Below are positions 1 through 42,933 of a stretch of DNA of 42,933 bases, piece after piece; positions within the stretch are counted from its first letter, which is position 1; each line of letters opens with the position of its first letter. The stretch comes from a virus. The translations under genes and the position numbers were made by a program. The DNA is taken from the IMG/VR virus record IMGVR_UViG_3300031673_000139, positions 1-42,933 of that record. The stretch is one strand, 5' to 3'. A model generated the notes under the pieces. The model saw only the letters and a list, made by a program, of their open reading frames with translations, searched no databases and had not been told where the DNA came from.

Positions 1-136
1 TACCTGACCTCGGCGCTCAAGTCCCTCTACCCGACGCCGGAGAAATCACTGACCGATGCGGGGCACACCAGCAGGTCGGGCCAGCGCAAGAGCGAGTTGA
101 TGCTGGGCGGGCTGGTGAGCGCGTATCCCACCCCGC
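1..136. repeat. Left copy of 136-bp direct terminal repeat (circular join)
   Basis: These bases recur at 42798-42933 with a single difference: T at position 10 against C at 42807. Overlapping the two copies closes the sequence into a circle of about 42,797 bp and restores an uninterrupted cytosine-C5 methyltransferase frame, so this is most simply the overlap of a circular or circularly permuted genome assembly. The mismatch changes one codon (Leu here, Pro at the right end), which points to population variation or a read error. A genuine short terminal redundancy is less likely because the repeat lies inside a gene. Confidence 0.9.
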
Positions 137-386
137 GAAAATGCGATTGGGAAAAACAGAGTCACGGACACCGGGGAACGTTAGACACCATGCCGAGCAC
201 GGCCCGTGGTCCGATTACATCTGGGCCGCTTTCCCTGACGGAAAAGTCCGCCGTGCGCCTGGCAACTCTGTCGGCTTGGTTGATGGGCTACACCGCAGCG
301 TACTTGGCGCATTGGGAAACAGCATCGTCTGGCAAGTCGCGGCGGAAGTCATCGGGGCAATCAAAAGAGCGGAGGCCGAATCGTGA
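1..386 (+). CDS. DNA cytosine-C5 methyltransferase, C-terminal part (gene crosses the circular join)
   Basis: This is the 3' part of the gene that starts at 42275. After the 136-bp overlap is removed the whole protein is 302 residues, within the usual range for a phage C5 methyltransferase. The part encoded here begins inside the repeat and ends at TGA 384-386. It carries the conserved C-terminal motif X (GNSIVWQVA, about residues 280-288 of the joined protein), which packs against the SAM-binding motif I at the N-terminus. The stretch between motif VIII and motif X should hold the target-recognition region; it is short and of unknown specificity. The stop overlaps the GTG start of the next gene, so the two are translationally coupled. 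Confidence 0.85.
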   Translation, partial: PDLGAQVPLPDAGEITDRCGAHQQVGPAQERVDAGRAGERVSHPAKMRLGKTESRTPGNVRHHAEHGPWSDYIWAAFPDGKVRRAPGNSVGLVDGLHRSVLGALGNSIVWQVAAEVIGAIKRAEAES

Positions 387-907
387 CGCCCATGCCTGAC
401 AAGCGCCGCCCGTGGTTCCCGATGTACCCCATGGATTTTCTGGCGGACAGGGTGGTTCAAGCCATGAAGCCGCTGGAAGCGGGATGCTATTGCATCCTGC
501 TATTGCATTCATGGAACGAATCGCCGCCGGGCACGTTGCCGAACAACGACGCCGCCCTTGCCTCCATGTTACGCCTTACGCGCAAGACGTGGGCCAAAAT
601 GAAACGCCGGGTCATGGCGCCCTGGACGATGGGGGCGGATGACCGCTGGCACCAGAAACGAATGCAGGCCGAAGCCGTCAAGGCCGATTCTCTGTCTGAA
701 AAGCGCCGGCAACTCGCGGCCCGCCGATGGGCTAACCATGCTAAAGCATTGCCTTTGCAGAACGGCCAAAATGCTAAAGCAATGCCATCACAGCACAGCA
801 CATCACATCACAGTACTAAGGGCGGCGCATTCGCGCCTGCCGGGGCACCGGGGCCAGTACCGATAGGGCAAGTCGCCGCTCAGGCGCTTGAGGAGGGCAA
901 GCCGTGA
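383..907 (+). CDS. DUF1376 (YdaU-like) replication-associated protein
   Basis: The 174-residue protein has the DUF1376 signature near its N-terminus: WFPMYPMDFLAD followed by a helix ending CYCILLL and the GTLPNND segment (about residues 11-55). The family is common in phage replication modules beside DnaB-type helicases or their loaders and is thought to act in replication initiation. Here the DnaB-like gene lies two genes upstream across the circular join, which agrees. The C-terminal half is basic, then low complexity (Ser/His/Pro/Gly). GTG 383 is preferred as start because GGAGG at 371-375 lies 7 nt upstream and GTG overlaps the preceding stop; ATG 392 is the alternative. Confidence 0.8.
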   Translation: MTPMPDKRRPWFPMYPMDFLADRVVQAMKPLEAGCYCILLLHSWNESPPGTLPNNDAALASMLRLTRKTWAKMKRRVMAPWTMGADDRWHQKRMQAEAVKADSLSEKRRQLAARRWANHAKALPLQNGQNAKAMPSQHSTSHHSTKGGAFAPAGAPGPVPIGQVAAQALEEGKP

Positions 908-1203
908 CTCCCGAAATACAGGAGATGCTTCGGCAGATGGGGAAGGCGGCGATTCGCGCATTTTTCGCACAAGCCCGGGATGTTACGGCTGAACATCAGC
1001 ACCAGAGGGTCGGCCTCGCCGCGCTGCGGGAGATGATTCCGACGACATGGGAAGCTGGGCAGTGCAACCCTGACTGCATATTTCTGCGGGCGCCAGATGT
1101 ACGTTCCCAATGCCGACTCGGTTGGTCGGTCCCGTGGCAATCAATGGGATGCAAGCCCGGCCCCGACTGCCCGGCCGAGAAAGTGAAGGAGGATGGAGCG
1201 TGA
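904..1203 (+). CDS. Small hypothetical protein with C-terminal cysteines
   Basis: A 99-residue protein of unknown function. GTG 904 overlaps the upstream stop and follows a GGAGG-like site near 892-897. Four cysteines lie in the second half (around residues 54, 58, 70 and 83), plus one near 89, which might bind a metal, but no known zinc-finger spacing is evident. The C-terminus (EKVKEDGA) is encoded by a sequence that also carries the AAGGAGG ribosome-binding site for the next gene, an arrangement repeated at the next two gene junctions. Confidence 0.6.
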   Translation: MTPEIQEMLRQMGKAAIRAFFAQARDVTAEHQHQRVGLAALREMIPTTWEAGQCNPDCIFLRAPDVRSQCRLGWSVPWQSMGCKPGPDCPAEKVKEDGA

Positions 1204-1670
1204 GAATCCTCAGATGTGACCTTTGCGGCCAAGAGCACCATGACGCTACGGGTATCTGTGCCAACGACAAGCAGCACGGATACGAGACGTTAACCCCCCG
1301 GAATCAGGTTGAGGGGCTGGTTGATGTTTGCGCCGAGTGTTTCCTGAAACTCAGGAAAGCTCTCAGTGAGGCGGCTTACGCGGCCGAGCAAGCCGCAAGG
1401 ACGTGGGAACGCACTGGCATAGCCGAGGTGGTACGCGCACTCAAGAGCGCGAAAGCGAAGGAGGAAGGAACGTGAGTTTGGAACAAGGACTCGAAAGCGC
1501 CCGCTGCGCCTACATCAATCTCCACAACATGGTTAAGATGATGCCCGCTTTGAACTCGCATCCGCTCTTGTTCTTGGTTGAGGCGCAACTACGAGAGGCC
1601 ATAGTGCAGCTTGATGACGAGGACGGCCAAGCCTTCTGCGGTAATGAATGGCCCGCGAAAGCGAAGGAGG
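1177..1670 (+). repeat. Repeated gene-end plus ribosome-site element in the early operon
   Basis: The 16-mer GCGAAAGCGAAGGAGG occurs exactly at 1449-1464 and 1655-1670, with a close relative at 1177-1192. Each copy ends one short gene (encoding AKAKE or EKVKE) and supplies the AAGGAGG ribosome site for the next start a few bases later. It is a duplicated junction module rather than a conserved protein domain. Confidence 0.65.
1200..1475 (+). CDS. Small zinc-ribbon-like hypothetical protein
   Basis: A 91-residue protein starting at GTG 1200, which overlaps the preceding TGA and has AAGGAGG at about 1186-1192. It opens with CDLCGQEHH (Cys-x2-Cys) and has a later CAECF (Cys-x2-Cys), so it may fold as a treble-clef or zinc-ribbon domain. 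A helical Ala/Glu-rich tail ends in AKAKEEGT. Function is unknown. Paired Cys-x2-Cys microproteins of this kind are common in phage early operons. Confidence 0.65.
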   Translation: MRILRCDLCGQEHHDATGICANDKQHGYETLTPRNQVEGLVDVCAECFLKLRKALSEAAYAAEQAARTWERTGIAEVVRALKSAKAKEEGT

Positions 1671-1687
1671 CTGGCGATGCACTGTGA
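1472..1687 (+). CDS. Small hypothetical protein, probably helical
   Basis: A 71-residue protein of unknown function starting at GTG 1472 (GTGA overlap with the preceding stop). AAGGAGG sits at 1458-1464. The sequence is largely amphipathic helix (SLEQGLESARCAYINLHNMV, then LVEAQLREAIVQLDDEDG). It ends with AKAKEAGDAL, encoded by a 16-bp block (1655-1670) identical to the one at 1449-1464. It overlaps the next gene by 11 nt. Confidence 0.6.
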   Translation: MSLEQGLESARCAYINLHNMVKMMPALNSHPLLFLVEAQLREAIVQLDDEDGQAFCGNEWPAKAKEAGDAL

Positions 1688-1886
1688 ATACTGTGGCAAA
1701 TACAAAGAGCAGATGGCGTCGAGTACGGGGTTGCCCTTAATGGGTTGCTCTGACTTGGCTTGCATCGGCGTCCATCCCTACTTTGTGGCGCGCGCCATTC
1801 TGACCACGAATGAGCGGATTGCAGAACTCGCAAGCCGCATAGAAGCGCTGCGGGTTAGATTCATGGAGGCCGGCGATGGCAAGTGA
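1677..1886 (+). CDS. Small Cys-x2-Cys protein with helical tail
   Basis: A 69-residue protein starting at ATG 1677, with AAGGAGG 7 nt upstream (1664-1670). It begins with MHCEYCGKYKEQ and has a second pair GCSDLAC (Cys-x4-Cys), consistent with a small metal-binding knuckle, followed by a helix (TNERIAELASRIEALRVRF). Function is unknown. It overlaps the next start by 11 nt. Confidence 0.6.
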   Translation: MHCEYCGKYKEQMASSTGLPLMGCSDLACIGVHPYFVARAILTTNERIAELASRIEALRVRFMEAGDGK

Positions 1887-2631
1887 GGAACTAGAGCGGG
1901 ATGGTCTTCTCCGTCGCTATGCGGATGGTTGGTATTGGGTTGATGAGATAGAACAGTTAAATGGACCTTATGAAACCAGGGAGGACGCTGCTATTGCCCT
2001 GTCGGAATATACTCCTTGGCAGAAGGAGGAGCGGAAGATGAACTTGGGACAGACAGAGGAACGGGACTCGGCCCGGCATGAGTGTCCGGCCACGGAGCAG
2101 ATTGACAAGCTCGCCAGGTACATCACAACAAACATTCCCGGCGAGCCATCCAAGAGCGAGGGCGCTGTGGACACCATCATCCGGTGCTTTGAGGCCGAGG
2201 TCTCGCGGCTCAAGGGGGAGCGCGATGAAGCCCGCGATTGGGTTCGTCGAATGCACCGTGAAACGCAAGTGATTACCTGCGTCTATTGCGGCAAGGCGTA
2301 TCCGCCGGGAACGCCCACAAGTGGGGCAGAGGCGCTGACGGAGCATATCAAAACCTGCCCCAAGCATCCCCTCGCTGCCGCTCTGGCCGAGGTCTCGCGG
2401 CTCAAGGGGGAGCTGAAACAGGCGCGAGCCGCTCTGGGAGAACACGCTGCCCATCGAATTACACTCAGTGCGCACGAGTGGACCTGGACGCAAGCGGAGC
2501 AAGAAGACATGGCACGGAGCCTTGTACGTGTGACAGAGGCCCTGGGTGCCACGCAGCCAGAATTTAACCCGGAGAAGATTTTGGCCGCCCTCGCGCCCGA
2601 GGCGGAGGGGGAAGGGAGGGCGGGGAAATGA
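1876..2631 (+). CDS. Coiled-coil hypothetical protein with duplicated segment
   Basis: A 251-residue early protein of unknown function. The first 50 residues form a compact domain (DGWYWVDEIEQL). Later come two copies of the helix EVSRLKGE, encoded by an exact 27-bp repeat (2194-2220 and 2388-2414). Between them is a possible zinc knuckle: CVYCGKAYPPG with a later HIKTCPKHP. The segment AEALTEHIKTCPKHPL resembles a motif I recall from other phage coiled-coil proteins. The C-terminal coding sequence (2584-2608) is identical over 25 bases to the end of the following gene. It overlaps the next ATG by 4 nt. Confidence 0.65.
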   Translation: MASEELERDGLLRRYADGWYWVDEIEQLNGPYETREDAAIALSEYTPWQKEERKMNLGQTEERDSARHECPATEQIDKLARYITTNIPGEPSKSEGAVDTIIRCFEAEVSRLKGERDEARDWVRRMHRETQVITCVYCGKAYPPGTPTSGAEALTEHIKTCPKHPLAAALAEVSRLKGELKQARAALGEHAAHRITLSAHEWTWTQAEQEDMARSLVRVTEALGATQPEFNPEKILAALAPEAEGEGRAGK

Positions 2632-3287
2632 GGCCGGTCTTGCAGACAAAATTCGGGGTTGATGGCAACTGTTTTTCGGCCTGCGTCGCCACTATTCTCG
2701 GGGTGGGCCTTGCTGATGTACCCAATGACCCGGGAACCGGCCGGCGCGTGTGGAGGGACTATCTCGACCGGTTTGGGTTGGGAATGCTGACCGTGCAACT
2801 TGGCGCTGGCTGGCCTCCCGAGGGTGCATACTGCATCGCTGGGGGAAAAAGCGCCAGGGGCCTGCCACACGCCGTAGTGTGGTTCTTTGAGCCGGACGGT
2901 GCGGGGAAAATGGTTTTCGACCCACACCCGGACAGCACTGGCTTGGTTGGACCGCCAGAAGACTTGACCTTCTTCGTTGCGCTCAGGGCTGCCGAACTCG
3001 CCGCCCTGCGCGAAGAGGTCGCGCGGTTCAAAAGGGACTACTTAACCCACGAACACAATTACATTACTGTAGTTGAGCGCGTGACCGGTAGAAAACACGT
3101 ACCCGACCACATGCACCCGACTGATGCAGCCTGTGTACTGGAACACGAGGTGAACAAGGCCCGCGACGAGGTCGCGCGGCTTAAGGAAGAGGTGAAGCGT
3201 AAGGATAAGACTATCCAGGAGATAGTACAGGAGACGCTCGACTCGCTAACGGCCGCCCTCGCGCCCGAGGCGGAGGCCAATCCATGA
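2628..3287 (+). CDS. Papain/C39-like cysteine-peptidase-fold domain fused to a coiled coil
   Basis: The 219-residue protein has an N-terminal domain (about 1-110) resembling papain-fold C39-type peptidases found in phages. It has a Gln (Q6) ahead of the nucleophile region DGNCFSACVATILG (C15), a His in LPHAVVW (H81) and an Asp in FDPHPD (D98), in the Cys-His-Asp order of the family. From about 112 on it is a charged coiled coil (ALREEVARFKRD, DEVARLKEEVKRKDK). Its substrate is unknown; it could be a protease or amidase against a host or phage protein. The end shares 25 identical bases with the end of the upstream gene. ATG 2628 overlaps the preceding TGA. Confidence 0.6.
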   Translation: MRPVLQTKFGVDGNCFSACVATILGVGLADVPNDPGTGRRVWRDYLDRFGLGMLTVQLGAGWPPEGAYCIAGGKSARGLPHAVVWFFEPDGAGKMVFDPHPDSTGLVGPPEDLTFFVALRAAELAALREEVARFKRDYLTHEHNYITVVERVTGRKHVPDHMHPTDAACVLEHEVNKARDEVARLKEEVKRKDKTIQEIVQETLDSLTAALAPEAEANP

Positions 3288-3367
3288 CCGCCCATCGCCG
3301 CCGCAAGCGCGTCAAGCTCTGTGCTAAGTGCGGATGCAAGCTCAAAAAGTGGAGGATGGCATGTTAA
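3284..3367 (+). CDS. 27-residue basic Cys-rich microprotein
   Basis: A short frame from ATG 3284 (ATGA overlap with the upstream stop) to TAA 3365-3367. It encodes a highly basic peptide with a Cys-x2-Cys-x-Cys knuckle (LCAKCGCKLKKW) and a final Cys. The AAGTGGAGG near its end is the ribosome-binding site of the next gene. The start/stop overlaps on both sides support translation. Function is unknown; it might bind metal or nucleic acid. Confidence 0.5.
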   Translation: MTAHRRRKRVKLCAKCGCKLKKWRMAC

Positions 3368-3669
3368 GCAAGCACAAGTGCCCGAGTTGCGGCAAGAATC
3401 CCGAGCGTGGAGACTGGCAAGGAACAATCTTGCGGGGTAGGCCGGCTAACGTTTGCGCTATTTGCTTTAGCCAAGCCGAATTGCAGCGCGCCAAGGCACT
3501 GTGCGCCGCAGACGTGCGCTTTAATGGCGCGTGGTGGGTTGGCAAGGCCCGCAACTGGCAGGTGCAGCACCGGGGGACGGCGGCATACATTCACCCCCTG
3601 GACAACCAAGATGACAGAATGGGCGATGAAAAGGCCGAACCGTGGCTGCGGCGGCGGGCTGGGCGATGA
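3361..3669 (+). CDS. Zinc-ribbon-like hypothetical protein
   Basis: A 102-residue protein of unknown function. ATG 3361 is chosen because GGAGG lies 5 nt upstream (3351-3355) and the reading frame begins with the typical knuckle HKCPSCGKNP. A second pair, CAICF, follows at about residue 37, giving a four-Cys zinc-ribbon arrangement. The rest, including ARNWQVQHRGTAAYIHP, looks like a small beta-rich domain. It ends with a TGA that overlaps the next ATG. Confidence 0.65.
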   Translation: MLSKHKCPSCGKNPERGDWQGTILRGRPANVCAICFSQAELQRAKALCAADVRFNGAWWVGKARNWQVQHRGTAAYIHPLDNQDDRMGDEKAEPWLRRRAGR

Positions 3670-4151
3670 AAAATCAAAAACAAGCGCAAATAACGCAAGA
3701 GATAAAAGCATACCTCAAGACCATCTCGCCGCCGAATGCGCCAGAAATTCTCGCAGAGGTGCGCACACATACCGCCGGGACGGCTTGGAGTCCCGCCGCC
3801 CTCGAAAACGTAAAGGCTTGGGCGCTTCTTTTCTTGCTTCCGACCGCTACGGGTCACGCAAGTCGCGCGCAGAAGTTACTAGCCGAGAGATATTGCCTGA
3901 TGATAAGAAGGGATGCCGGGAACGCGGCAACCTGCGCACTCCTGAAGGCTTGGGGGATACCAGAAGGGGCCATCGGGTGGTGTGGCCTGATTTGCAGGCG
4001 CCAAGGGTGCTTGCGGACGGGGCGCTGCCCAAAGGGACTGCTGGGGGCCTCGTGCTACGACGACCATGATTATTACTATGATTATGATGGTTCGGTAAAT
4101 GCCCGCGAATATCTAGGACCAGAAAGGAGCCGTCAAGATGGGGACGGGTAG
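3666..4151 (+). CDS. Hypothetical protein with C-terminal Asp/Tyr-rich stretch
   Basis: A 161-residue protein of unknown function. ATG 3666 overlaps the upstream TGA. The body is helical (QAQITQEIKAYLKTI, LENVKAWALLFLL, RAQKLLAERYCLMIRR). It is followed by a cysteine-containing segment (GWCGLICRRQGCLRTGRC) and an unusual acidic/aromatic run (YDDHDYYYDYDG) before the end. It overlaps the next gene by 14 nt. Codon use here is more AT-rich than in the structural genes. Confidence 0.6.
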   Translation: MKNQKQAQITQEIKAYLKTISPPNAPEILAEVRTHTAGTAWSPAALENVKAWALLFLLPTATGHASRAQKLLAERYCLMIRRDAGNAATCALLKAWGIPEGAIGWCGLICRRQGCLRTGRCPKGLLGASCYDDHDYYYDYDGSVNAREYLGPERSRQDGDG

Positions 4152-4353
4152 GCCGAAAATGTGGGAAATTCTGAGGCCATATTTGCACATGGCTACTCCT
4201 GGGCAACACGCCGTTATCTATCTCCATATTCTAAAAGGACTTAGCTTGCGCGAAGCGGCCGAAAATTTGCGCATTTCGCGGGACGCCGCAGAGAAAAGAC
4301 AGCAGCGATTTATGCGCAAAATAGCTAAAAAGCCGTCCCTACCCCGCATATAG
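4138..4353 (+). CDS. Small HTH protein resembling sigma-70 region 4
   Basis: A 71-residue protein. Its middle resembles the helix-turn-helix of sigma-70 region 4: AVIYLHILKGLSLREAAENL, then ISRDAAEKRQQRFMRKI. It has no other sigma domain, so it cannot be a whole sigma factor. Small region-4-like proteins in phages often act as late-gene activators or anti-sigma-type factors. It is the second-last gene before a terminator and the start of the late operon, which suits a role in the early-to-late switch (inference). Start ATG 4138 follows AGGAGCC. The gene is AT-richer than its neighbours. Confidence 0.65.
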   Translation: MGTGRPKMWEILRPYLHMATPGQHAVIYLHILKGLSLREAAENLRISRDAAEKRQQRFMRKIAKKPSLPRI

Positions 4354-4365
4354 GGTGAGGGGAGA

Positions 4366-4638
4366 ATGCAAAAGCAGCAAGAACCTGTGCCGGTAGTCAG
4401 GTTTCAGCGCCTGAGCTGGGACCCGGATTCCGGGGCCAGGGAAAAGGTCTTGCCCTTAGACCCCATGGATTTTTGGCCCGGAGACGATAGCCACTTGGGC
4501 GTGATTGACCGCTTCGGAAGCATAACCGCCTTGCGCCGCAAGCTGGGGCTGCATGATGAACCATCCCCGGTGCTTATCCCGGGGCCAGCCGTAGAGCGGC
4601 CGGGCGTCAACCTCAACGGCAGGATGCTGCAACTATGA
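4366..4638 (+). CDS. Hypothetical protein, last gene of the early operon
   Basis: A 90-residue protein of unknown function, starting at ATG 4366 with GAGGGGAG just upstream. It has no recognisable motif. It is rich in Pro, Gly and Asp (LDPMDFWPGDDSHLG, VLIPGPAVERPG) and ends GRMLQL. It is followed at 46 nt by a hairpin terminator, so it probably closes the operon that begins at 28996. Confidence 0.55.
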   Translation: MQKQQEPVPVVRFQRLSWDPDSGAREKVLPLDPMDFWPGDDSHLGVIDRFGSITALRRKLGLHDEPSPVLIPGPAVERPGVNLNGRMLQL

Positions 4639-4683
4639 ACCGGTCTGGAAGGCAACCCGCTTGACCCGAAAAGCCTCCCCGCT

Positions 4684-4710
4684 GGCCGGCCGGAAGCCGG
4701 CCTTTTCTTT
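4684..4710 (+). terminator. Intrinsic terminator ending the early operon
   Basis: A 7-bp perfect GC stem (GGCCGGC at 4684-4690 with GCCGGCC at 4696-4702) with loop CGGAA is followed by TTTTCTTT. It sits between the last early gene (stop 4638) and the terminase genes, so it marks the early/late boundary. In 4711-4841 I see no convincing promoter of either the -35/-10 or the -24/-12 type, so how late transcription starts is unclear. Read-through or a phage-specific promoter are both possible. Confidence 0.8.
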
Positions 4711-4841
4711 GCCTGTTCACGCCCCCGCCGATGCTGGCTTGCAGCAGGATTCGGCGGAAATAGGCAAGGTTATACGCCTTACCTACGCCGCCATCCTCCA
4801 GCCTTGGCGCCCGCGCAACCCATAAATAGGAGATAGCAAAC

Positions 4842-5201
4842 ACGTACTTACCGGACGAAATCGCCGCCCGTAAACCTGTTATCCTAGAGAGCATCCGCAA
4901 GGGCGCGAGCAAAGAGGCCGCTGCCCAAGCCGCCGGTATCTGCAAGGACACGCTCTACAAGTGGGCGGGTGAAGACGCTGAGTTTGACAACGCCATGCGT
5001 GAGGCGAAGGCCGCGTCCATCTGCGAGGTGTCCGGCGCTATCCGTGACGCCGCACTGGCCGGCAACGTGACCGCCGGAATATTCTACCTCTGCAACAAAG
5101 ACCCCGAGCATTGGCGGCAGAAAAACACTACCGAGCTGGCCGGTCCTGGGGGCGCGGCGCTCGTGTTTCAGATAGTGCCGGCGCCGGAGAAGAAGCCATG
5201 A
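4842..5201 (+). CDS. Terminase small subunit (non-canonical start)
   Basis: The frame encodes a helix-turn-helix domain typical of small terminase subunits: SIRKGASKEAAAQAAGI, then DTLYKWAGEDAEFDNAMREA, then a helical part and NKDPEHWRQK. The subunit recognises packaging-initiation sites and loads the large subunit encoded downstream. The frame is open back to a TAG at 4827, but no ATG, GTG or TTG occurs before ATG 4995, which is inside the domain. GGAG at 4829-4832 lies 9 nt before ACG 4842, so ACG may be used as start or may be a mutated or misread ATG. With that start the protein is 119 residues. Its stop overlaps the next ATG. Confidence 0.7.
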   Translation, partial: TYLPDEIAARKPVILESIRKGASKEAAAQAAGICKDTLYKWAGEDAEFDNAMREAKAASICEVSGAIRDAALAGNVTAGIFYLCNKDPEHWRQKNTTELAGPGGAALVFQIVPAPEKKP

Positions 5202-5377
5202 CAAACCGCTTGGCGGCCGAAGCCCTCCACAAAATGCGCAATGTGTGGGGGCATAAAACGCCAGAACGGAACAGAACGCGCCCGGCTACGCGCAAACTAG
5301 CCGGCTGGAAACTCAAGCCGTTCCCGCCCGCCGCATTTCGGATGCTCGCTGCTAAGAGGGGCGCGCTGTTAGCGTGA
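5198..5377 (+). CDS. Small basic hypothetical protein between the terminase genes
   Basis: A 59-residue basic protein (motifs KMRNVWGHKTPERN and RKLAGWKLKPFPP) encoded between the two terminase subunits. ATG 5198 overlaps the small-subunit stop (ATGA), and its own stop overlaps the large-subunit GTG start, so all three genes are translationally coupled. Function is unknown. The position and charge would suit a DNA-packaging accessory role, but nothing in the sequence proves it. Confidence 0.55.
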   Translation: MTNRLAAEALHKMRNVWGHKTPERNRTRPATRKLAGWKLKPFPPAAFRMLAAKRGALLA

Positions 5378-6633
5378 GTGCTCAGGTTGTCGAAATCCCC
5401 GCGTTGCCCAAGCAGATTGAGTTCTTGACGGCAACCGACCGCGAATGCCTGTACTCGGGCGCCTTTGGTGCCGGCAAGACCCGCGCCGTCTGCCTGCGGG
5501 CGGTTATGCGTGCAAGCGTCAAGGGCGCACGCGAGGGGCTTTGCCGTAAGAACCTTGTCACGCTGAAGCGGACTACGCTTAAGACGCTACTGGAACCCGA
5601 AGGGGAGCTAGACCCGGTACTGCCCGCCGGCTATTACGAGCACCATAAGTCCGAACAGGTCATCCGAATCAAAGGCGGCGGCGAAATCACGTACTTCGGC
5701 CTTGACGATCCCGACAAGGTTGCCAGCTTCAACCTTTCCGGCTGCGGCATTGACGAAGCGGTGGAGCTGGAAGAGGCCGACTGGACGATGCTCCGCGGCC
5801 GGATACGGCTAGACGTGCCCAGATTGCACAACCAGATATACGCCGCCTGCAACCCCGGAGCCCCCAGCCATTTCCTTGCCGTCCGCTTCGGCCTGGCCGG
5901 CGGCGCCCAGGCGCAACCCGGCTGCAAGGCCGTGATAACCAAGACCATTGACAACCCCTACCTGCCAGCCGCCTATGTCGAAGATATCAGCCGCTTAACC
6001 GGCGTAGCCCGCAAGCGCTTCTTCGAGGGCCTATGGGCCGGCTCTGACCGCCTCGTGTATGATACCTGGACCCGCCCCGTCCACGTCAAGACGCGTGAAG
6101 GCCCGTGGCGGCGTACCGTGGTCGGCGTGGACGTGGGCTATACCAACCCCGGCGCTATGGTCATGCTCCACGTTGACGGCGACGGGCGCATTCACCAGGC
6201 GCGCGAATCCTACGCCTCCCGCATCTTGCCCCGCGAATGGCTTATGCGCGCGCGCGAGTGGCACATTCAGTTCGGCCCGGAAGCGTTCCTGGTTGACCCG
6301 TCCAGCCCCGACGTGATAGCCGACTGGCGCAATGCCGGCCTGCCCGCCCAAGCGGCTAACAACGAGCGCGCCGAAGGCGTCCGCATCGTCCGCGCCTGCC
6401 TGGCGACTGCCGGAGACGGCAAGCCGCGCCTCACCGTGGACCCGACGTGCTCTAACACCATCCGCGAATTCGAGACCTGGGAATGCAAGCCCGAGTCCGA
6501 TGAGTTCACGAAGGAAAATGATCACGCGATGGACGCGCTCAGATATGCCGCAATGTACCTGGCCTCCGGGGCCGGCGTCTGCCGCGAACCCCGCTACTCG
6601 ATTTCACAGGCGCTTGCCGCAAGGGGCCGATAA
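5374..6633 (+). CDS. terL: Terminase large subunit
   Basis: A 419-residue packaging ATPase-nuclease. The N-terminal ATPase has Walker A SGAFGAGKT (28-36) and a Walker B ending in Asp-Glu (GCGIDEA, D127/E128). The C-terminal RNase-H-like nuclease has the expected acidic residues: D253 in VVGVDVGYTNPG, D308 in LVDPSSPD, and D383/D387 in NDHAMDALRYA. Length and motif order match the terminase_3 (PBSX/SPP1-type) group. The enzyme pumps DNA through the portal encoded next and cuts concatemers. GTG 5374 overlaps the upstream stop. The gene directly abuts the portal ATG. Confidence 0.95.
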   Translation: MSAQVVEIPALPKQIEFLTATDRECLYSGAFGAGKTRAVCLRAVMRASVKGAREGLCRKNLVTLKRTTLKTLLEPEGELDPVLPAGYYEHHKSEQVIRIKGGGEITYFGLDDPDKVASFNLSGCGIDEAVELEEADWTMLRGRIRLDVPRLHNQIYAACNPGAPSHFLAVRFGLAGGAQAQPGCKAVITKTIDNPYLPAAYVEDISRLTGVARKRFFEGLWAGSDRLVYDTWTRPVHVKTREGPWRRTVVGVDVGYTNPGAMVMLHVDGDGRIHQARESYASRILPREWLMRAREWHIQFGPEAFLVDPSSPDVIADWRNAGLPAQAANNERAEGVRIVRACLATAGDGKPRLTVDPTCSNTIREFETWECKPESDEFTKENDHAMDALRYAAMYLASGAGVCREPRYSISQALAARGR

Positions 6634-8160
6634 ATGCCAGAGCAGAACGCCGAACTCGAACGCCTGAAGGCCGTGCGCGCGGACATTGCGCTGTGGGCCG
6701 GAGACCGCAAATGGGCCGCCGCCATCCGCGATGGGAACCTTTCGCGCGTGAGCGAGCGCTCGCAATTCCTGGTGCAAGGCATCGAGGAGGATAGCGCCGA
6801 GTTCACCAAGCGCGCCGAACTGACCACCTATGCGGCGCTGACCCCGCTGATTGCCGAGCGCATTAAGGGCGCGGTGTTCAAGCGCCCCCCGACCATCAAA
6901 GCGCCCGCCGCGCTCAAAGCCTTTATTGACTCCGCAACGCGCGACAAAAACAGCCTGAAGGAGTTCGCCGTCTCCGCGGTCATGGACGCGCTGTGGTATC
7001 GGTTCGGCGTAGTGCTGATAGACCGGAAGCGCATTGACCCTGCTGCCGTGCCGGTCACGGTGGCCGACGATGAGGTGCTGGGCCTGGACAAGCCCTATTG
7101 CGTATCCTATCACGCTGGGCAGATTCTTGACTACCACCTGGGGGCGGACGGCACACTGCAATACATCCGCCTGGACGGCCCGACCTACCCCCGCGGCCAG
7201 GAAACGGTCAGGGAAATCAGGGAGGTTGACTCGACAGGGATACGGTTGCATCGGATTGTCAAGGACGCGGGCGGCCTGGAACGGCTGGAGCCGGCGCTTG
7301 CCCCGATTCCGTTCTCGCCGAACCTGGCGGGCCGCCTGCCCGTTATCCCGGTCGGGTACGATACGATTGACGGCATCCGCGCGCGCTCCCCGCTGTGCGG
7401 CGCGTTGCAGGCCGAACTCGACGCCTTCCGCGAGCTGTCCAGCATCATCTGGGGGCTGTGGATTGGCGGCCATCCGGTTATGCTCGCGAAGGTACGGGAC
7501 GAGCTGGCGAAAATCGGCGTAGGCATTAACAAGTTCATCAAGCTCCGGCCGACCGCCAGCCCCGGAGAGGAGCCCGAAAGCATATCGTGGCTGGAGGCGC
7601 AACTGCCCGGCCTGGCCGAACAGGTCAAGCGTTACGAGGCGGCCCGCGCCGAGATTCAGCAGCAGGCCGGCATTAAGCCCATTGCCGAGATTGCCCAGCC
7701 CCAGCCCGAAAGCGGCGCGGCGCTGACCATCAAAGCCGACGCGGAAGCCTACGTGCTCGGCAACATTTCGGACATGGCCGCGGACGTGCTCTGGGAAATC
7801 CTCTATGTCGCCGGCTTGGACCTGGGGGCCATTACCCCCGGCGCAACCGGCAAAATCGCGGTCGAGTATTCCAAGGACTTCAGCCTGCAAGGGCCGGAGC
7901 GCGCCCTTATGCTGGCCCAGACCTTCCGCAGTCTGCTCGGCCCGCAGAACCCGGCAACCAAGGAGGCCATCCGCCGCGCCGTCCTCTCCGCGCTCGACAA
8001 CCTATCGCCGGAACTCCAGGCCGCGATTGAAGCGGCCATCGAGTCCGAAGGCGCATATGAGCCGCCCGCCCCCGATTGGGCCGGCGGCCCCCCACTCAAG
8101 AAAACTGACCGGGCCGTGCCCGGTGGAGCCGCGGACAAGGCGGCTAAGTCAAAGGAGTGA
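6634..8160 (+). CDS. Portal protein (DUF4055-like)
   Basis: A 508-residue protein directly after the large terminase, the usual portal position. The N-terminal half (ALTPLIAERIKGAVFKRPP, KNSLKEFAVSAVMDALWYRFG, then YHAGQILDYHL) resembles DUF4055 portal proteins of siphoviruses. A long helical central part (ELDAFRELSSIIWGLWIGG, QQAGIKPIAEIAQPQPESGAAL) fits the portal stem and crown. The portal forms the dodecameric ring through which DNA enters and to which the tail is joined. ATG 6634 immediately follows the upstream stop. Confidence 0.85.
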   Translation: MPEQNAELERLKAVRADIALWAGDRKWAAAIRDGNLSRVSERSQFLVQGIEEDSAEFTKRAELTTYAALTPLIAERIKGAVFKRPPTIKAPAALKAFIDSATRDKNSLKEFAVSAVMDALWYRFGVVLIDRKRIDPAAVPVTVADDEVLGLDKPYCVSYHAGQILDYHLGADGTLQYIRLDGPTYPRGQETVREIREVDSTGIRLHRIVKDAGGLERLEPALAPIPFSPNLAGRLPVIPVGYDTIDGIRARSPLCGALQAELDAFRELSSIIWGLWIGGHPVMLAKVRDELAKIGVGINKFIKLRPTASPGEEPESISWLEAQLPGLAEQVKRYEAARAEIQQQAGIKPIAEIAQPQPESGAALTIKADAEAYVLGNISDMAADVLWEILYVAGLDLGAITPGATGKIAVEYSKDFSLQGPERALMLAQTFRSLLGPQNPATKEAIRRAVLSALDNLSPELQAAIEAAIESEGAYEPPAPDWAGGPPLKKTDRAVPGGAADKAAKSKE

Positions 8161-8162
8161 CC

Positions 8163-8864
8163 ATGCCTGACAACCAGGATGGTGGAACGAAGGCGGCCGT
8201 TACGCCGCCCGTGGTAGACCAGGAAGCCATCAAGGCCGCTGTCGCGGACGCGCTCAGGCCGGTATTCTCTGCCGAGATTACCGGAGCCGTTAAGCGCCAA
8301 GTCGCCTCAGAGGTTGAAAGGGCTCTGGCAGCCGCGAAGGCAGACGCCGACGCCTCCAAGGACGGCGATAAGGGCAAGGGCAAGGTTGACCCCCGAGACA
8401 TGGAGTTGACGAAGCTCCGCGAAAAGGTAGAGCGGTTTGAGAAGGATCACGCCGCCGCGCTGCGCGATGCACGCGCCGGCAAGGTCGCGGAGACGTTGAC
8501 GGCCTGGAACGGGCGGTTGACCAAGAGCGGCCAGGAATTTCTGTCCCTGGCGCTCGGCAACGTGGCTGTGCGCATGGAAGACGGCGCTTGGGTTGCCAAG
8601 GAAGGGGATTCTGTCAAGCCCCTGGCGACCTATGCCGACGAATGGATGAAGGACCGCAAGGACTTGCTGGTTACCGCCGCCAGGCAGGGCAGCGGGGCCG
8701 GGCAGTCCGCGGTATTCTCCGAACCCATGCCGACCAGCCGAACGGCTTTGCTCTTCCACCCCACAGAAAAGAGACCCGATGGCAGGCCCAAGGAAACGCC
8801 CGAACGGAAGGCCGCATTTGTAGCGACCTACGGCATGGACGCCTGGAACCGCCTGCCCAAGTAA
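8163..8864 (+). CDS. Scaffold-like capsid assembly protein
   Basis: A 233-residue protein between portal and major capsid genes. It is highly charged, with a helical central region: AIKAAVADALRPVF, ASEVERALAAAKADADASKD, and ELTKLREKVERFEKDHAAAL. A charged, helix-rich protein in this position is typical of a scaffolding protein that guides capsid assembly. No protease motif is seen. ATG 8163 is preferred because AAGGAG sits 6 nt upstream. A GTG at 8157 overlaps the portal stop but would place the ribosome site inside the gene. Confidence 0.75.
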   Translation: MPDNQDGGTKAAVTPPVVDQEAIKAAVADALRPVFSAEITGAVKRQVASEVERALAAAKADADASKDGDKGKGKVDPRDMELTKLREKVERFEKDHAAALRDARAGKVAETLTAWNGRLTKSGQEFLSLALGNVAVRMEDGAWVAKEGDSVKPLATYADEWMKDRKDLLVTAARQGSGAGQSAVFSEPMPTSRTALLFHPTEKRPDGRPKETPERKAAFVATYGMDAWNRLPK

Positions 8865-8875
8865 GGTGAATACCA

Positions 8876-9889
8876 ATGGCTGATGACCCCCTTGTTATTG
8901 GTGACATTGCCATAGTCCCGGAACTCATCGGGGACTATGCCGCGGCTACCTTCAACTACGAGATGGCCGCGTGGAGCGCGGGGCTGAGCGGTTGCGTTTC
9001 GTTCCTGCCCGCGTCTCCGAGGGTGTACCCGACCAAGGACGTTGACCGCCCGAGCCTGACCCTCGGCATGGCCGACGCCCAGCTTGACCTGACCAACGCT
9101 ACCGCCGTTGACTCCTCGCAGCAGCCGGAAGGCGTGCGCGGGCGCGGCCCGGTGGTCAGCCGCCGGACCTCCATCGGCGAGTTCCTGGACGCCGCCATCC
9201 GCGGTTACACTATGAGTTCCGAGCAGGCTTCCGCCGAACTCGGCCGCCAGGCCGGCTTGCAGCTTGCCCGCGGCGCGAAGGTCATGACGTATAACGCGCT
9301 GCTCGGCGCCGTGACCGCCATTAGCACCTCCACCCACAAGAACGATGAAACCTCGAACACGACCAAGACCCTCCAGCTGGTTGACGTGTTCGACGGCAAG
9401 GCGCTGTTGGGCGACGCCGCCTCGCAGCTTCGCATCCTGCTGGCGCATAGCACCCCGTTTGCCAGCCTCGAAAAGGACATGCTCCAGGGGACTTACAACC
9501 TCTTCAACGTCGGGGACATGACCGTCATGGACAACCTCCCCGGCCTGAAGGGTATGCGCGTGGTGCTGGACGATGACGTTCCGACCACGACCGTTAGCGC
9601 CGCCGCAACCAACTACAACTCCTTCCTGCTTGGGCCGGGCGCGGCTTGGGTTATGCCCGCTACCGGCTCGCCGGACATCCGCGTGTACCGCCACGGGGAC
9701 AAGGGCGACCACGCGGTGAAGGTGCTCGGGACCATGCACTACGCCGTGGGCGTCGCCGGCATGGACTACGACATGGACCCGACCAACCCGACCGCCGCGA
9801 ACCTTGCCACTTCCGGCAATTGGGCCGAGGCGTTCTCCTGCGACCACAAGGACGTAAAGGCTGCTCTGATTATCACTCAGAACGGCTAG
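8876..9889 (+). CDS. Major capsid protein (HK97-fold, inferred)
   Basis: A 337-residue protein following the scaffold gene, of a size usual for HK97-fold capsid proteins of about 43-kb phages. Features that fit are the E-loop-like segment around ESSQ/EGVRGRG, a long helix with ASAELGRQAGLQLARGAK, a P-domain-like run (NLFNVGDMTVMDNLPGLKGM) and C-terminal beta strands ending in VKAALIITQNG. The call rests mainly on position and size. The gene is followed not by connector genes but by a glycan-modification cassette. Confidence 0.85.
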   Translation: MADDPLVIGDIAIVPELIGDYAAATFNYEMAAWSAGLSGCVSFLPASPRVYPTKDVDRPSLTLGMADAQLDLTNATAVDSSQQPEGVRGRGPVVSRRTSIGEFLDAAIRGYTMSSEQASAELGRQAGLQLARGAKVMTYNALLGAVTAISTSTHKNDETSNTTKTLQLVDVFDGKALLGDAASQLRILLAHSTPFASLEKDMLQGTYNLFNVGDMTVMDNLPGLKGMRVVLDDDVPTTTVSAAATNYNSFLLGPGAAWVMPATGSPDIRVYRHGDKGDHAVKVLGTMHYAVGVAGMDYDMDPTNPTAANLATSGNWAEAFSCDHKDVKAALIITQNG

Positions 9890-9943
9890 TTGACCTGGGC
9901 TCGGGGGCGGCAATCGGGCCGCCCCCAGCCCCCGGAGATGCGG

Positions 9944-11794
9944 ATGATTGACCCCGCGGCCCAGCCCGCCATACTGATAGCTAACGGGCTGTCTGCCGAA
10001 GACTACCAGCCGCCGGAGGGGCGCTTCACGCTCTGCCTCAATGGCGGCTTCCGTACCCACCGTTGCGATGCAATTCTAACCACCGATTGCCCGCCGGGCA
10101 TCGAGCGCGACTTCCTTGCGTTCCCTGGCATACGCATTCAGGCTGCGCACAACGCGCGGTTCCCTGACCGCGACCGCAACCGGCGCGTAATCTGGGAGTG
10201 CGAAGGCCTTGTTCGCAAATACTGTTCATCGGTTGCCCCGGCGCTCAAGTGGCTTGCGAAGCGCGGCCATCGGGCCGTTACCATCGTGGGGCTCGACAGC
10301 CTTTGGGGCGACGGCAAGCCCGGCGCGGCCTACAACGGCGTTACCCGCGCCATGCTATACGAGTTTGCCCAATTGTTCCCCGACGGCCTGTGGATTGCGC
10401 GCGGCGAGGAGACTATCCGCGTAAACGCGCCCGGCTTCGCCGCCGCTGTGGAACGCTGGGCGAATGAGGGCGTATTGGTCAAGACCACGGGCGGGGCGCA
10501 AGCTCCGGCGGGGCCGCCCCCCGCCCGCGCCATGCAGCCCGGCGCTCCGCCCATCTTTATCGGCTACTACACCGAGGGCACGTCTTACGAAGCCGAAGCC
10601 AAGCTCCTGCGGTTGTCCCTGGAGGCGCACGGCCTTGAATACCACATCGCCGCGACCCCCAACCTCGGAAGCTGGCAGAAAAATACTCAGTACAAGTCGC
10701 AATTCATAGCCGCCGAACTGGAACGGCTGAAGCGGCCCGTGGTATGGGTGGACGCCGACGCGATTGTAATACAGCGGCCGGAATTGCTCTTGACCATGCC
10801 TGCCGGGGTTGATGTTGCCGCCGTCCGGTTCGCCACTGACAAGCACCTGTTATCGGGCACGGTGTATTTCTCCGGTTCGCCCAAGTGCATGGAGGTAGTC
10901 AAGCGCTGGAGCGCCCTCAATGCCAAGTACCCCGACTATCTGCCCAACGGCCGCCCCGCCTGGGACCAGCGCACGCTCGACATGGCGCTTATGACCACCC
11001 CCGGCGTCCGCTTCCTCGGGCTGCCGCAAGAATACACCTGGATTATCGAGATAACGCAAAAGGCCATCCCCGACCTCGTGCCGGTCATCATGCACACGCG
11101 CGGAGCCTACCGCTTCAAGGGCGAGATTGACCGTGGGCATTCGCCTAAGCCGTGGGTTGTATGGCCGACGGCCGCCCCGGCCATCGCCGCCAAGACCTGC
11201 AAGCGCTGGCAGGACCGCGGCTATCACGTATGCTTGCTGGCCGAAGAGCCGGGCAGCCTGGAGGCAACCGGGGCCGACAAGACCGTTTACCAGGACAAGT
11301 GGGAGGGCTTCGGCAAGGCCGTCAATCGGCTCTGCCGGGAGGTTCCTGGCCCGGTGGTTGTGGTTGCCGGCGATGATGTTTTCCCGCACCCTCAATGCTC
11401 CGGCTCGGAGATTGCCGACCGATTCTTGCGGGCGTTCCCGGATACCTTCGGCGTAATGCAGCCTACCGGCGACCCCTACGGCGGGTATATGTCGGCCTGC
11501 ATTTCCCCCTGGATTGGCCGCGCATTCATCGAACGCAGCTACGGCGGCAAGGGGCCGTATTGCGAGGAATACCACCATTGTTACAGCGACAAGGAACTTC
11601 AGGACGTGGCCGCGGCAACGGGTTGTTTCAAGCAAGACCCGGCGCTAGTCCAGAAACACGAGCATTGGGGGCGCTCCAAGAACGTATGGCCCGAACGCCT
11701 GCCGCACCATTACCGTATCGGTGACGCGCTCCCGACCGATGAAAAGCTATACAAAACCCGCAAGGCCGCCAAGTTTCCGGGGTCAGGGCTATGA
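9944..11794 (+). CDS. Three-domain glycosyltransferase-like protein
   Basis: A 616-residue protein right after the capsid gene. Domain 1 (1-160) is Rossmann-like with LIANGLS (11-17), and the later VTIVGLDSLWGDGKPG resembles MptE/DUF115-type enzymes. Domain 2 (about 198-395) looks like a GT-A glycosyltransferase: IFIGYYTEGTSYEAEA, then a DxD motif in VVWVDADAIV (D270/D272), which usually binds the metal and nucleotide sugar. Domain 3 (about 405-580) has a second GT-A-like core with VVVVAGDDVFPHP (D477/D478). ATG 9944 follows GGAG at 9934-9937; a TTG at 9890 is less likely. It overlaps the next start by 4 nt. Substrates are unknown. Confidence 0.75.
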   Translation: MIDPAAQPAILIANGLSAEDYQPPEGRFTLCLNGGFRTHRCDAILTTDCPPGIERDFLAFPGIRIQAAHNARFPDRDRNRRVIWECEGLVRKYCSSVAPALKWLAKRGHRAVTIVGLDSLWGDGKPGAAYNGVTRAMLYEFAQLFPDGLWIARGEETIRVNAPGFAAAVERWANEGVLVKTTGGAQAPAGPPPARAMQPGAPPIFIGYYTEGTSYEAEAKLLRLSLEAHGLEYHIAATPNLGSWQKNTQYKSQFIAAELERLKRPVVWVDADAIVIQRPELLLTMPAGVDVAAVRFATDKHLLSGTVYFSGSPKCMEVVKRWSALNAKYPDYLPNGRPAWDQRTLDMALMTTPGVRFLGLPQEYTWIIEITQKAIPDLVPVIMHTRGAYRFKGEIDRGHSPKPWVVWPTAAPAIAAKTCKRWQDRGYHVCLLAEEPGSLEATGADKTVYQDKWEGFGKAVNRLCREVPGPVVVVAGDDVFPHPQCSGSEIADRFLRAFPDTFGVMQPTGDPYGGYMSACISPWIGRAFIERSYGGKGPYCEEYHHCYSDKELQDVAAATGCFKQDPALVQKHEHWGRSKNVWPERLPHHYRIGDALPTDEKLYKTRKAAKFPGSGL

Positions 11795-12456
11795 GTCCGC
11801 TGATTCGCCTTGACGACTTCCCGACCGGCGTAAAGGGCTGGCAACCGCCGCTTGACTCACTTGCCGCCATTCTCGCCATGTTCAACCGCGTCCATGCGCG
11901 CTACCTCCTGGGCGTGTCCCCGTTGCTCCTGCGGCCCGGCGATACGGAATGGCTCAACGAGCACGTGGCCGCGCCCGGCGCCGTGGTCATGCACGGCTTC
12001 GACCACCGGATAACCTACCCTGACTGGGCGAACGTCCGCAATACGTGGGCGCATGGCGGCGAGTTTGAGGGGATGACCGCCTGCCGATTCCTTGCCCGCT
12101 GGGCGGAATGCGATGGCATTCTCCGCGCCGTCCAGCGCTACGATGATTCCCATTTCGTCCCGCCATTCAACGCCTACACCCAAGCCGTGCTTGACGCCTT
12201 GCAGGAAACCCCCGTGCTGAATCTGCATACGCTGGATTCGCTCCACCGCGAGCTACAGCAGAACAAGCTCAATCACGGCCGGCTGATTCTGCATATCGGC
12301 ACATGGGAGAAATCCTACGGGTCGGTACATGATGTGGCCGCGCAGTACAACCGGAGCGGGCCGACAATCACGCTGCATTGGGCCTTTGACCAACAGGCGA
12401 ATTCCGCCTGGTTGCAGGATTACGAGCGGCTTGCCAAGAAAATAGGGGCGGGGTAA
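11791..12456 (+). CDS. Polysaccharide-deacetylase-like protein (DUF2334/NodB-like)
   Basis: A 221-residue protein with the layout of the carbohydrate-esterase superfamily. An N-terminal Asp pair sits in IRLDDFP (D8/D9), and a metal-binding HGFDH (H68/H72) follows VVM. A later segment with PPFNAYT and a final histidine region (LILHIGTWE) complete the pattern. Related enzymes remove acetyl groups from N-acetyl sugars. Position among four glycosyltransferase-like genes suggests it trims the same glycan (inference). ATG 11791 overlaps the preceding TGA. The TAA overlaps the ATG of a tiny following frame. Confidence 0.7.
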   Translation: MSPLIRLDDFPTGVKGWQPPLDSLAAILAMFNRVHARYLLGVSPLLLRPGDTEWLNEHVAAPGAVVMHGFDHRITYPDWANVRNTWAHGGEFEGMTACRFLARWAECDGILRAVQRYDDSHFVPPFNAYTQAVLDALQETPVLNLHTLDSLHRELQQNKLNHGRLILHIGTWEKSYGSVHDVAAQYNRSGPTITLHWAFDQQANSAWLQDYERLAKKIGAG

Positions 12457-12491
12457 TGAGCCTAGACGAGCCGGCCTGGGAGCGCACGTGA
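12456..12491 (+). CDS. 11-codon mini-frame bridging two coupled genes
   Basis: ATG 12456 overlaps the TAA of the deacetylase-like gene, and TGA 12489-12491 overlaps the GTG start of the next gene. The peptide (MSLDEPAWERT) has no recognisable function. The frame most likely exists to carry ribosomes across a 32-nt gap, or is a relic. GGGAG at 12478-12482 within it serves as the ribosome-binding site of the next gene. Confidence 0.3.
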   Translation: MSLDEPAWERT

Positions 12492-13249
12492 TTCTGGCGG
12501 CGGCTACCAACTATACGGAGGCCGAGGTCCGGCCCTTCGCACTTTCCCTGGCGCGCTCGGGCTATCAGGGCGAGCTTGCCCTGGTGGCCCCGCCGCACCC
12601 GGAATGGGACTGCCTGCGGGGCATCAATGTCATCTGGATTGCGCAGCGCCTTGCCGGCTCTTATCAAATCGGCAACGGCCGATTCCTGGCCTTCCGGGAA
12701 TTCCTCAAGACCGTACCGCTGCCGAAGCAACTGCTTGTATGCGATTTGCGCGACTTGGTTTTCCAGCGCAACCCCGAGGCGGCGCTGCCCAGCGAAGACT
12801 TGCACGTCTTCTGCGAACACAGCGCCATGACCATCGGCTCCTGTCCGTACAACTCCGGCGCATTGCGTAGCTGCCACGGGGAAAAGGCGCTTGCCGACCT
12901 GGCCGGGCGGTCCATCATCTGCTCGGGTACATTCTGCGGCGGCGGGGCTGAGGTCAAGGCGTATCTAGACCAGCTATGGGGCGCGCTGGTTCGCCTGCCG
13001 GCTACGCTCCTGGCCCGCACCATGACCGACCAAGTGACCCACGCGCTGCTGTGCTATACCGGCAACGTCGGGGCGGTCATTCACGGTAACGAGGATGGCC
13101 CGATTTATACCGTCGGCTACATGCCGCGCGAGTCGCTCCTGCCCGCCCCGGACGGCTGGCTCCGCAACCGCGCGGGGCTGCCGTGCATCGTCCACCAGTA
13201 CGACCGGCACGTCAACCTGACCGCGCATTATCGGAGGATGTTCGCGTGA
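12488..13249 (+). CDS. Glycosyltransferase-like protein with DxRD motif
   Basis: A 253-residue protein. Its N-terminus (MILAAATNYTEAEVRPFALS) matches the opening strand and helix of GT-A-type enzymes that handle host or phage glycans. A VCDLRDLVFQRNP segment (D86, R88, D89) matches the DxRDxxFQxxP signature seen in several glycosyltransferase-like families. It continues with ICSGTFCGGGAEV and a C-terminal HQYDRH segment. GTG 12488 has GGGAG 5 nt upstream and overlaps the mini-frame stop. Donor and acceptor are unknown. Confidence 0.65.
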   Translation: MILAAATNYTEAEVRPFALSLARSGYQGELALVAPPHPEWDCLRGINVIWIAQRLAGSYQIGNGRFLAFREFLKTVPLPKQLLVCDLRDLVFQRNPEAALPSEDLHVFCEHSAMTIGSCPYNSGALRSCHGEKALADLAGRSIICSGTFCGGGAEVKAYLDQLWGALVRLPATLLARTMTDQVTHALLCYTGNVGAVIHGNEDGPIYTVGYMPRESLLPAPDGWLRNRAGLPCIVHQYDRHVNLTAHYRRMFA

Positions 13250-14025
13250 CGTGGCGAACCGACCCGATAAACTGCCGGCGGCTGGGGCAACTGGCGGGCG
13301 AAGCGCCGGGCGGCGTTATCCGGTACTGCCGGACCTGCAACGTGGCTACCGAGGCTGAGGGGCTGGCCGCCGGCAACCGGCCGACCGTGCTGATATCCTC
13401 GGGGAGTGACGCGGTTGCTACTGCCGCAATGGCCGCGCGGCTTCCCCGGAACGTCAAACGCTGGTTTACTACCAACTGCGGGATAGACCCGGCTTCCGCG
13501 CTGGGCGCGCGCGTAGAGGCGCTTCCGATAGGCTTTACCGCTTGCAGCGGGGATATTCTGAGGCTGCTGATTGCCCAGGCGACGCGCCCGCGCGCGCGCA
13601 AGAACCTGCTCCTGATCAACCACCGCCGAACGCACTCGGCATACAAGAGCGCCGAACGCGTCCGACTGTATAACGCCTTCCGGCCCTTCCGCTGGGCAAC
13701 TATGAGCGGCGACTTGCCGCAGGCCGATTACTACGCCGAGTTGGCCGCGCATGACTACACGCTCTCGCCCGCCGGGGCCGGCCCGGATTGTCACCGAACA
13801 TGGGAGGCATTGGCGCTGGGCACCATCCCGATAGTGCGGCGGTCAGTCTATACCGATGTGCTTGACGAGATGCCGGCGCTGCAAGTCGAGGACTGGCCGG
13901 AGGCCGGCGCTGAACGGCTGGAGGCCGAACTGCCGCGGCTCCGCGCGCGCTTCCACTCCCCCGCCATGCAACGGCTAACCCTGACCTATTGGCGCAAGCG
14001 CATGGAGGCCGCGCTGTGCGCGTAA
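13246..14025 (+). CDS. Exostosin/GT47-like glycosyltransferase
   Basis: A 259-residue protein starting at GTG 13246 (GTGA overlap). Residues about 171-200 (YTLSPAGAGPDCHRTWEAL, then GTIPIV) match the C-terminal nucleotide-sugar-binding motif of exostosin-like glycosyltransferases, in which a conserved RxWEAL precedes a GxIPIV strand. The middle part includes KNLLLINHRRTH and FRWATMSGDL, typical of a GT-B C-terminal half. The protein is shorter than full exostosins, so the acceptor half may be reduced. It is coupled to both neighbours. The acceptor is unknown. Confidence 0.7.
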   Translation: MTWRTDPINCRRLGQLAGEAPGGVIRYCRTCNVATEAEGLAAGNRPTVLISSGSDAVATAAMAARLPRNVKRWFTTNCGIDPASALGARVEALPIGFTACSGDILRLLIAQATRPRARKNLLLINHRRTHSAYKSAERVRLYNAFRPFRWATMSGDLPQADYYAELAAHDYTLSPAGAGPDCHRTWEALALGTIPIVRRSVYTDVLDEMPALQVEDWPEAGAERLEAELPRLRARFHSPAMQRLTLTYWRKRMEAALCA

Positions 14026-14681
14026 TCAGCTTCAGTCTTTACGGCGACCGCCCCATGTACCTGAAGGGCATGGTCGAGAATGCCAAGCTGGCCGCCAAGT
14101 TCTATCCCGGCTGGCATATCCGCGTGTACTGCGAAGACAGCATCAACGTCAAGCCGTTAGAGGCGCTCGGCTGCCAGATTCACCGCGTGGGCAAGAGCTT
14201 CGGCCACTCCGGCATGTTCTGGCGGTTCCTGCCGGCATGGGATAAGGGCGTAAGCTACTGCCTCTTCCGCGACGCGGACAGCCGGTTGAATCCGCGGGCG
14301 AGCGCCGCCGTGGCCGCTTGGATTGACAGCGGCCTCGCCTGCCACGCCATGCACGACCACCAGCACCACCGGAGCATCCCGATTCTCGGCGGCATGTGGG
14401 GAATCATGGGCAACGCCCTCCCTTCGTGGTTATTGGTCAGGTGCATCGAGGTCTACGGCGGCCATGCCGAAAAGGGAATGGACAGCGCCTATCTCTCGCG
14501 GGAAATCTGGCCGTTTGTGCGCGAAACCTGCCTGACTCATTCATCCGTGCCGCTGGCGTTCCCAGAACACCCGATTGTGATTCCGCCGCAGCCGTTCCCC
14601 GGTCACGCGCCGATGGATGGATTCGTCGGGCAGCAGTACGACGATAACGGGCAACCGATATGGCCGGGGGGCAAGCCGTGA
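14016..14681 (+). CDS. Glycosyltransferase-like protein with DxD motif
   Basis: A 221-residue protein. GTG 14016 has GGAGG 7 nt upstream and overlaps the previous gene by 10 nt. The N-terminus (RVISFSLYGDRPMYLKGM) and the later YCLFRDADSRLNPR (D86/D88, then R90) fit a GT-A nucleotide-diphospho-sugar transferase, with DxD as the metal site. A histidine-rich stretch (MHDHQHHRS) follows. The C-terminal part is Pro-rich. It is the fourth glycosyltransferase-like gene of the cassette. Confidence 0.65.
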   Translation: MRVISFSLYGDRPMYLKGMVENAKLAAKFYPGWHIRVYCEDSINVKPLEALGCQIHRVGKSFGHSGMFWRFLPAWDKGVSYCLFRDADSRLNPRASAAVAAWIDSGLACHAMHDHQHHRSIPILGGMWGIMGNALPSWLLVRCIEVYGGHAEKGMDSAYLSREIWPFVRETCLTHSSVPLAFPEHPIVIPPQPFPGHAPMDGFVGQQYDDNGQPIWPGGKP

Positions 14682-15289
14682 ACCTCCATGAAGAGCTTGC
14701 CGCGTTCTGGCAAACCGCCGGGGGTAACTCCCTATCGGGTTGCACGCTGAAGACACACATAGATTTCCTGGGCGTCGGGGATCGCGTGCGGCCCGGCGCG
14801 GTAGTTCTGTGCATCGGGGTCGGGACCGGGACGTGGATAGCAAGACTGGCCGACGCCGGCTGCGAACCACACGCGCTGGATATTGCCCCCGCCGCCCTGG
14901 CCCGCGCCACGGCCGCAAAGGCGACGTACCTTGACGGCGCCCCCCTGCCGGCAGATACCTTTGACCTGGCGCTCTCGCATTGGGTGTCGCCGCACCAGCC
15001 CCCTACCGTGCTGGAGGCCCAGATTGCCGCCGTCGTCCCGGCGCTGAAGCGCTCTGGCCTGTTCGCCTTGCACTACAACGGGCCTTTCAACTGGCCGGGC
15101 GAACGCGACCCGCGCCAGCCGGATATCACGCCCTACCAGCGCTGCCTTAACGCCTGTTCGGTTTTCGCCCCGGAGCGCATAGCCGAGATGGCTGCGCAAG
15201 CCGGCGGCAAGGTGGTTGCCAACTTCGCGCGTGAAGACTGGCCGAAATACTACCGGCGGCTATACGCCGCGCATATCGCGAGGGCTTGA
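14678..15289 (+). CDS. Class I SAM-dependent methyltransferase
   Basis: A 203-residue protein starting at GTG 14678 (GTGA overlap). The SAM-binding motif I is VLCIGVGTGTW (about 43-53), followed by HALDIAPAAL (motif II acidic residue) and FDLALSHWVS (motif IV position). This is the ordinary Rossmann-like methyltransferase layout, unlike the DNA methyltransferases elsewhere in the genome. As the last gene of the glycan cassette it may methylate a sugar or cap the glycan (inference). The next gene starts 3 nt after the stop. Confidence 0.75.
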   Translation: MNLHEELAAFWQTAGGNSLSGCTLKTHIDFLGVGDRVRPGAVVLCIGVGTGTWIARLADAGCEPHALDIAPAALARATAAKATYLDGAPLPADTFDLALSHWVSPHQPPTVLEAQIAAVVPALKRSGLFALHYNGPFNWPGERDPRQPDITPYQRCLNACSVFAPERIAEMAAQAGGKVVANFAREDWPKYYRRLYAAHIARA

Positions 15290-15291
15290 CG

Positions 15292-15699
15292 ATGGCTTTG
15301 ACTGCCGCGCAAACACAGAGCGTTTACCTGGCCTGCGGGCTCCATGCCGAGGGCGGGACGCGCTATCATATCATCTTCCTGACCAACGGATTTACCCTCT
15401 GGGGCGTGGATAGCACGTCCAGCACTTGGGTATACTCCGACATCAAAACCATCGTGGATACGCAACTGGCCTCCCTATCGGCCGGCGCGCTCGCCTATCT
15501 CGGCGGCCTGATTTCCACGTTCGATTCCTGCCTTACCAGCTCGTTTGCGCTGAAGGGCGGGGGCGACGGGATTTACATCAACGAGGAAACCGAACTGGAA
15601 AAGGCGCGCGAAGTCATTGTCCAGATTATCGGCGTCAAAGTCAAGCCCGTGAACATCGCCGATGCGCCGGATAGCCGGAGCGGCCGGGTGGTAGTCTAA
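15292..15699 (+). CDS. Putative head-tail connector (adaptor) protein
   Basis: A 135-residue protein. ATG 15292 has GAGGG upstream. It resumes the structural operon after the glycan cassette. I do not recognise the family. A helical N-terminus, a central region with AYLGGLISTFDSCL and a C-terminal strand region (VIVQIIGVKVKPV) are seen. Size and position before the next small protein fit a head-completion or adaptor role. The stop overlaps the next ATG (TAATG). Confidence 0.5.
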   Translation: MALTAAQTQSVYLACGLHAEGGTRYHIIFLTNGFTLWGVDSTSSTWVYSDIKTIVDTQLASLSAGALAYLGGLISTFDSCLTSSFALKGGGDGIYINEETELEKAREVIVQIIGVKVKPVNIADAPDSRSGRVVV

Positions 15700-16058
15700 T
15701 GGCCTCCAAGCGCTCTACGCTGACAAGCAAGCTGGCCGCGGCCTATCTGAAGGTCGCGCAAAAGGCGGATGGCGTCGAGGTTGACTATACCCACCAGGGC
15801 GGGACGCCGGCTACCATCTGGGTACAACCCCTTGACGCGCATGTGTCCGCGCCCGCGGCCAGCGGCTTGACTACTGAAACAGAAATCCGCGTCTTCCGTA
15901 TCCCCCTGCAAACCGGATTCGACGGGCCATCCGAAAACGATGAAATTGATTGGGGGGATGACATCTACGTGGTTATGGACGGCTGGACAACTGACAAGTG
16001 GGACGCCCTGTTCCTTGTTAGCGCAACGAAGAAGACCACTAGGAGGGCTGCGGTATGA
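15699..16058 (+). CDS. Putative head-closure (head-tail joining) protein
   Basis: A 119-residue protein. It opens with a basic helix (LTSKLAAAYLKVAQKADG) followed by beta-rich sequence with the acidic segment SENDEIDWGDDIYVVMDGW. Small beta-barrel proteins of this size that follow the adaptor gene are usually head-closure proteins, but the family is not recognised directly. ATG 15699 overlaps the upstream TAA. The end overlaps the next ATG. Confidence 0.5.
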   Translation: MASKRSTLTSKLAAAYLKVAQKADGVEVDYTHQGGTPATIWVQPLDAHVSAPAASGLTTETEIRVFRIPLQTGFDGPSENDEIDWGDDIYVVMDGWTTDKWDALFLVSATKKTTRRAAV

Positions 16059-16276
16059 GGCGTCAACGGCGTCGATACCCCCAGGTTTATGACGGAGAAT
16101 GGGTTGCGCCCCGACGCTCCGAATATCGGATGGCCTGTTGCGATTGCGGCCTGGTGCACGTTTTGCAGTTCCGCCTTGTGCCTTACGGTTCGGGGCGGGC
16201 TATAGAATTTCGTGGCTTCCGAGATGCAAGAGCAACGGCGGGGATTCGCCGCGGCATGAAGGGAAGTGCGGTATGA
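16055..16276 (+). CDS. Small CxC-type phage protein
   Basis: A 73-residue basic protein with EYRMACCDCGLVHVLQFR in the middle and a basic end (FRDARATAGIRRG). I recall similar short proteins, with the CCDCGLVH segment, in many phages in or near head-tail genes; their function is unknown. The Cys-Cys-x-Cys and His could bind a metal ion. ATG 16055 overlaps the preceding stop, and the stop overlaps the next ATG. Confidence 0.65.
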   Translation: MRRQRRRYPQVYDGEWVAPRRSEYRMACCDCGLVHVLQFRLVPYGSGRAIEFRGFRDARATAGIRRGMKGSAV

Positions 16277-16851
16277 GGCGGCTTGTACTCATTTTGGGTG
16301 CGGTTGTACTCCTTTTGGGTGCGGGCTGTCCGAAGACCACGCCCCAGCCGGAGCCGGGCGTCAAGCCCCCGACGGTTGCGGAAAAGCAGGAGGCTACGGT
16401 CAAGCGCCTCCAGTCCGCAATCAAACAACTGAAGCCGACTCACGTTACCGCGCTGGAAAAGCACGCGCAAAAGCTCTTGCGCGAGGAAGAGCGCCAGGCG
16501 AAGACCCGGCATTGGCTCTTGGTTGCCGGCATCGGCCTGCTGCTTGGCGGGCTTGCCAGCGCGGCGGGCCGGGTGCTCGGCACATTCTCGGCGGCTACCG
16601 CTTGGTGGAGCTTCGCGCTGGCGTGGCTCGGCCGACAGGTCCGCTGGCGGGATATCGTCTTCGGCCTGCTGGCCGGCGCGGCCTGCATTGCCGGCGCAAT
16701 CTGGATTGACGCGGCATGGGGCTACATGGTGGACCTGGGCCGGCTGGTGCTGCTCTCCGCCTGCGTATTTGTCGAGTGGGAACTTGCCGCGCGATACTAC
16801 ACCGGAGAATGGGATACCCCCGGCGATGGCGTCAAGCCTGGGCGGCGCTAG
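16273..16851 (+). CDS. Putative lipoprotein / multi-span membrane protein (lysis candidate)
   Basis: A 192-residue protein. The N-terminus is a hydrophobic signal (LVLILGAVVLLLGAGC) with a lipobox-like end and Cys at 19, though Leu is at -4 rather than the usual -3. A proline-rich linker and a charged coiled coil (VKRLQSAIKQL, EKHAQKLLREEERQAK) follow. Then come about four hydrophobic segments (WLLVAGIGLLLGG, TAWWSFALAWLG, FGLLAGAACIAGAIWI, LVLLSACVFVEW). It could be a holin- or spanin-like lysis protein, or a membrane protein altering the host surface. Start ATG 16273 (ATGA overlap). Confidence 0.6.
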   Translation: MRRLVLILGAVVLLLGAGCPKTTPQPEPGVKPPTVAEKQEATVKRLQSAIKQLKPTHVTALEKHAQKLLREEERQAKTRHWLLVAGIGLLLGGLASAAGRVLGTFSAATAWWSFALAWLGRQVRWRDIVFGLLAGAACIAGAIWIDAAWGYMVDLGRLVLLSACVFVEWELAARYYTGEWDTPGDGVKPGRR

Positions 16852-16952
16852 TGTGCGCAAATGGCTAACCCGGCTGCTAACCCGTTTGCGTATCCGATGG
16901 CTGAAGGTCAAGTACCCCAAGGGGCCGCCGAAGCGGAAAAGGACTAGACACC
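16851..16952 (+). other. Short region with two competing small frames
   Basis: About 100 nt between two coding genes can be read in two ways. GTG 16853 gives a 37-residue very basic amphipathic peptide (RKWLTRLLTRLRIRWLKVK at its start) ending at 16966. ATG 16861 gives a 28-residue acidic Ala/Pro peptide (MANPAANPFAYPMAEG at its start) ending at 16947, 5 nt before the next ATG. Neither has a strong ribosome-binding site. I cannot decide which is expressed. The basic peptide would be membrane-active if made. Confidence 0.35.
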
Positions 16953-17237
16953 ATGCCCGACGATAACTGGACAGTCCCGATAAAGGAACCATCCTTTGGC
17001 GAACTCTCGCAAATGCCCGAGGGCTCCTGGCGCATTTACCTCTCCTGCAAGCTGGGCGAATACCACGGGGAGGTAGTGCAAATGGCCGCAGTCCAGAACG
17101 CGCACGGGCAGCGGATTGAAAAGATAGAACGCCGGTGCGCCGGCCGCCGCTGGCAGGGCAAGCTCCTTTGGGCCTGCCTTGCGGCATCCGTGAGCGCGCT
17201 GGCAAGCAACCTGTGGACGAAGCTGCATGGGGGTTGA
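16953..17237 (+). CDS. Small protein with C-terminal membrane segment (XhlA/holin-like layout)
   Basis: A 94-residue protein. The first 70 residues are soluble and end in a basic helix (RIEKIERRCAGRRWQGK). A single hydrophobic segment follows (LLWACLAASVSALASNLW) near the C-terminus. This soluble-then-anchor layout resembles XhlA-type haemolysin/holin accessory proteins. Position right after another membrane protein suggests a lysis cassette, but no endolysin is found next to it. It overlaps the next ATG by 11 nt. Confidence 0.5.
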   Translation: MPDDNWTVPIKEPSFGELSQMPEGSWRIYLSCKLGEYHGEVVQMAAVQNAHGQRIEKIERRCAGRRWQGKLLWACLAASVSALASNLWTKLHGG

Positions 17238-17475
17238 CGTGCAAGTAACCAAGCACGGCGGGTTGCCGACGGTGCTGAGGTTTGAGTTGGACAACGGGAG
17301 TAGCCGCATGGATTTCCGCTGCCCCTGCAGCGAAGTTGGGCAAACCATCTGGGCAACGGTGGACAAGGACCGCGCCGTCGCCGAGGGCTACTGCCCACAG
17401 TGCGGCGCGCTTATCCGGCTCGGCGTCTACCGCGTAATGCAGGTGGACCACGGGCAGGCCGGGACGGGGAGGTAG
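17227..17475 (+). CDS. Small zinc-ribbon-like protein
   Basis: An 82-residue protein of unknown function. It has two Cys pairs in a beta-rich context, FRCPCSEVG (Cys-x-Cys) and GYCPQCGALIRLG (Cys-x2-Cys), the layout of a zinc ribbon. ATG 17227 overlaps the previous gene; GTG 17239, with GGGGG 5 nt upstream, is an equally plausible start and would shorten it by four residues. Confidence 0.55.
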   Translation: MGVDVQVTKHGGLPTVLRFELDNGSSRMDFRCPCSEVGQTIWATVDKDRAVAEGYCPQCGALIRLGVYRVMQVDHGQAGTGR

Positions 17476-17478
17476 GAC

Positions 17479-17811
17479 ATGGAGCGCGACACGCTGCTGA
17501 AACTCAAGGCTTGGGCTGAGGCGCTATTGCAGGCAAAGGACGCGCTGGCCGCGGTCCCGCCGGTGAATCCAGAGCCGGTGGACGTTGCGGCATTCCTGAC
17601 CGCGCAGCGCAATCAGGTCTTGGCAAACTCCGGCGACAAGGCGGCGCTCCTGGGTACGCTTTCGACGCCGCCGGTGCTGTCCGAAGCGGACTTGGCGAAA
17701 GTGGTTGGGGCGGCGCTGGCCGACGCTTTCCGCAAGGACCGCGACATATGCCGCGCCGCCGCGTTGGCCCTGCCCGTAGACGCCGAACCGATTAAGGTGG
17801 TCAAGCCGTGA
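17479..17811 (+). CDS. Helical hypothetical protein in the structural operon
   Basis: A 110-residue, mostly helical protein (LLKLKAWAEALLQAKDALAAV, then ADLAKVVGAALADAFRKDRD). No family is recognised. It has a GGGGAGG ribosome site before ATG 17479, and its end overlaps the GTG start of the large fusion protein, so it may be a partner of that protein. Confidence 0.5.
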   Translation: MERDTLLKLKAWAEALLQAKDALAAVPPVNPEPVDVAAFLTAQRNQVLANSGDKAALLGTLSTPPVLSEADLAKVVGAALADAFRKDRDICRAAALALPVDAEPIKVVKP

Positions 17812-19634
17812 GAATTCCCTGGGCTTCGCCCCCGACGGTCAGCGACGCGGCCAAGCTGGGGCTGAAAGGCCAGCCCGTCCCGATAACTGGCGAGACGCAA
17901 TACGAGCTTCTGCTTCAATCGGTGGACACCTTCGCCTTCACCACTCCCGGCGACTTCGGCCCGTTCACAGAGGTAGACTCCGCCGCGAATATTGCCGTTA
18001 CTGGCGGAGTAATGACTATTAAGGGGGCTGGTGCCTTCAACAATAACGGAGCATGGCTGACTACACTGAAGGCGACTACCACGCCGGGGGCCTTCCGAAT
18101 CAAGGTGGCACTCAAAACAGCGCCGGGAGTCTGCGCCTTGGGGTTTAATGATGCTACCGAACTGAATAACGCTCGGAGCTTATGCCTGAAGGCGTATACT
18201 AGTGCCACCAACGAGTATCTTGTAACCGAAGTGACCGGCAAAATTACGGCCACTCCCTGGGTCAATGGAACGCAGTATGAATTCCAGTTTGAGTGGGACC
18301 CGGCGGCTGACACCGAGACCATCTGGAAGCGCGTCGCCGGTGGGTCTTGGGGCCTCTATGCACGGTACTATTTGGGAGCGAGCCTCCCGGCTACGTTGGG
18401 TTTGCAAATTCTCCCTTACACGGCTTATGCAACGCCGTGGGAAATTGACGATTACGAATGTCTGTACGGCTACGCCACCGACGGCCCGACGCTGACCTAC
18501 GTGGCCGACGCGGGCGCCGGCAAGACCTTTGACGGCTGGGTCTTCACGAACCTTGCGGCGGTCGGCTCTTGGGCGACAACTAACGTTCTGTTCAAGTATA
18601 GCTTCGACGACGGAACGCCGGCCTATAACGAGACATGGCTTTCGCTGGCCCTGCTCAAAGAGGTCACTACGCTGACCACCCGCAAGCGCTACGCGCGGCT
18701 CATGGTCCAGGTCAACAGCGACGGCGCTACCCAGCAGTACGCGGGCGAAATCAATGCCGACGATGCAACGGCTGGCGGCGGGGATTTCCCCGCGGTTGAC
18801 AGCGTTATCGCGCCCGATACCGTTCAGCTTGTCGAAGGGACCGGTTCCAGCGGAGAGGTAACCTACCCGGCGCAGCCCGCAATTTCCGTTGCGCGCCTTT
18901 CGGACACCTCCGCGCGCGTGACGGTTGACGGCGATGCCGGCGTTACCAACTATGTCGAGTATGCCGACTTTGCGGATATGGAGTGGGCGGCGGGCGGCTA
19001 CCGGTCCGGCGACGGCACGGTAGACATAACCGGCCTGACCTCCGGCCATACCTATCTGATTGCGGCCTACAGCCTGCATACTAGCGGCGGAATCTCCGAA
19101 TGGTCTGACGCGGAGATTTACACCGCCGGGCCGGCGAGCGGGGCCGTCGGGACGTATGCTACCTTCATTCAGGCATTGCGCGATGCGGTTAAGAATTCCG
19201 CCGCGCTTGCCGCGAAGATAACCGATGGCCTGCCGGCCGCTCACGTCAAGCTGGGGCGGGCCGTCAATACCGATTCCGGCTCCACGGCCCACGCGGCTAT
19301 TATTGCGGCTGGCCCGGTTATCTATGTGCGGCCGGCGCCGGAATCGTGGAGCCCCCGCAACGAAGATACCGCGCTCGGCGAACTGGCGGCTGAGATAACC
19401 ATCTGCGAAGCCTTTGACCAATCAGGCTCCGATGACTTGCTAACCGCGCTCAATTTCGTGGACGCGCTACGCCAGGAGTTGCTATCGGGCGCCGATGGCA
19501 CCGGCGGTTCCGCGTCTTGGGCGGCTGGCGGCGGAAATGTACGGATAGGAGTTGACGGGCCGCACGGCAACGAAGGCTACAATGAGGTGCATACCCATCT
19601 GCGGATTACGGCGACGGTTCCCGAGGCCGTTTAA
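17808..19634 (+). CDS. Large structural protein: LamG-like and FN3-like domains plus a tail-terminator-like C-terminus
   Basis: A 608-residue protein starting at GTG 17808. Residues about 38-220 are beta-rich (GAFRIKVALKTAPGVCALGF, EYEFQFEWDPA), resembling a concanavalin/LamG-type jelly roll. About 355-445 looks like a fibronectin-III or Ig-like domain (ISVARLSDTSARVTVDGD, GLTSGHTYLIAAYSLHTSGG). From about 450 on, a different domain follows: TFIQALRDAVKNS, VIYVRPAPESW, ELAAEITICEAF, DALRQELLS and THLRITATVPE. That is the helix-strand pattern of tail-terminator/tail-completion proteins. It may decorate the neck or tail with carbohydrate- or cell-binding domains. The stop overlaps the next ATG (TAATG). 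Assignments are by pattern, not alignment. Confidence 0.55.
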   Translation: MRIPWASPPTVSDAAKLGLKGQPVPITGETQYELLLQSVDTFAFTTPGDFGPFTEVDSAANIAVTGGVMTIKGAGAFNNNGAWLTTLKATTTPGAFRIKVALKTAPGVCALGFNDATELNNARSLCLKAYTSATNEYLVTEVTGKITATPWVNGTQYEFQFEWDPAADTETIWKRVAGGSWGLYARYYLGASLPATLGLQILPYTAYATPWEIDDYECLYGYATDGPTLTYVADAGAGKTFDGWVFTNLAAVGSWATTNVLFKYSFDDGTPAYNETWLSLALLKEVTTLTTRKRYARLMVQVNSDGATQQYAGEINADDATAGGGDFPAVDSVIAPDTVQLVEGTGSSGEVTYPAQPAISVARLSDTSARVTVDGDAGVTNYVEYADFADMEWAAGGYRSGDGTVDITGLTSGHTYLIAAYSLHTSGGISEWSDAEIYTAGPASGAVGTYATFIQALRDAVKNSAALAAKITDGLPAAHVKLGRAVNTDSGSTAHAAIIAAGPVIYVRPAPESWSPRNEDTALGELAAEITICEAFDQSGSDDLLTALNFVDALRQELLSGADGTGGSASWAAGGGNVRIGVDGPHGNEGYNEVHTHLRITATVPEAV

Positions 19635-20677
19635 TGCCCGGCCTTTCGGCGGACGAACTGGCCTCGGAGGCGCGGCGCTATGAGATGTACCGCGCCGGCA
19701 TGGCCGGGGTCACTGACGAATACTCCGCCAAGTTGCAGGCGGCATGGCGGGCCTATGACCGCGAGGCGACCCGCCGGGCTGTTATGCTCCGCCGGCAATT
19801 GTCCGATTCGCTCCACAAGACCATCGGCTCTGGCCGGATGCTCAATCCCGAGGAAATCAACGTCTGGGGCTTTCGGGCCTCCGCTGACGAGCGCATTTGG
19901 ACGTGGCTTGACCGGGAGTTTGACGTAATGCACCTTCGGCGGATGCGCCGCGGCGGTGACGGCGTAGAAATCAATAACCGCCTGTGGAATCCCGATGCCG
20001 GAGCGGGGCGCAAACTGGTGGAAGACGCCAAGGCCAGCGCCAGGGAAGCCGCCGCCTCCGGGGCCGACGCGCTGCGCAAGGCTCAGATTCCGCAGGCCCG
20101 CAAGGTTGCCGACAGCTTCGAGTCGGGGGCCGAGCTAGACGAAGCGCTGGCCGACGGCCAATCCGCCTCGTGGATGGACAATATCGTTCGCTCCCTGGAG
20201 CAATTCGCCCACCAGGCCAGCGCCGCCATTATTGATGCGACCTCCGGCCTGAATGCCCGCGCGGCCGTGCTGGATATCGCCGACCAGATAGACCCCGTAA
20301 GCAACCAATTGTACCTTTCGTACACAACTCACCCGCGCGCCGTCTATCGCGCCTCCCTGGCCTCCGCCGGGGAGGCCATCGGGGCCGACAAGTACCTTTA
20401 CTATCTGCCCGCCGATGCACGGGCCGCCGCCGCCCCGACCGGCTGGGGCGCTAATCAGCACCTGAAGATGCGCAGCCGCCGCGAGTGGGAATCCGCCCGG
20501 CAAGCCCTTGACCAAAAGCGCCCCGGTTCCTTTGCATGGACTACGGGCTTCCACGCGGGGGATGCCGGCGTACTGCTGCCTATCCCCGTAGCCTGGGAAT
20601 CAATCGCATCGGAATCGGAACGCCGCAAGCGGCAGGCGTGGCTTGAAAAACTCCGCGCACGCGAAGGGGCGGCATAA
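19634..20677 (+). CDS. Putative head-tail region protein, mostly helical
   Basis: A 347-residue protein with a long helical N-terminal half (REATRRAVMLRRQLSDSLHK, VEDAKASAREAAASG) and a more globular C-terminus (QHLKMRSRREWESARQALD, then TGFHAGDAGVLLPIP). I do not recognise the family. Position before the gp10-like protein is compatible with a minor head or neck protein. A MuF-type head-morphogenesis relative is possible but unproven. ATG 19634 and the stop overlap both neighbours. Confidence 0.45.
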   Translation: MPGLSADELASEARRYEMYRAGMAGVTDEYSAKLQAAWRAYDREATRRAVMLRRQLSDSLHKTIGSGRMLNPEEINVWGFRASADERIWTWLDREFDVMHLRRMRRGGDGVEINNRLWNPDAGAGRKLVEDAKASAREAAASGADALRKAQIPQARKVADSFESGAELDEALADGQSASWMDNIVRSLEQFAHQASAAIIDATSGLNARAAVLDIADQIDPVSNQLYLSYTTHPRAVYRASLASAGEAIGADKYLYYLPADARAAAAPTGWGANQHLKMRSRREWESARQALDQKRPGSFAWTTGFHAGDAGVLLPIPVAWESIASESERRKRQAWLEKLRAREGAA

Positions 20678-21213
20678 TGGAATTTGAGTTCCGCGTTGAC
20701 GATTCATGGCAACGGTGGTTGGCCGATGACCGGCTAATGCACAAGGCCGTCAAGCGCGGGTTGCAACGGGCGGGAGTGCAAGCCCTGGAGGAAGTGAAGC
20801 AGAACTTTAAGCGACAAGGGAGTAACTCACAGTGGCCGCCGCTTGACCCGGTATACGCCATGCGCAAGGCGGCAGGCAAGGCGGCACCCGGCCGGCAAAT
20901 TTCGCACGCGCCAGAACCGAACCTGATACTTACCGGGGCGCTCTTGCAGGCGGCGGTCATGGAGCCGCGTACCAAACTCCTGCCGTCTTCCGGCGAGCCG
21001 GATGCGATTGAGCTTCGGCCCAATCCGTCAGTCGGCGGCCGGGGCAAGTATCGGGTCGGCAAGTACATGGATTGCGTCAACGACCTGCGGGAGTATTTCG
21101 TAATCCCCGACGGTTCGCCAATGGAGCGCGTGCGCGCGGCATTCGAGGCCGGCTTCCAGGCACAGTTCACAGAGGCGTTTTCGTACGAGGGCGCGTCAAT
21201 AGGCGCTGTTTAG
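20677..21213 (+). CDS. HK97 gp10-like / virion morphogenesis protein
   Basis: A 178-residue protein with the pattern of phage tail-completion or virion-morphogenesis proteins. A helix ends EEVKQNFKRQG, then SQWPPLDPVYAMRKAAGK, then a LILTGALLQAAV strand-helix. In known phages such proteins (HK97 gp10 and Mu gpG-like) lie just before the tail tube gene, as here. ATG 20677 overlaps the previous stop. An 'aggagagagac' ribosome site precedes the next gene. Confidence 0.65.
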   Translation: MEFEFRVDDSWQRWLADDRLMHKAVKRGLQRAGVQALEEVKQNFKRQGSNSQWPPLDPVYAMRKAAGKAAPGRQISHAPEPNLILTGALLQAAVMEPRTKLLPSSGEPDAIELRPNPSVGGRGKYRVGKYMDCVNDLREYFVIPDGSPMERVRAAFEAGFQAQFTEAFSYEGASIGAV

Positions 21214-21222
21214 GAGAGAGAC

Positions 21223-21621
21223 ATGGCTGCTGGATTGACCATGAATTGCACGGTGTCCTTTTCGGGGGCGCTGACCCAGCTTACCAAATGCACCGTTACC
21301 AAGGACGGGGAACGCGTCACGCACAGCGCGGGCGTAGACTCCTATCTGACCTTCCAGGCGGTAGTCAAACAGGACCGGCGCGTAACCGCCACAAGCGATT
21401 GCCCCGGCGGGATGTTAGGATTGACGCCGGGCGCGGCGGCCTCCACGCTGGAGTGCGTTCTGAAGGGCGCGGGGGGCGGGTCCGACCTGACCATTGGCGG
21501 CTCCGCGATGCTTCTCAAGTGCGATGGCGGCGCCGACCACGCGAGCGTATCGCATGGTGCCTCGGCCGAGTGGGGCCTGGTTAGCGCGGACGGGACGACC
21601 GACCCGCTGTCCGTAACATAG
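21223..21621 (+). CDS. Major tail (tube) protein
   Basis: A 132-residue beta-rich protein with few charged helices (MNCTVSFSGALTQLTKC, SYLTFQAVVKQDRRVTATS, GAGGGSDLTIGGSAMLL). Size and position, followed within two genes by the tail-assembly chaperone frameshift pair and the tape measure, fit the tail tube subunit of a siphovirus. It is at the short end for this family. It has a good ribosome-binding site (GGAGAG) before ATG 21223. Confidence 0.65.
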   Translation: MAAGLTMNCTVSFSGALTQLTKCTVTKDGERVTHSAGVDSYLTFQAVVKQDRRVTATSDCPGGMLGLTPGAAASTLECVLKGAGGGSDLTIGGSAMLLKCDGGADHASVSHGASAEWGLVSADGTTDPLSVT

Positions 21622-21635
21622 GAGGGTTTGCAAAG

Positions 21636-22070
21636 GTGAGGGAACGCAAAGCAGAGTTTGTAAGCTGGAAGCGCCGCAAGGCGTGGATGATTAACCCGGA
21701 GACAGTCTATACCGTAAGGGCGGCCCGATACATGGAGGTTCGCCCGGCCGTGCGCGGCCACTTGCAGCCGGACGATGACGTGTCCGGCCGTGACGCCGCG
21801 CTGACTTGGGCGCGCGAGCAAAGCGTCAAGAAGCTGGGGCCGCCGCCGATGGAAGCCGACGGTCGCCCCGGCTACTGGCAATCAGCGGAGGGCGCATTCA
21901 GCGTCCGCAATACCAGCGCGGGAATTTGGTTTATCGTCGAGGGGCCGCCGGATTCTTCCGGGCGTCTGCCGGATTGGGAGGCCGTGCGTTACCGCCCGCG
22001 CCGTGACGTGCCGGGCGAACCGGGGCTGGTGGAATTGATTGCGGAGGGCGAAGAAAATGCGCTCGTATAA
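21636..22070 (+). CDS. Hypothetical protein in the tail module
   Basis: A 144-residue protein of unknown function. It opens with VREREKAEF-like charged sequence and WKRRKAWMINPETVY, followed by VEVRP- and GPPPMEADGRPGYWQ-type loops and a final acidic tail. It lies between tail tube and chaperone genes. GTG 21636 is preceded by AGGAGGG at a somewhat long distance (about 11 nt). The end overlaps the next ATG by 14 nt. Confidence 0.5.
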   Translation: MRERKAEFVSWKRRKAWMINPETVYTVRAARYMEVRPAVRGHLQPDDDVSGRDAALTWAREQSVKKLGPPPMEADGRPGYWQSAEGAFSVRNTSAGIWFIVEGPPDSSGRLPDWEAVRYRPRRDVPGEPGLVELIAEGEENALV

Positions 22071-22419
22071 GTTGCTCTCCGGCGTCGAGTTCACCATCCC
22101 GCCCGCGCCGATTGACGCGCGGGCTGATGCGCTACTTGCCTTCATCCAGCGTGACCACGCGGCTGACGCCAAGGCCGACGGCCTCAAGTGGACCCGTGAC
22201 GCCTTGACCGCCATTCTCTCCGCGTGCGCGCCCGATATTCTGCCGAAGGTGACGTGGGCAGACGTGAAAGCGCTGGACGCGCAAGTTCCCGACATGATAG
22301 ACGATGCTTGGGGTACACATGGCGGGGGCGCTGACCCAAAAAACTCCAGCGCGCCCGGTGCATCCGCCAATGGGTGTGCGCCGGGCTCCGCAGTTGCGGA
22401 ATCAAAGGCGACGGAATGA
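22057..22419 (+). CDS. Tail assembly chaperone, short form (gpG-like)
   Basis: A 120-residue protein starting at ATG 22057 with GGAGGGCG upstream. Its helical body (ARADALLAFIQRDHAA, LKWTRDALTAILS, PKVTWADVKALDAQVPDMI) and place just before the tape measure match a lambda gpG-type tail-assembly chaperone. These coat and solubilise the tape measure protein during tail assembly. Its codons pass over an A AAA AAC slippery site (22338-22344). Ribosomes that do not shift read on to TGA 22417-22419 and make this form. Those that shift by -1 make a longer G-T-like product. Confidence 0.75.
   Translation: MRSYKLLSGVEFTIPPAPIDARADALLAFIQRDHAADAKADGLKWTRDALTAILSACAPDILPKVTWADVKALDAQVPDMIDDAWGTHGGGADPKNSSAPGASANGCAPGSAVAESKATE
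22338..22386 (+). promoter_or_regulatory. Programmed -1 frameshift signal (slippery heptamer plus hairpin)
   Basis: The heptamer A AAA AAC at 22338-22344 lies in the correct phase (X XXY YYZ) with the chaperone codons CCA-AAA-AAC. After an 8-nt spacer, an 11-bp stem forms between 22353-22363 and 22376-22386, including two T-G pairs, with a 12-nt loop. This heptamer-spacer-hairpin spacing is the standard -1 programmed frameshift design. After shifting, the -1 frame is open from 22344 to TAG 22554-22556, giving a fusion of about 166 residues. Tail genes of many siphoviruses use this device between G and T. Confidence 0.85.
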
Positions 22420-22556
22420 GCCTCGACGAAGCCAAGGACGTATTGACCGGCCTGGTGTCTGCCGGCCGATGGCCCGACTACCCGACGTGGGCCGACGCGC
22501 GATTCCCCGACACGTCCGCGCCCGACCCGCTGTCTGTGCTGGACAAGCTGTTCTAG
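22416..22556 (+). CDS. Tail assembly chaperone T-like part (made by -1 frameshift)
   Basis: The frame ending at 22556 encodes a short domain (MSLDEAKDVLTGLVSAGRW, PDYPTWADARFPDTSAPDP). It is open upstream to the slippery site, so its main product should be the frameshift fusion with the 120-residue chaperone (G-T-like, about 166 residues); the extension there starts at 22344. ATG 22416 overlaps the short-form stop and could also allow a 46-residue product, though with no clear ribosome-binding site. The T-like part usually recruits tail tube subunits to the tape measure. Confidence 0.7.
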   Translation: MSLDEAKDVLTGLVSAGRWPDYPTWADARFPDTSAPDPLSVLDKLF

Positions 22557-22565
22557 GAGCCGCCG

Positions 22566-23609
22566 ATGCCGGAATCAAAAATTACCATCCGGGCAGACAG
22601 CATAGCGGAAGCCGCGGCCAAGTTCAAGGTTCTCCGGGGCGAAATGGCCGGAGTGGAAAAACAGGCCAAACTTATCCGCTCCGAAGGGCTAATGATGGGC
22701 CAAGCCCTGCGGATGAATGTCGCCGTTGACTCCCAGCGCGCCGCCGCCGCCGCCGCCCTAACCTGGCAGGGCCGGCTAAAGGGCGTCGGGGCGTCCATTA
22801 TGTCAATCCGCGGCCTGATGATTGGGGCCGGAATTTATACGGGCGGCCGGATGCTGCTTGGTTCCATGCACGACGCCGCCGCGGCAGACAGGGCCATTCG
22901 CTCATTTGAGCGCTTGGGGGGAACGCGCGCCGGCTTGAACCGAATGCGCGATTCCGTGCACGGCATAGCCACGTCCGCGGAATTAGCCGGCGCTGCGGCC
23001 CGGATGATGGCACAGAACCAAAACCTGAATGCCGCCGCGGTTGAAAAGCTGACCGCCTTCGCCAAGCGCAACTCCGATGTTATGGGCGGTGAACTGACCG
23101 ATAACATGGAAATCGTCAACGACGCCTTGCGCACCGGCCGAGATATTTCCCTGAAGCGCATCGGCCTGCAACCGATTGAGGCCAAGGAAATCCGGGCGCT
23201 AGCTGCGGCTGAAGGCATACACACGAACAAGCTAGACAAGACTACGGAATCCCGGCTCAGGACCCTTGCCGTCCTTAAGCAGATTGACGCCGTTCTAGCC
23301 AAACATCCGCGGGGGGCGCCGACACCGGGTGACACATTAACGGCGATGGAAAAACAGTGGAGCGAATTCTCGACGGGAGCGGGGCGCGCCGCACTAATCG
23401 GAAGCGCCACAGAAATGCGCTCCGCAACGGAACTAATGAGGGGACGCCCCGGCCGTGCGTTGTATGAGTTTATGACCAAACGCGGAACGGCCGGAGCGCT
23501 TATCGGGATGTTCAGCGGAGAACCCAGGGCCGCGCCCCCCCCCGAGGTCAAGATAAAAACCGTGCGCGCAAGTTCGATTCGGTTGCGTGACGCCGGAGGG
23601 CTGGACTAA
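22566..23609 (+). CDS. Tape measure protein (short)
   Basis: A 347-residue, almost wholly helical protein with many Ala and Met residues and hydrophobic segments (GVGASIMSIRGLMIGAGIY, RALYEFMTKRGTAGALIGMF). This is typical of tape measure proteins, and it directly follows the chaperones. At the usual 1.5 angstrom per residue it would set a tail tube of only about 50 nm. Helical motifs such as AVEKLTAFAKRN and ALAAAEGIHTNKL are seen. The ATG is 9 nt after the preceding stop, with an AGGAG ribosome site. Confidence 0.75.
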   Translation: MPESKITIRADSIAEAAAKFKVLRGEMAGVEKQAKLIRSEGLMMGQALRMNVAVDSQRAAAAAALTWQGRLKGVGASIMSIRGLMIGAGIYTGGRMLLGSMHDAAAADRAIRSFERLGGTRAGLNRMRDSVHGIATSAELAGAAARMMAQNQNLNAAAVEKLTAFAKRNSDVMGGELTDNMEIVNDALRTGRDISLKRIGLQPIEAKEIRALAAAEGIHTNKLDKTTESRLRTLAVLKQIDAVLAKHPRGAPTPGDTLTAMEKQWSEFSTGAGRAALIGSATEMRSATELMRGRPGRALYEFMTKRGTAGALIGMFSGEPRAAPPPEVKIKTVRASSIRLRDAGGLD

Positions 23610-24022
23610 TGCCCACACACATAGCGAGCATCGGTGGCGTGACGTTTTTGCGGCCGGTCAATAATACCGGCAATACCAACTACTTCGCTACTGACGTTAC
23701 CGGGTTGACGCCCCCGACCGAACGCTTGCAGCGTATCACCTATCCCGGCGTGGACGGGCAGGCGGTCAAGAAGCTCGGCGCGGGGCCGCACGCGGGTACG
23801 CTTGTGGGTTTTATCGATGCCGCCAGCCTGGCGCACCTCGAAACGGGCCGCGCGGCCGTAGCCGCGCTTGCCAAGGCGCAGACTGCCGGGGCGCTGAGTT
23901 TCTACGATGCCAGCTTTGCAATCACTAGCGGCATCGTAACCGGCGTGACCTTCGGCCGCGCGTGGGGCTACAGCGGCCGATACTGCCTGGACTTTGAGCT
24001 TGCCTTTGAGAGCGTCGGCTAA
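23609..24022 (+). CDS. Tail tip (distal-tail-type) protein
   Basis: A 137-residue beta-rich protein (HIASIGGVTFLRPVNNTGN, RITYPGVDGQAVKKLGAG, FAITSGIVTGVTFGRAW) between tape measure and hub. Size, composition and place fit a distal tail or tail-tip component that connects the tube to the hub. A family cannot be named with certainty. ATG 23609 overlaps the upstream TAA, and the end overlaps the hub ATG. Confidence 0.55.
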   Translation: MPTHIASIGGVTFLRPVNNTGNTNYFATDVTGLTPPTERLQRITYPGVDGQAVKKLGAGPHAGTLVGFIDAASLAHLETGRAAVAALAKAQTAGALSFYDASFAITSGIVTGVTFGRAWGYSGRYCLDFELAFESVG

Positions 24023-26109
24023 TGACCGCGGAAAGCAAAGTCAAGTATCGCTTCTTGCAAATAGGGGATTCCGTCTGGACAGAAGCGCTCGACCTGTCCG
24101 GCGTATCGTGGGGCGACCTTGACAGCGACCTGATTCCGGTCTTCCGCCCCGACTCCATACACAAGGCCAGCGGCCCGGAACCGGATACCTGTACCTTTCA
24201 GGTAGTAGCCGCCGCCAAGGGGGAGCCGCCGGGCGACGGCATTTATCTGGCCGACAACCTTTCCGCACAAGCAGACCGGCGAACGCACGCCGGGACTACC
24301 GCAACCATGTACTATCCGGCGACGCCGACGGGCTTCCTTGCGGAATTCTCGCTGATTAAGGTCATGGAGTCGGATACTACCGAAAAGGTTGACCCGGTGT
24401 GCTGCTTCTGCGGCGTCGTTACCGACATGGAGTTGTCGGTTGACGCGAACGGCGGCGACGTATGGACCATCACGATAACCGAAATCGCCCGTTGGCATAT
24501 GTCCCGCATCGGCGTCTACGGCTCGGCGTTCTGGCGCTGGAACCAATCGGACGCTAAGTGGAACGCCGATACCCTGCCGGTCTTCAACGAAGACAGCAAG
24601 CCCGACCAATATTCCGCAGTAGACGGCACGGAATTGGAAAGGCTAATCAATAGCCACCTGAATACGCGCGACGGCGTTACGTCTGTCAACGGGGCGGCGA
24701 TATTCGCGGGCTTCTGGCGGTTGGGCAACGTGCTAAACTACCTGCGGCGCGAATGGGGCATGGCAGATGGCAACGGGGCGGTCCAAACCGTCAACTATCT
24801 GAGCGGCGACGGGGAAGACCCGGCATGGCCCGCCGCCGCCGCCGATGGTACGTGGGCCTTCCTTTTCCTGCAAGGCAGCGACGACCAAATTCTGCAAGAC
24901 CTGGCGCTCGGCGGAATGTCCCTGGCGCAAGCGATAGATACCATCGTTACCAAGGCCGGGCACTACGAATGGTGCTGTGTATGGGATGATGCGCAGTCAA
25001 CGTATCGCCTGAAAATCTATGATGCGCTCGCCGGTAACGGTGAAACCGCAGTAGACTATACCCGCGGCACACTCGGCGGAAGCGTCGGGACTACCCCGCC
25101 GACCTGCCTGGAAGCCGACTTACATTGGTCTTGGGCCAAGTGCGCTACGCAGGTCAAGGCGCTGGGGGCGAAGCGGCGATTTGAGTTGACGGTGGACAGC
25201 GGCAGCGGGGAGGGCTTCTTCGGCGGAATCATGGGCGGCTGGACTACGGCGCAAGAAACCGCCTATCTGGCCGCCAAGGGGCCGGATGATGATGACCCCG
25301 ACCAGAAAAACCCGTCGCCATTCCAGCGGTATATTATCGCCGGGGACCTTGACTGGTCGGCCGTCTTCAACCACGCCGACTTTCTGTCCGGCAGGCGCCG
25401 GGCCTTGCCCGGATTGCTCTGCAAAGCGTTTGCCAGTGACGAGCAGGCAACCGACGAACCGCAACGGCTGGATATCCGGGCGTGGCGGTATATAGACGCG
25501 GCATGGGAACGCGCTCCCCAACACGTATCGGTAAGGGCGGTAGAGGATGGCAGCCTGCTCGTTACCGGCATTGACCCCGACACCGGCGAACGCTGGGGCT
25601 ATGATCCCGAAGGCGAATGCGCCTACGATGTGCGCTTTACTATCGCCGTCGAGGATGATTCGCGGCTGACCACCTCGGCCGCCGTGACTGACAAACCCTC
25701 CGGCTGGCCGACGCTGGAAGATGTGATTGACGCGCATACGTTTGTCTATGAGGCGCAGGCCGGCGCGGTTATCCCGACGGATTCCGGCGGCGACCCGACG
25801 ATTGACGCCATTGCAGCGGATACCACAAAGGGCAGCGGCGCAAGCCCCAACGTGCTCAAGAGCGACCAAGCGCGCCTTGACGCGCTGGCAACCCGCACGC
25901 TCGCCACGCGCGCCCATCCGTTCCTTTCCGGCCGGCTCACGATAAAGGATTGCGATTGGACAATCTATCCCGGCCAGAAAATCGGCAACCTCACCGGCGG
26001 CGGCGCCCGCCCGACCCTCGCGCTGAATGCCATCGTCGAATCAATTGACTACCACTTGGGCGAAGGGCAGGAATCCATGACCCTGCATCTCGGGGGCGAT
26101 ACCGCGTGA
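24022..26109 (+). CDS. Baseplate hub / tail-associated protein
   Basis: A 695-residue protein, the longest in the tail-tip module. The N-terminal region has a short beta domain (VSWGDLDSDLIPVFRPDSI, TCTFQVVAAAKG). The middle (about 255-350: AFLFLQGSDDQILQDLALGG, then AQAIDTIVTKAGHYEWCC) resembles a gp27-like hub. The C-terminal part has a beta-rich barrel (IKDCDWTIYPGQKIGNLTGGG, IVESIDYHLGEGQESMTLHL) like hub proteins of siphoviruses. It probably forms the trimeric hub closing the tube. No peptidase domain is seen. The end overlaps the next GTG. Confidence 0.65.
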   Translation: MTAESKVKYRFLQIGDSVWTEALDLSGVSWGDLDSDLIPVFRPDSIHKASGPEPDTCTFQVVAAAKGEPPGDGIYLADNLSAQADRRTHAGTTATMYYPATPTGFLAEFSLIKVMESDTTEKVDPVCCFCGVVTDMELSVDANGGDVWTITITEIARWHMSRIGVYGSAFWRWNQSDAKWNADTLPVFNEDSKPDQYSAVDGTELERLINSHLNTRDGVTSVNGAAIFAGFWRLGNVLNYLRREWGMADGNGAVQTVNYLSGDGEDPAWPAAAADGTWAFLFLQGSDDQILQDLALGGMSLAQAIDTIVTKAGHYEWCCVWDDAQSTYRLKIYDALAGNGETAVDYTRGTLGGSVGTTPPTCLEADLHWSWAKCATQVKALGAKRRFELTVDSGSGEGFFGGIMGGWTTAQETAYLAAKGPDDDDPDQKNPSPFQRYIIAGDLDWSAVFNHADFLSGRRRALPGLLCKAFASDEQATDEPQRLDIRAWRYIDAAWERAPQHVSVRAVEDGSLLVTGIDPDTGERWGYDPEGECAYDVRFTIAVEDDSRLTTSAAVTDKPSGWPTLEDVIDAHTFVYEAQAGAVIPTDSGGDPTIDAIAADTTKGSGASPNVLKSDQARLDALATRTLATRAHPFLSGRLTIKDCDWTIYPGQKIGNLTGGGARPTLALNAIVESIDYHLGEGQESMTLHLGGDTA

Positions 26110-26684
26110 AAAGCGACAGCCTGAAGGTCAAGCAAGAGCGCCGCCGGGCCGAACGACTTGCCGCGCGCACCGGGCAGGCGGTACACGTCGCCAAGCTGGC
26201 AACGCCGCGCTCCGGCTTTAGCGCCGGCATGGGCATGGACTGGTACGGCGGCGCCGAGGAAATCCCCGCCGGCTGGCTTGGTTGTGACGGCAGCGCGGTA
26301 TCTCGCACAACGTATGCCGCGCTGTTCGCCGCAATCGGGACTACCTTTGGCGTTGGGGACGGCTCCACTACGTTTAATCTGCCCGATTCCCGCAAGCGCG
26401 CAACGTATGGCGCCGGCACGGGCTATGCTATCGGTGCAAGCGACGGCCTGGCCGAGGCCGACCGCGTTCCCGGAGCGGTAACTGTGGGGGACCATGCGCA
26501 GTGGGATCATGGCCACGCCGTGTACTGGCCCGGCTACGTCGAGGTGGCCGCCGGCGCCGGGCAGGTGGTGAGCTTGCCGGGCGGGGAGATATATGGGACC
26601 TCCGGGGCGTCCTACGGTCCGGTGGCGCACGACGTGGGCGGCAGCAAGAGCTACCTCTGCATTACCCGGATAATTAAGCACTGA
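26106..26684 (+). CDS. Tail collar domain protein (tail fibre)
   Basis: A 192-residue protein with the phage tail collar signature from about residue 50: EEIPAGWLGCDGSAVSRTTY, AALFAAIGTTFGVGDGSTTF and NLPDSRKRATYGAG. It ends with the histidine-bearing repeats usual for such tails (VGDHAQWDHGHAVYW) and a final YLCITRIIKH strand. These domains occur at the end of tail fibres and appendages that touch the host. GTG 26106 overlaps the hub stop. Confidence 0.85.
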   Translation: MKSDSLKVKQERRRAERLAARTGQAVHVAKLATPRSGFSAGMGMDWYGGAEEIPAGWLGCDGSAVSRTTYAALFAAIGTTFGVGDGSTTFNLPDSRKRATYGAGTGYAIGASDGLAEADRVPGAVTVGDHAQWDHGHAVYWPGYVEVAAGAGQVVSLPGGEIYGTSGASYGPVAHDVGGSKSYLCITRIIKH

Positions 26685-26694
26685 GGGCCTGACC

Positions 26695-27351
26695 ATGACC
26701 AACGCAATCGGAACCGAAGGGGACGGCGACTATGTGGCGACCTCTGCCGTCAAGGGGGCGGTGGACAAGGCCCACGACCGCGCCCACGCGATAACCTCCG
26801 GCGATGACCACTCCGGGCTCACGGGCGACGGCGACAAGGTGCTCTACGACAACGGGGTCATGGCGCCTATCGGTTCGCTGGTTGACGTTGCGTTCGACGA
26901 TGAGTCGGGGCACACCTGCGTTGCGGGCACTGAGCAGGCCGACCAGTTCGACCACGGCAATGTCGTTCCGGGCAACCTGAGCGGCGGCCAGCACATTATC
27001 CAGGTTGACGATTCGCTGGCAGATGAGTGGCTTGTCATGGGGGACGATGGCGAGGGCAACCTCGTCGAACTCGGCGGCACCGGCAATATCCACTTGGTGT
27101 CGGGCACGATTGATTACGAAACCGGCGAGTTCGCCTTCGAGACCGACGAGGCCATCACGGAGGGCAAGGTGCTCAAGTGGGGGTATATCTACGTTGGGTC
27201 GTTGACCCCTGCCGTGTTCAACCAAGCTGCGGAACCGACTGTGGCGCAACTCCCCGCCGGCCAAATGTGCTTTTGGACAGACACCGACGACTCCAAGTGC
27301 TACCTGTGCTACAATCACGGCGGAACGGTCAAGACTGTAGAGATGACATAG
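26695..27351 (+). CDS. Putative tail fibre / appendage protein
   Basis: A 218-residue acidic protein with a repetitive, low-complexity N-terminal half (KAHDRAHAITSGDDHSGLTG, then DKVLYDNGVMAP) resembling phage fibre proteins. The C-terminal part (QAAEPTVAQLPAGQMCFWTD, SKCYLCYNHGG) resembles fibre tip segments with the 'AGQMCFWTD' type of strand. It is the last gene of the late operon and probably forms the receptor-binding appendage. It has GAGGG before ATG 26695. A terminator follows 47 nt after its stop. Confidence 0.6.
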   Translation: MTNAIGTEGDGDYVATSAVKGAVDKAHDRAHAITSGDDHSGLTGDGDKVLYDNGVMAPIGSLVDVAFDDESGHTCVAGTEQADQFDHGNVVPGNLSGGQHIIQVDDSLADEWLVMGDDGEGNLVELGGTGNIHLVSGTIDYETGEFAFETDEAITEGKVLKWGYIYVGSLTPAVFNQAAEPTVAQLPAGQMCFWTDTDDSKCYLCYNHGGTVKTVEMT

Positions 27352-27398
27352 ATGTCGCACGAAGCAACCCCGCCGCGGGCCGCAAGGCCCAAGGCGCC

Positions 27399-27435
27399 GC
27401 GCGCTGGCCCCCCTCCGGCCGGCGCGCTTATTTTT
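27399..27435 (+). terminator. Strong terminator between the convergent operons
   Basis: An 11-bp stem (27399-27409 with 27417-27427, one T-G pair) with a 7-nt loop is followed by TTATTTTT. It ends the rightward late operon just past the fibre gene. The T-run also contains the stop codon (TAA, read leftward) of the last gene of the leftward operon, so convergent genes end back to back. In the leftward direction no T-run follows, so it should work mainly rightward. Confidence 0.85.
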
Positions 27436-27595
27436 GCAGGGCGGCGATTATGCCCGGCACCTTAAGCGCCGGAATCGGCACAAGCCCGCGCTCCCAACGG
27501 TGGACCTCTTGAGCCGAACAGCCCAACCGCTCCGCCGCCTGCCGCTGCGTCAGCCCGGCCGCCTGCCTGAGCGCCCGGAGTTCCGCGCCGGTCAC
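27428..27595 (-). CDS. Small XRE-family HTH regulator
   Basis: A 55-residue protein made almost entirely of one helix-turn-helix: RALRQAAGLTQRQAAERLG, then SAQEVHRWERGLVPIPA. It is the typical Cro/C1 (XRE) DNA-binding fold. Without a C-terminal domain it is closer to a Cro-type repressor than to a cleavable one. GTG at 27595-27593 (leftward) overlaps the stop of the preceding gene. It is the last of five leftward genes and may regulate the 28662-28995 control region or bind elsewhere. Confidence 0.75.
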   Translation of the reverse strand: MTGAELRALRQAAGLTQRQAAERLGCSAQEVHRWERGLVPIPALKVPGIIAALQK

Positions 27596-27849
27596 GGCCG
27601 CTCCGCCTGCTCGATGGCCGCGCGAGCCTCCCCCACCAAGACGTGTAGCCACTCTGCCGCGCGCTTCTTGCCGATGTATTCCTGGTGACCCGGCCGATTG
27701 CCGGCGGCCAGCTTGCCGGCGCAACACTCTGTCTGTCTCGCGTAGTCCCGGAGCGCCGCCAGCAGCGCCGCCTTGTCGGCGCGGAGACGGGTGATTTCCG
27801 CGGCCATCGCGCCGTGACTCGACTCCACCTGGTACGTTTCGCAAGCCAT
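27592..27849 (-). CDS. Helical hypothetical protein
   Basis: An 85-residue protein of unknown function in the leftward operon. It has a heptad-like helix (AAEITRLRADKAALLAALRD) followed by CCAGKLAAGNRPGHQEYIG and another helix. A GGGAGG ribosome site precedes its ATG (27849-27847), itself preceded by a small GC hairpin with a GCGA loop. Its stop overlaps the start of the XRE gene. Confidence 0.6.
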   Translation of the reverse strand: MACETYQVESSHGAMAAEITRLRADKAALLAALRDYARQTECCAGKLAAGNRPGHQEYIGKKRAAEWLHVLVGEARAAIEQAERP

Positions 27850-27873
27850 GTTAGCCTCCCGCCGCTCGCGCGG

Positions 27874-28077
27874 CTAGATGATGTTCCCTGGCAGCCGAGA
27901 ACCGCTCTGCCGTACCCTGCCACCACCCAGATGCACCAGCCTCACCCGATAAGCCCCCTTGTCTACGGTGGCCACCGCGCCGCGAATCATTGAGGCCAGG
28001 ATGGCCCTCGCCTCTCTCATGGCCTGCCGGTCGGTCGGGTATTCGTTGATGGTGCATCCGATTAGTGCTCTACTCAT
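27874..28077 (-). CDS. Small hypothetical protein
   Basis: A 67-residue protein of unknown function. The middle (NEYPTDRQAMREARAILASM) is amphipathic, and the C-terminus is beta-like (YRVRLVHLGGGRVRQSG). A strong GGAGGAGG ribosome site lies before ATG 28077 (leftward), within a duplicated leader module (28091-28120). The stop codon TAG is itself part of the hairpin preceding the next gene. Confidence 0.55.
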   Translation of the reverse strand: MSRALIGCTINEYPTDRQAMREARAILASMIRGAVATVDKGAYRVRLVHLGGGRVRQSGSRLPGNII

Positions 28078-28161
28078 TTCCCTTCCTCCTCCTGCCCGGC
28101 TCTCCGGCGCCGGGCGGCCTCGGTCCCCCTCGTTAGCTCCTTCGGCCGGCTCCGGGCCGGA

Positions 28162-28425
28162 CTACAAAACACGCCCCCAGGTCGCGCGAGAATTGTGCGA
28201 CCCCATGAGTATGCGCCCGTCACGTGACACGATGGCATCATCTCCATCGTACAGGCTCGCGCGGATCAGTGGATACACCGCCGTTTGGCCGCAGTCCTCC
28301 CAGCTGTCGGCGACCGCCAGTGACCGCGACCCGGCCACGGATAGCTCGCGGCACATCCTCCGCCAAATCGCCCGCAACGTCCGGCCCCGGTACTCCCGCC
28401 CCATCTCGTCACGCAGGATACGCAT
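28162..28425 (-). CDS. Small hypothetical protein
   Basis: An 87-residue protein of unknown function. The N-terminal half is basic (GREYRGRTLRAIWRRMCREL). The C-terminal half (ASLYDGDDAIVSRDGRILMG) looks like a small mixed alpha/beta domain. GGAGGAGG lies before ATG 28425 (leftward), again with the hairpin module (28442-28455). No known family is recognised. Confidence 0.5.
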   Translation of the reverse strand: MRILRDEMGREYRGRTLRAIWRRMCRELSVAGSRSLAVADSWEDCGQTAVYPLIRASLYDGDDAIVSRDGRILMGSHNSRATWGRVL

Positions 28426-28454
28426 CTGTCATCCTCCTCCTGCCGCTCGCGCGG

Positions 28455-28661
28455 CTACTTGCGCTCCGCCTTGGCGATGGCCGCGCGGTAAAAGGCTTCG
28501 GCCGTCGCGGCGTCGTAGACCTTCCGGGCTTCGGCCGTCGCGGCGTCGTAGACCTTCCGGGCTTCGGCCGTCGCGGCGCAGTAGACCTTCTGGGCTTCGG
28601 CCGTCGCGGCGCCGTAGACCTTCCGGGCTTCGGCCATCGCGGCGTCGTAGTACATCCCCAT
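28455..28661 (-). CDS. Tandem 11-residue-repeat protein
   Basis: A 68-residue protein made almost wholly of five 11-residue units of the type (A)xAEARKVYxA, each encoded by a 33-bp DNA repeat. The units differ at one or two sites (KVYD, KVYC, KVYG), the last being degenerate (AFYRAAIAKAERK). An 11-residue period fits a hendecad, three helical turns, so the protein probably forms an extended helix with a stripe of Ala and Tyr. It is the first gene of the leftward operon, 60 nt from the predicted start of transcription. Function is unknown. Similar AEAxKVYxAA peptides occur in other phage proteins. Confidence 0.6.
   Translation of the reverse strand: MGMYYDAAMAEARKVYGAATAEAQKVYCAATAEARKVYDAATAEARKVYDAATAEAFYRAAIAKAERK
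28495..28650 (-). repeat. 33-bp tandem repeat inside the repeat-protein gene
   Basis: Units of 33 bp start at 28495, 28528, 28561 and 28594, with a shorter fifth unit from 28627 to about 28650. The first two units are identical; the third and fourth differ at one to four positions around the codon before the conserved Lys-Val-Tyr. The period equals 11 codons, so copy-number change keeps the frame open. This points to slippage or unequal crossover as the way the gene length varies. Confidence 0.85.
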
Positions 28662-28731
28662 CGTCCTCTCCTCCTCCTGCCCGTCTCACCGGCGCCGGGC
28701 GGCCGTGCTCTTGTTCTCTACATATTGTATA

Positions 28732-28747
28732 AGCAAGGGTCATGCCA
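28732..28747 (-). promoter_or_regulatory. Sigma-54-type (-24/-12) promoter of the leftward operon
   Basis: On the minus strand the sequence TGGCATG-ACCC-TTGCT matches the sigma-54 consensus (TGGCACG-N4-TTGCW) at all positions but one (T for C). The invariant GG and GC are exactly 10 nt apart. It predicts a start near 28721, giving a 60-nt leader to ATG 28661 that contains the type-2 hairpin and the ribosome site. A TATACAAT sequence lies just downstream (28719-28733) but has no -35 partner. Confidence 0.7.
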
Positions 28748-28832
28748 CAGATGGCAGACAACCGCTAGTCTCGTAAGCCGCGCGTTTGCGCCACTTGCGC
28801 CACCAACGTAGAGCAACCGTAGCTTTTGGCTA

Positions 28833-28879
28833 TGACAAAAATTATCGCGGTGACAAAAAGTGTTACCCAAAATTGTCAC
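28833..28879. promoter_or_regulatory. Candidate enhancer (activator) sites between the divergent promoters
   Basis: TGACAAAAA occurs at 28833-28841 and again at 28851-28859 (18-bp period). GTGACAA at 28850-28856 is mirrored by TTGTCAC at 28873-28879, a 7-bp inverted repeat with a 16-nt gap. These AT-rich elements lie in an otherwise GC-rich genome, about -99 to -145 from the rightward and -112 to -158 from the leftward predicted start. Sigma-54 activators usually bind at such distances. They could instead be repressor operators. Confidence 0.55.
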
Positions 28880-28951
28880 TCGGTGGGCAAGTCCTGTATC
28901 CGTTTGCGCCCTAAGCCTTGCAATACCGGGGGGTTGCGAATAAAAAGCCTT

Positions 28952-28967
28952 TGGCACGGTGTTTGCT
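28952..28967 (+). promoter_or_regulatory. Sigma-54-type (-24/-12) promoter of the rightward early operon
   Basis: TGGCACG-GTGT-TTGCT is a perfect match to the sigma-54 (RpoN) consensus TGGCACG-N4-TTGCW, with the GG and GC dinucleotides 10 nt apart. The start is predicted near 28978, only 18 nt before ATG 28996, and the short leader is essentially the GGGAGGA ribosome site. The match is at the base of a long operon of replication and methyltransferase genes. No good -35/-10 pair is seen here. Confidence 0.75.
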
Positions 28968-28995
28968 ATATCCCTGTTGACTTGGGAGGATTAAG

Positions 28996-29328
28996 ATGTC
29001 AAGGCCACCAGCAAAAGACCACAGACCCGGACAGTTATATCTACCCGAAAAGATGCGTGATGCCCTGCGCATTCGCCTTTTATCTATTCAGAAAAACCGG
29101 TGTGCGATATGCGGCAAGGACTTTACCGGAGAGACCGGAAAGCTGCATATAGACCATGACCACACGACACGGCAAATTCGGGGACTTTTGTGCCGCTTCT
29201 GCAATCACGCCGTGGGGTGTCTCCGGGACTCGGTTGCAAGTGCACAAGCCCTGATAGCCTATCTTCGCTGTCCCCCGCTTGACCCCCCCGGTTGTCATCC
29301 GGTTCCGCCTTGGGAAAAAAGCAAGTGA
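28996..29328 (+). CDS. Recombination endonuclease VII-like HNH nuclease
   Basis: A 110-residue protein with the endonuclease VII pattern: CAICGKDF (C36/C39), then the HNH-like core LHIDHDHTTRQIRGLLCRFCN (H51-H56, C66/C69), and a helix ALIAYL. Endonuclease VII resolves branched DNA before packaging and debranches replication intermediates. It is the first gene after the rightward sigma-54-type promoter, with a strong GGGAGGA site. It overlaps the next GTG by 4 nt. Confidence 0.85.
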   Translation: MSRPPAKDHRPGQLYLPEKMRDALRIRLLSIQKNRCAICGKDFTGETGKLHIDHDHTTRQIRGLLCRFCNHAVGCLRDSVASAQALIAYLRCPPLDPPGCHPVPPWEKSK

Positions 29329-29777
29329 ACGGTGATACGATAACACGGCCCGCCAGTGACGCCCAGCCGGCGCCTCAGCCTCCCAAGTCTGAGCCGGCCA
29401 ATCCTGGCGGGCCACTTTCTGTTGGTCAACGGCTTGCGGCTGGCCGGGTTGCCGCCAGGGCGGCCCGCAAGGTTGCAAAAACGCAATGTAATCCGCCGCA
29501 GGACGCGACTTCTGGCCTCCACCCTAGCGCGATAGCCGTTCTTGCCGATTGCCCGTCCAGGTCACAGAAACGTTACCTTTTGGCCTTGTCGGGCCGTGGC
29601 GGGCTCAAGAACGCGGTCAAGGTCATGTGCCTGCATTGCTGCGGCTGGCAACTGCTGGAATCGGCGAAATGCACAGCCGCCGGTTGCCCGTTGACAGCTT
29701 TCAATCCCTACAAGGCGAAGGCAGAGCGGCGGCTTTCGGGCCGGGCGCTAGGAGAAAGCGGAGGGCACGGGGTATGA
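29325..29777 (+). CDS. Hypothetical protein with cysteine motif
   Basis: A 150-residue protein of unknown function starting at GTG 29325 (GTGA overlap). The first 50 residues are low complexity and Pro/Ala-rich (QPAPQPPKSEPANPGG). A C-terminal region has VMCLHCCGWQ, then SAKCTAAGCPL, giving a cluster of about five Cys that may bind metal. It ends with ERRLSGRALGESGGHGV, encoded by the first of three copies of a 15-bp element. Confidence 0.6.
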   Translation: MNGDTITRPASDAQPAPQPPKSEPANPGGPLSVGQRLAAGRVAARAARKVAKTQCNPPQDATSGLHPSAIAVLADCPSRSQKRYLLALSGRGGLKNAVKVMCLHCCGWQLLESAKCTAAGCPLTAFNPYKAKAERRLSGRALGESGGHGV

Positions 29778-30025
29778 GGGCAACCATCGAACCGACCACG
29801 GGCGATGGTGGTTTGGTGCCGGCCATCTCCGGCGGAACCGGCTGCGGAGCCGGGGACGTAAGAAGCCCTCGGAAGCGGGGATATCTAGAGCGTGGGCGAG
29901 ATGCTGATTACCGCCGGACGCGGCGGTGGCATCGAGACACCGCCTCGGACCACGCCGCAGGAAACGACCCCCTCTACCCTCCGCCCCAATTTGAGCGGCT
30001 TTCGGGCCGCGAAAGGGAGGCGTAA
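29774..30025 (+). CDS. Short hypothetical protein, uncertain
   Basis: An 83-residue frame from ATG 29774 (ATGA overlap with the upstream stop) to TAA 30023-30025, one nucleotide before the next GTG. No motif is recognised; the middle is arginine-rich and polar (RKRGYLERGRDADYRRTRRW). It ends ERLSGREREA, read in the same frame as the related repeats in its neighbours, which supports the frame. A second long frame starting near 29892 in another phase is the alternative for the downstream gene. Confidence 0.4.
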   Translation: MRATIEPTTGDGGLVPAISGGTGCGAGDVRSPRKRGYLERGRDADYRRTRRWHRDTASDHAAGNDPLYPPPQFERLSGREREA

Positions 30026-30026
30026 C

Positions 30027-30401
30027 GTGGCTTACACTGGTGCGATTCTCGATAAGCACATCGGGGTTCTGCGCAAGTTACCTGCCGGCACGTTCTTCGA
30101 CACAACGAAAACGGGGTTTGAGTTTCAGGCGCACACGCAGGCTCAGGCGAAGGAGCTGCGAAAGCACCTGCCGCACTGTATCTGGCACAAACACTATGAA
30201 GATGGCTGTAAGTGGTGGGAGTACACAGCCAACGCGAAGGGGCTAACCATGAGGATTTACGCAATTGATGAGGCCCCGGCAACCTGCAAGGCCATTTACA
30301 AGGAGCAGACGGTTCAGGAGCAGGTTCCGGTGGCCTTCGAGACCCGCACGGTTCGCAAGCAGGTTCTGGTGGGTTGGGATTGCGGCAAGGGCAAGAAATG
30401 A
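30027..30401 (+). CDS. Hypothetical protein
   Basis: A 124-residue protein of unknown function. GTG 30027 is chosen because GGGAGGCG lies immediately upstream, although an in-frame GTG at 29892 would add 45 residues of low-complexity sequence. The protein looks like a small alpha/beta domain (GAILDKHIGVLRKLPAGTFF, AQAKELRKHLPHCIWHKHYE, then KWWEYTANAKGL). The C-terminal segment (KEQTVQEQVPVAFETRTVRK) is repetitive in Gln and Val. The stop overlaps ATG 30398. Confidence 0.6.
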   Translation: MAYTGAILDKHIGVLRKLPAGTFFDTTKTGFEFQAHTQAQAKELRKHLPHCIWHKHYEDGCKWWEYTANAKGLTMRIYAIDEAPATCKAIYKEQTVQEQVPVAFETRTVRKQVLVGWDCGKGKK

Positions 30402-30448
30402 CTGCGGAGAGAGCGCGGCGGCTTTCGGGCCGGGGAGGCGGAACGTGA
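30398..30448 (+). CDS. 16-codon mini-frame
   Basis: ATG 30398 overlaps the preceding TGA, and TGA 30446-30448 overlaps the GTG start of the next gene. The peptide (MTAERARRLSGRGGGT) carries the same ERxRLSGR peptide as the ends of the two upstream frames, and its coding DNA includes the GGGGAGGCGG ribosome site of the next gene. It may exist only to couple translation, or be the remnant of a duplicated gene end. Confidence 0.3.
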   Translation: MTAERARRLSGRGGGT

Positions 30449-30570
30449 CCGCGACACAGCGCGAAATCTGGCGGTCTACGCTGGTAATCGGCGCCGGGAT
30501 ACTGTTGCTGATCATGGCCTATTTCGGCGCGGACTGGATTGCGGACAAGCTGCAAGGGGGCGGGCGATGA
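30445..30570 (+). CDS. Small single-span membrane protein
   Basis: A 41-residue protein with one membrane segment (STLVIGAGILLLIMAYFGA) and short polar ends. GTG 30445 follows GGGAGGCGGAAC, a good ribosome site. Its function is unknown. Tiny one-span proteins in early operons often act as membrane effectors or superinfection factors; nothing here points to one role. The stop overlaps the next ATG. Confidence 0.55.
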   Translation: MTATQREIWRSTLVIGAGILLLIMAYFGADWIADKLQGGGR

Positions 30571-31127
30571 GCAAGATGCTGGATTTCTGCAAGGCGCACG
30601 GCGCTTGCAAGGACGCGGTTGATTGGCTAACCGCGGGGGGCATTGAGACGATGGCCGACGCCTGGGCAAAATGCCCCCGGGCAGACTGGATGCTGTGGGG
30701 GTTGCGCAAGCTGGGCAAGCTGACGAAGCGCCAAAGCGTGAAAATCGCCATCACGTTCGCCGTTCGCGCGTTGCCGCTTTTCGAGAAGCGCTACCCCGGA
30801 GACGAGAGGCCACGCAAGGCCATCGCGGCGGCGCGTAAGTGGCTGGCAAATCCGTCCGCCAAGAACGCCGCCGCCGCCTACGCCGCCGCCTACGCCGCCG
30901 ACGCCGCCGCCGCCTACGCCGGCGCCGCCGCCTACGCCGCCTACGCCGCCGCCGCCGCCGCCGACGCCGACGCCGCCGCCGCCTACGCCGACGCCGCCGC
31001 CGCCTACGCCGGCGCCGCCGCCTACGCCGCCGCCTACGCCGCCGCGCGGTGTGCCGAGTGGCTCTGGCAGGCGAATTATTTGCGCAAGGCATTCCCCAAG
31101 ATGTTTGCGAAAGGGGGCGGGCGATGA
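30567..31127 (+). CDS. Ala/Tyr-rich repeat protein
   Basis: A 186-residue protein in three parts. The N-terminal 95 residues are a helical domain (MLDFCKAHGACKDAVDWL, TMADAWAKCPRADWMLWGLR, ARKWLANPSAK). They resemble the N-terminus of putative immunity (Imm5-like) proteins found in phages. The central 60 residues are Ala-Tyr-Asp-Gly repeats (AAYAAAYAADAAAAYAGAAAY type). A final domain (CAEWLWQANYLRKAFPKMFA) ends it. The repeat is likely a long helix. ATG 30567 overlaps the upstream stop. Confidence 0.55.
   Translation: MSKMLDFCKAHGACKDAVDWLTAGGIETMADAWAKCPRADWMLWGLRKLGKLTKRQSVKIAITFAVRALPLFEKRYPGDERPRKAIAAARKWLANPSAKNAAAAYAAAYAADAAAAYAGAAAYAAYAAAAAADADAAAAYADAAAAYAGAAAYAAAYAAARCAEWLWQANYLRKAFPKMFAKGGGR
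30868..31047 (+). repeat. GCC-rich tandem repeat encoding Ala/Tyr blocks
   Basis: About 180 bp of GCC, TAC, GAC and GGC codons in imperfect repeats. The most regular unit is 12-15 bp (GCCGCCGCCTAC type), often with GACGCC. Its minus strand reads as long Arg-rich frames, which are artefacts of the composition. Such GC triplet runs are prone to slippage, so the length could vary between isolates. Confidence 0.75.
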
Positions 31128-31327
31128 GGGTTGATATTGTGTGTCCCAAATGTGGCGGGGGCGGGGTCCGCGCGGGTAGCATAAATCGCTGTGAGCCCGG
31201 GAATTGCGATGATTGCGGTTGGAGTCTCGGGTCGCCGACGAACCCCATACATACGCATGTTTGCCCCGCGTGCTGCTGTTTCACCCCAAGCGAGGATGCG
31301 GGCGATGACGTTGCAACAGGCGATTAA
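31124..31327 (+). CDS. Small cysteine-rich (zinc-ribbon) protein
   Basis: A 67-residue protein. It opens with VDIVCPKCGGGGVRAG (Cys-x2-Cys) and has CDDCGWSLG (Cys-x2-Cys), then CPACCCF near the end, so at least one zinc ribbon is likely. ATG 31124 overlaps the previous stop. Function is unknown; phage proteins of this type are usually small nucleic-acid- or protein-binding factors. Confidence 0.6.
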   Translation: MRVDIVCPKCGGGGVRAGSINRCEPGNCDDCGWSLGSPTNPIHTHVCPACCCFTPSEDAGDDVATGD

Positions 31328-31502
31328 GCGGCTGGCGCTGATGCTGGCGCTCCTGCCGACCGTGGCGCCGAACCAGTCCATAGACGAAACGGCGGCAGAC
31401 CTTGAAAACGCGCTTTGCAACCTTTTCGACGCCGCGGCGCGCGAAAACCGCCCGCCCGTTGACGCGATTGCGCAGCCGCGGGAAATAGGAGGCAAGCAAT
31501 GA
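31305..31502 (+). CDS. Small helical hypothetical protein
   Basis: A 65-residue protein of unknown function. ATG 31305 is preferred because GAGG lies 9 nt upstream; ATG 31296 is an alternative. It is helical (TLQQAIKRLALMLALLP, then DETAADLENALCNLFDAAAR) and ends in a Pro-rich tail. The stop overlaps ATG 31499. Confidence 0.5.
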   Translation: MTLQQAIKRLALMLALLPTVAPNQSIDETAADLENALCNLFDAAARENRPPVDAIAQPREIGGKQ

Positions 31503-32032
31503 GCGGGCAAATCTGCGGCATGTGCGGCCGGCTGATTGCGCCGGATACCAAGGCGGGCTGGACAAGCATCGCCGGATTCGCGGCGCTCTACTGCGAATCA
31601 TGCTTGCGGGCTCACGCGCAAGAGTTCCCGAGCGCGCGGATTGTCGGCAAATCGGCAAGGCAAGAGATTGGGGCGGCGCGGCGTGGTCTGGACACGCGAC
31701 GGGGTACGCCGAGGCCGGAAGTGAGCCCGACGGGCCAAGCGACCCAACGGGAGGCGATGACAGCCCCGTACGGCATAGCCGGTGAAAATCCGGCCGCCGC
31801 CCCAACGCCCGAAATGCCAAAGTGCCCAAAGTGCGGAAGGACGGCTCGCCGTTCGGATGGTACTATTCCGCAGGCGTATTTCTGCGACCCTTGCGGCTAC
31901 CCCATCGACGCCCGGACGAAAACGGCGGAGGCGACGTGTCACGGTTGCGGGATTTTGCCGGCATCCAACTCCGCCGGGTTGTGCCAGGGCTGCCTGCAAA
32001 AGTATTGGGACTTGAAAGCGCGTGAAAAATGA
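31499..32032 (+). CDS. Triple zinc-ribbon protein
   Basis: A 177-residue protein carrying three Cys-x2-Cys pairs or ribbons. The N-terminal one is CGMCGRLI, then YCESCLRA. The central one is CPKCGRTARRS, then CDPCGYP. The C-terminal one is CHGCGILPAS, then CQGCLQK. This is the most elaborate of the cysteine-rich proteins of the early operon and may bridge nucleic acids or proteins. The linker between first and second ribbon is long and basic. Stop and start are coupled with both neighbours. Confidence 0.6.
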   Translation: MSGQICGMCGRLIAPDTKAGWTSIAGFAALYCESCLRAHAQEFPSARIVGKSARQEIGAARRGLDTRRGTPRPEVSPTGQATQREAMTAPYGIAGENPAAAPTPEMPKCPKCGRTARRSDGTIPQAYFCDPCGYPIDARTKTAEATCHGCGILPASNSAGLCQGCLQKYWDLKAREK

Positions 32033-32193
32033 CCCGCAAGCGTAAGATTCTCCGGCTGCAAGGACGCCGCGGCCCGCTGACTGAGCGGCAGCGGTTCATC
32101 CTGGCCTTGGAGCGCGCGGCGATAGAACTCTACGATGACATGGTTAGGCAGGATGAATCGCGGCGCGCATTCCGGCGGGAGGCCGACGAATGA
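32029..32193 (+). CDS. Small basic hypothetical protein
   Basis: A 54-residue, arginine-rich frame from ATG 32029 (ATGA overlap with the previous stop) to TGA 32191-32193. It starts MTRKRKILRLQGRRGPLTER and continues as a helix with many charged residues (RFILALERAAIELYDDMVR). Such small basic proteins in early operons often bind DNA or RNA, but no family can be named. Confidence 0.5.
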   Translation: MTRKRKILRLQGRRGPLTERQRFILALERAAIELYDDMVRQDESRRAFRREADE

Positions 32194-32231
32194 CCCGCGC
32201 AACCTGCCCGATCTGTGGCGAAAGGAGTTGA
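32190..32231 (+). CDS. 13-codon mini-frame with a zinc-knuckle motif
   Basis: ATG 32190 overlaps the upstream TGA; the frame ends at TGA 32229-32231, 2 nt before the ATPase ATG. The peptide is MTRATCPICGERS, including a CPICG knuckle. The AAGGAG within it is the ribosome site of the next gene. It is probably a translational-coupling frame or a relic of a longer gene. Confidence 0.25.
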   Translation: MTRATCPICGERS

Positions 32232-32233
32232 CG

Positions 32234-33310
32234 ATGTTTCTCAAGGCCGGATTCCTGGGCTTTGCCGGAAGCGGGAAGACGCACACGGTTGGGCTCCTGG
32301 CCGCCGAACTTTGCCGTCACTACAAGTATACCGGCAAGGTGGCGCTGTTTGACACAGAGAATACCGCTTTTCAGGTCCGGCGCGTGCTGTCTAACGTGGG
32401 CGGGCCGGCGGTCCACGCCGCGAACGCCCGGAGCTTCGGCCAGATGTGCGCCTTCGCGCGCGCGGTCGAGGCCGGGAAAAACGAATGCGCCCCGGTGCTG
32501 ATTGTGGACAGCATTACGCATGTTTGGCGCGAACTCTGCGATTCCTACATGCGCCAGTTGAACCAGGCGCGGGAGGCACAGGGACAGCCGCCGCGCCGCC
32601 GGATGACGCTCCAAGACATCTGCCGAATCAAAGAAATCTGGTATCCCTGGCCGACCTATTTCCTCAACAGCCGGCTCCATATCCTGATTTGCGGGCGCGC
32701 CGGCTACGAGTGGGGGCAGGAGGAGGACGATTCTGGCAACAAGGAATTAGTCAAGACCGGAATCAAAATGAAGGTGGAGGGGGAGTTCGGTTTTGAGCCC
32801 TCACTCGTTGTCCAGATGGTCCTTAATCAGCGTGAGCAGGCCGGGCGGTTTGTGCTTGAACACACAGCATACATCCTCAAGGACCGGCTCGGCCTGCTCA
32901 CTGGAAAGGAAATCAAGGAACCCGCCGGCAACGCCTGGACGGAATACCTGTCCGAACTTGACGCCATCGAGGCCGGCACCGTTGACGCGCAAACCGAAAC
33001 GGCAACCGGCGCAGACGTTGACGGCAATACCGCGTGGAGCCGCGAGAAACGCCAGCGCCAGATTAACGCCGAGGAAATCAAGGCGGAGTTCGAGAAGCGG
33101 GCCGGCGGGCAAACGGCAGACGCCAAGGCCCGCCGAATCGGCCTCATGGAGTCGGCCTTCGGGACGCCCTCTTGGACCGCGATTGAAAACATGCACAGCG
33201 ACAAACAGCGCGCCGGGCTTGTGGCCTTGCGTGCGGCGCTGGACGCGGAAGCCCCGGCGGCAGAGCCGCCGCCGGCCGAACCGAAGCCCAAGACGCGAAG
33301 GGAGAAATAG
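32234..33310 (+). CDS. RecA-like ATPase (AAA_24/Sak4-type) recombination protein
   Basis: A 358-residue protein with Walker A GFAGSGKT (9-16) near its start and a Walker B-type VLIVDSITHVW (D92). This matches the phage nucleotide-binding family that includes Sak4-type single-strand annealing partners and RecA-like core proteins. The C-terminal half (about 250-358) is charged and low complexity, with a Pro/Ala-rich end. It directly precedes an SSB-like gene, the usual partner of such ATPases. It should act in phage recombination or replication. ATG 32234 has AAGGAG 7 nt upstream. Confidence 0.75.
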   Translation: MFLKAGFLGFAGSGKTHTVGLLAAELCRHYKYTGKVALFDTENTAFQVRRVLSNVGGPAVHAANARSFGQMCAFARAVEAGKNECAPVLIVDSITHVWRELCDSYMRQLNQAREAQGQPPRRRMTLQDICRIKEIWYPWPTYFLNSRLHILICGRAGYEWGQEEDDSGNKELVKTGIKMKVEGEFGFEPSLVVQMVLNQREQAGRFVLEHTAYILKDRLGLLTGKEIKEPAGNAWTEYLSELDAIEAGTVDAQTETATGADVDGNTAWSREKRQRQINAEEIKAEFEKRAGGQTADAKARRIGLMESAFGTPSWTAIENMHSDKQRAGLVALRAALDAEAPAAEPPPAEPKPKTRREK

Positions 33311-33312
33311 CC

Positions 33313-33816
33313 ATGCCTCTATTCCCTGGTGGCACTTACCCGGCAACCGTGACCAAGACCTCTTGGGTGCAAAGTCAAACCGGCTTGCCCGGTTTGCGCG
33401 TGACCGTCGCAGTCTCCGACCCGGAGGGCGGCGACACGGTGCTTGTCGGCACAATCTACTTTTCGGAGCGCAACGCTGGAATGGGCCGCCGGCAACTCAA
33501 GAACTTGGGCTTTGACCCTGACACCCAGAGCGCGCCCGAAATCGGCAAGACCGTCTCCCTCGACGGTAACGAGGTCCGCGAGGGCGTGACCCTAGAGGAA
33601 TACAAGGGCGAACTCAAGGTCGGCTTCTTCGGCCGCAAGGGTGGCTGCGATGCGGCCACGCTCAAGGGACTTGATGCGATGCTTCGGGCCGCCAAAAAGG
33701 GCAATGAGCCCAAGGCGGCGCACGAGAACTTTTCGGCCCCCGGCGTAGACCTCCCGGCCCCAAAGGAAGACGCGAGTTCCCAGCCGGCGGGCGGCGATGA
33801 TGACATTCCGTTCTAG
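33313..33816 (+). CDS. SSB-like single-strand DNA-binding protein
   Basis: A 167-residue protein. The first 110 residues are a beta-barrel-like domain (YPATVTKTSWVQSQTGLPG, DTVLVGTIYFSER, EYKGELKVGFFGRKGG), resembling DUF669-type and SSB-like phage proteins. The rest is a flexible acidic linker with AHENFSAPGVD and ends DDDIPF. That is the terminal tip of bacterial SSB proteins, which recruits partner enzymes. It should protect single strands and bring host or phage replication proteins, consistent with the adjacent ATPase. Confidence 0.75.
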   Translation: MPLFPGGTYPATVTKTSWVQSQTGLPGLRVTVAVSDPEGGDTVLVGTIYFSERNAGMGRRQLKNLGFDPDTQSAPEIGKTVSLDGNEVREGVTLEEYKGELKVGFFGRKGGCDAATLKGLDAMLRAAKKGNEPKAAHENFSAPGVDLPAPKEDASSQPAGGDDDIPF

Positions 33817-33857
33817 CGCAGCGATGGTTTGGCTCACGCGGCAGAAGGCGCCGGAAA

Positions 33858-34016
33858 ATGCCTGACGCCGGCAAGGGCAGCCGATACCGGCCGGTCAATC
33901 GGGCGGCATGGGAAAAGGGCTACGCGCGGGCTTTTGGCAAGCGCAAAAAGGTCAAGCGTTTCTGGGCCGCGCCGGGGCAACTGATTCGAGCGGTGGTCAA
34001 GAGGAGGGGCGACTAA
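33858..34016 (+). CDS. Small basic phage protein of a recurrent type
   Basis: A 52-residue, strongly basic protein. It has the motif GSRYRPVNRAAWEKGYARAFG, in which the RPVN, an aromatic residue and a final FG recur in many short phage proteins of unknown function that I recall. The rest is a basic patch (KRKKVKRFW) and a hydrophobic stretch. ATG 33858 lies 41 nt after the SSB stop. The TAA overlaps the next ATG (TAATG). Confidence 0.55.
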   Translation: MPDAGKGSRYRPVNRAAWEKGYARAFGKRKKVKRFWAAPGQLIRAVVKRRGD

Positions 34017-34342
34017 TGCCCGTCGAGGTCCGCCTGTACGGCTTGCCGCTTTGCGGCGCGTGTCAAAGCTGGAAGCGCTTTCTGGAGGCGGAGGAAATCG
34101 AATACACCTTCAAGCCGCTCAGTGCCCTAGCCGGCGACATTCTGGCGGCAGAAGCCCTCAGAATTGGACTGGTTGTCTCCCTGGCCGAGCGAAACGGGGC
34201 AGATGGCGCCTTGCACATTGCCCCGGTGGTTTGCGTGGTTCACCCGGAGATTCCGGGCAAGCGCGCCGAACGCTGGAACCTGCTGGCCGAAGGCACTCCG
34301 CCGCCCTTGCAGGTCAAGGACGGCGAATTGATGGCGGGATAG
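34016..34342 (+). CDS. Glutaredoxin/thioredoxin-like protein
   Basis: A 108-residue protein. It starts VRLYGLPLCGACQSWKRFL, with a Cys-x2-Cys active site (C13/C16) following a beta strand as in glutaredoxins. The following segments (FLEAEEIEYTFKPLSA) also fit the fold. Phage glutaredoxins usually supply electrons to ribonucleotide reductase or maintain thiols; no reductase is present here, so it may serve a host enzyme or another phage protein. ATG 34016 overlaps the preceding stop. Confidence 0.65.
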   Translation: MPVEVRLYGLPLCGACQSWKRFLEAEEIEYTFKPLSALAGDILAAEALRIGLVVSLAERNGADGALHIAPVVCVVHPEIPGKRAERWNLLAEGTPPPLQVKDGELMAG

Positions 34343-34345
34343 GCG

Positions 34346-34702
34346 ATGCCTGTACAAGCGAAAGCCGAGCCGCGGATTCGCCTGAAGAGCGGCGCGTCGC
34401 GTAGCGACCCGACCGGCAAGGGCCGCTTTGACCTGATTTCGCCTTACGCCCTAGAGCGCCTAGCCTTGCACTATGAGGCCGGCGCGAAGCTCCACGGCGA
34501 CCGGAACTGGGAAAAGGGCATACCGTTTAGCCGCCTGATTGATAGCGCCGAGCGTCACCTGAACAAGTTTAAGCAGCGCAAGGCCGACGAAGACAACCTG
34601 GCCGCCGCCATGTGGCAACTGTGCGGCCTCATGCACTTTCAGGCCGTCGGCCCCCGGAGCCTGGATGATCGGCCGCGATACCGCAAGGAGGGCGCGAAAT
34701 GA
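34346..34702 (+). CDS. dATP/dGTP diphosphohydrolase-like protein (DUF5664 type)
   Basis: A 118-residue protein with the pattern SGASRSDPTGKGRFDLISPY, then HYEAGAKLHGDRNWEKGIP, then AERHLNKFKQRKADEDNLAA. This matches the domain annotated as dATP/dGTP diphosphohydrolase, N-terminal, in phages. It would remove purine dNTPs, shaping the nucleotide pool. Its place next to a deoxyribosyltransferase-like protein suggests a small nucleotide-handling unit. ATG 34346 lies 3 nt past the glutaredoxin stop. Confidence 0.7.
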   Translation: MPVQAKAEPRIRLKSGASRSDPTGKGRFDLISPYALERLALHYEAGAKLHGDRNWEKGIPFSRLIDSAERHLNKFKQRKADEDNLAAAMWQLCGLMHFQAVGPRSLDDRPRYRKEGAK

Positions 34703-35139
34703 TTGACCCGACTGTTTATCTGGCCGGATACATCGCTGGTGAGGTGCTGGACAAATGCCGCGAGTGGCGCGAATTTTGCAAGCAGGAGGAACCCACGTGG
34801 AACTGGATAGACCCCCTTACCGGCAAAGACTTGTCTAGCATTACGCCGGACGGCTGCGGAAGCTCCATCCCCCATTCCGTGATTTTTGCCCGCGATTTTC
34901 AATCGGTATCTCGCGCGCACATGCTTCTCGGCAATATTGACACCTTTGGCTGTGTCCGCCCCCCCTTGGGGACATACTCCGAAATCGCGTGGAGTTACGT
35001 TCAACGCAAACCCGTCCTGTTGCTCTCTACGGACCAGCGAATTCGGCAACACCCATTCATCACTGGTCAGGCGGCCTTTGTGGGGTCAACCGTACCCGAA
35101 ATAATGGCGATGGCCCGATACATCGCGTTGGGGTTGTAG
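34699..35139 (+). CDS. Nucleoside 2-deoxyribosyltransferase-like protein
   Basis: A 146-residue protein with the layout of the family. It opens VYLAGYIAGEVLDKCREWRE (strand and glycine turn) and has NWIDPLTG and an NID-type aspartate. GTYSEIAWSYVQRKPVLLL carries the expected catalytic-type Glu (E95). Family members cleave or exchange the base-deoxyribose bond. It could salvage nucleotides or take part in base modification. ATG 34699 overlaps the upstream stop. Confidence 0.7.
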   Translation: MIDPTVYLAGYIAGEVLDKCREWREFCKQEEPTWNWIDPLTGKDLSSITPDGCGSSIPHSVIFARDFQSVSRAHMLLGNIDTFGCVRPPLGTYSEIAWSYVQRKPVLLLSTDQRIRQHPFITGQAAFVGSTVPEIMAMARYIALGL

Positions 35140-35146
35140 GGGAAAC

Positions 35147-35293
35147 GTGGCTACGAAAGACGGAAGATTTCGCGCCCGTTGTCCGCGGCGCCGGCCGTGT
35201 CCCAAAGTTGAATCATGTTCAAGGTGGCGGTGTCCCGAGAAGGCGGCGTCTGTGATCGCAGCCGCAAAAGGGGCCGGGGACGGGAGGGCCTAA
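35147..35293 (+). CDS. Small Cys/Arg-rich protein
   Basis: A 48-residue frame from GTG 35147 (8 nt after the previous stop, with GGGGAAA upstream) to TAA 35291-35293. It has four Cys in an Arg-rich setting (RARCPRRRPCPKVESCSRWR, with a fourth Cys just after), spacing 5-5-4, perhaps a small zinc module. The TAA overlaps the next ATG. Function is unknown. Confidence 0.4.
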   Translation: MATKDGRFRARCPRRRPCPKVESCSRWRCPEKAASVIAAAKGAGDGRA

Positions 35294-35400
35294 TGCTCGC
35301 TGAATTTCTGGCCGTCTTCCTGGGCGTGCTGCTTGGCGAAATCGGCGGGGAGGTTGCGCAGGCTTTCATACGGCGGTGGTTTAGGCGGAGGGGATGGTAA
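35293..35400 (+). CDS. 35-residue membrane peptide
   Basis: A short frame from ATG 35293 (TAATG overlap). It encodes a hydrophobic helix (LAEFLAVFLGVLLGEIGGEV) followed by a basic amphipathic tail (FIRRWFRRRGW). The composition fits a membrane-inserted microprotein. GGGAGGG upstream is a good ribosome site. Function is unknown. Confidence 0.45.
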   Translation: MLAEFLAVFLGVLLGEIGGEVAQAFIRRWFRRRGW

Positions 35401-35765
35401 TGCCATACATTGACCAAGCGGGCCGCGAACGGCTTAACCCGGCGCTGCAAAAGCTGCGCATAGCGCTTCATCTGCGCCACCGCATACCCGGCGATCTGAC
35501 CTACTGCATTTTTTACCTGCTTTTGGACCGCGCCCTCGCGGAAAACAGCTACGCGCAGATATCCGCCACGCGCGCTTGCGCCCAAGACGCGGCCGACGAA
35601 TACAAGCGCCGAGTAATGGACCCCCACGAAAACAAGGCCATTGAGCGCAACGGCGACATCCCCCTCCTGCCGCCGCTCGGCGAAGTCCTGACCGTCACGA
35701 CGGCGGATGGCAAGGAACTCCGCTACTTTGCTACCCCCCTGCCGCCGCTGGAGGGCAAGCCATGA
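35400..35765 (+). CDS. DUF6899-like phage protein
   Basis: A 121-residue protein (ATG 35400, TAATG overlap; an in-frame ATG at 35394 would add two residues). It has the pattern MPYIDQAGRERLNPALQKL, GDLTYCIFYLLLDRALAENSY, and DEYKRRVMDPHENKAIERNGD. I recognise this as a widespread small phage protein family (DUF6899). Its function is not established. Confidence 0.65.
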   Translation: MPYIDQAGRERLNPALQKLRIALHLRHRIPGDLTYCIFYLLLDRALAENSYAQISATRACAQDAADEYKRRVMDPHENKAIERNGDIPLLPPLGEVLTVTTADGKELRYFATPLPPLEGKP

Positions 35766-36010
35766 CCGTGCAAATCCTGGTTCGGCCCTGGGCGGGGTTC
35801 AAGGACAGATGGTGGGCGACGGTAATCCCCTTCCGCCCGCGCGATTTGGACCGCCAGCCCGACGGTTCCATTCGCCCGCCGGACTGGCGGGACATCTGCT
35901 TTGATTGCGGGGCGTATGCCTCTGCGGCACACGCACTGCTGGTTGCCCGCGACTACTGCCGCAAGCTCGGTTGGCGCGTCCGCAAGATTACGAGGGAGGG
36001 CAAGGCATGA
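35762..36010 (+). CDS. Hypothetical protein
   Basis: An 82-residue protein of unknown function. It begins with beta strands (VQILVRPWAGFKDRWWATVI) and then has an acidic/aromatic middle (DWRDICFDCGAYASAAHALL), with Cys-x2-Cys and a helix ending RDYCRKLGWRVRKI. It is coupled to both neighbours. It may be a small double-stranded beta-helix or mixed fold protein. Confidence 0.5.
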   Translation: MTVQILVRPWAGFKDRWWATVIPFRPRDLDRQPDGSIRPPDWRDICFDCGAYASAAHALLVARDYCRKLGWRVRKITREGKA

Positions 36011-36798
36011 AAGCGAAGCGCTTGGTAGTCATTTCGGACCTGCATTGCGGGTCCAACGTCGGGTTGACGCCGCCTAGCTGGCATGATTCGCCGCCGGCAG
36101 ACGCGCCGCGCGGCGTCCAGAAGCGGGCGGAGTTCCGGCGCAAGCAGTGGCGGTTTTTCGCCGATACCGTCAAGGCGTTGCAGCCGGTTGACCGACTGAT
36201 TGTGCTGGGCGATTGCATAGACGGCGCGCAGCCGAAGGCCGGCGGGGTGGAACTGATTGCGCGTGACCGCAACGAACAGGTACGCATGGCCGTTGACTGC
36301 ATACAGGAGGTCAAGGCCAAGCGGGTAGCCTTTGTCTACGGGACCGGCTACCACGTCGGGGCCGAGGAGGATTTTGAAGACCAGGTTGCCGAACCGTTCG
36401 GCGGCGAGATTGCAGCCCAACAGGACATAGACATTAACGGCGTGATTTTCAACGCCAAGCACTACGCGGGGAATACCGCCAGCCCGCCGAGCCGATTCAC
36501 GTTCCTTTCGGCCGAACAGGTGCGGCAGTTGCTTTGGGCATCGCACGAACAGCAGCCCAAGGCCGACGTGATACTCCGGGGCCACGCGCATCGGTACGCG
36601 GTATGCGGCGAAGAGGGCTGGATGGCCTTCCTCTGCCCGCCGCTGCAAGGGCTGGGCGGCAAAATCGCCCGAATGCGGTCAAGTCTGCCGCTGGCCTACG
36701 GGCTCCTGAGCTTTGACGTTCTGCGCAAGGGGGGTTACGCCTGGAACGCGCACGTGCAGCCGCTTTCAGCCCAAGCCGCGCGGGTGCTTTTGTGGTAG
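36007..36798 (+). CDS. Calcineurin-like metallophosphoesterase
   Basis: A 263-residue protein with the metallophosphoesterase motif series: VVISDLHCGS (D11/H13), LIVLGDCID (D69), YGTGYHVG in place of the usual GNHD/GNH motif, and RGHAHRY (H193/H195). The GDxxD and GHxH sites support a two-metal centre, although the missing GNHD asparagine may change activity. Phage members are common and their substrates are mostly unknown; it may act on nucleic acids or nucleotides. ATG 36007 overlaps the upstream stop. Confidence 0.75.
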   Translation: MKAKRLVVISDLHCGSNVGLTPPSWHDSPPADAPRGVQKRAEFRRKQWRFFADTVKALQPVDRLIVLGDCIDGAQPKAGGVELIARDRNEQVRMAVDCIQEVKAKRVAFVYGTGYHVGAEEDFEDQVAEPFGGEIAAQQDIDINGVIFNAKHYAGNTASPPSRFTFLSAEQVRQLLWASHEQQPKADVILRGHAHRYAVCGEEGWMAFLCPPLQGLGGKIARMRSSLPLAYGLLSFDVLRKGGYAWNAHVQPLSAQAARVLLW

Positions 36799-37112
36799 GG
36801 CGCGTCGGGGGCGGCGTCCGAATCCGCCCGGCGATAGACCTGCCGCCAGACTTTGCCGCCGAAATGGAGCGGCAGGGGTTGACGGTCAAGGCCCTGCCGG
36901 CTACCGAGCGCGTGCTTGCGGCCATGATTGCCGTATGCCGCCGGGAGGGCCGTCCGGCAAGCCGCAAGGAACTCGTAACCGCGACGGGCATACCCTTTAG
37001 GACGGTTGCCGACGCGCTTGTACGGCTGGTTGCCGAAGGCCGCGCCTTGACGGCTACCGACCCCCGCAACCCGACGTGGCAACTGTACATCCCGAAAGGC
37101 GCCGGCAAGTGA
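36792..37112 (+). CDS. Winged-helix-like small DNA-binding protein
   Basis: A 106-residue protein. Its second half fits a winged helix: VLAAMIAVCRREGRPASRKE, LVTATGIPFRTVADALVRLV, AEGRALTATDPR as wing. Its first part is basic and Pro-rich. GTG 36792 overlaps the previous gene by 7 nt and is the only reasonable start. It may regulate early genes or act in replication. The end overlaps the next GTG. Confidence 0.55.
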   Translation: MVGRVGGGVRIRPAIDLPPDFAAEMERQGLTVKALPATERVLAAMIAVCRREGRPASRKELVTATGIPFRTVADALVRLVAEGRALTATDPRNPTWQLYIPKGAGK

Positions 37113-37411
37113 ATCATTGCGGCACTTGCGGACTTGAACTGCCCGACGCGGAATTCGACGCCGATACGCGCCGGGTTAATGGCCTGTCAAGCCGCTGCAA
37201 GGAATGTCGCCGGGCCTGCGGACGCGCATACACGAGGCGCAAGCGGGAGGGGCTGGTGATCGTCGGCCGCCGCTATCGCGCGTCTGCCGGGGCCGCCTTC
37301 GTCCACTGGTTGCTTTCAGAAGACTGCGGGCGCTGGATAGGTTTCCACACCGCCCCATTCCGCGCCAACTTGTCAACAAGTACCGACATTTTTGCACAGG
37401 AGGCTAGCTAA
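37109..37411 (+). CDS. Zinc-finger protein (HNH-associated type)
   Basis: A 100-residue protein starting at GTG 37109 (GTGA overlap). Its N-terminus HCGTCGLELPDAEFDADTRR, then GLSSRCKECRRA, is the four-Cys zinc finger often found at the start of HNH endonucleases or in small stand-alone phage proteins. No HNH motif follows; the rest is a basic, aromatic region (AFVHWLLSEDCGRWIGFHT). It is therefore a stand-alone zinc finger or a truncated nuclease. GGAGGC at its end serves the next gene. Confidence 0.6.
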   Translation: MNHCGTCGLELPDAEFDADTRRVNGLSSRCKECRRACGRAYTRRKREGLVIVGRRYRASAGAAFVHWLLSEDCGRWIGFHTAPFRANLSTSTDIFAQEAS

Positions 37412-37743
37412 TGGGCAAGCCCGAAAATGCCGTACAGCGCCAATGCCTGCAACTGCTACGCCTCTCGCACATACCGGCGTGGCGGTCCAACAATGCCGGC
37501 GTCTACAATCGCAAGGCCGGTTGCTACACCTTCCACGGTACGCCCGGAGTTGCCGATATCCTGGCGATCCTGCCGCCCGACGGCCGGTTGCTCGCCATCG
37601 AGTGCAAATCGGCGACCGGCAAGCAGACGGACGCCCAGCGCAATTGGGCGGCGGAAATCTCCGCGGCCGGCGCAACCTACGTTGTCATCCGCGACATTGC
37701 CGAACTGCAAGCGGCACTAAGACAGGCGGCCGGCAATGCGTAG
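37411..37743 (+). CDS. VRR-NUC domain nuclease
   Basis: A 110-residue protein matching VRR-NUC (Holliday-junction-resolvase-like) nucleases. The PD-(D/E)xK core is GTPGVADILAIL (D49) followed by LLAIECKSATGKQTDAQ (E64-x-K66). Such stand-alone phage VRR-NUC domains process branched DNA. ATG 37411 overlaps the previous TAA. The end overlaps the next gene by 8 nt. Confidence 0.85.
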   Translation: MGKPENAVQRQCLQLLRLSHIPAWRSNNAGVYNRKAGCYTFHGTPGVADILAILPPDGRLLAIECKSATGKQTDAQRNWAAEISAAGATYVVIRDIAELQAALRQAAGNA

Positions 37744-37978
37744 CCTCAGCACGCCCTTTTGCATCGAGCGCGCGGGCGCGGAGATTGAAGGCGTCCTGTT
37801 CTTCAACGTCTACAAAGGCGAACCGCGCGGCCCGCACTACCCCGGCTGCCCGCCATACCTGGGCGAAATGCGATTCGTGGACCCCGACGGCTACGAGCGA
37901 TTCCTTACCCCAAGCGAATTCAAGGCCGCAGAAGCCGCCGCCTGGCAAGAGGTCAAGAAGGAGGCCGCCCATGTTTGA
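37736..37978 (+). CDS. Hypothetical protein
   Basis: An 80-residue protein of unknown function. It has strands CIERAGAEIEGVLFFNVYKG, then an HYPGCPPYLGEMRFVDPDG loop and a helical acidic end (KAAEAAAWQEVKKEAAHV). Its end is encoded by GGAGGCCGCCCATG, the same junction sequence that ends the following DUF5131 gene. It is coupled to both neighbours. Confidence 0.5.
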   Translation: MRSLSTPFCIERAGAEIEGVLFFNVYKGEPRGPHYPGCPPYLGEMRFVDPDGYERFLTPSEFKAAEAAAWQEVKKEAAHV

Positions 37979-38726
37979 CCGCATCGCCGAGGGCCGCTGG
38001 TGGGACCGCCCGCTCGGGCTGGTCCGGGGCTGTACGCCGTGCTCTCCGGGCTGTGACCACTGCTGGCTACGGAGCACCTATCGGCGCTTCCGCGGCGGCG
38101 CGGACATCTCCGCCAAGTTCTGTGACTGGCCTCTTGAGAAGCTGCGCCGTGCCCGGAAGCCCGCGGCCTGGGCGGTGTGGAGCGACCTGTTCCACGAAAA
38201 CGTCAAGGACATGGAAATCTCGGCCGCCTTGCACGTCGCCGGCCACGCCTCGAAGCACGTGGTCATGATGCTGACCAAGCGCGCCGCGCGCATGGAAAAG
38301 TGGTCGCGGTGGTTCGGCGAGTGGCCGCCGACCGCCTGGGCCGGCGTCACCGTCTGCAACCAGGCCGAAGCCGACGAGAAAATCCCGCTGCTGCTACAAG
38401 TCCCGGCGGCGGTGCGGTTTCTGTCCCTGGAGCCCATGCTCGGGCCGGTGGACCTCGGCCCCTGGTTGGGCACGGTCCACACCGACCAGTTCGGCGGGCA
38501 CTGGGGGAAAGACGGCCCCTGGGTGGATGGCCTCGCGTGGGTCATCCTCGGCGGCGAGACCGGTCCCGGCGCGCGGCCGATGGACCTGACGTGGGCACGG
38601 AGCGTCCGCGACCAATGCGTCGCGGCCAGCGTCCCATTCTTCTTCAAGTCTCATGGCGGCCGGACCAAGAACCGGCTGCTCGACGGCCGCACTTGGAACG
38701 AATTGCCGGAGGCCGCCCATGCCTGA
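37971..38726 (+). CDS. DUF5131 / phage Gp37-Gp68-like radical-SAM-type protein
   Basis: A 251-residue protein with the signature of the family. RGCTPCSPGCDHCW contains C24-x3-C28-x2-C31, the spacing of a radical-SAM iron-sulphur motif, after an extra Cys at 21. Later it has VVMMLTKRAARM, TAWAGVTVCNQAEAD, VRFLSLEPMLGPVDL and LAWVILGGETGPGAR, all family motifs. The reaction of the family is not established; radical-SAM chemistry on DNA, RNA or nucleotides is plausible. It is followed directly by two DNA methyltransferases, which suggests a role in DNA modification (inference). ATG 37971 overlaps the upstream stop. Confidence 0.8.
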   Translation: MFDRIAEGRWWDRPLGLVRGCTPCSPGCDHCWLRSTYRRFRGGADISAKFCDWPLEKLRRARKPAAWAVWSDLFHENVKDMEISAALHVAGHASKHVVMMLTKRAARMEKWSRWFGEWPPTAWAGVTVCNQAEADEKIPLLLQVPAAVRFLSLEPMLGPVDLGPWLGTVHTDQFGGHWGKDGPWVDGLAWVILGGETGPGARPMDLTWARSVRDQCVAASVPFFFKSHGGRTKNRLLDGRTWNELPEAAHA

Positions 38727-40185
38727 GCGCCTCGGCCCCTACGAGTTGGGCCGCGTCCATTGCGGAGACTGCCTCGACGGCATGGCGGCGCTGCCGGCCG
38801 ATTCCGTTGACAGCATCGTTACCGACCCGCCCTATGGCCTGACAGACTGCCATGTGGGCGGTGATGCTATTCCCGGCAAGTTCGGCGAGCGCACAGAAGA
38901 AGAAAAACTTGCCAGAAAAGCCACCAGGGAGCGCGGCGGATTTATGGGGATGAAATGGGACCGCGGTGTGCCCGGAGTCGCGTTCTGGCAGGCCGCGCTC
39001 CGGGTCTCCAAGCCCGGTGCTCACCTGCTGGCCTTCGGAGGGACGCGCACTTTTCACCGGCTGGCTTGCGCCATCGAGGACGCCGGCTGGGAGATACGCG
39101 ACTGCATCATGTGGGTGTATGGTTCCGGCTTCCCCAAGTCGCTTGACGTTAGCAAGGCGATTGACAAAGCGGCGGGGGCGGCGTTTGAGTCGCGCCCGGC
39201 TTCGGGTGTAGGCTTTATGAATGCCGAGGGCGCGGGCGGCTACAACGTCACAAAGAACCAGCTTCGGCTCAAGGGAGAAAGCACGCCCGCCGCGAAGCTC
39301 TGGGCCGGCTGGGGCACGGCGCTCAAGCCGGCCTGGGAGCCCATCATCGTCGCCCGCAAGCCTTTAATCGGCACCGTTGCCGAAAACGTATTGAAGCACG
39401 GCACCGGGGCGATGAATATTGACGGGTGTAGGATAGAAACGCAAGACAATCTAAATGGTGGAGCTTATAGTGGTGGTGCGAAGGACTTGGACAGTGCTAC
39501 AAGTTATGCAACTGGTGTTAATGCTGGAACATTCAAGCAACCTGCCGGCCGCTGGCCCGCCAACCTTGTCCACGACGGCAGCCCGGAGGTGCTGGCGGGG
39601 TTCCCGGAAAGTCAAGACGGGGTGGCCGTGCGCCACCGCGGAGTAAGCGGCGGACGCATTATGTGCCGGCCAAAACCGCCCGGAACGCCGGACGCAGGTT
39701 ATGGGGGTTCCGGTTCCGCCGCCCGCTTCTTCTACTGCGCCAAGGCCAGCCGGAGCGAAAGAGAGGCGGGGATGGAAGGGTATCGCGTTGTCCCCGCCGG
39801 AGAGAGGGCGGGGGGGCGCGCGGAAGGTTCGGCCGGACTCGTCATGGCCGATGGCAAGGCCAACCCCTATGCCGGAACCAACACTCCGAATCGCAACCCC
39901 CACCCCACCGTCAAGCCCATCAGCCTCATGCGCTGGCTGGTCAGGCTGGTTACCCCGCCGGGTGGGCTTGTCCTTGACCCCTTCGCCGGCTCGGGCTCCA
40001 CGCTCTGCGCCGCGGTGTTAGAGGGCTTCAACCCGCTCGGCTTCGACATGGAGGCCGAATACGTAGCCATCGCCAACGCCCGGATTGACTACTGGCGCAA
40101 GCACCCCGAAGGCCCGGCATACGAGCCGGACGCTCCCGAGGTCTGCGCCGGCCAGGGGCAGCTTTTCGGAGACGAACATGCCTGA
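38719..40185 (+). CDS. Beta-class DNA methyltransferase (N6-adenine or N4-cytosine)
   Basis: A 488-residue protein. The catalytic motif DPPYG (36-40) is near the N-terminus and the SAM-binding DPFAGSGST (420-428) near the C-terminus, the order of beta-class amino-methyltransferases. LLAFGGTRTFHRL and the HPTVKPISLMRWL segment are also typical. The long middle part holds the target-recognition region. It includes a patch (39420-39545) that is clearly AT-richer than the rest. The first 14 and last few residues match the next methyltransferase. It would modify phage DNA, perhaps against restriction. ATG 38719 is coupled to the preceding gene. Confidence 0.85.
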   Translation: MPERLGPYELGRVHCGDCLDGMAALPADSVDSIVTDPPYGLTDCHVGGDAIPGKFGERTEEEKLARKATRERGGFMGMKWDRGVPGVAFWQAALRVSKPGAHLLAFGGTRTFHRLACAIEDAGWEIRDCIMWVYGSGFPKSLDVSKAIDKAAGAAFESRPASGVGFMNAEGAGGYNVTKNQLRLKGESTPAAKLWAGWGTALKPAWEPIIVARKPLIGTVAENVLKHGTGAMNIDGCRIETQDNLNGGAYSGGAKDLDSATSYATGVNAGTFKQPAGRWPANLVHDGSPEVLAGFPESQDGVAVRHRGVSGGRIMCRPKPPGTPDAGYGGSGSAARFFYCAKASRSEREAGMEGYRVVPAGERAGGRAEGSAGLVMADGKANPYAGTNTPNRNPHPTVKPISLMRWLVRLVTPPGGLVLDPFAGSGSTLCAAVLEGFNPLGFDMEAEYVAIANARIDYWRKHPEGPAYEPDAPEVCAGQGQLFGDEHA

Positions 40186-40978
40186 GCGCCTCGGGCCGTA
40201 CGAACTGGGGCGCGTACACGTTGGCGACTGCCTGGAGGCGATGAAGCAGTTGCCGGACGGGTGCGTGGAGATATGCGTTACTTCTCCGCCATACAATCAG
40301 CTAGGTAGTCGCATTCCTACCGCCCCCACCGGAATGCACAAGGGCAACGGGTTTCTAGCGAAGGTTTCGGCTAATGGCTACGCCGATGATATGGACGAAC
40401 TGGACTATCAAAAGTGGCAATCCCAATTAGTCCATGAACTGCGCCGCGTTTGTAAATCTACCGTTTGGTACAACCACAAACTGCGATACCGGGACGGACT
40501 AGCCATTTCTCCCATGAGATGGTTGGGGCATCTCCCACTGTGGGCCGAAATCGTTTGGGACCGGGGGGGCGGGATGGCTCTAAACGCTAATCGGTTTGTG
40601 CCTAGCGATGAGCGTATATATGGGATTGACGCGCCCGAATGGTGGGATGCGTCATTCAATACCAAAATGACCGTGTGGCGCATAGCTCCTTTCAATGCGT
40701 CGGGCACCGATCATCCTTGCCCGTATCCGTTGGAAATTCCCAAGAGGCTGATAGGGGCGTCGTGTTCTCCTGGCGGAATTGTCGTTGACCCCTTTGCCGG
40801 CAGCGGCACAACCGGAGTCGCCTGCGCCCAGATGGGCCGGAAGTTCCTCGGCTTCGAGATTGACCCGCACTGGGCCGAAGTCGCCAACCAGCGCATGGAG
40901 GCCGCCGCCAAGGGCCTGACCCTCGCCGAGCACCGCGCCGGCCAGGGACAACTGTTCGGAGACGCCGATGCAGAATGA
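40178..40978 (+). CDS. Beta-class DNA methyltransferase, N4-cytosine type
   Basis: A 266-residue protein with TSPPYN (35-40) and DPFAGSGTT (204-212), the beta-class order. SPPY rather than DPPY in the catalytic motif is common in N4-cytosine enzymes. Its first 14 residues (MPERLGPYELGRVH) and its end (AGQGQLFGD) are shared with the preceding gene, while the rest is unlike it and AT-richer than its neighbours. This suggests cassette exchange between shared ends. It is coupled to the preceding gene and overlaps the DnaB start by 11 nt. Confidence 0.85.
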   Translation: MPERLGPYELGRVHVGDCLEAMKQLPDGCVEICVTSPPYNQLGSRIPTAPTGMHKGNGFLAKVSANGYADDMDELDYQKWQSQLVHELRRVCKSTVWYNHKLRYRDGLAISPMRWLGHLPLWAEIVWDRGGGMALNANRFVPSDERIYGIDAPEWWDASFNTKMTVWRIAPFNASGTDHPCPYPLEIPKRLIGASCSPGGIVVDPFAGSGTTGVACAQMGRKFLGFEIDPHWAEVANQRMEAAAKGLTLAEHRAGQGQLFGDADAE

Positions 40979-42278
40979 AACGCTGCCCCCGCAGGCGGTT
41001 GACATTGAGCGGGATGTTTTGGGCTGCATTTTGCTTGACCGTGACGCGGCGGACGCGGCCTTTTCGCGCCTGGTTGCAAGTGACTTCTATAAGGGCGCGC
41101 ACAAGACCATCTTCGACGTTGCCCACATGGTCTACGAGCGGGAGCAAAACGTAGACCAAGCGCTTGTGCGGCAGGAGCTTTCCAGCCGCGGCGAACTGGA
41201 GGCCATCGGGGGCGCGGTCTACCTTGCGGACCTGGTAGCCAGCTTCGCCACTAGCGCGCACATTGAATCCTATTGCGCTATCGTCAAGGACGCCAGCCGC
41301 AAGCGGCAACTCATAGCCGCCGGCACGGAACTGGTGCGCGCCGGATTTGAGTCGGGGCAGCCGGCCGCAGAACTGCTCGGCCATTTCTCCGCAACCATCG
41401 CCGCGATTGAAGACGGCGTACTTGGCGGCGTCCAAGACAGCAGCATTTCCGCGGTCCTGGCCGATGTTTTTGCCGTGCTTGACCGGGGCGCAACTCCAGC
41501 ATGGACAACCCATCTGCCGGAATTCGACGCGCTCACCGGCGGCATGGTCCCCGGCGAACTGTGCGTAATCACCGGCCTGCGCGGCGGGGGCAAGTCTACG
41601 CTGGCCGCCAACCTCGCCCGCAACTGGGCTGGGCAGGGCAAGCCCGTTTTGTACGTTTCTTACGAAATGACTCGCGACATGGTGGCCGCGTCCATTCTGG
41701 CCGCTGAGTCCCGCGTTGCCATCCGCAAGGACTGGATTATGTCGGCCGACCAACGCCGCGCCGTAGACGCCGCAGCCAAGGCCATCCAGTCGCTGCCGTT
41801 CTACATCTGGGACTTCTCTGGCGGCGACTCCCGGCGGCTGTCTAGCCTCACCGCCAAGGCCCGGCAGTATCACCGCCGGCATGGAGTTCAAGCGGTGATA
41901 GTCGATTACGCGCAACTGGTCTGGCCGGACGGGCAGGCGGACACGCGCGAACAAGAGGTTGCCGCCACCAGCCGCGCGCTCAAGTCCCTGGCCGTGGAAC
42001 TCAAGGCCGTGGTAGTGGCCTGTTCCCAACTCAATGACCAGGGACTTACCCGCGAATCGCGCGCCCTTGAACACGACGCCGATATGCTGATACACATTCA
42101 ACCCGTGCAAGAAACCTACCAGCCCCAAGCCGATACCTGCATAGAGGTCAAGAAAAACCGTTCCGGCGCGCTCGGCCAAGTGCCCGTCACCTGGCAGCGC
42201 GGCTGGCGCACGTTTGAGTCGAGAATGCCCGACATTGACCCCGGCAGAGACCACAGCGAACCGGAGGGGGATACGTGA
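40968..42278 (+). CDS. DnaB-like replicative helicase
   Basis: A 436-residue protein with the DnaB layout. An N-terminal helical domain (PPQAVDIERDVLGCILLDRD, AIGGAVYLADLV) is joined to a RecA-like motor. Walker A is GLRGGGKST (203-211) and Walker B is VIVDYAQLV (D313). VACSQLNDQGL and DMLIHI are the following motifs, with KKNRSGALGQVPVTW as the arginine-finger-type end. It should unwind phage DNA; a DUF1376-type initiator is encoded two genes on. Whether it uses a host primase is unknown: no primase is evident. The end overlaps the C5-methyltransferase GTG. Confidence 0.9.
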   Translation: MQNETLPPQAVDIERDVLGCILLDRDAADAAFSRLVASDFYKGAHKTIFDVAHMVYEREQNVDQALVRQELSSRGELEAIGGAVYLADLVASFATSAHIESYCAIVKDASRKRQLIAAGTELVRAGFESGQPAAELLGHFSATIAAIEDGVLGGVQDSSISAVLADVFAVLDRGATPAWTTHLPEFDALTGGMVPGELCVITGLRGGGKSTLAANLARNWAGQGKPVLYVSYEMTRDMVAASILAAESRVAIRKDWIMSADQRRAVDAAAKAIQSLPFYIWDFSGGDSRRLSSLTAKARQYHRRHGVQAVIVDYAQLVWPDGQADTREQEVAATSRALKSLAVELKAVVVACSQLNDQGLTRESRALEHDADMLIHIQPVQETYQPQADTCIEVKKNRSGALGQVPVTWQRGWRTFESRMPDIDPGRDHSEPEGDT

Positions 42279-42933
42279 CCCATGTTGACCTCTTTACCGG
42301 ACTCGGCGGATTCTCCCTTGCCGCCCGAGCCAACGGAATCCGCACCATCGCCATGTGCGAATGCGACCGGCGTTGCCGGAAATTCCTCGCCAAAGCCTGG
42401 CCCGGAATCCCCGTCCATCCCGACGTGCGAACCTTCCCCGGAGCCGACTATCGCGGGGCCTTCCTCCTCACTGCCGGGGTTCCCTGCCAGCCTGCATCCC
42501 GAGCCGGGAAGCAAGGAGGCGCGGGAGATGACCGCTGGCTCTGGCCGGCGGCTCTGGCGGCGATGGAATCTGTCCGGCCCGATTGGTGTCTATTCGAAAA
42601 CCCTCCTGGAATCGAAGACGTGGGGCTCGACGGAATACTTGCTGAAGTGGCGGGAAAAGGCTACCAAGTCGGGCCGGTTTTCGATATTCCAGCTTGCGCC
42701 GTGGACTCCCCGCAACTCCGGCACCGACTCTGGATTGTGGCCCACCGCGCTGGCGGCCGACCAGAAACAATCGGGGAGTCCGGCCAAGGGATTGACGTAC
42801 CTGACCCCGGCGCTCAAGTCCCTCTACCCGACGCCGGAGAAATCACTGACCGATGCGGGGCACACCAGCAGGTCGGGCCAGCGCAAGAGCGAGTTGATGC
42901 TGGGCGGGCTGGTGAGCGCGTATCCCACCCCGC
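42275..42933 (+). CDS. DNA cytosine-C5 methyltransferase, N-terminal part
   Basis: The gene starts at GTG 42275 (overlapping the helicase stop) and runs off the window; it continues across the circular join to 386 (302 residues in all). Motifs are present in order: motif I DLFTGLGGFSLA, motif IV VPCQPASRAGKQ with catalytic C71, motif VI FENPPG (ENP in place of the usual ENV, 108-110), and motif VIII QLRHRLWIVA (147-156). It methylates C5 of cytosine in an unknown target and is the third DNA methyltransferase of this operon. The last 136 bases lie within the terminal repeat. Confidence 0.9.
   Translation, partial: MTHVDLFTGLGGFSLAARANGIRTIAMCECDRRCRKFLAKAWPGIPVHPDVRTFPGADYRGAFLLTAGVPCQPASRAGKQGGAGDDRWLWPAALAAMESVRPDWCLFENPPGIEDVGLDGILAEVAGKGYQVGPVFDIPACAVDSPQLRHRLWIVAHRAGGRPETIGESGQGIDVPDPGAQVPLPDAGEITDRCGAHQQVGPAQERVDAGRAGERVSHP
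42798..42933. repeat. Right copy of the 136-bp direct terminal repeat
   Basis: These bases are identical to 1-136 except for C at 42807 against T at 10. The C5-methyltransferase frame continues through the join without a break, so the sequence is circular or circularly permuted. The Pro codon here (residue 178 of the enzyme) is Leu in the left copy. Confidence 0.9.

Follow-up and report, generated by a model that had tools for sequence, protein, structure and literature searches.

In bacteria, sigma-54 (RpoN) promoters consist of -24 and -12 elements with the consensus TGGCACG-N4-TTGCW, for example in pspA and glnAp2, and some sigma-54 operons are arranged divergently around a common activator region. 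Known phages mostly begin infection by means of the host's housekeeping sigma factor. The open-access papers that we searched do not describe phage control by sigma-54 promoters, which is of course no proof that no such description exists; the putative sigma-54-like protein of a Pectobacterium phage (PMC7693777) is a different matter.

The window, i.e. the whole stretch of DNA analysed here, is one viral contig (42,933 bases, 63% GC). Its ends (1-136 and 42798-42933) overlap by 136 bases at 99.3% identity, and for this reason we regard the genome as complete, about 42.8 kb long and circularly permuted or circularised. Tiling of open frames by codon-position GC gives a nearly continuous series of rightward genes, which starts at 28996, runs across the ends and stops at 27351, as well as a single leftward group at 27428-28661; the remaining short minus-strand frames, which overlap rightward genes or lie beside them, are treated as spurious. 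Two hairpins resemble intrinsic terminators, both on the plus strand. The one at 4684-4707 (7 G-C pairs, then the T run TTTTCTTT) is the probable end of the early rightward unit, and the one at 27399-27432 (11 pairs, 10 of them G-C, then the T run TTATTTTTGC) closes the late rightward unit and abuts the end of the leftward operon. Given the rightward set, the one leftward group and the closing terminators, the 334-bp intergenic region at 28662-28995 (53% GC against 63% for the genome) is the only point of divergence.

The first rightward gene (28996-29328, plus strand) encodes endonuclease VII, a recombination endonuclease (PF02945, 5.2e-18; phrog_307, 1.4e-21), and it is followed in the same direction by other genes, among them those for an AAA ATPase at 32135 and a DnaB-type helicase at 40968 (PF03796, 9.4e-42). 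The last but one early gene (4138-4353, plus strand), just ahead of the terminator at 4684-4707, encodes a 71-aa helix-turn-helix protein resembling sigma-70 region 4 (phrog_1740, 2.2e-5; Sigma70_r4_2, 4.7e-5; Sigma70_ECF, 1.1e-4), which is a candidate regulator of the late genes. The frame at 30567-31127 encodes an alanine-rich repeat protein with 14.8 copies of a 12-bp unit and an Imm5-like match above the cut-off (1.4e-7), and at 9938-15289, within the structural gene block, glycosyltransferase-like and methyltransferase-like frames, judged by eye, stand in a row.

The initial annotation had proposed a sigma-54-type promoter in front of the leftward operon, back to back with a rightward one in front of its own operon. 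Indeed, the minus strand from 28747 to 28732 reads TGGCATGACCCTTGCT (TGGCATG, ACCC, TTGCT), with a single mismatch to TGGCACG-N4-TTGCW (its sixth base is T where TGGCACG has C) and an exact GG-N10-GC spacing, just as had been claimed for its sequence, strand, coordinates and spacing. The A/T-rich stretch TTATACAATAT follows directly after the -12 element, whereas the box has no T-rich stretch before the GC, a point against a sigma-54 promoter. By the geometry of sigma-54 promoters, transcription on the minus strand is predicted to start at the G at 28721, which lies 12 nt past the C in the -12 element. The predicted leader to the ATG of the first leftward gene at 28661 is 60 nt long and has a strong ribosome-binding site; the earlier claim of a 60-nt leader is therefore right, 28721 being the predicted start of the transcript and not that of the gene. 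The rightward box at 28952-28967 on the plus strand, TGGCACGGTGTTTGCT (TGGCACG, GTGT, TTGCT), is a perfect match. Its predicted start lies at about 28978, with a leader of 17-18 nt to the ATG at 28996 that contains the strong Shine-Dalgarno sequence GGGAGG. Both boxes fit the context TGGCAYR-N4-TTGCW with GG and GC 10 bp apart. They face outward with 204 bp between them, each upstream of a gene on its own strand and in a number above chance, so that the back-to-back arrangement is as described and lies in the only divergent region of the genome.

For the comparison with chance, we counted as near-perfect any site on either strand with at most one mismatch to TGGCACG-N4-TTGCW and with GG and GC kept. 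Two near-perfect sites were found in none of 20,000 dinucleotide shuffles of the 334-bp region, and 60 permuted motifs (mean 0.3 matches in the genome) gave no match in this region, which bears out the view that the paired sites can hardly be a coincidence. In the whole genome there are 3 near-perfect sites against 0.5 expected; two of the three lie inside the 334-bp region, and the third, at 34765 on the plus strand, lies within a coding frame. The chance of two of the three best sites landing in the region is about 1.7e-4, or about 4e-5 if orientation is included. If up to 2 mismatches are allowed, the genome has no more sites than chance would give (9 against 9.06 expected), hence the weight rests only on the near-perfect matches and their placement. 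We regard the sequences of the boxes, their placement and orientation, this statistical excess and the layout of the genome as the established part of our explanation.

Could both boxes be accidental, with the operons transcribed by the primary sigma factor of the host from promoters outside our consensus scan? The initial annotation had named a sigma-70-type start upstream as the competing source of leftward transcripts, and we found no match to TTGACA-16/18-TATAAT with at least 9 of 12 bases in 28600-29050, using a consensus that is E. coli-like and may not be that of the host. The limitation of the scan to E. coli-like sites, whose matches across the genome are at about the chance number, leaves some room for this explanation. 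However, given the results with shuffled regions and permuted motifs, we consider it very improbable.

It is somewhat easier to imagine that the rightward box alone is real, the leftward one being a chance likeness and the leftward operon being transcribed from a weak or unrecognised promoter. At least one near-perfect site does occur in 0.45% of the 20,000 shuffles, the second site alone, given the first, is an event of about 0.2-0.5% (p about 0.005), and the leftward box was searched for after the first site had been noticed. Further, TACAAT at 28729-28724 on the minus strand could serve as a -10 element. However, this hexamer has no -35 partner at 16-18 bp and the scan revealed no sigma-70-type promoter, while strand, distance and leader of the leftward box are all correct. 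In our opinion such an accident is distinctly unlikely.

A divergent pair of sigma-54 promoters is the simplest account, because consensus, spacing, orientation and leaders all follow from it, as does the lack of sigma-70-type sites. A real leftward sigma-54 promoter is thus the best single reading of this DNA, and we lean towards it with modest confidence. It suggests that the early genes may be switched on through the host's activator-dependent sigma-54 RNA polymerase, and not through the housekeeping one. Of the promoter as originally annotated, the placement, the orientation and the lack of coincidence stand; its activity, like the binding of sigma-54 and the existence of an activator and its site, is what we infer from the sequence.

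The region 28662-28995 of this complete phage genome would then serve for early control. On both outward -24/-12 boxes, RNA polymerase carrying the host sigma-54 would sit as closed complexes. A host AAA+ enhancer-binding protein would bind somewhere in the 204 bp that separate the boxes, perhaps at the dyad at 28850-28866, and open both promoters. Leftward transcription from near 28721 would reach the five small genes, the last of which encodes an XRE-type DNA-binding protein, and rightward transcription from near 28978 would reach the early genes and those for replication. Past the terminator at 4684, the late genes would probably be activated separately, perhaps by the 4138-4353 protein. 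A family search of the phage record found no gene for an enhancer-binding protein (PF00158) or for sigma-54 (PF04552), therefore both would need to be supplied by the host. If this is true, phage development would depend, through sigma-54 and its ATP-driven activator, on a specific host signal, for instance nitrogen state, envelope stress or motility. The early promoters would be silent without this signal.

The dyad itself, GTGACA-AAAAG-TGTTAC, occurs only once in the genome. Its centre is 137 bp from the leftward and 120 bp from the rightward predicted start, which makes it a candidate site for an activator or a repressor, and it has no exact match to the NtrC, NifA, NorR, GlrR or TyrR patterns that we tried. 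A pattern search found no perfect IHF site. The tandem of two TTGCGCCAC units at 28786-28803 on the plus strand, with TTGCGCC again at 28904, is a possible further regulator site.

How does this locus compare with the described systems? With bacterial sigma-54 promoters the boxes share GG and GC 10 bp apart, the elements TGGCA[C/T]G and TTGC[A/T], an A/T-rich start region and space for an upstream activator site. They differ in belonging to a phage control region and in being predicted promoters. The divergent bacterial sigma-54 operons are similar in that two outward boxes, some 200 bp from each other, flank a dyad, whereas the genes here are phage early units and the dyad lacks an exact match to the listed activator consensus sequences. 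As in the divergent, lambda-type early regions of temperate phages, a single intergenic stretch separates a leftward unit with an XRE-type regulator from a rightward unit of early and replication genes. However, the lambda type relies on sigma-70 with CI/Cro operators, while we found no sigma-70-type promoter here, and none of the gene products that we scanned was identified as an integrase, an excisionase or a repressor of full length. We considered a lambda-type genetic switch and rejected it, since there is no sigma-70-type site and, in place of a full repressor, only the 55-aa XRE protein that closes the leftward operon.

The leftward operon has five small genes on the minus strand, each preceded by a GA-rich Shine-Dalgarno sequence. 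The first (28455-28661, 68 aa; codon-position GC 0.65/0.52/0.91) has the strong Shine-Dalgarno sequence GGCAGGAGGAGGA and is made of tandem 33-bp repeats (11 aa, unit ATAEARKVYDA; 4.8 copies at 28494-28650). The second (28162-28425, 87 aa) and the fourth (27592-27849, 85 aa) match no family above the cut-off, and the third (27874-28077, 67 aa) has a weak match to DUF6894, below the cut-off. The fifth (27428-27595, 55 aa), which overlaps the fourth by GTGA, encodes the XRE-type helix-turn-helix protein (HTH_31, 1.1e-14; HTH_3, 4.9e-10; PHROG transcriptional regulators). GC-rich hairpins on the minus strand at 28436-28455, 28094-28115 and 27861-27874 lie directly 5' of the Shine-Dalgarno sequences of the second, third and fourth genes, with energies not much beyond those of shuffles.

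The initial annotation had suggested looking in related genomes for joint conservation of the two sites. Searches with endonuclease VII, the DnaB-type helicase and the terminase found no close relatives, and searches with the intergenic DNA itself found no similarity to phage records. The AAA ATPase has relatives at 80 viral and 20 genome loci, which are mosaic and have no boxes; 47 whole records sharing the ATPase gene, distant relatives, contain 2 sites against 1 in the reversed-motif control, which counts against the sigma-54 reading.

The same box is strongly enriched in noncoding DNA of other phages, cultured Pseudomonas and Vibrio phages among them, which supports the sigma-54 reading but also calls for caution. 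In IMG/VR we found at least 119 stretches with divergent pairs at a distance of 190-220 bp; a control scan for convergent pairs returned 102, and a complete count of both kinds, matched at 198-204 bp, gave 15 divergent against 11 convergent pairs. Because the convergent control is so rich, we rejected the idea that the scan for divergent pairs proves conservation of the architecture. Such pairing is nothing unusual in this collection; what stands out is that certain phages carry many boxes. In 47 records picked by the paired-box scan, a selection that accounts for up to two sites per record, there are 158 strict sites in noncoding regions and none of the reversed motif. Across loci the boxes form arrays with preferred spacings, namely a sharp one of 18-21 bp for convergent and one of 21-26 bp for divergent neighbours, and for tandem ones near 26-29, 37-39, 46-47 and 57 bp, in steps of about one helical turn. 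Boxes occur in all orientations, and some pairs face each other with 2-5 bp between them; such tight pairs may serve as operators, origins or decoys, or as bidirectional promoters that overlap.

Since these arrays and tight convergent pairs look unlike ordinary promoters, the box may have another protein-binding role. The boxes of our phage, too, may not be promoters, or not only promoters. They may be operator or origin sites at which a DNA-binding protein of the phage or the host acts, or they may hold sigma-54 RNA polymerase as a decoy, with the operons starting elsewhere or through another sigma factor. The similar frequency of divergent and convergent pairs at 198-204 bp agrees with such a role, as do the preferred spacings of the 16-mer arrays and the sigma-70-type promoter that adjoins the boxes of Pseudomonas phage PaP1. 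However, the present phage has no array, just two boxes that face outward at promoter distance. Even in the array phages, only about 60% of the noncoding boxes, but still the majority, point towards the next gene (185 against 113 and 138 against 90, with crude gene calls). We consider a non-promoter or mixed role of the boxes unlikely, but it is the most serious competitor of the divergent sigma-54 promoters.

Cultured carriers of the box are PaP1 and its kin, the T5-like Vibrio phages KIT04 and VCPH, and Pseudomonas phage vB_PpS_SYP. Together with the existence of rpoN mutants of laboratory strains, these Pseudomonas and Vibrio phages make the idea directly testable. In PaP1 (Pakpunavirus, HQ832595.1, L334) the boxes at 78755+, 78907+, 78940-, 90672+, 90900- and 91179- form two clusters adjoining early genes, and beside them the sigma-70-type promoter TTGACA-17-CACAAT precedes early genes. 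Boxes of sigma-54 consensus are also carried by LC487410.1 (6093-6362), AP014889.1 (116851-119766) and OQ183418.1 (640-854 and 11810-11992). In two T5-like Vibrio phages they sit near the A1/A2 pre-early genes, and the third carrier is a 107-kb Pseudomonas phage; the reversed-motif control gave no matches in these phages. The arrays of PaP1, KIT04 and VCPH are like the present locus in consisting of the same 16-mer in noncoding DNA beside early genes. They are unlike it in their several copies, mixed orientation and tight convergent pairs and, for PaP1, in the additional presence of sigma-70-type promoters.

None of 37 box-carrying records has a gene that reaches the family cut-off for sigma-54 or for an activator. 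No box clusters are present in Desulfofustis phage LS06-2018-MD02 and Myxococcus phage Mx8, two phages whose hosts are rich in sigma-54. Dyads between paired boxes elsewhere include TGTCAA-N4-TTGACA in 6 loci and, with one mismatch allowed, TGACA-N5-TGTCA in 5 loci including this phage; these are too few to name one common regulator, and we rejected that idea. We propose, tentatively and with more doubt than for the leftward promoter itself, that sigma-54-type boxes may be a widespread and so far undescribed phage control element, the divergent pair of some phages, such as this one, acting as early promoters, so that infection would go ahead only with an active host activator, and the phased arrays and tight convergent pairs of others acting as bidirectional promoters or decoys.

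Phased noncoding arrays of TGGCAYG-N4-TTGCW are seen, for instance, in L057 (212-662), L062 (5667-6037) and L076 (10770-11009), and further ones in L082 (233-927), L017 (6534-8539) and other loci among L006-L221.

Follow-up and report, generated by a model that had tools for sequence, protein, structure and literature searches.

The window, by which we mean the whole 42,933-nucleotide stretch of viral DNA analysed here (IMG/VR record IMGVR_UViG_3300031673_000139), repeats its beginning at its end: positions 1–136 and 42,798–42,933 are identical at 135 of 136 positions. Because of this 136-bp overlap the record, although classed as linear, is read as a complete, circularly permuted genome, which it probably is, with a length of about 42.8 kb. 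A reading frame resembling a cytosine methyltransferase appears to cross the end junction. Upstream of the terminase (4,138–4,353) a 71-aa protein is encoded that shows a weak match to the sigma-70 region 4/ECF helix-turn-helix family (PF08281, E-value 5e-5, below cut-off). No tRNA was found. Searches of the collections by DNA, terminase, capsid, HNH protein or recombinase revealed no close relatives of the window, and four relatives with a Sak4-like gene have little in common with it beyond that gene.

Nearly all genes of the phage are located on the + strand. The exception is a 1.2-kb leftward cluster, and for this reason the divergent region from 28,662 to 28,995 is the obvious main control region. 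The first rightward gene (28,996–29,328, + strand) encodes a protein of the HNH/endonuclease VII family (PHROG 307, 2914, and others, E-values down to 1e-21) and is directly preceded by GGAGG. The first leftward gene (28,455–28,661, − strand), recognized as an open reading frame with coding composition, encodes a 68-aa protein consisting of repeats of approximately 11 residues, and the last one (27,428–27,595, − strand) encodes a 55-aa XRE-type helix-turn-helix protein (PF13560, E-value 1e-13; PF01381, E-value 3e-9). Within the leftward cluster a 36-bp stretch containing a ribosome-binding leader is repeated (94%) at 28,084–28,119 and 28,669–28,704, which suggests a duplication of the leader. 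Proteins built from short repeats are encoded at 30,567–31,127 and at 28,455–28,661 (AAAYAAAYA type; approximately 11-residue DAATAEARKVY units).

Two predicted sigma-54 promoters face outward from the control region. The rightward one, TGGCACGGTGTTTGCT (28,952–28,967, + strand; predicted +1 at 28,978), is the best of the window (score 19.5) and a perfect match to TGGCAC-N5-TTGCW; the leftward one, TGGCATGACCCTTGCT (28,732–28,747, − strand; predicted +1 at 28,721), is the second best (score 18.0) and has one mismatch. The predicted starts were set 12 nt beyond the −12 GC of each site. For comparison, the maximum score across 12 Markov sequences was 16.4. The criterion for a sigma-54 promoter, TGGCAC-N5-TTGCW with exact spacing, is met at both sites, RpoN dependence being predicted without expression data. 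A consensus scan of 28,400–29,400 for a sigma-70 promoter was negative.

Between these promoters lies a cluster of short repeats. TGACAAAAA is found at 28,833–28,841 and 28,851–28,859, with a period of 18 bp and without any further exact copy in the 42.9-kb window, and an inverted TTGTCAC is found at 28,873–28,879. The stretch from 28,831 to 28,882 has a GC content of 36.5% versus 63.1% for the window as a whole, which places it among the lowest 0.07% of all 52-bp segments. The initial annotation had described two direct and one inverted repeat at exactly these positions and had pointed out an AT-rich cluster in a GC-rich genome, and both descriptions are borne out. It had missed, however, that the second copy of TGACAAAAA is one half of a longer dyad, GGTGACA-AAAAG-TGTTACC (28,849–28,867). 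The short repeat TTGCGCCAC is also present twice near the cluster.

As single 9-mers the repeats are not compelling: with at most one mismatch TGACAAAAA occurs four times in the window, where 4.8 occurrences are expected. Recast as 15-bp dyads of the form TGACA-N5-TGTCA, they are the top two such dyads genome-wide (42.9 kb). In a matrix derived from dyads of bacterial pilA promoters alone and then applied to the window, the longer dyad (core 28,851–28,865, + strand; one mismatch) ranks first with a score of 19.0, and its neighbor, TGACA-AAAAT-TATCG (28,833–28,847, + strand; two mismatches), ranks second with 18.3. A weak third dyad, TACCC-AAAAT-TGTCA (28,864–28,878, + strand; score 13.5, rank 4), has one good half-site, which is that of the inverted TTGTCAC. 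None of the dyads is perfect, and the centers of the first two are 18 bp apart. There is no other pair of dyads in the window with at most two mismatches each inside 30 bp. The combined score of the pair at 28,851 and 28,833 is 37.3, which is on a par with good examples from between divergent promoters (34.8–38.6).

The center of the dyad pair is 129 bp away from the rightward and 128 bp away from the leftward predicted +1 and thus located about midway between the outward-facing promoters, and the cluster (28,833–28,879) ends 72 bp short of the right −24/−12 element and begins 85 bp from the left one. The distances given earlier, −99 to −145 for the rightward and −112 to −158 for the leftward start, are correct for +1 at 28,978 and 28,721. 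For pilA promoters identified by means of the tandem motif, 86–212 bp (median 116 bp) separate the center from +1. A PilR-type upstream activating sequence should consist of tandem TGACA-N5-TGTCA dyads with A/T-rich spacers and should be located approximately 85–215 bp upstream of a sigma-54 start. Both criteria are met, the former with one and two mismatches and with a spacing of 18 bp, not 20–23 bp.

Tandem dyads of this kind, defined as two dyads 20–23 bp apart, are present at no fewer than 118 loci of bacterial genomes, i.e., at least at those listed here, most of which are from Desulfobacterota/Deltaproteobacteria and others from Acidobacteria, Aminicenantes, Magnetococcales, and Nitrospirae. 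Their consensus reads GTGACA-AWWWT-TGTCAC, in which both the A/T spacer and the G/C flanks emerged without being forced by the search pattern. Where sigma-54 sites are found within 250 bp of the dyads at the 118 loci listed, they point outward in 43 cases and inward in only 3. Judged by this difference in orientation, and thus by sequence alone, the tandem dyad is a sigma-54 enhancer. The first downstream gene is by far most commonly that of a type IV pilin: at 52 of the 118 loci listed a pilin gene starts within 600 bp, often with a sigma-54 site in between. A GAFTGA activator is encoded at 19 of the 118, often 780–930 bp upstream on the same strand. The activators of 8 of these 19 loci were scanned; they match NtrC-class response regulators and look like response-regulator/AAA+/HTH proteins. 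It should be noted that in the NCBIfam scan of the adjacent activators the matches to the NtrC/AtoC class remained below the curated cut-offs and that no listed model was named PilR. In 24 pilA-bearing genomes there are one to four tandem boxes each (only one in 22 of the 24), and a reversed control pattern was found in none.

To guard against circularity, 30 pilin genes were sampled via protein similarity, blind to the dyads, within a single phylum (99 genomes). Of these 30 genes, 15 have a dyad with no more than one mismatch in the 400 bp upstream, versus none of 30 control segments, and there is usually a sigma-54 site between the dyad and the gene. Natural dyads upstream of pilin genes can be imperfect in the manner of those in the window, for example in loci L355 (two dyads with one mismatch each), L359 (TGACATTTTTTGTTA), and L368. 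The pilin context and the blind sample make a PilR-type upstream activating sequence the likeliest identity of the dyad, PilR being assigned from gene context only, without binding data.

In the absence of close relatives of the window, viral contigs were searched by promoter geometry, i.e., for divergent sigma-54 pairs 190–220 bp apart. There were 65 matches versus 42 for a convergent control pattern. The number of pairs is therefore only weak evidence and was not used; the argument rests instead on the orientation of the dyads, the pilin context, and the blind sample of pilin genes. Three AT-rich loci among the matches, L030, L065, and L082, have tandem TGACA-N5-TGTCA dyads between divergent sigma-54 promoters, and it was there that the tandem form was first recognized. 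Other arrangements were seen as well: a central repeat of another kind, TAGCATTTTGCAACA, to which a different activator might bind, between divergent sigma-54 sites (L026, L035, L038, L040, L051, L055, L063, L067); dyads with the opposite order of arms, of the CTGTCAAAATTTTGACAG type, also between divergent sigma-54 sites, which could be either a related site or one for a repressor (L021, L025, L059, L071); and intergenic regions packed with several sigma-54 consensus sites that stand back to back and face both ways (L036, L045, L054, L074, L075).

Searching with the motif only, as two dyads 20–23 bp apart, yielded 91 viral stretches, and spacings of 16–19 bp yielded 31. The spacing of 18 bp is rarer in phages, but L340 and L346 have it together with outward sigma-54 promoters. 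Sigma-54 sites within 250 bp of the dyads point outward at 31 of 90 phage loci and inward at 2. Pilin starts within 600 bp and GAFTGA activators nearby are absent from all 90 phage loci with the box. A divergent layout like that of the window is found in L030, L065, L082, and L136, the last belonging to a contractile-tailed phage (tail sheath, tape measure) in which the enhancer center is 136 and 140 bp away from the two starts. The box is combined with an outward sigma-54 promoter at 34 phage loci, which fall into 16 groups without shared genes in the segments compared. The window shows only weak matches to box-bearing loci (HNH, methyltransferase, helicase) and therefore does not belong to their lineages. 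The observed recurrence in 16 gene-unrelated groups, with the window outside of them, suggests that the box was acquired by phages repeatedly and independently.

We conclude with good, albeit not full, confidence that the cluster in the window is a PilR-type upstream activating sequence serving both divergent sigma-54 promoters via a host activator. That two divergent sigma-54 promoters have one enhancer in common had already been proposed in the initial annotation. The proposal is strengthened in that the flanking promoters are the top two sigma-54 sites of the window, without a sigma-70 promoter in the region, in that the pilA matrix ranks the cluster first, and in that sigma-54 sites elsewhere lie outward of the dyads and almost never inward. 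It had also been stated that the genome lacks an AAA+ enhancer-binding activator and that one from the host would be needed. Indeed, PF00158 (sigma-54 activator) is absent everywhere in the apparently complete record, and for the host activator, which had been left unidentified, PilR is now indicated.

Other explanations have to be considered. An AT-rich intergenic stretch could contain such repeats by chance, the more so as one-mismatch copies of TGACAAAAA are not enriched and other short repeats are found nearby. The pair score of 37.3, however, was reached in none of 200 shuffles (mean 12.6, sd 3.1); inside the 204-bp intergenic insert, with the composition kept, p was 0.003, which is the floor of the test; and the cluster is equidistant from both promoters. 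The repeats are thereby confirmed to be real and far beyond chance, and an accidental origin can be very nearly dismissed. The cluster could also serve as an operator through which the small XRE protein of the phage itself represses or modulates the divergent promoters, in which case the likeness of the cluster to a PilR box would be coincidental. The XRE gene is the last of the leftward operon, XRE operators typically have palindromic half-sites, and the differently spaced dyad CTGTCAAAATTTTGACAG in L021 and in L025/L059/L071 could be a repressor operator. But a repressor bound approximately 130 bp away from both starts would not directly block the polymerase, and the gaps of 72 and 85 bp do not allow the overlap with the repressed promoter that such an operator should have. 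The fit to a matrix made from bacterial pilA promoters alone and the recurrence of the motif ahead of sigma-54 promoters in phages that have no genes in common also make an XRE operator quite improbable.

A third possibility concerns not the function of the cluster but the identity of the activator: the site could serve another enhancer-binding protein of the host that has the TGACA-N5-TGTCA dyad in common with PilR. Related activators can have similar sites, 66 of the 118 genome loci listed have no pilin gene within 600 bp, and, as judged by eye, some dyads precede other genes (HD-domain-like in L195, glutamate-synthase-like in L211). We nevertheless regard another activator as unlikely, since a pilin gene is by far the commonest downstream gene at the loci listed and since the motif was recovered by blind sampling of pilin genes.

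If the cluster does act as an upstream activating sequence of the PilR type, two to three of its A-tract dyads would be bound by an NtrC-family activator of the host, for which the type IV pilus regulator PilR is the likeliest candidate, binding being inferred from the sites. DNA looping, which is likewise inferred, would bring the cluster-bound activator into contact with sigma-54 RNA polymerase poised at the two promoters, which would then be opened by the ATPase of the activator, activation being deduced and not observed. The leftward output would be the small operon with the XRE gene; to the right, the HNH nuclease would come first, followed by the replication and structural genes, all on one strand. 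As the phage is without a PF00158 activator, transcription of either operon from these promoters is not expected in a host that lacks an active activator, although the dependence of both operons is an inference, too.

Gene expression of this phage, and seemingly of many unrelated ones, may be confined to cells with an active pilus regulator. In Pseudomonas aeruginosa PilR activity is high in the absence of pilin (PMC6058289), and a phage wired to PilR could therefore sense the state of the pili; use of the pilus as receptor is not established. It is conceivable that many unrelated phages have independently put key control regions under host PilR via sigma-54 promoters, without an activator of their own, so that their gene expression reads the pilus state and is possibly coupled to the availability of pilus receptors. 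On this proposal, in which the biological purpose is inferred, we find the arguments evenly poised. If true, infection depends on a specific host signalling system, and phage gene expression is tied to pilus production. The sole obvious divergent control region of a complete phage then consists of sigma-54 promoters plus a pilus-regulator box, and the motif can be used to find such phages and to predict PilR-bearing, piliated hosts.

A literature search did not find the dyad motif string, which is also absent from the text of the Desulfovibrio sigma-54 regulome paper, nor any paper on phage control regions driven by PilR or sigma-54, most subscription journals being outside the search. Activation of pilA by PilR via sigma-54 is established (PMC6058289 and references therein). 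PilR sites at pilA of P. aeruginosa (Jin, 1994) and 54 predicted PilR loci in G. sulfurreducens (Krushkal, 2010) are given here as cited in PMC6058289. In PilS-PilR/sigma-54 control of pilA (P. aeruginosa, Geobacter, Myxococcus, Dichelobacter, Kingella) the activator site is located upstream of a −24/−12 promoter as it is in the window, where, however, the site belongs to a phage, whose genes it drives, and is common to two divergent promoters. The hallmarks of PilR sites in P. aeruginosa, TGT-N11-AGA and GTCT elements (PMC6058289), are worded differently from TGACA-N5-TGTCA, and identity with published PilR site models is not established.

Divergent sigma-54 operons with one common activator site are found in Desulfovibrio vulgaris (type III secretion operons, DVUA0100; orp operons), but there the genes are chromosomal or plasmid-borne and the activator is encoded by the cell or the same operon, whereas the window is from a phage without an activator. 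In the usual description, a phage control region is made up of sigma-70 promoters and repressors of the phage. The control region of the window resembles that of the lambda type (CI/Cro) in that divergent promoters lie between a small leftward XRE operon and the main rightward operon; it differs in having sigma-54 promoters and a distant central enhancer, whereas lambda-type regions have sigma-70 promoters with overlapping operators.

Follow-up and report, generated by a model that had tools for sequence, protein, structure and literature searches.

Divergent candidate sigma-54 promoters with a putative pilin-type activator site between them at the head of a phage replication operon

Phages are usually described as opening transcription with sigma-70 promoters, which fire at once. 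Polymerase carrying sigma-54 is unable to open DNA unaided. The use of sigma-54 by phages is rare but has a precedent in Pseudomonas phage YuA (PMC5053324), whose record annotates three -24/-12 consensus promoters in the structural region gp54-gp68. Our Salmonella-derived matrix gave no score as high as 14 bits anywhere in the first 50 kb of YuA or of M6. The same 50 kb contained no palindrome of the pilA type discussed below with at most one mismatch, and we dropped both phages as carriers of the activator site described here. Among bacterial systems, pilA of Geobacter sulfurreducens has an RpoN-dependent, PilR-regulated promoter and adjoins pilR (PMC2725144), and the NtrC-like regulator NmpR is associated with the inverted repeat GCGCA-N5-TGCGC, with five spacer bases (PMC11841059).

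The DNA considered here (the window, meaning the whole stretch analysed) is an entire virus record of 42,933 bp, and its 136-bp terminal repeat (99% identity) suggests, from the sequence, a complete genome. All genes except those in about 1.3 kb are transcribed rightward, and the intergenic control region occupies 28662-28995 (334 bp). The rightward run crosses the record ends, where it continues with a primosomal protein and then the small terminase, large terminase, portal and major head protein; it stops near 27351, ahead of a strong hairpin. The leftward operon consists of four genes, from 28661 to 27428, with a Cro/XRE-type regulator last. The genes and the hairpin are as follows:

27399-27427, plus strand: terminator-like hairpin after the last rightward gene, an 11-pair stem followed by TTATTTTT
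27428-27595, minus strand: 55-aa Cro/XRE-type regulator of the leftward operon (transcription-regulator PHROGs, best E 3.6e-8)
27592-27849, minus strand: 85-aa protein of the leftward operon, no assigned function
28162-28425, minus strand: 87-aa protein of the leftward operon, no assigned function
28455-28661, minus strand: first leftward gene, a 68-aa protein of 11-aa repeats
28996-29328, plus strand: first rightward gene, endonuclease VII-like (HNH), 110 aa (several endonuclease VII PHROGs, best E 1.4e-21)
29292-42278, plus strand: remainder of the rightward replication/nucleotide operon (Sak4-like, dATP/dGTP diphosphohydrolase, VRR-NUC, DUF5131, methyltransferases, DnaB-like helicase)

We infer that the rightward operon is early because its genes are replication genes. 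The repeat unit of the 68-aa leftward protein is ATAEARKVYDA, and an Imm5-like domain (PF21805, above cut-off) lies at 30567-31127 on the plus strand, inside the replication operon. Neither a sigma-54 DNA-binding domain (PF04552) nor the AAA+ domain of bacterial enhancer-binding proteins (PF00158) was detected in the 31 viral records searched for each, the window included; both sigma-54 and its activator would thus have to be those of the host.

The elements of the control region are the following:

28732-28747, minus strand: leftward candidate sigma-54 promoter TGGCATG-ACCC-TTGCT, second-best matrix score of the genome
28833-28841, plus strand: extra half-site TGACAAAAA, read directly, with a presumed role
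28850-28866, no strand assigned: candidate activator site (upstream activating sequence, UAS, of PilR type) GTGACA-AAAAG-TGTTAC, 11 of the 12 bases of GTGACA-N5-TGTCAC
28873-28879, plus strand: extra half-site TTGTCAC, forming an inverted repeat with 28850, with a presumed role
28952-28967, plus strand: rightward candidate sigma-54 promoter TGGCACG-GTGT-TTGCT, exact consensus, top matrix score of the genome
28985-28989, plus strand: Shine-Dalgarno sequence GGAGG of the first rightward gene, read directly

A sequence-only reading of this DNA had proposed that a perfect sigma-54 promoter drives the rightward operon. Its bases and position proved exact on direct reading, with TGGCACG at 28952-28958, a four-base spacer, TTGCT at 28963-28967, GGAGG at 28985-28989 and the ATG at 28996; with a predicted transcription start near 28978, the leader is 18 nt. 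The exact string TGGCACG-N4-TTGC occurs once in the window, both strands searched. Both strands of the 42,933 bp were scored against a matrix derived from 29 Salmonella promoters, intergenic and supported by ChIP (PMC3844500; training scores 16.6-26.1 bits). On this Salmonella matrix, the rightward element ranked first with 21.5 bits. That score was reached in 1 of 300 simulated first-order Markov genomes, in which dinucleotide content alone is preserved. Many equally good matches inside genes, which had been named as an observation against the site, were not seen: all matches beyond the best three scored 13.3 bits or less, and only one of the three is intragenic. This third match, TGGCGCGAATTTTGCAAG at 34765 on the plus strand (18.2 bits), lies within the gene 34699-35139 and is probably due to chance. 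A looser scan, allowing up to three mismatches, gave 417 matches in the window, which is not above chance, so that only the near-perfect class is informative.

The claim that this element drives the rightward operon holds in part. In silico, an element of the sigma-54 type does head the rightward replication operon, but the description was incomplete, as the element belongs to a divergent pair. The second member, absent from the earlier reading, scores 20.2 bits, shares the 334-bp intergenic region with the first and is directed at the leftward genes; its score was equalled by the second-best match in none of the 300 simulations. Both elements fall inside the range of the training promoters, both contain the GG and GC elements with their invariant spacing (TGGCACG-N4-TTGCT and TGGCATG-N4-TTGCT), and both are intergenic, each facing a gene with a leader and a ribosome site. 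Sigma-70-type matches did not exceed chance in the intergenic region or in either of the two scanned stretches of 20 kb. The two -24/-12 elements lie in the sole divergent region, one directed at each operon. The resemblance could nevertheless be accidental, with the real promoters being sigma-70-like but so diverged that the scan misses them, and with idle -24/-12 matches. Such promoter scans are weak, and part of the pattern matches in viral contigs must be chance, given the 16 control matches reported below. However, the two top matches of the genome face outward from one intergenic region, at scores that 1/300 and 0/300 simulations attained, and this region holds no sigma-70 match, which makes an accident very improbable. 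The two elements are, on their sequence, very likely to be functional sigma-54 promoters.

To place these elements among other viruses, we searched a set of 2.9 million viral contigs; the pattern was a -24/-12 element without mismatch, 12-40 nt before GGAGG-N4-10-ATG. The survey yielded 117 stretches versus 16 with the core reversed as a control; both counts include near-identical contigs and give a ratio rather than independent numbers. Within the 117 loci, 241 core sites were found versus 2 controls. When the sites used for selection were excluded, 106 of 118 were intergenic, compared with about 34% of random positions, and the next gene was on the same strand for 87 of 99, with genes called by a simple purpose-written script. 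The first downstream genes are mostly short and diverse, 104 of them forming 87 groups. No close relative of the window was found by endonuclease VII, terminase, DnaB or DNA identity, and Sak4-like relatives (L002-L005, 37-44% identity) have almost no further genes in common with it and were unusable for site conservation. One of these Sak4-like relatives has a -24/-12 match at its edge (G003:47), which was set aside, not being directed at an operon. Between other phages with such sites, conservation of the fixed bases mostly held. In one pair with 64% identity (L035/L127), 9 of 9 fixed bases were kept, with 0 of 4 in the spacer and 57% in the flanks; in another with about 80% identity (L052/L070), 9/9, 9/9, 9/9 and 8/9 were kept. 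In one group of related phages (L085/L128/L129), the site was not kept in a diverged, probably paralogous, alignment.

Some viral contigs carry these elements in unusual numbers or layouts. The phage-like contig L081 (IMGVR_UViG_3300022654_000841; 80.7 kb, GC 35%) contains 38 -24/-12 elements versus 0 controls, and in a 24-kb block at 48,000-72,000 an element stands about 37 nt ahead of almost every gene start; no pilA-type palindrome was seen there. In L022, sixteen elements lie within 3 kb (1421-4436), six of them on one strand every 49-60 bp with differing spacers. In L086 (record G012, 17517-18155), inward-facing pairs 34 bp apart, TGGCAC-N5-TTGCA...TGCAA-N5-GTGCCA, occur in three to four repeats, a layout unlike that of a simple promoter. 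Dense arrays or facing pairs such as those of L022 and L086 would suit sites that act as decoys or roadblocks for sigma-54 polymerase rather than as promoters. For the window we regard this as extremely improbable, since it has one site per operon, each directed at a gene with a leader and a ribosome site, and a candidate UAS between them.

Upstream of the phage sigma-54 sites, the enriched k-mers GTAACAC, TGACAAA and GTGACAA led to the palindrome GTRACA-N5-TGTYAC, a motif derived post hoc from the data and afterwards confirmed in two collections not used for its discovery. Allowing at most one mismatch to GTGACA-N5-TGTCAC, 6 of 170 phage sites have the palindrome 40-130 bp upstream, compared with 0 downstream and 0.1 at random; with at most two mismatches, the corresponding numbers are 11, 0 and 0.4. 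The window has a single copy of a palindrome of the GTGACA-N5-TGTCAC type. It is situated 85 bp upstream of the rightward -24 element, its sole mismatch being TGTTAC for TGTCAC, and 13 of 20,000 local shuffles of the inter-promoter DNA produced an equally good palindrome. The five spacer bases of the NmpR repeat indicate that this geometry is typical of NtrC-like regulators. Our first guess at the activator, PspF and phage-shock control, was dropped once the palindrome pointed to pilin genes. Neither the motifs of NtrC, NifA, NorR, FleQ/FlrA, GlrR, TyrR and NmpR nor IHF sites gave a convincing match in the region.

The palindrome accompanies a sigma-54 element in 11 other viral contigs, often as two or three palindromes in tandem, whereas an everted-repeat control was found in 2 contigs, apparently of one phage. 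No pilin was present among the genes called downstream in the 11 contigs. IMG/VR contigs may carry non-viral ends; genes for terminase, portal and head proteins are present in the palindrome-bearing viral stretches. In the 19 records with pilA-type sites, 48 core sites were counted versus 0 controls. Where phage sigma-54 sites diverge, other palindromes were observed between or close to them, namely GGACATCCCATGTCC, present twice in L034 (7698-7790), and ACCCCAACCGGTTGGGGT in L077 (2033-2050), and these are perhaps enhancers of different host activators.

The TGACA/TGTCA repeats of the window could also be operators of the phage Cro/XRE-type regulator (27428-27595), the sigma-54 elements being secondary or under repression. 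A small regulator in a divergent operon recalls classical phage switches, and three half-sites plus the palindrome are indeed placed between the promoters. The palindrome, however, stands 85 and 102 bp from the promoters and overlaps neither, and this type of palindrome, with the same spacing, precedes bacterial pilins. We therefore judge this explanation improbable.

When about 85,000 genomes of bacteria and archaea were searched for the palindrome followed at 60-90 bp by a -24/-12 element, 55 stretches were returned, where simple arithmetic would lead one to expect about 2 by chance. Among the 33 downstream proteins scanned, 20 have the pilin N-methylation motif and 10 a Pilin match, pilin being the most frequent gene family behind the palindrome, in several phyla. 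Massilia, Deltaproteobacteria, Acidobacteria, Aminicenantes and Gammaproteobacteria are among the source taxa, one example being a pilin that resembles PilA from an uncultured Geobacter. Of the 10 neighbouring genes tested, 5 are NtrC-family response regulators and 2 are PilB. An alignment of the window with three bacterial pilA regions and four phages makes the common elements visible. The 85-bp spacing of the window lies within 60-90 bp and falls in the commonest host class (83-85). Distances are in helical phase at 10.5 bp, both in bacteria (R = 0.62, p ~4e-10, a value inflated by near-identical Variovorax and Massilia copies) and in phages plus the window (R = 0.72, p ~0.002). At 102 bp from the palindrome, the leftward promoter is off helical phase, which makes it less certain that both promoters share the enhancer.

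Since the palindrome and a sigma-54 element precede pilins, since NtrC-family regulators and PilB adjoin them, and since pilA of G. sulfurreducens is regulated by PilR, the palindrome is best read as a putative PilR-type enhancer. On balance, the sequence comparisons lean slightly towards PilR-type activation of the promoters. The promoters could instead be real sigma-54 promoters served by another NtrC-family host protein, for instance one responding to nitrogen, membrane stress or flagella, with the resemblance to pilA arising through half-sites common to related activators. Inverted repeats with a spacer of five are common to NtrC-family regulators, as in NmpR; other phages with sigma-54 sites have different palindromes; and genes other than pilins, such as those for alginate-lyase-like proteins of Variovorax, can also follow the pilA-type combination. 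Against this, the region is a poorer fit to the motifs of NtrC, FleQ/FlrA, NorR, GlrR, TyrR and NmpR, and pilins are the commonest family behind the palindrome across several phyla. Another activator is thus possible, although rather unlikely. In the Variovorax loci L198, L201, L207, L211 and L236, the enhancer and sigma-54 promoter stand before proteins of about 740 aa with alginate-lyase/laminin-G similarity, and the palindrome core is nearly constant.

Returning to PilR-type control, we moderately favour an arrangement in which divergent host-sigma-54 promoters, with a PilR-type enhancer between them, head the replication operon. Host sigma-54 polymerase would wait on both promoters as closed complexes. 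A host activator would be needed because this polymerase cannot open DNA by itself; it would presumably be PilR or a close paralogue, in a host that makes type IV pili. When PilS is active, PilR or its paralogue would be phosphorylated, and this NtrC-family, PilR-type protein could bind GTGACAAAAAGTGTTAC (28850-28866) between the promoters. The bound activator would then loop to the polymerase, remodel it and open the promoter, as at pilA promoters. The rightward transcript would provide replication functions, beginning with the endonuclease VII-like gene, and the leftward transcript would cover the four-gene operon ending in the Cro/XRE-type regulator. The replication programme of the phage would in this way be tied to a host state with active PilS/PilR, that is, to pilus production.

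Such an arrangement would have consequences for infection. A sigma-54 start stays locked until the host activator is active, and the physiological state of the host would thereby gate infection. With PilR as the activator, the phage would sense the state of an organelle that serves many phages as receptor, and entry would be linked to gene expression. The search pattern already yields comparable sites in dozens of viral contigs. It is quite possible, at slightly less than even odds, that phages of several unrelated groups took over, or evolved, copies of the host pilin control region (PilR enhancer plus sigma-54 promoter) for early or replication genes, so that expression tracks the pilus or surface-sensing state of the host, and that transcription by host sigma-54 is common but overlooked among uncultivated phages. 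An open-access search, with most subscription journals outside it, returned no literature linking PilR to phage promoters, and the divergent, pilin-like form of phage sigma-54 use at a replication operon appears to be new.

The control region thus resembles three known systems. With bacterial pilA promoters (PilS/PilR, sigma-54) it shares a palindrome close to GTGACA-N5-TGTCAC (with one mismatch in the window), the distance of 60-90 bp, TGGCAYR-N4-TTGC and the same helical spacing classes; it differs in driving a phage endonuclease, in having two divergent promoters and in that pilR is not nearby. As the downstream gene is endonuclease VII-like and not a pilin, we do not class the window as a pilA promoter, only as one that would work like it. 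Like the Pseudomonas aeruginosa phage YuA (Yuavirus), it has candidate -24/-12 phage promoters, whose dependence on host sigma-54 is described for YuA (PMC5053324) and is likely here. The YuA sites, in contrast, lie in the late/structural region and are weak by the Salmonella matrix, whereas the window site heads a replication operon. Finally, as in lambda-like Cro/CI switches, one of two divergent operons carries a Cro/XRE-type regulator and the other the replication genes. The promoters of the window are nevertheless of the -24/-12 rather than the -35/-10 type, and control would therefore be by activation, not by repression alone.
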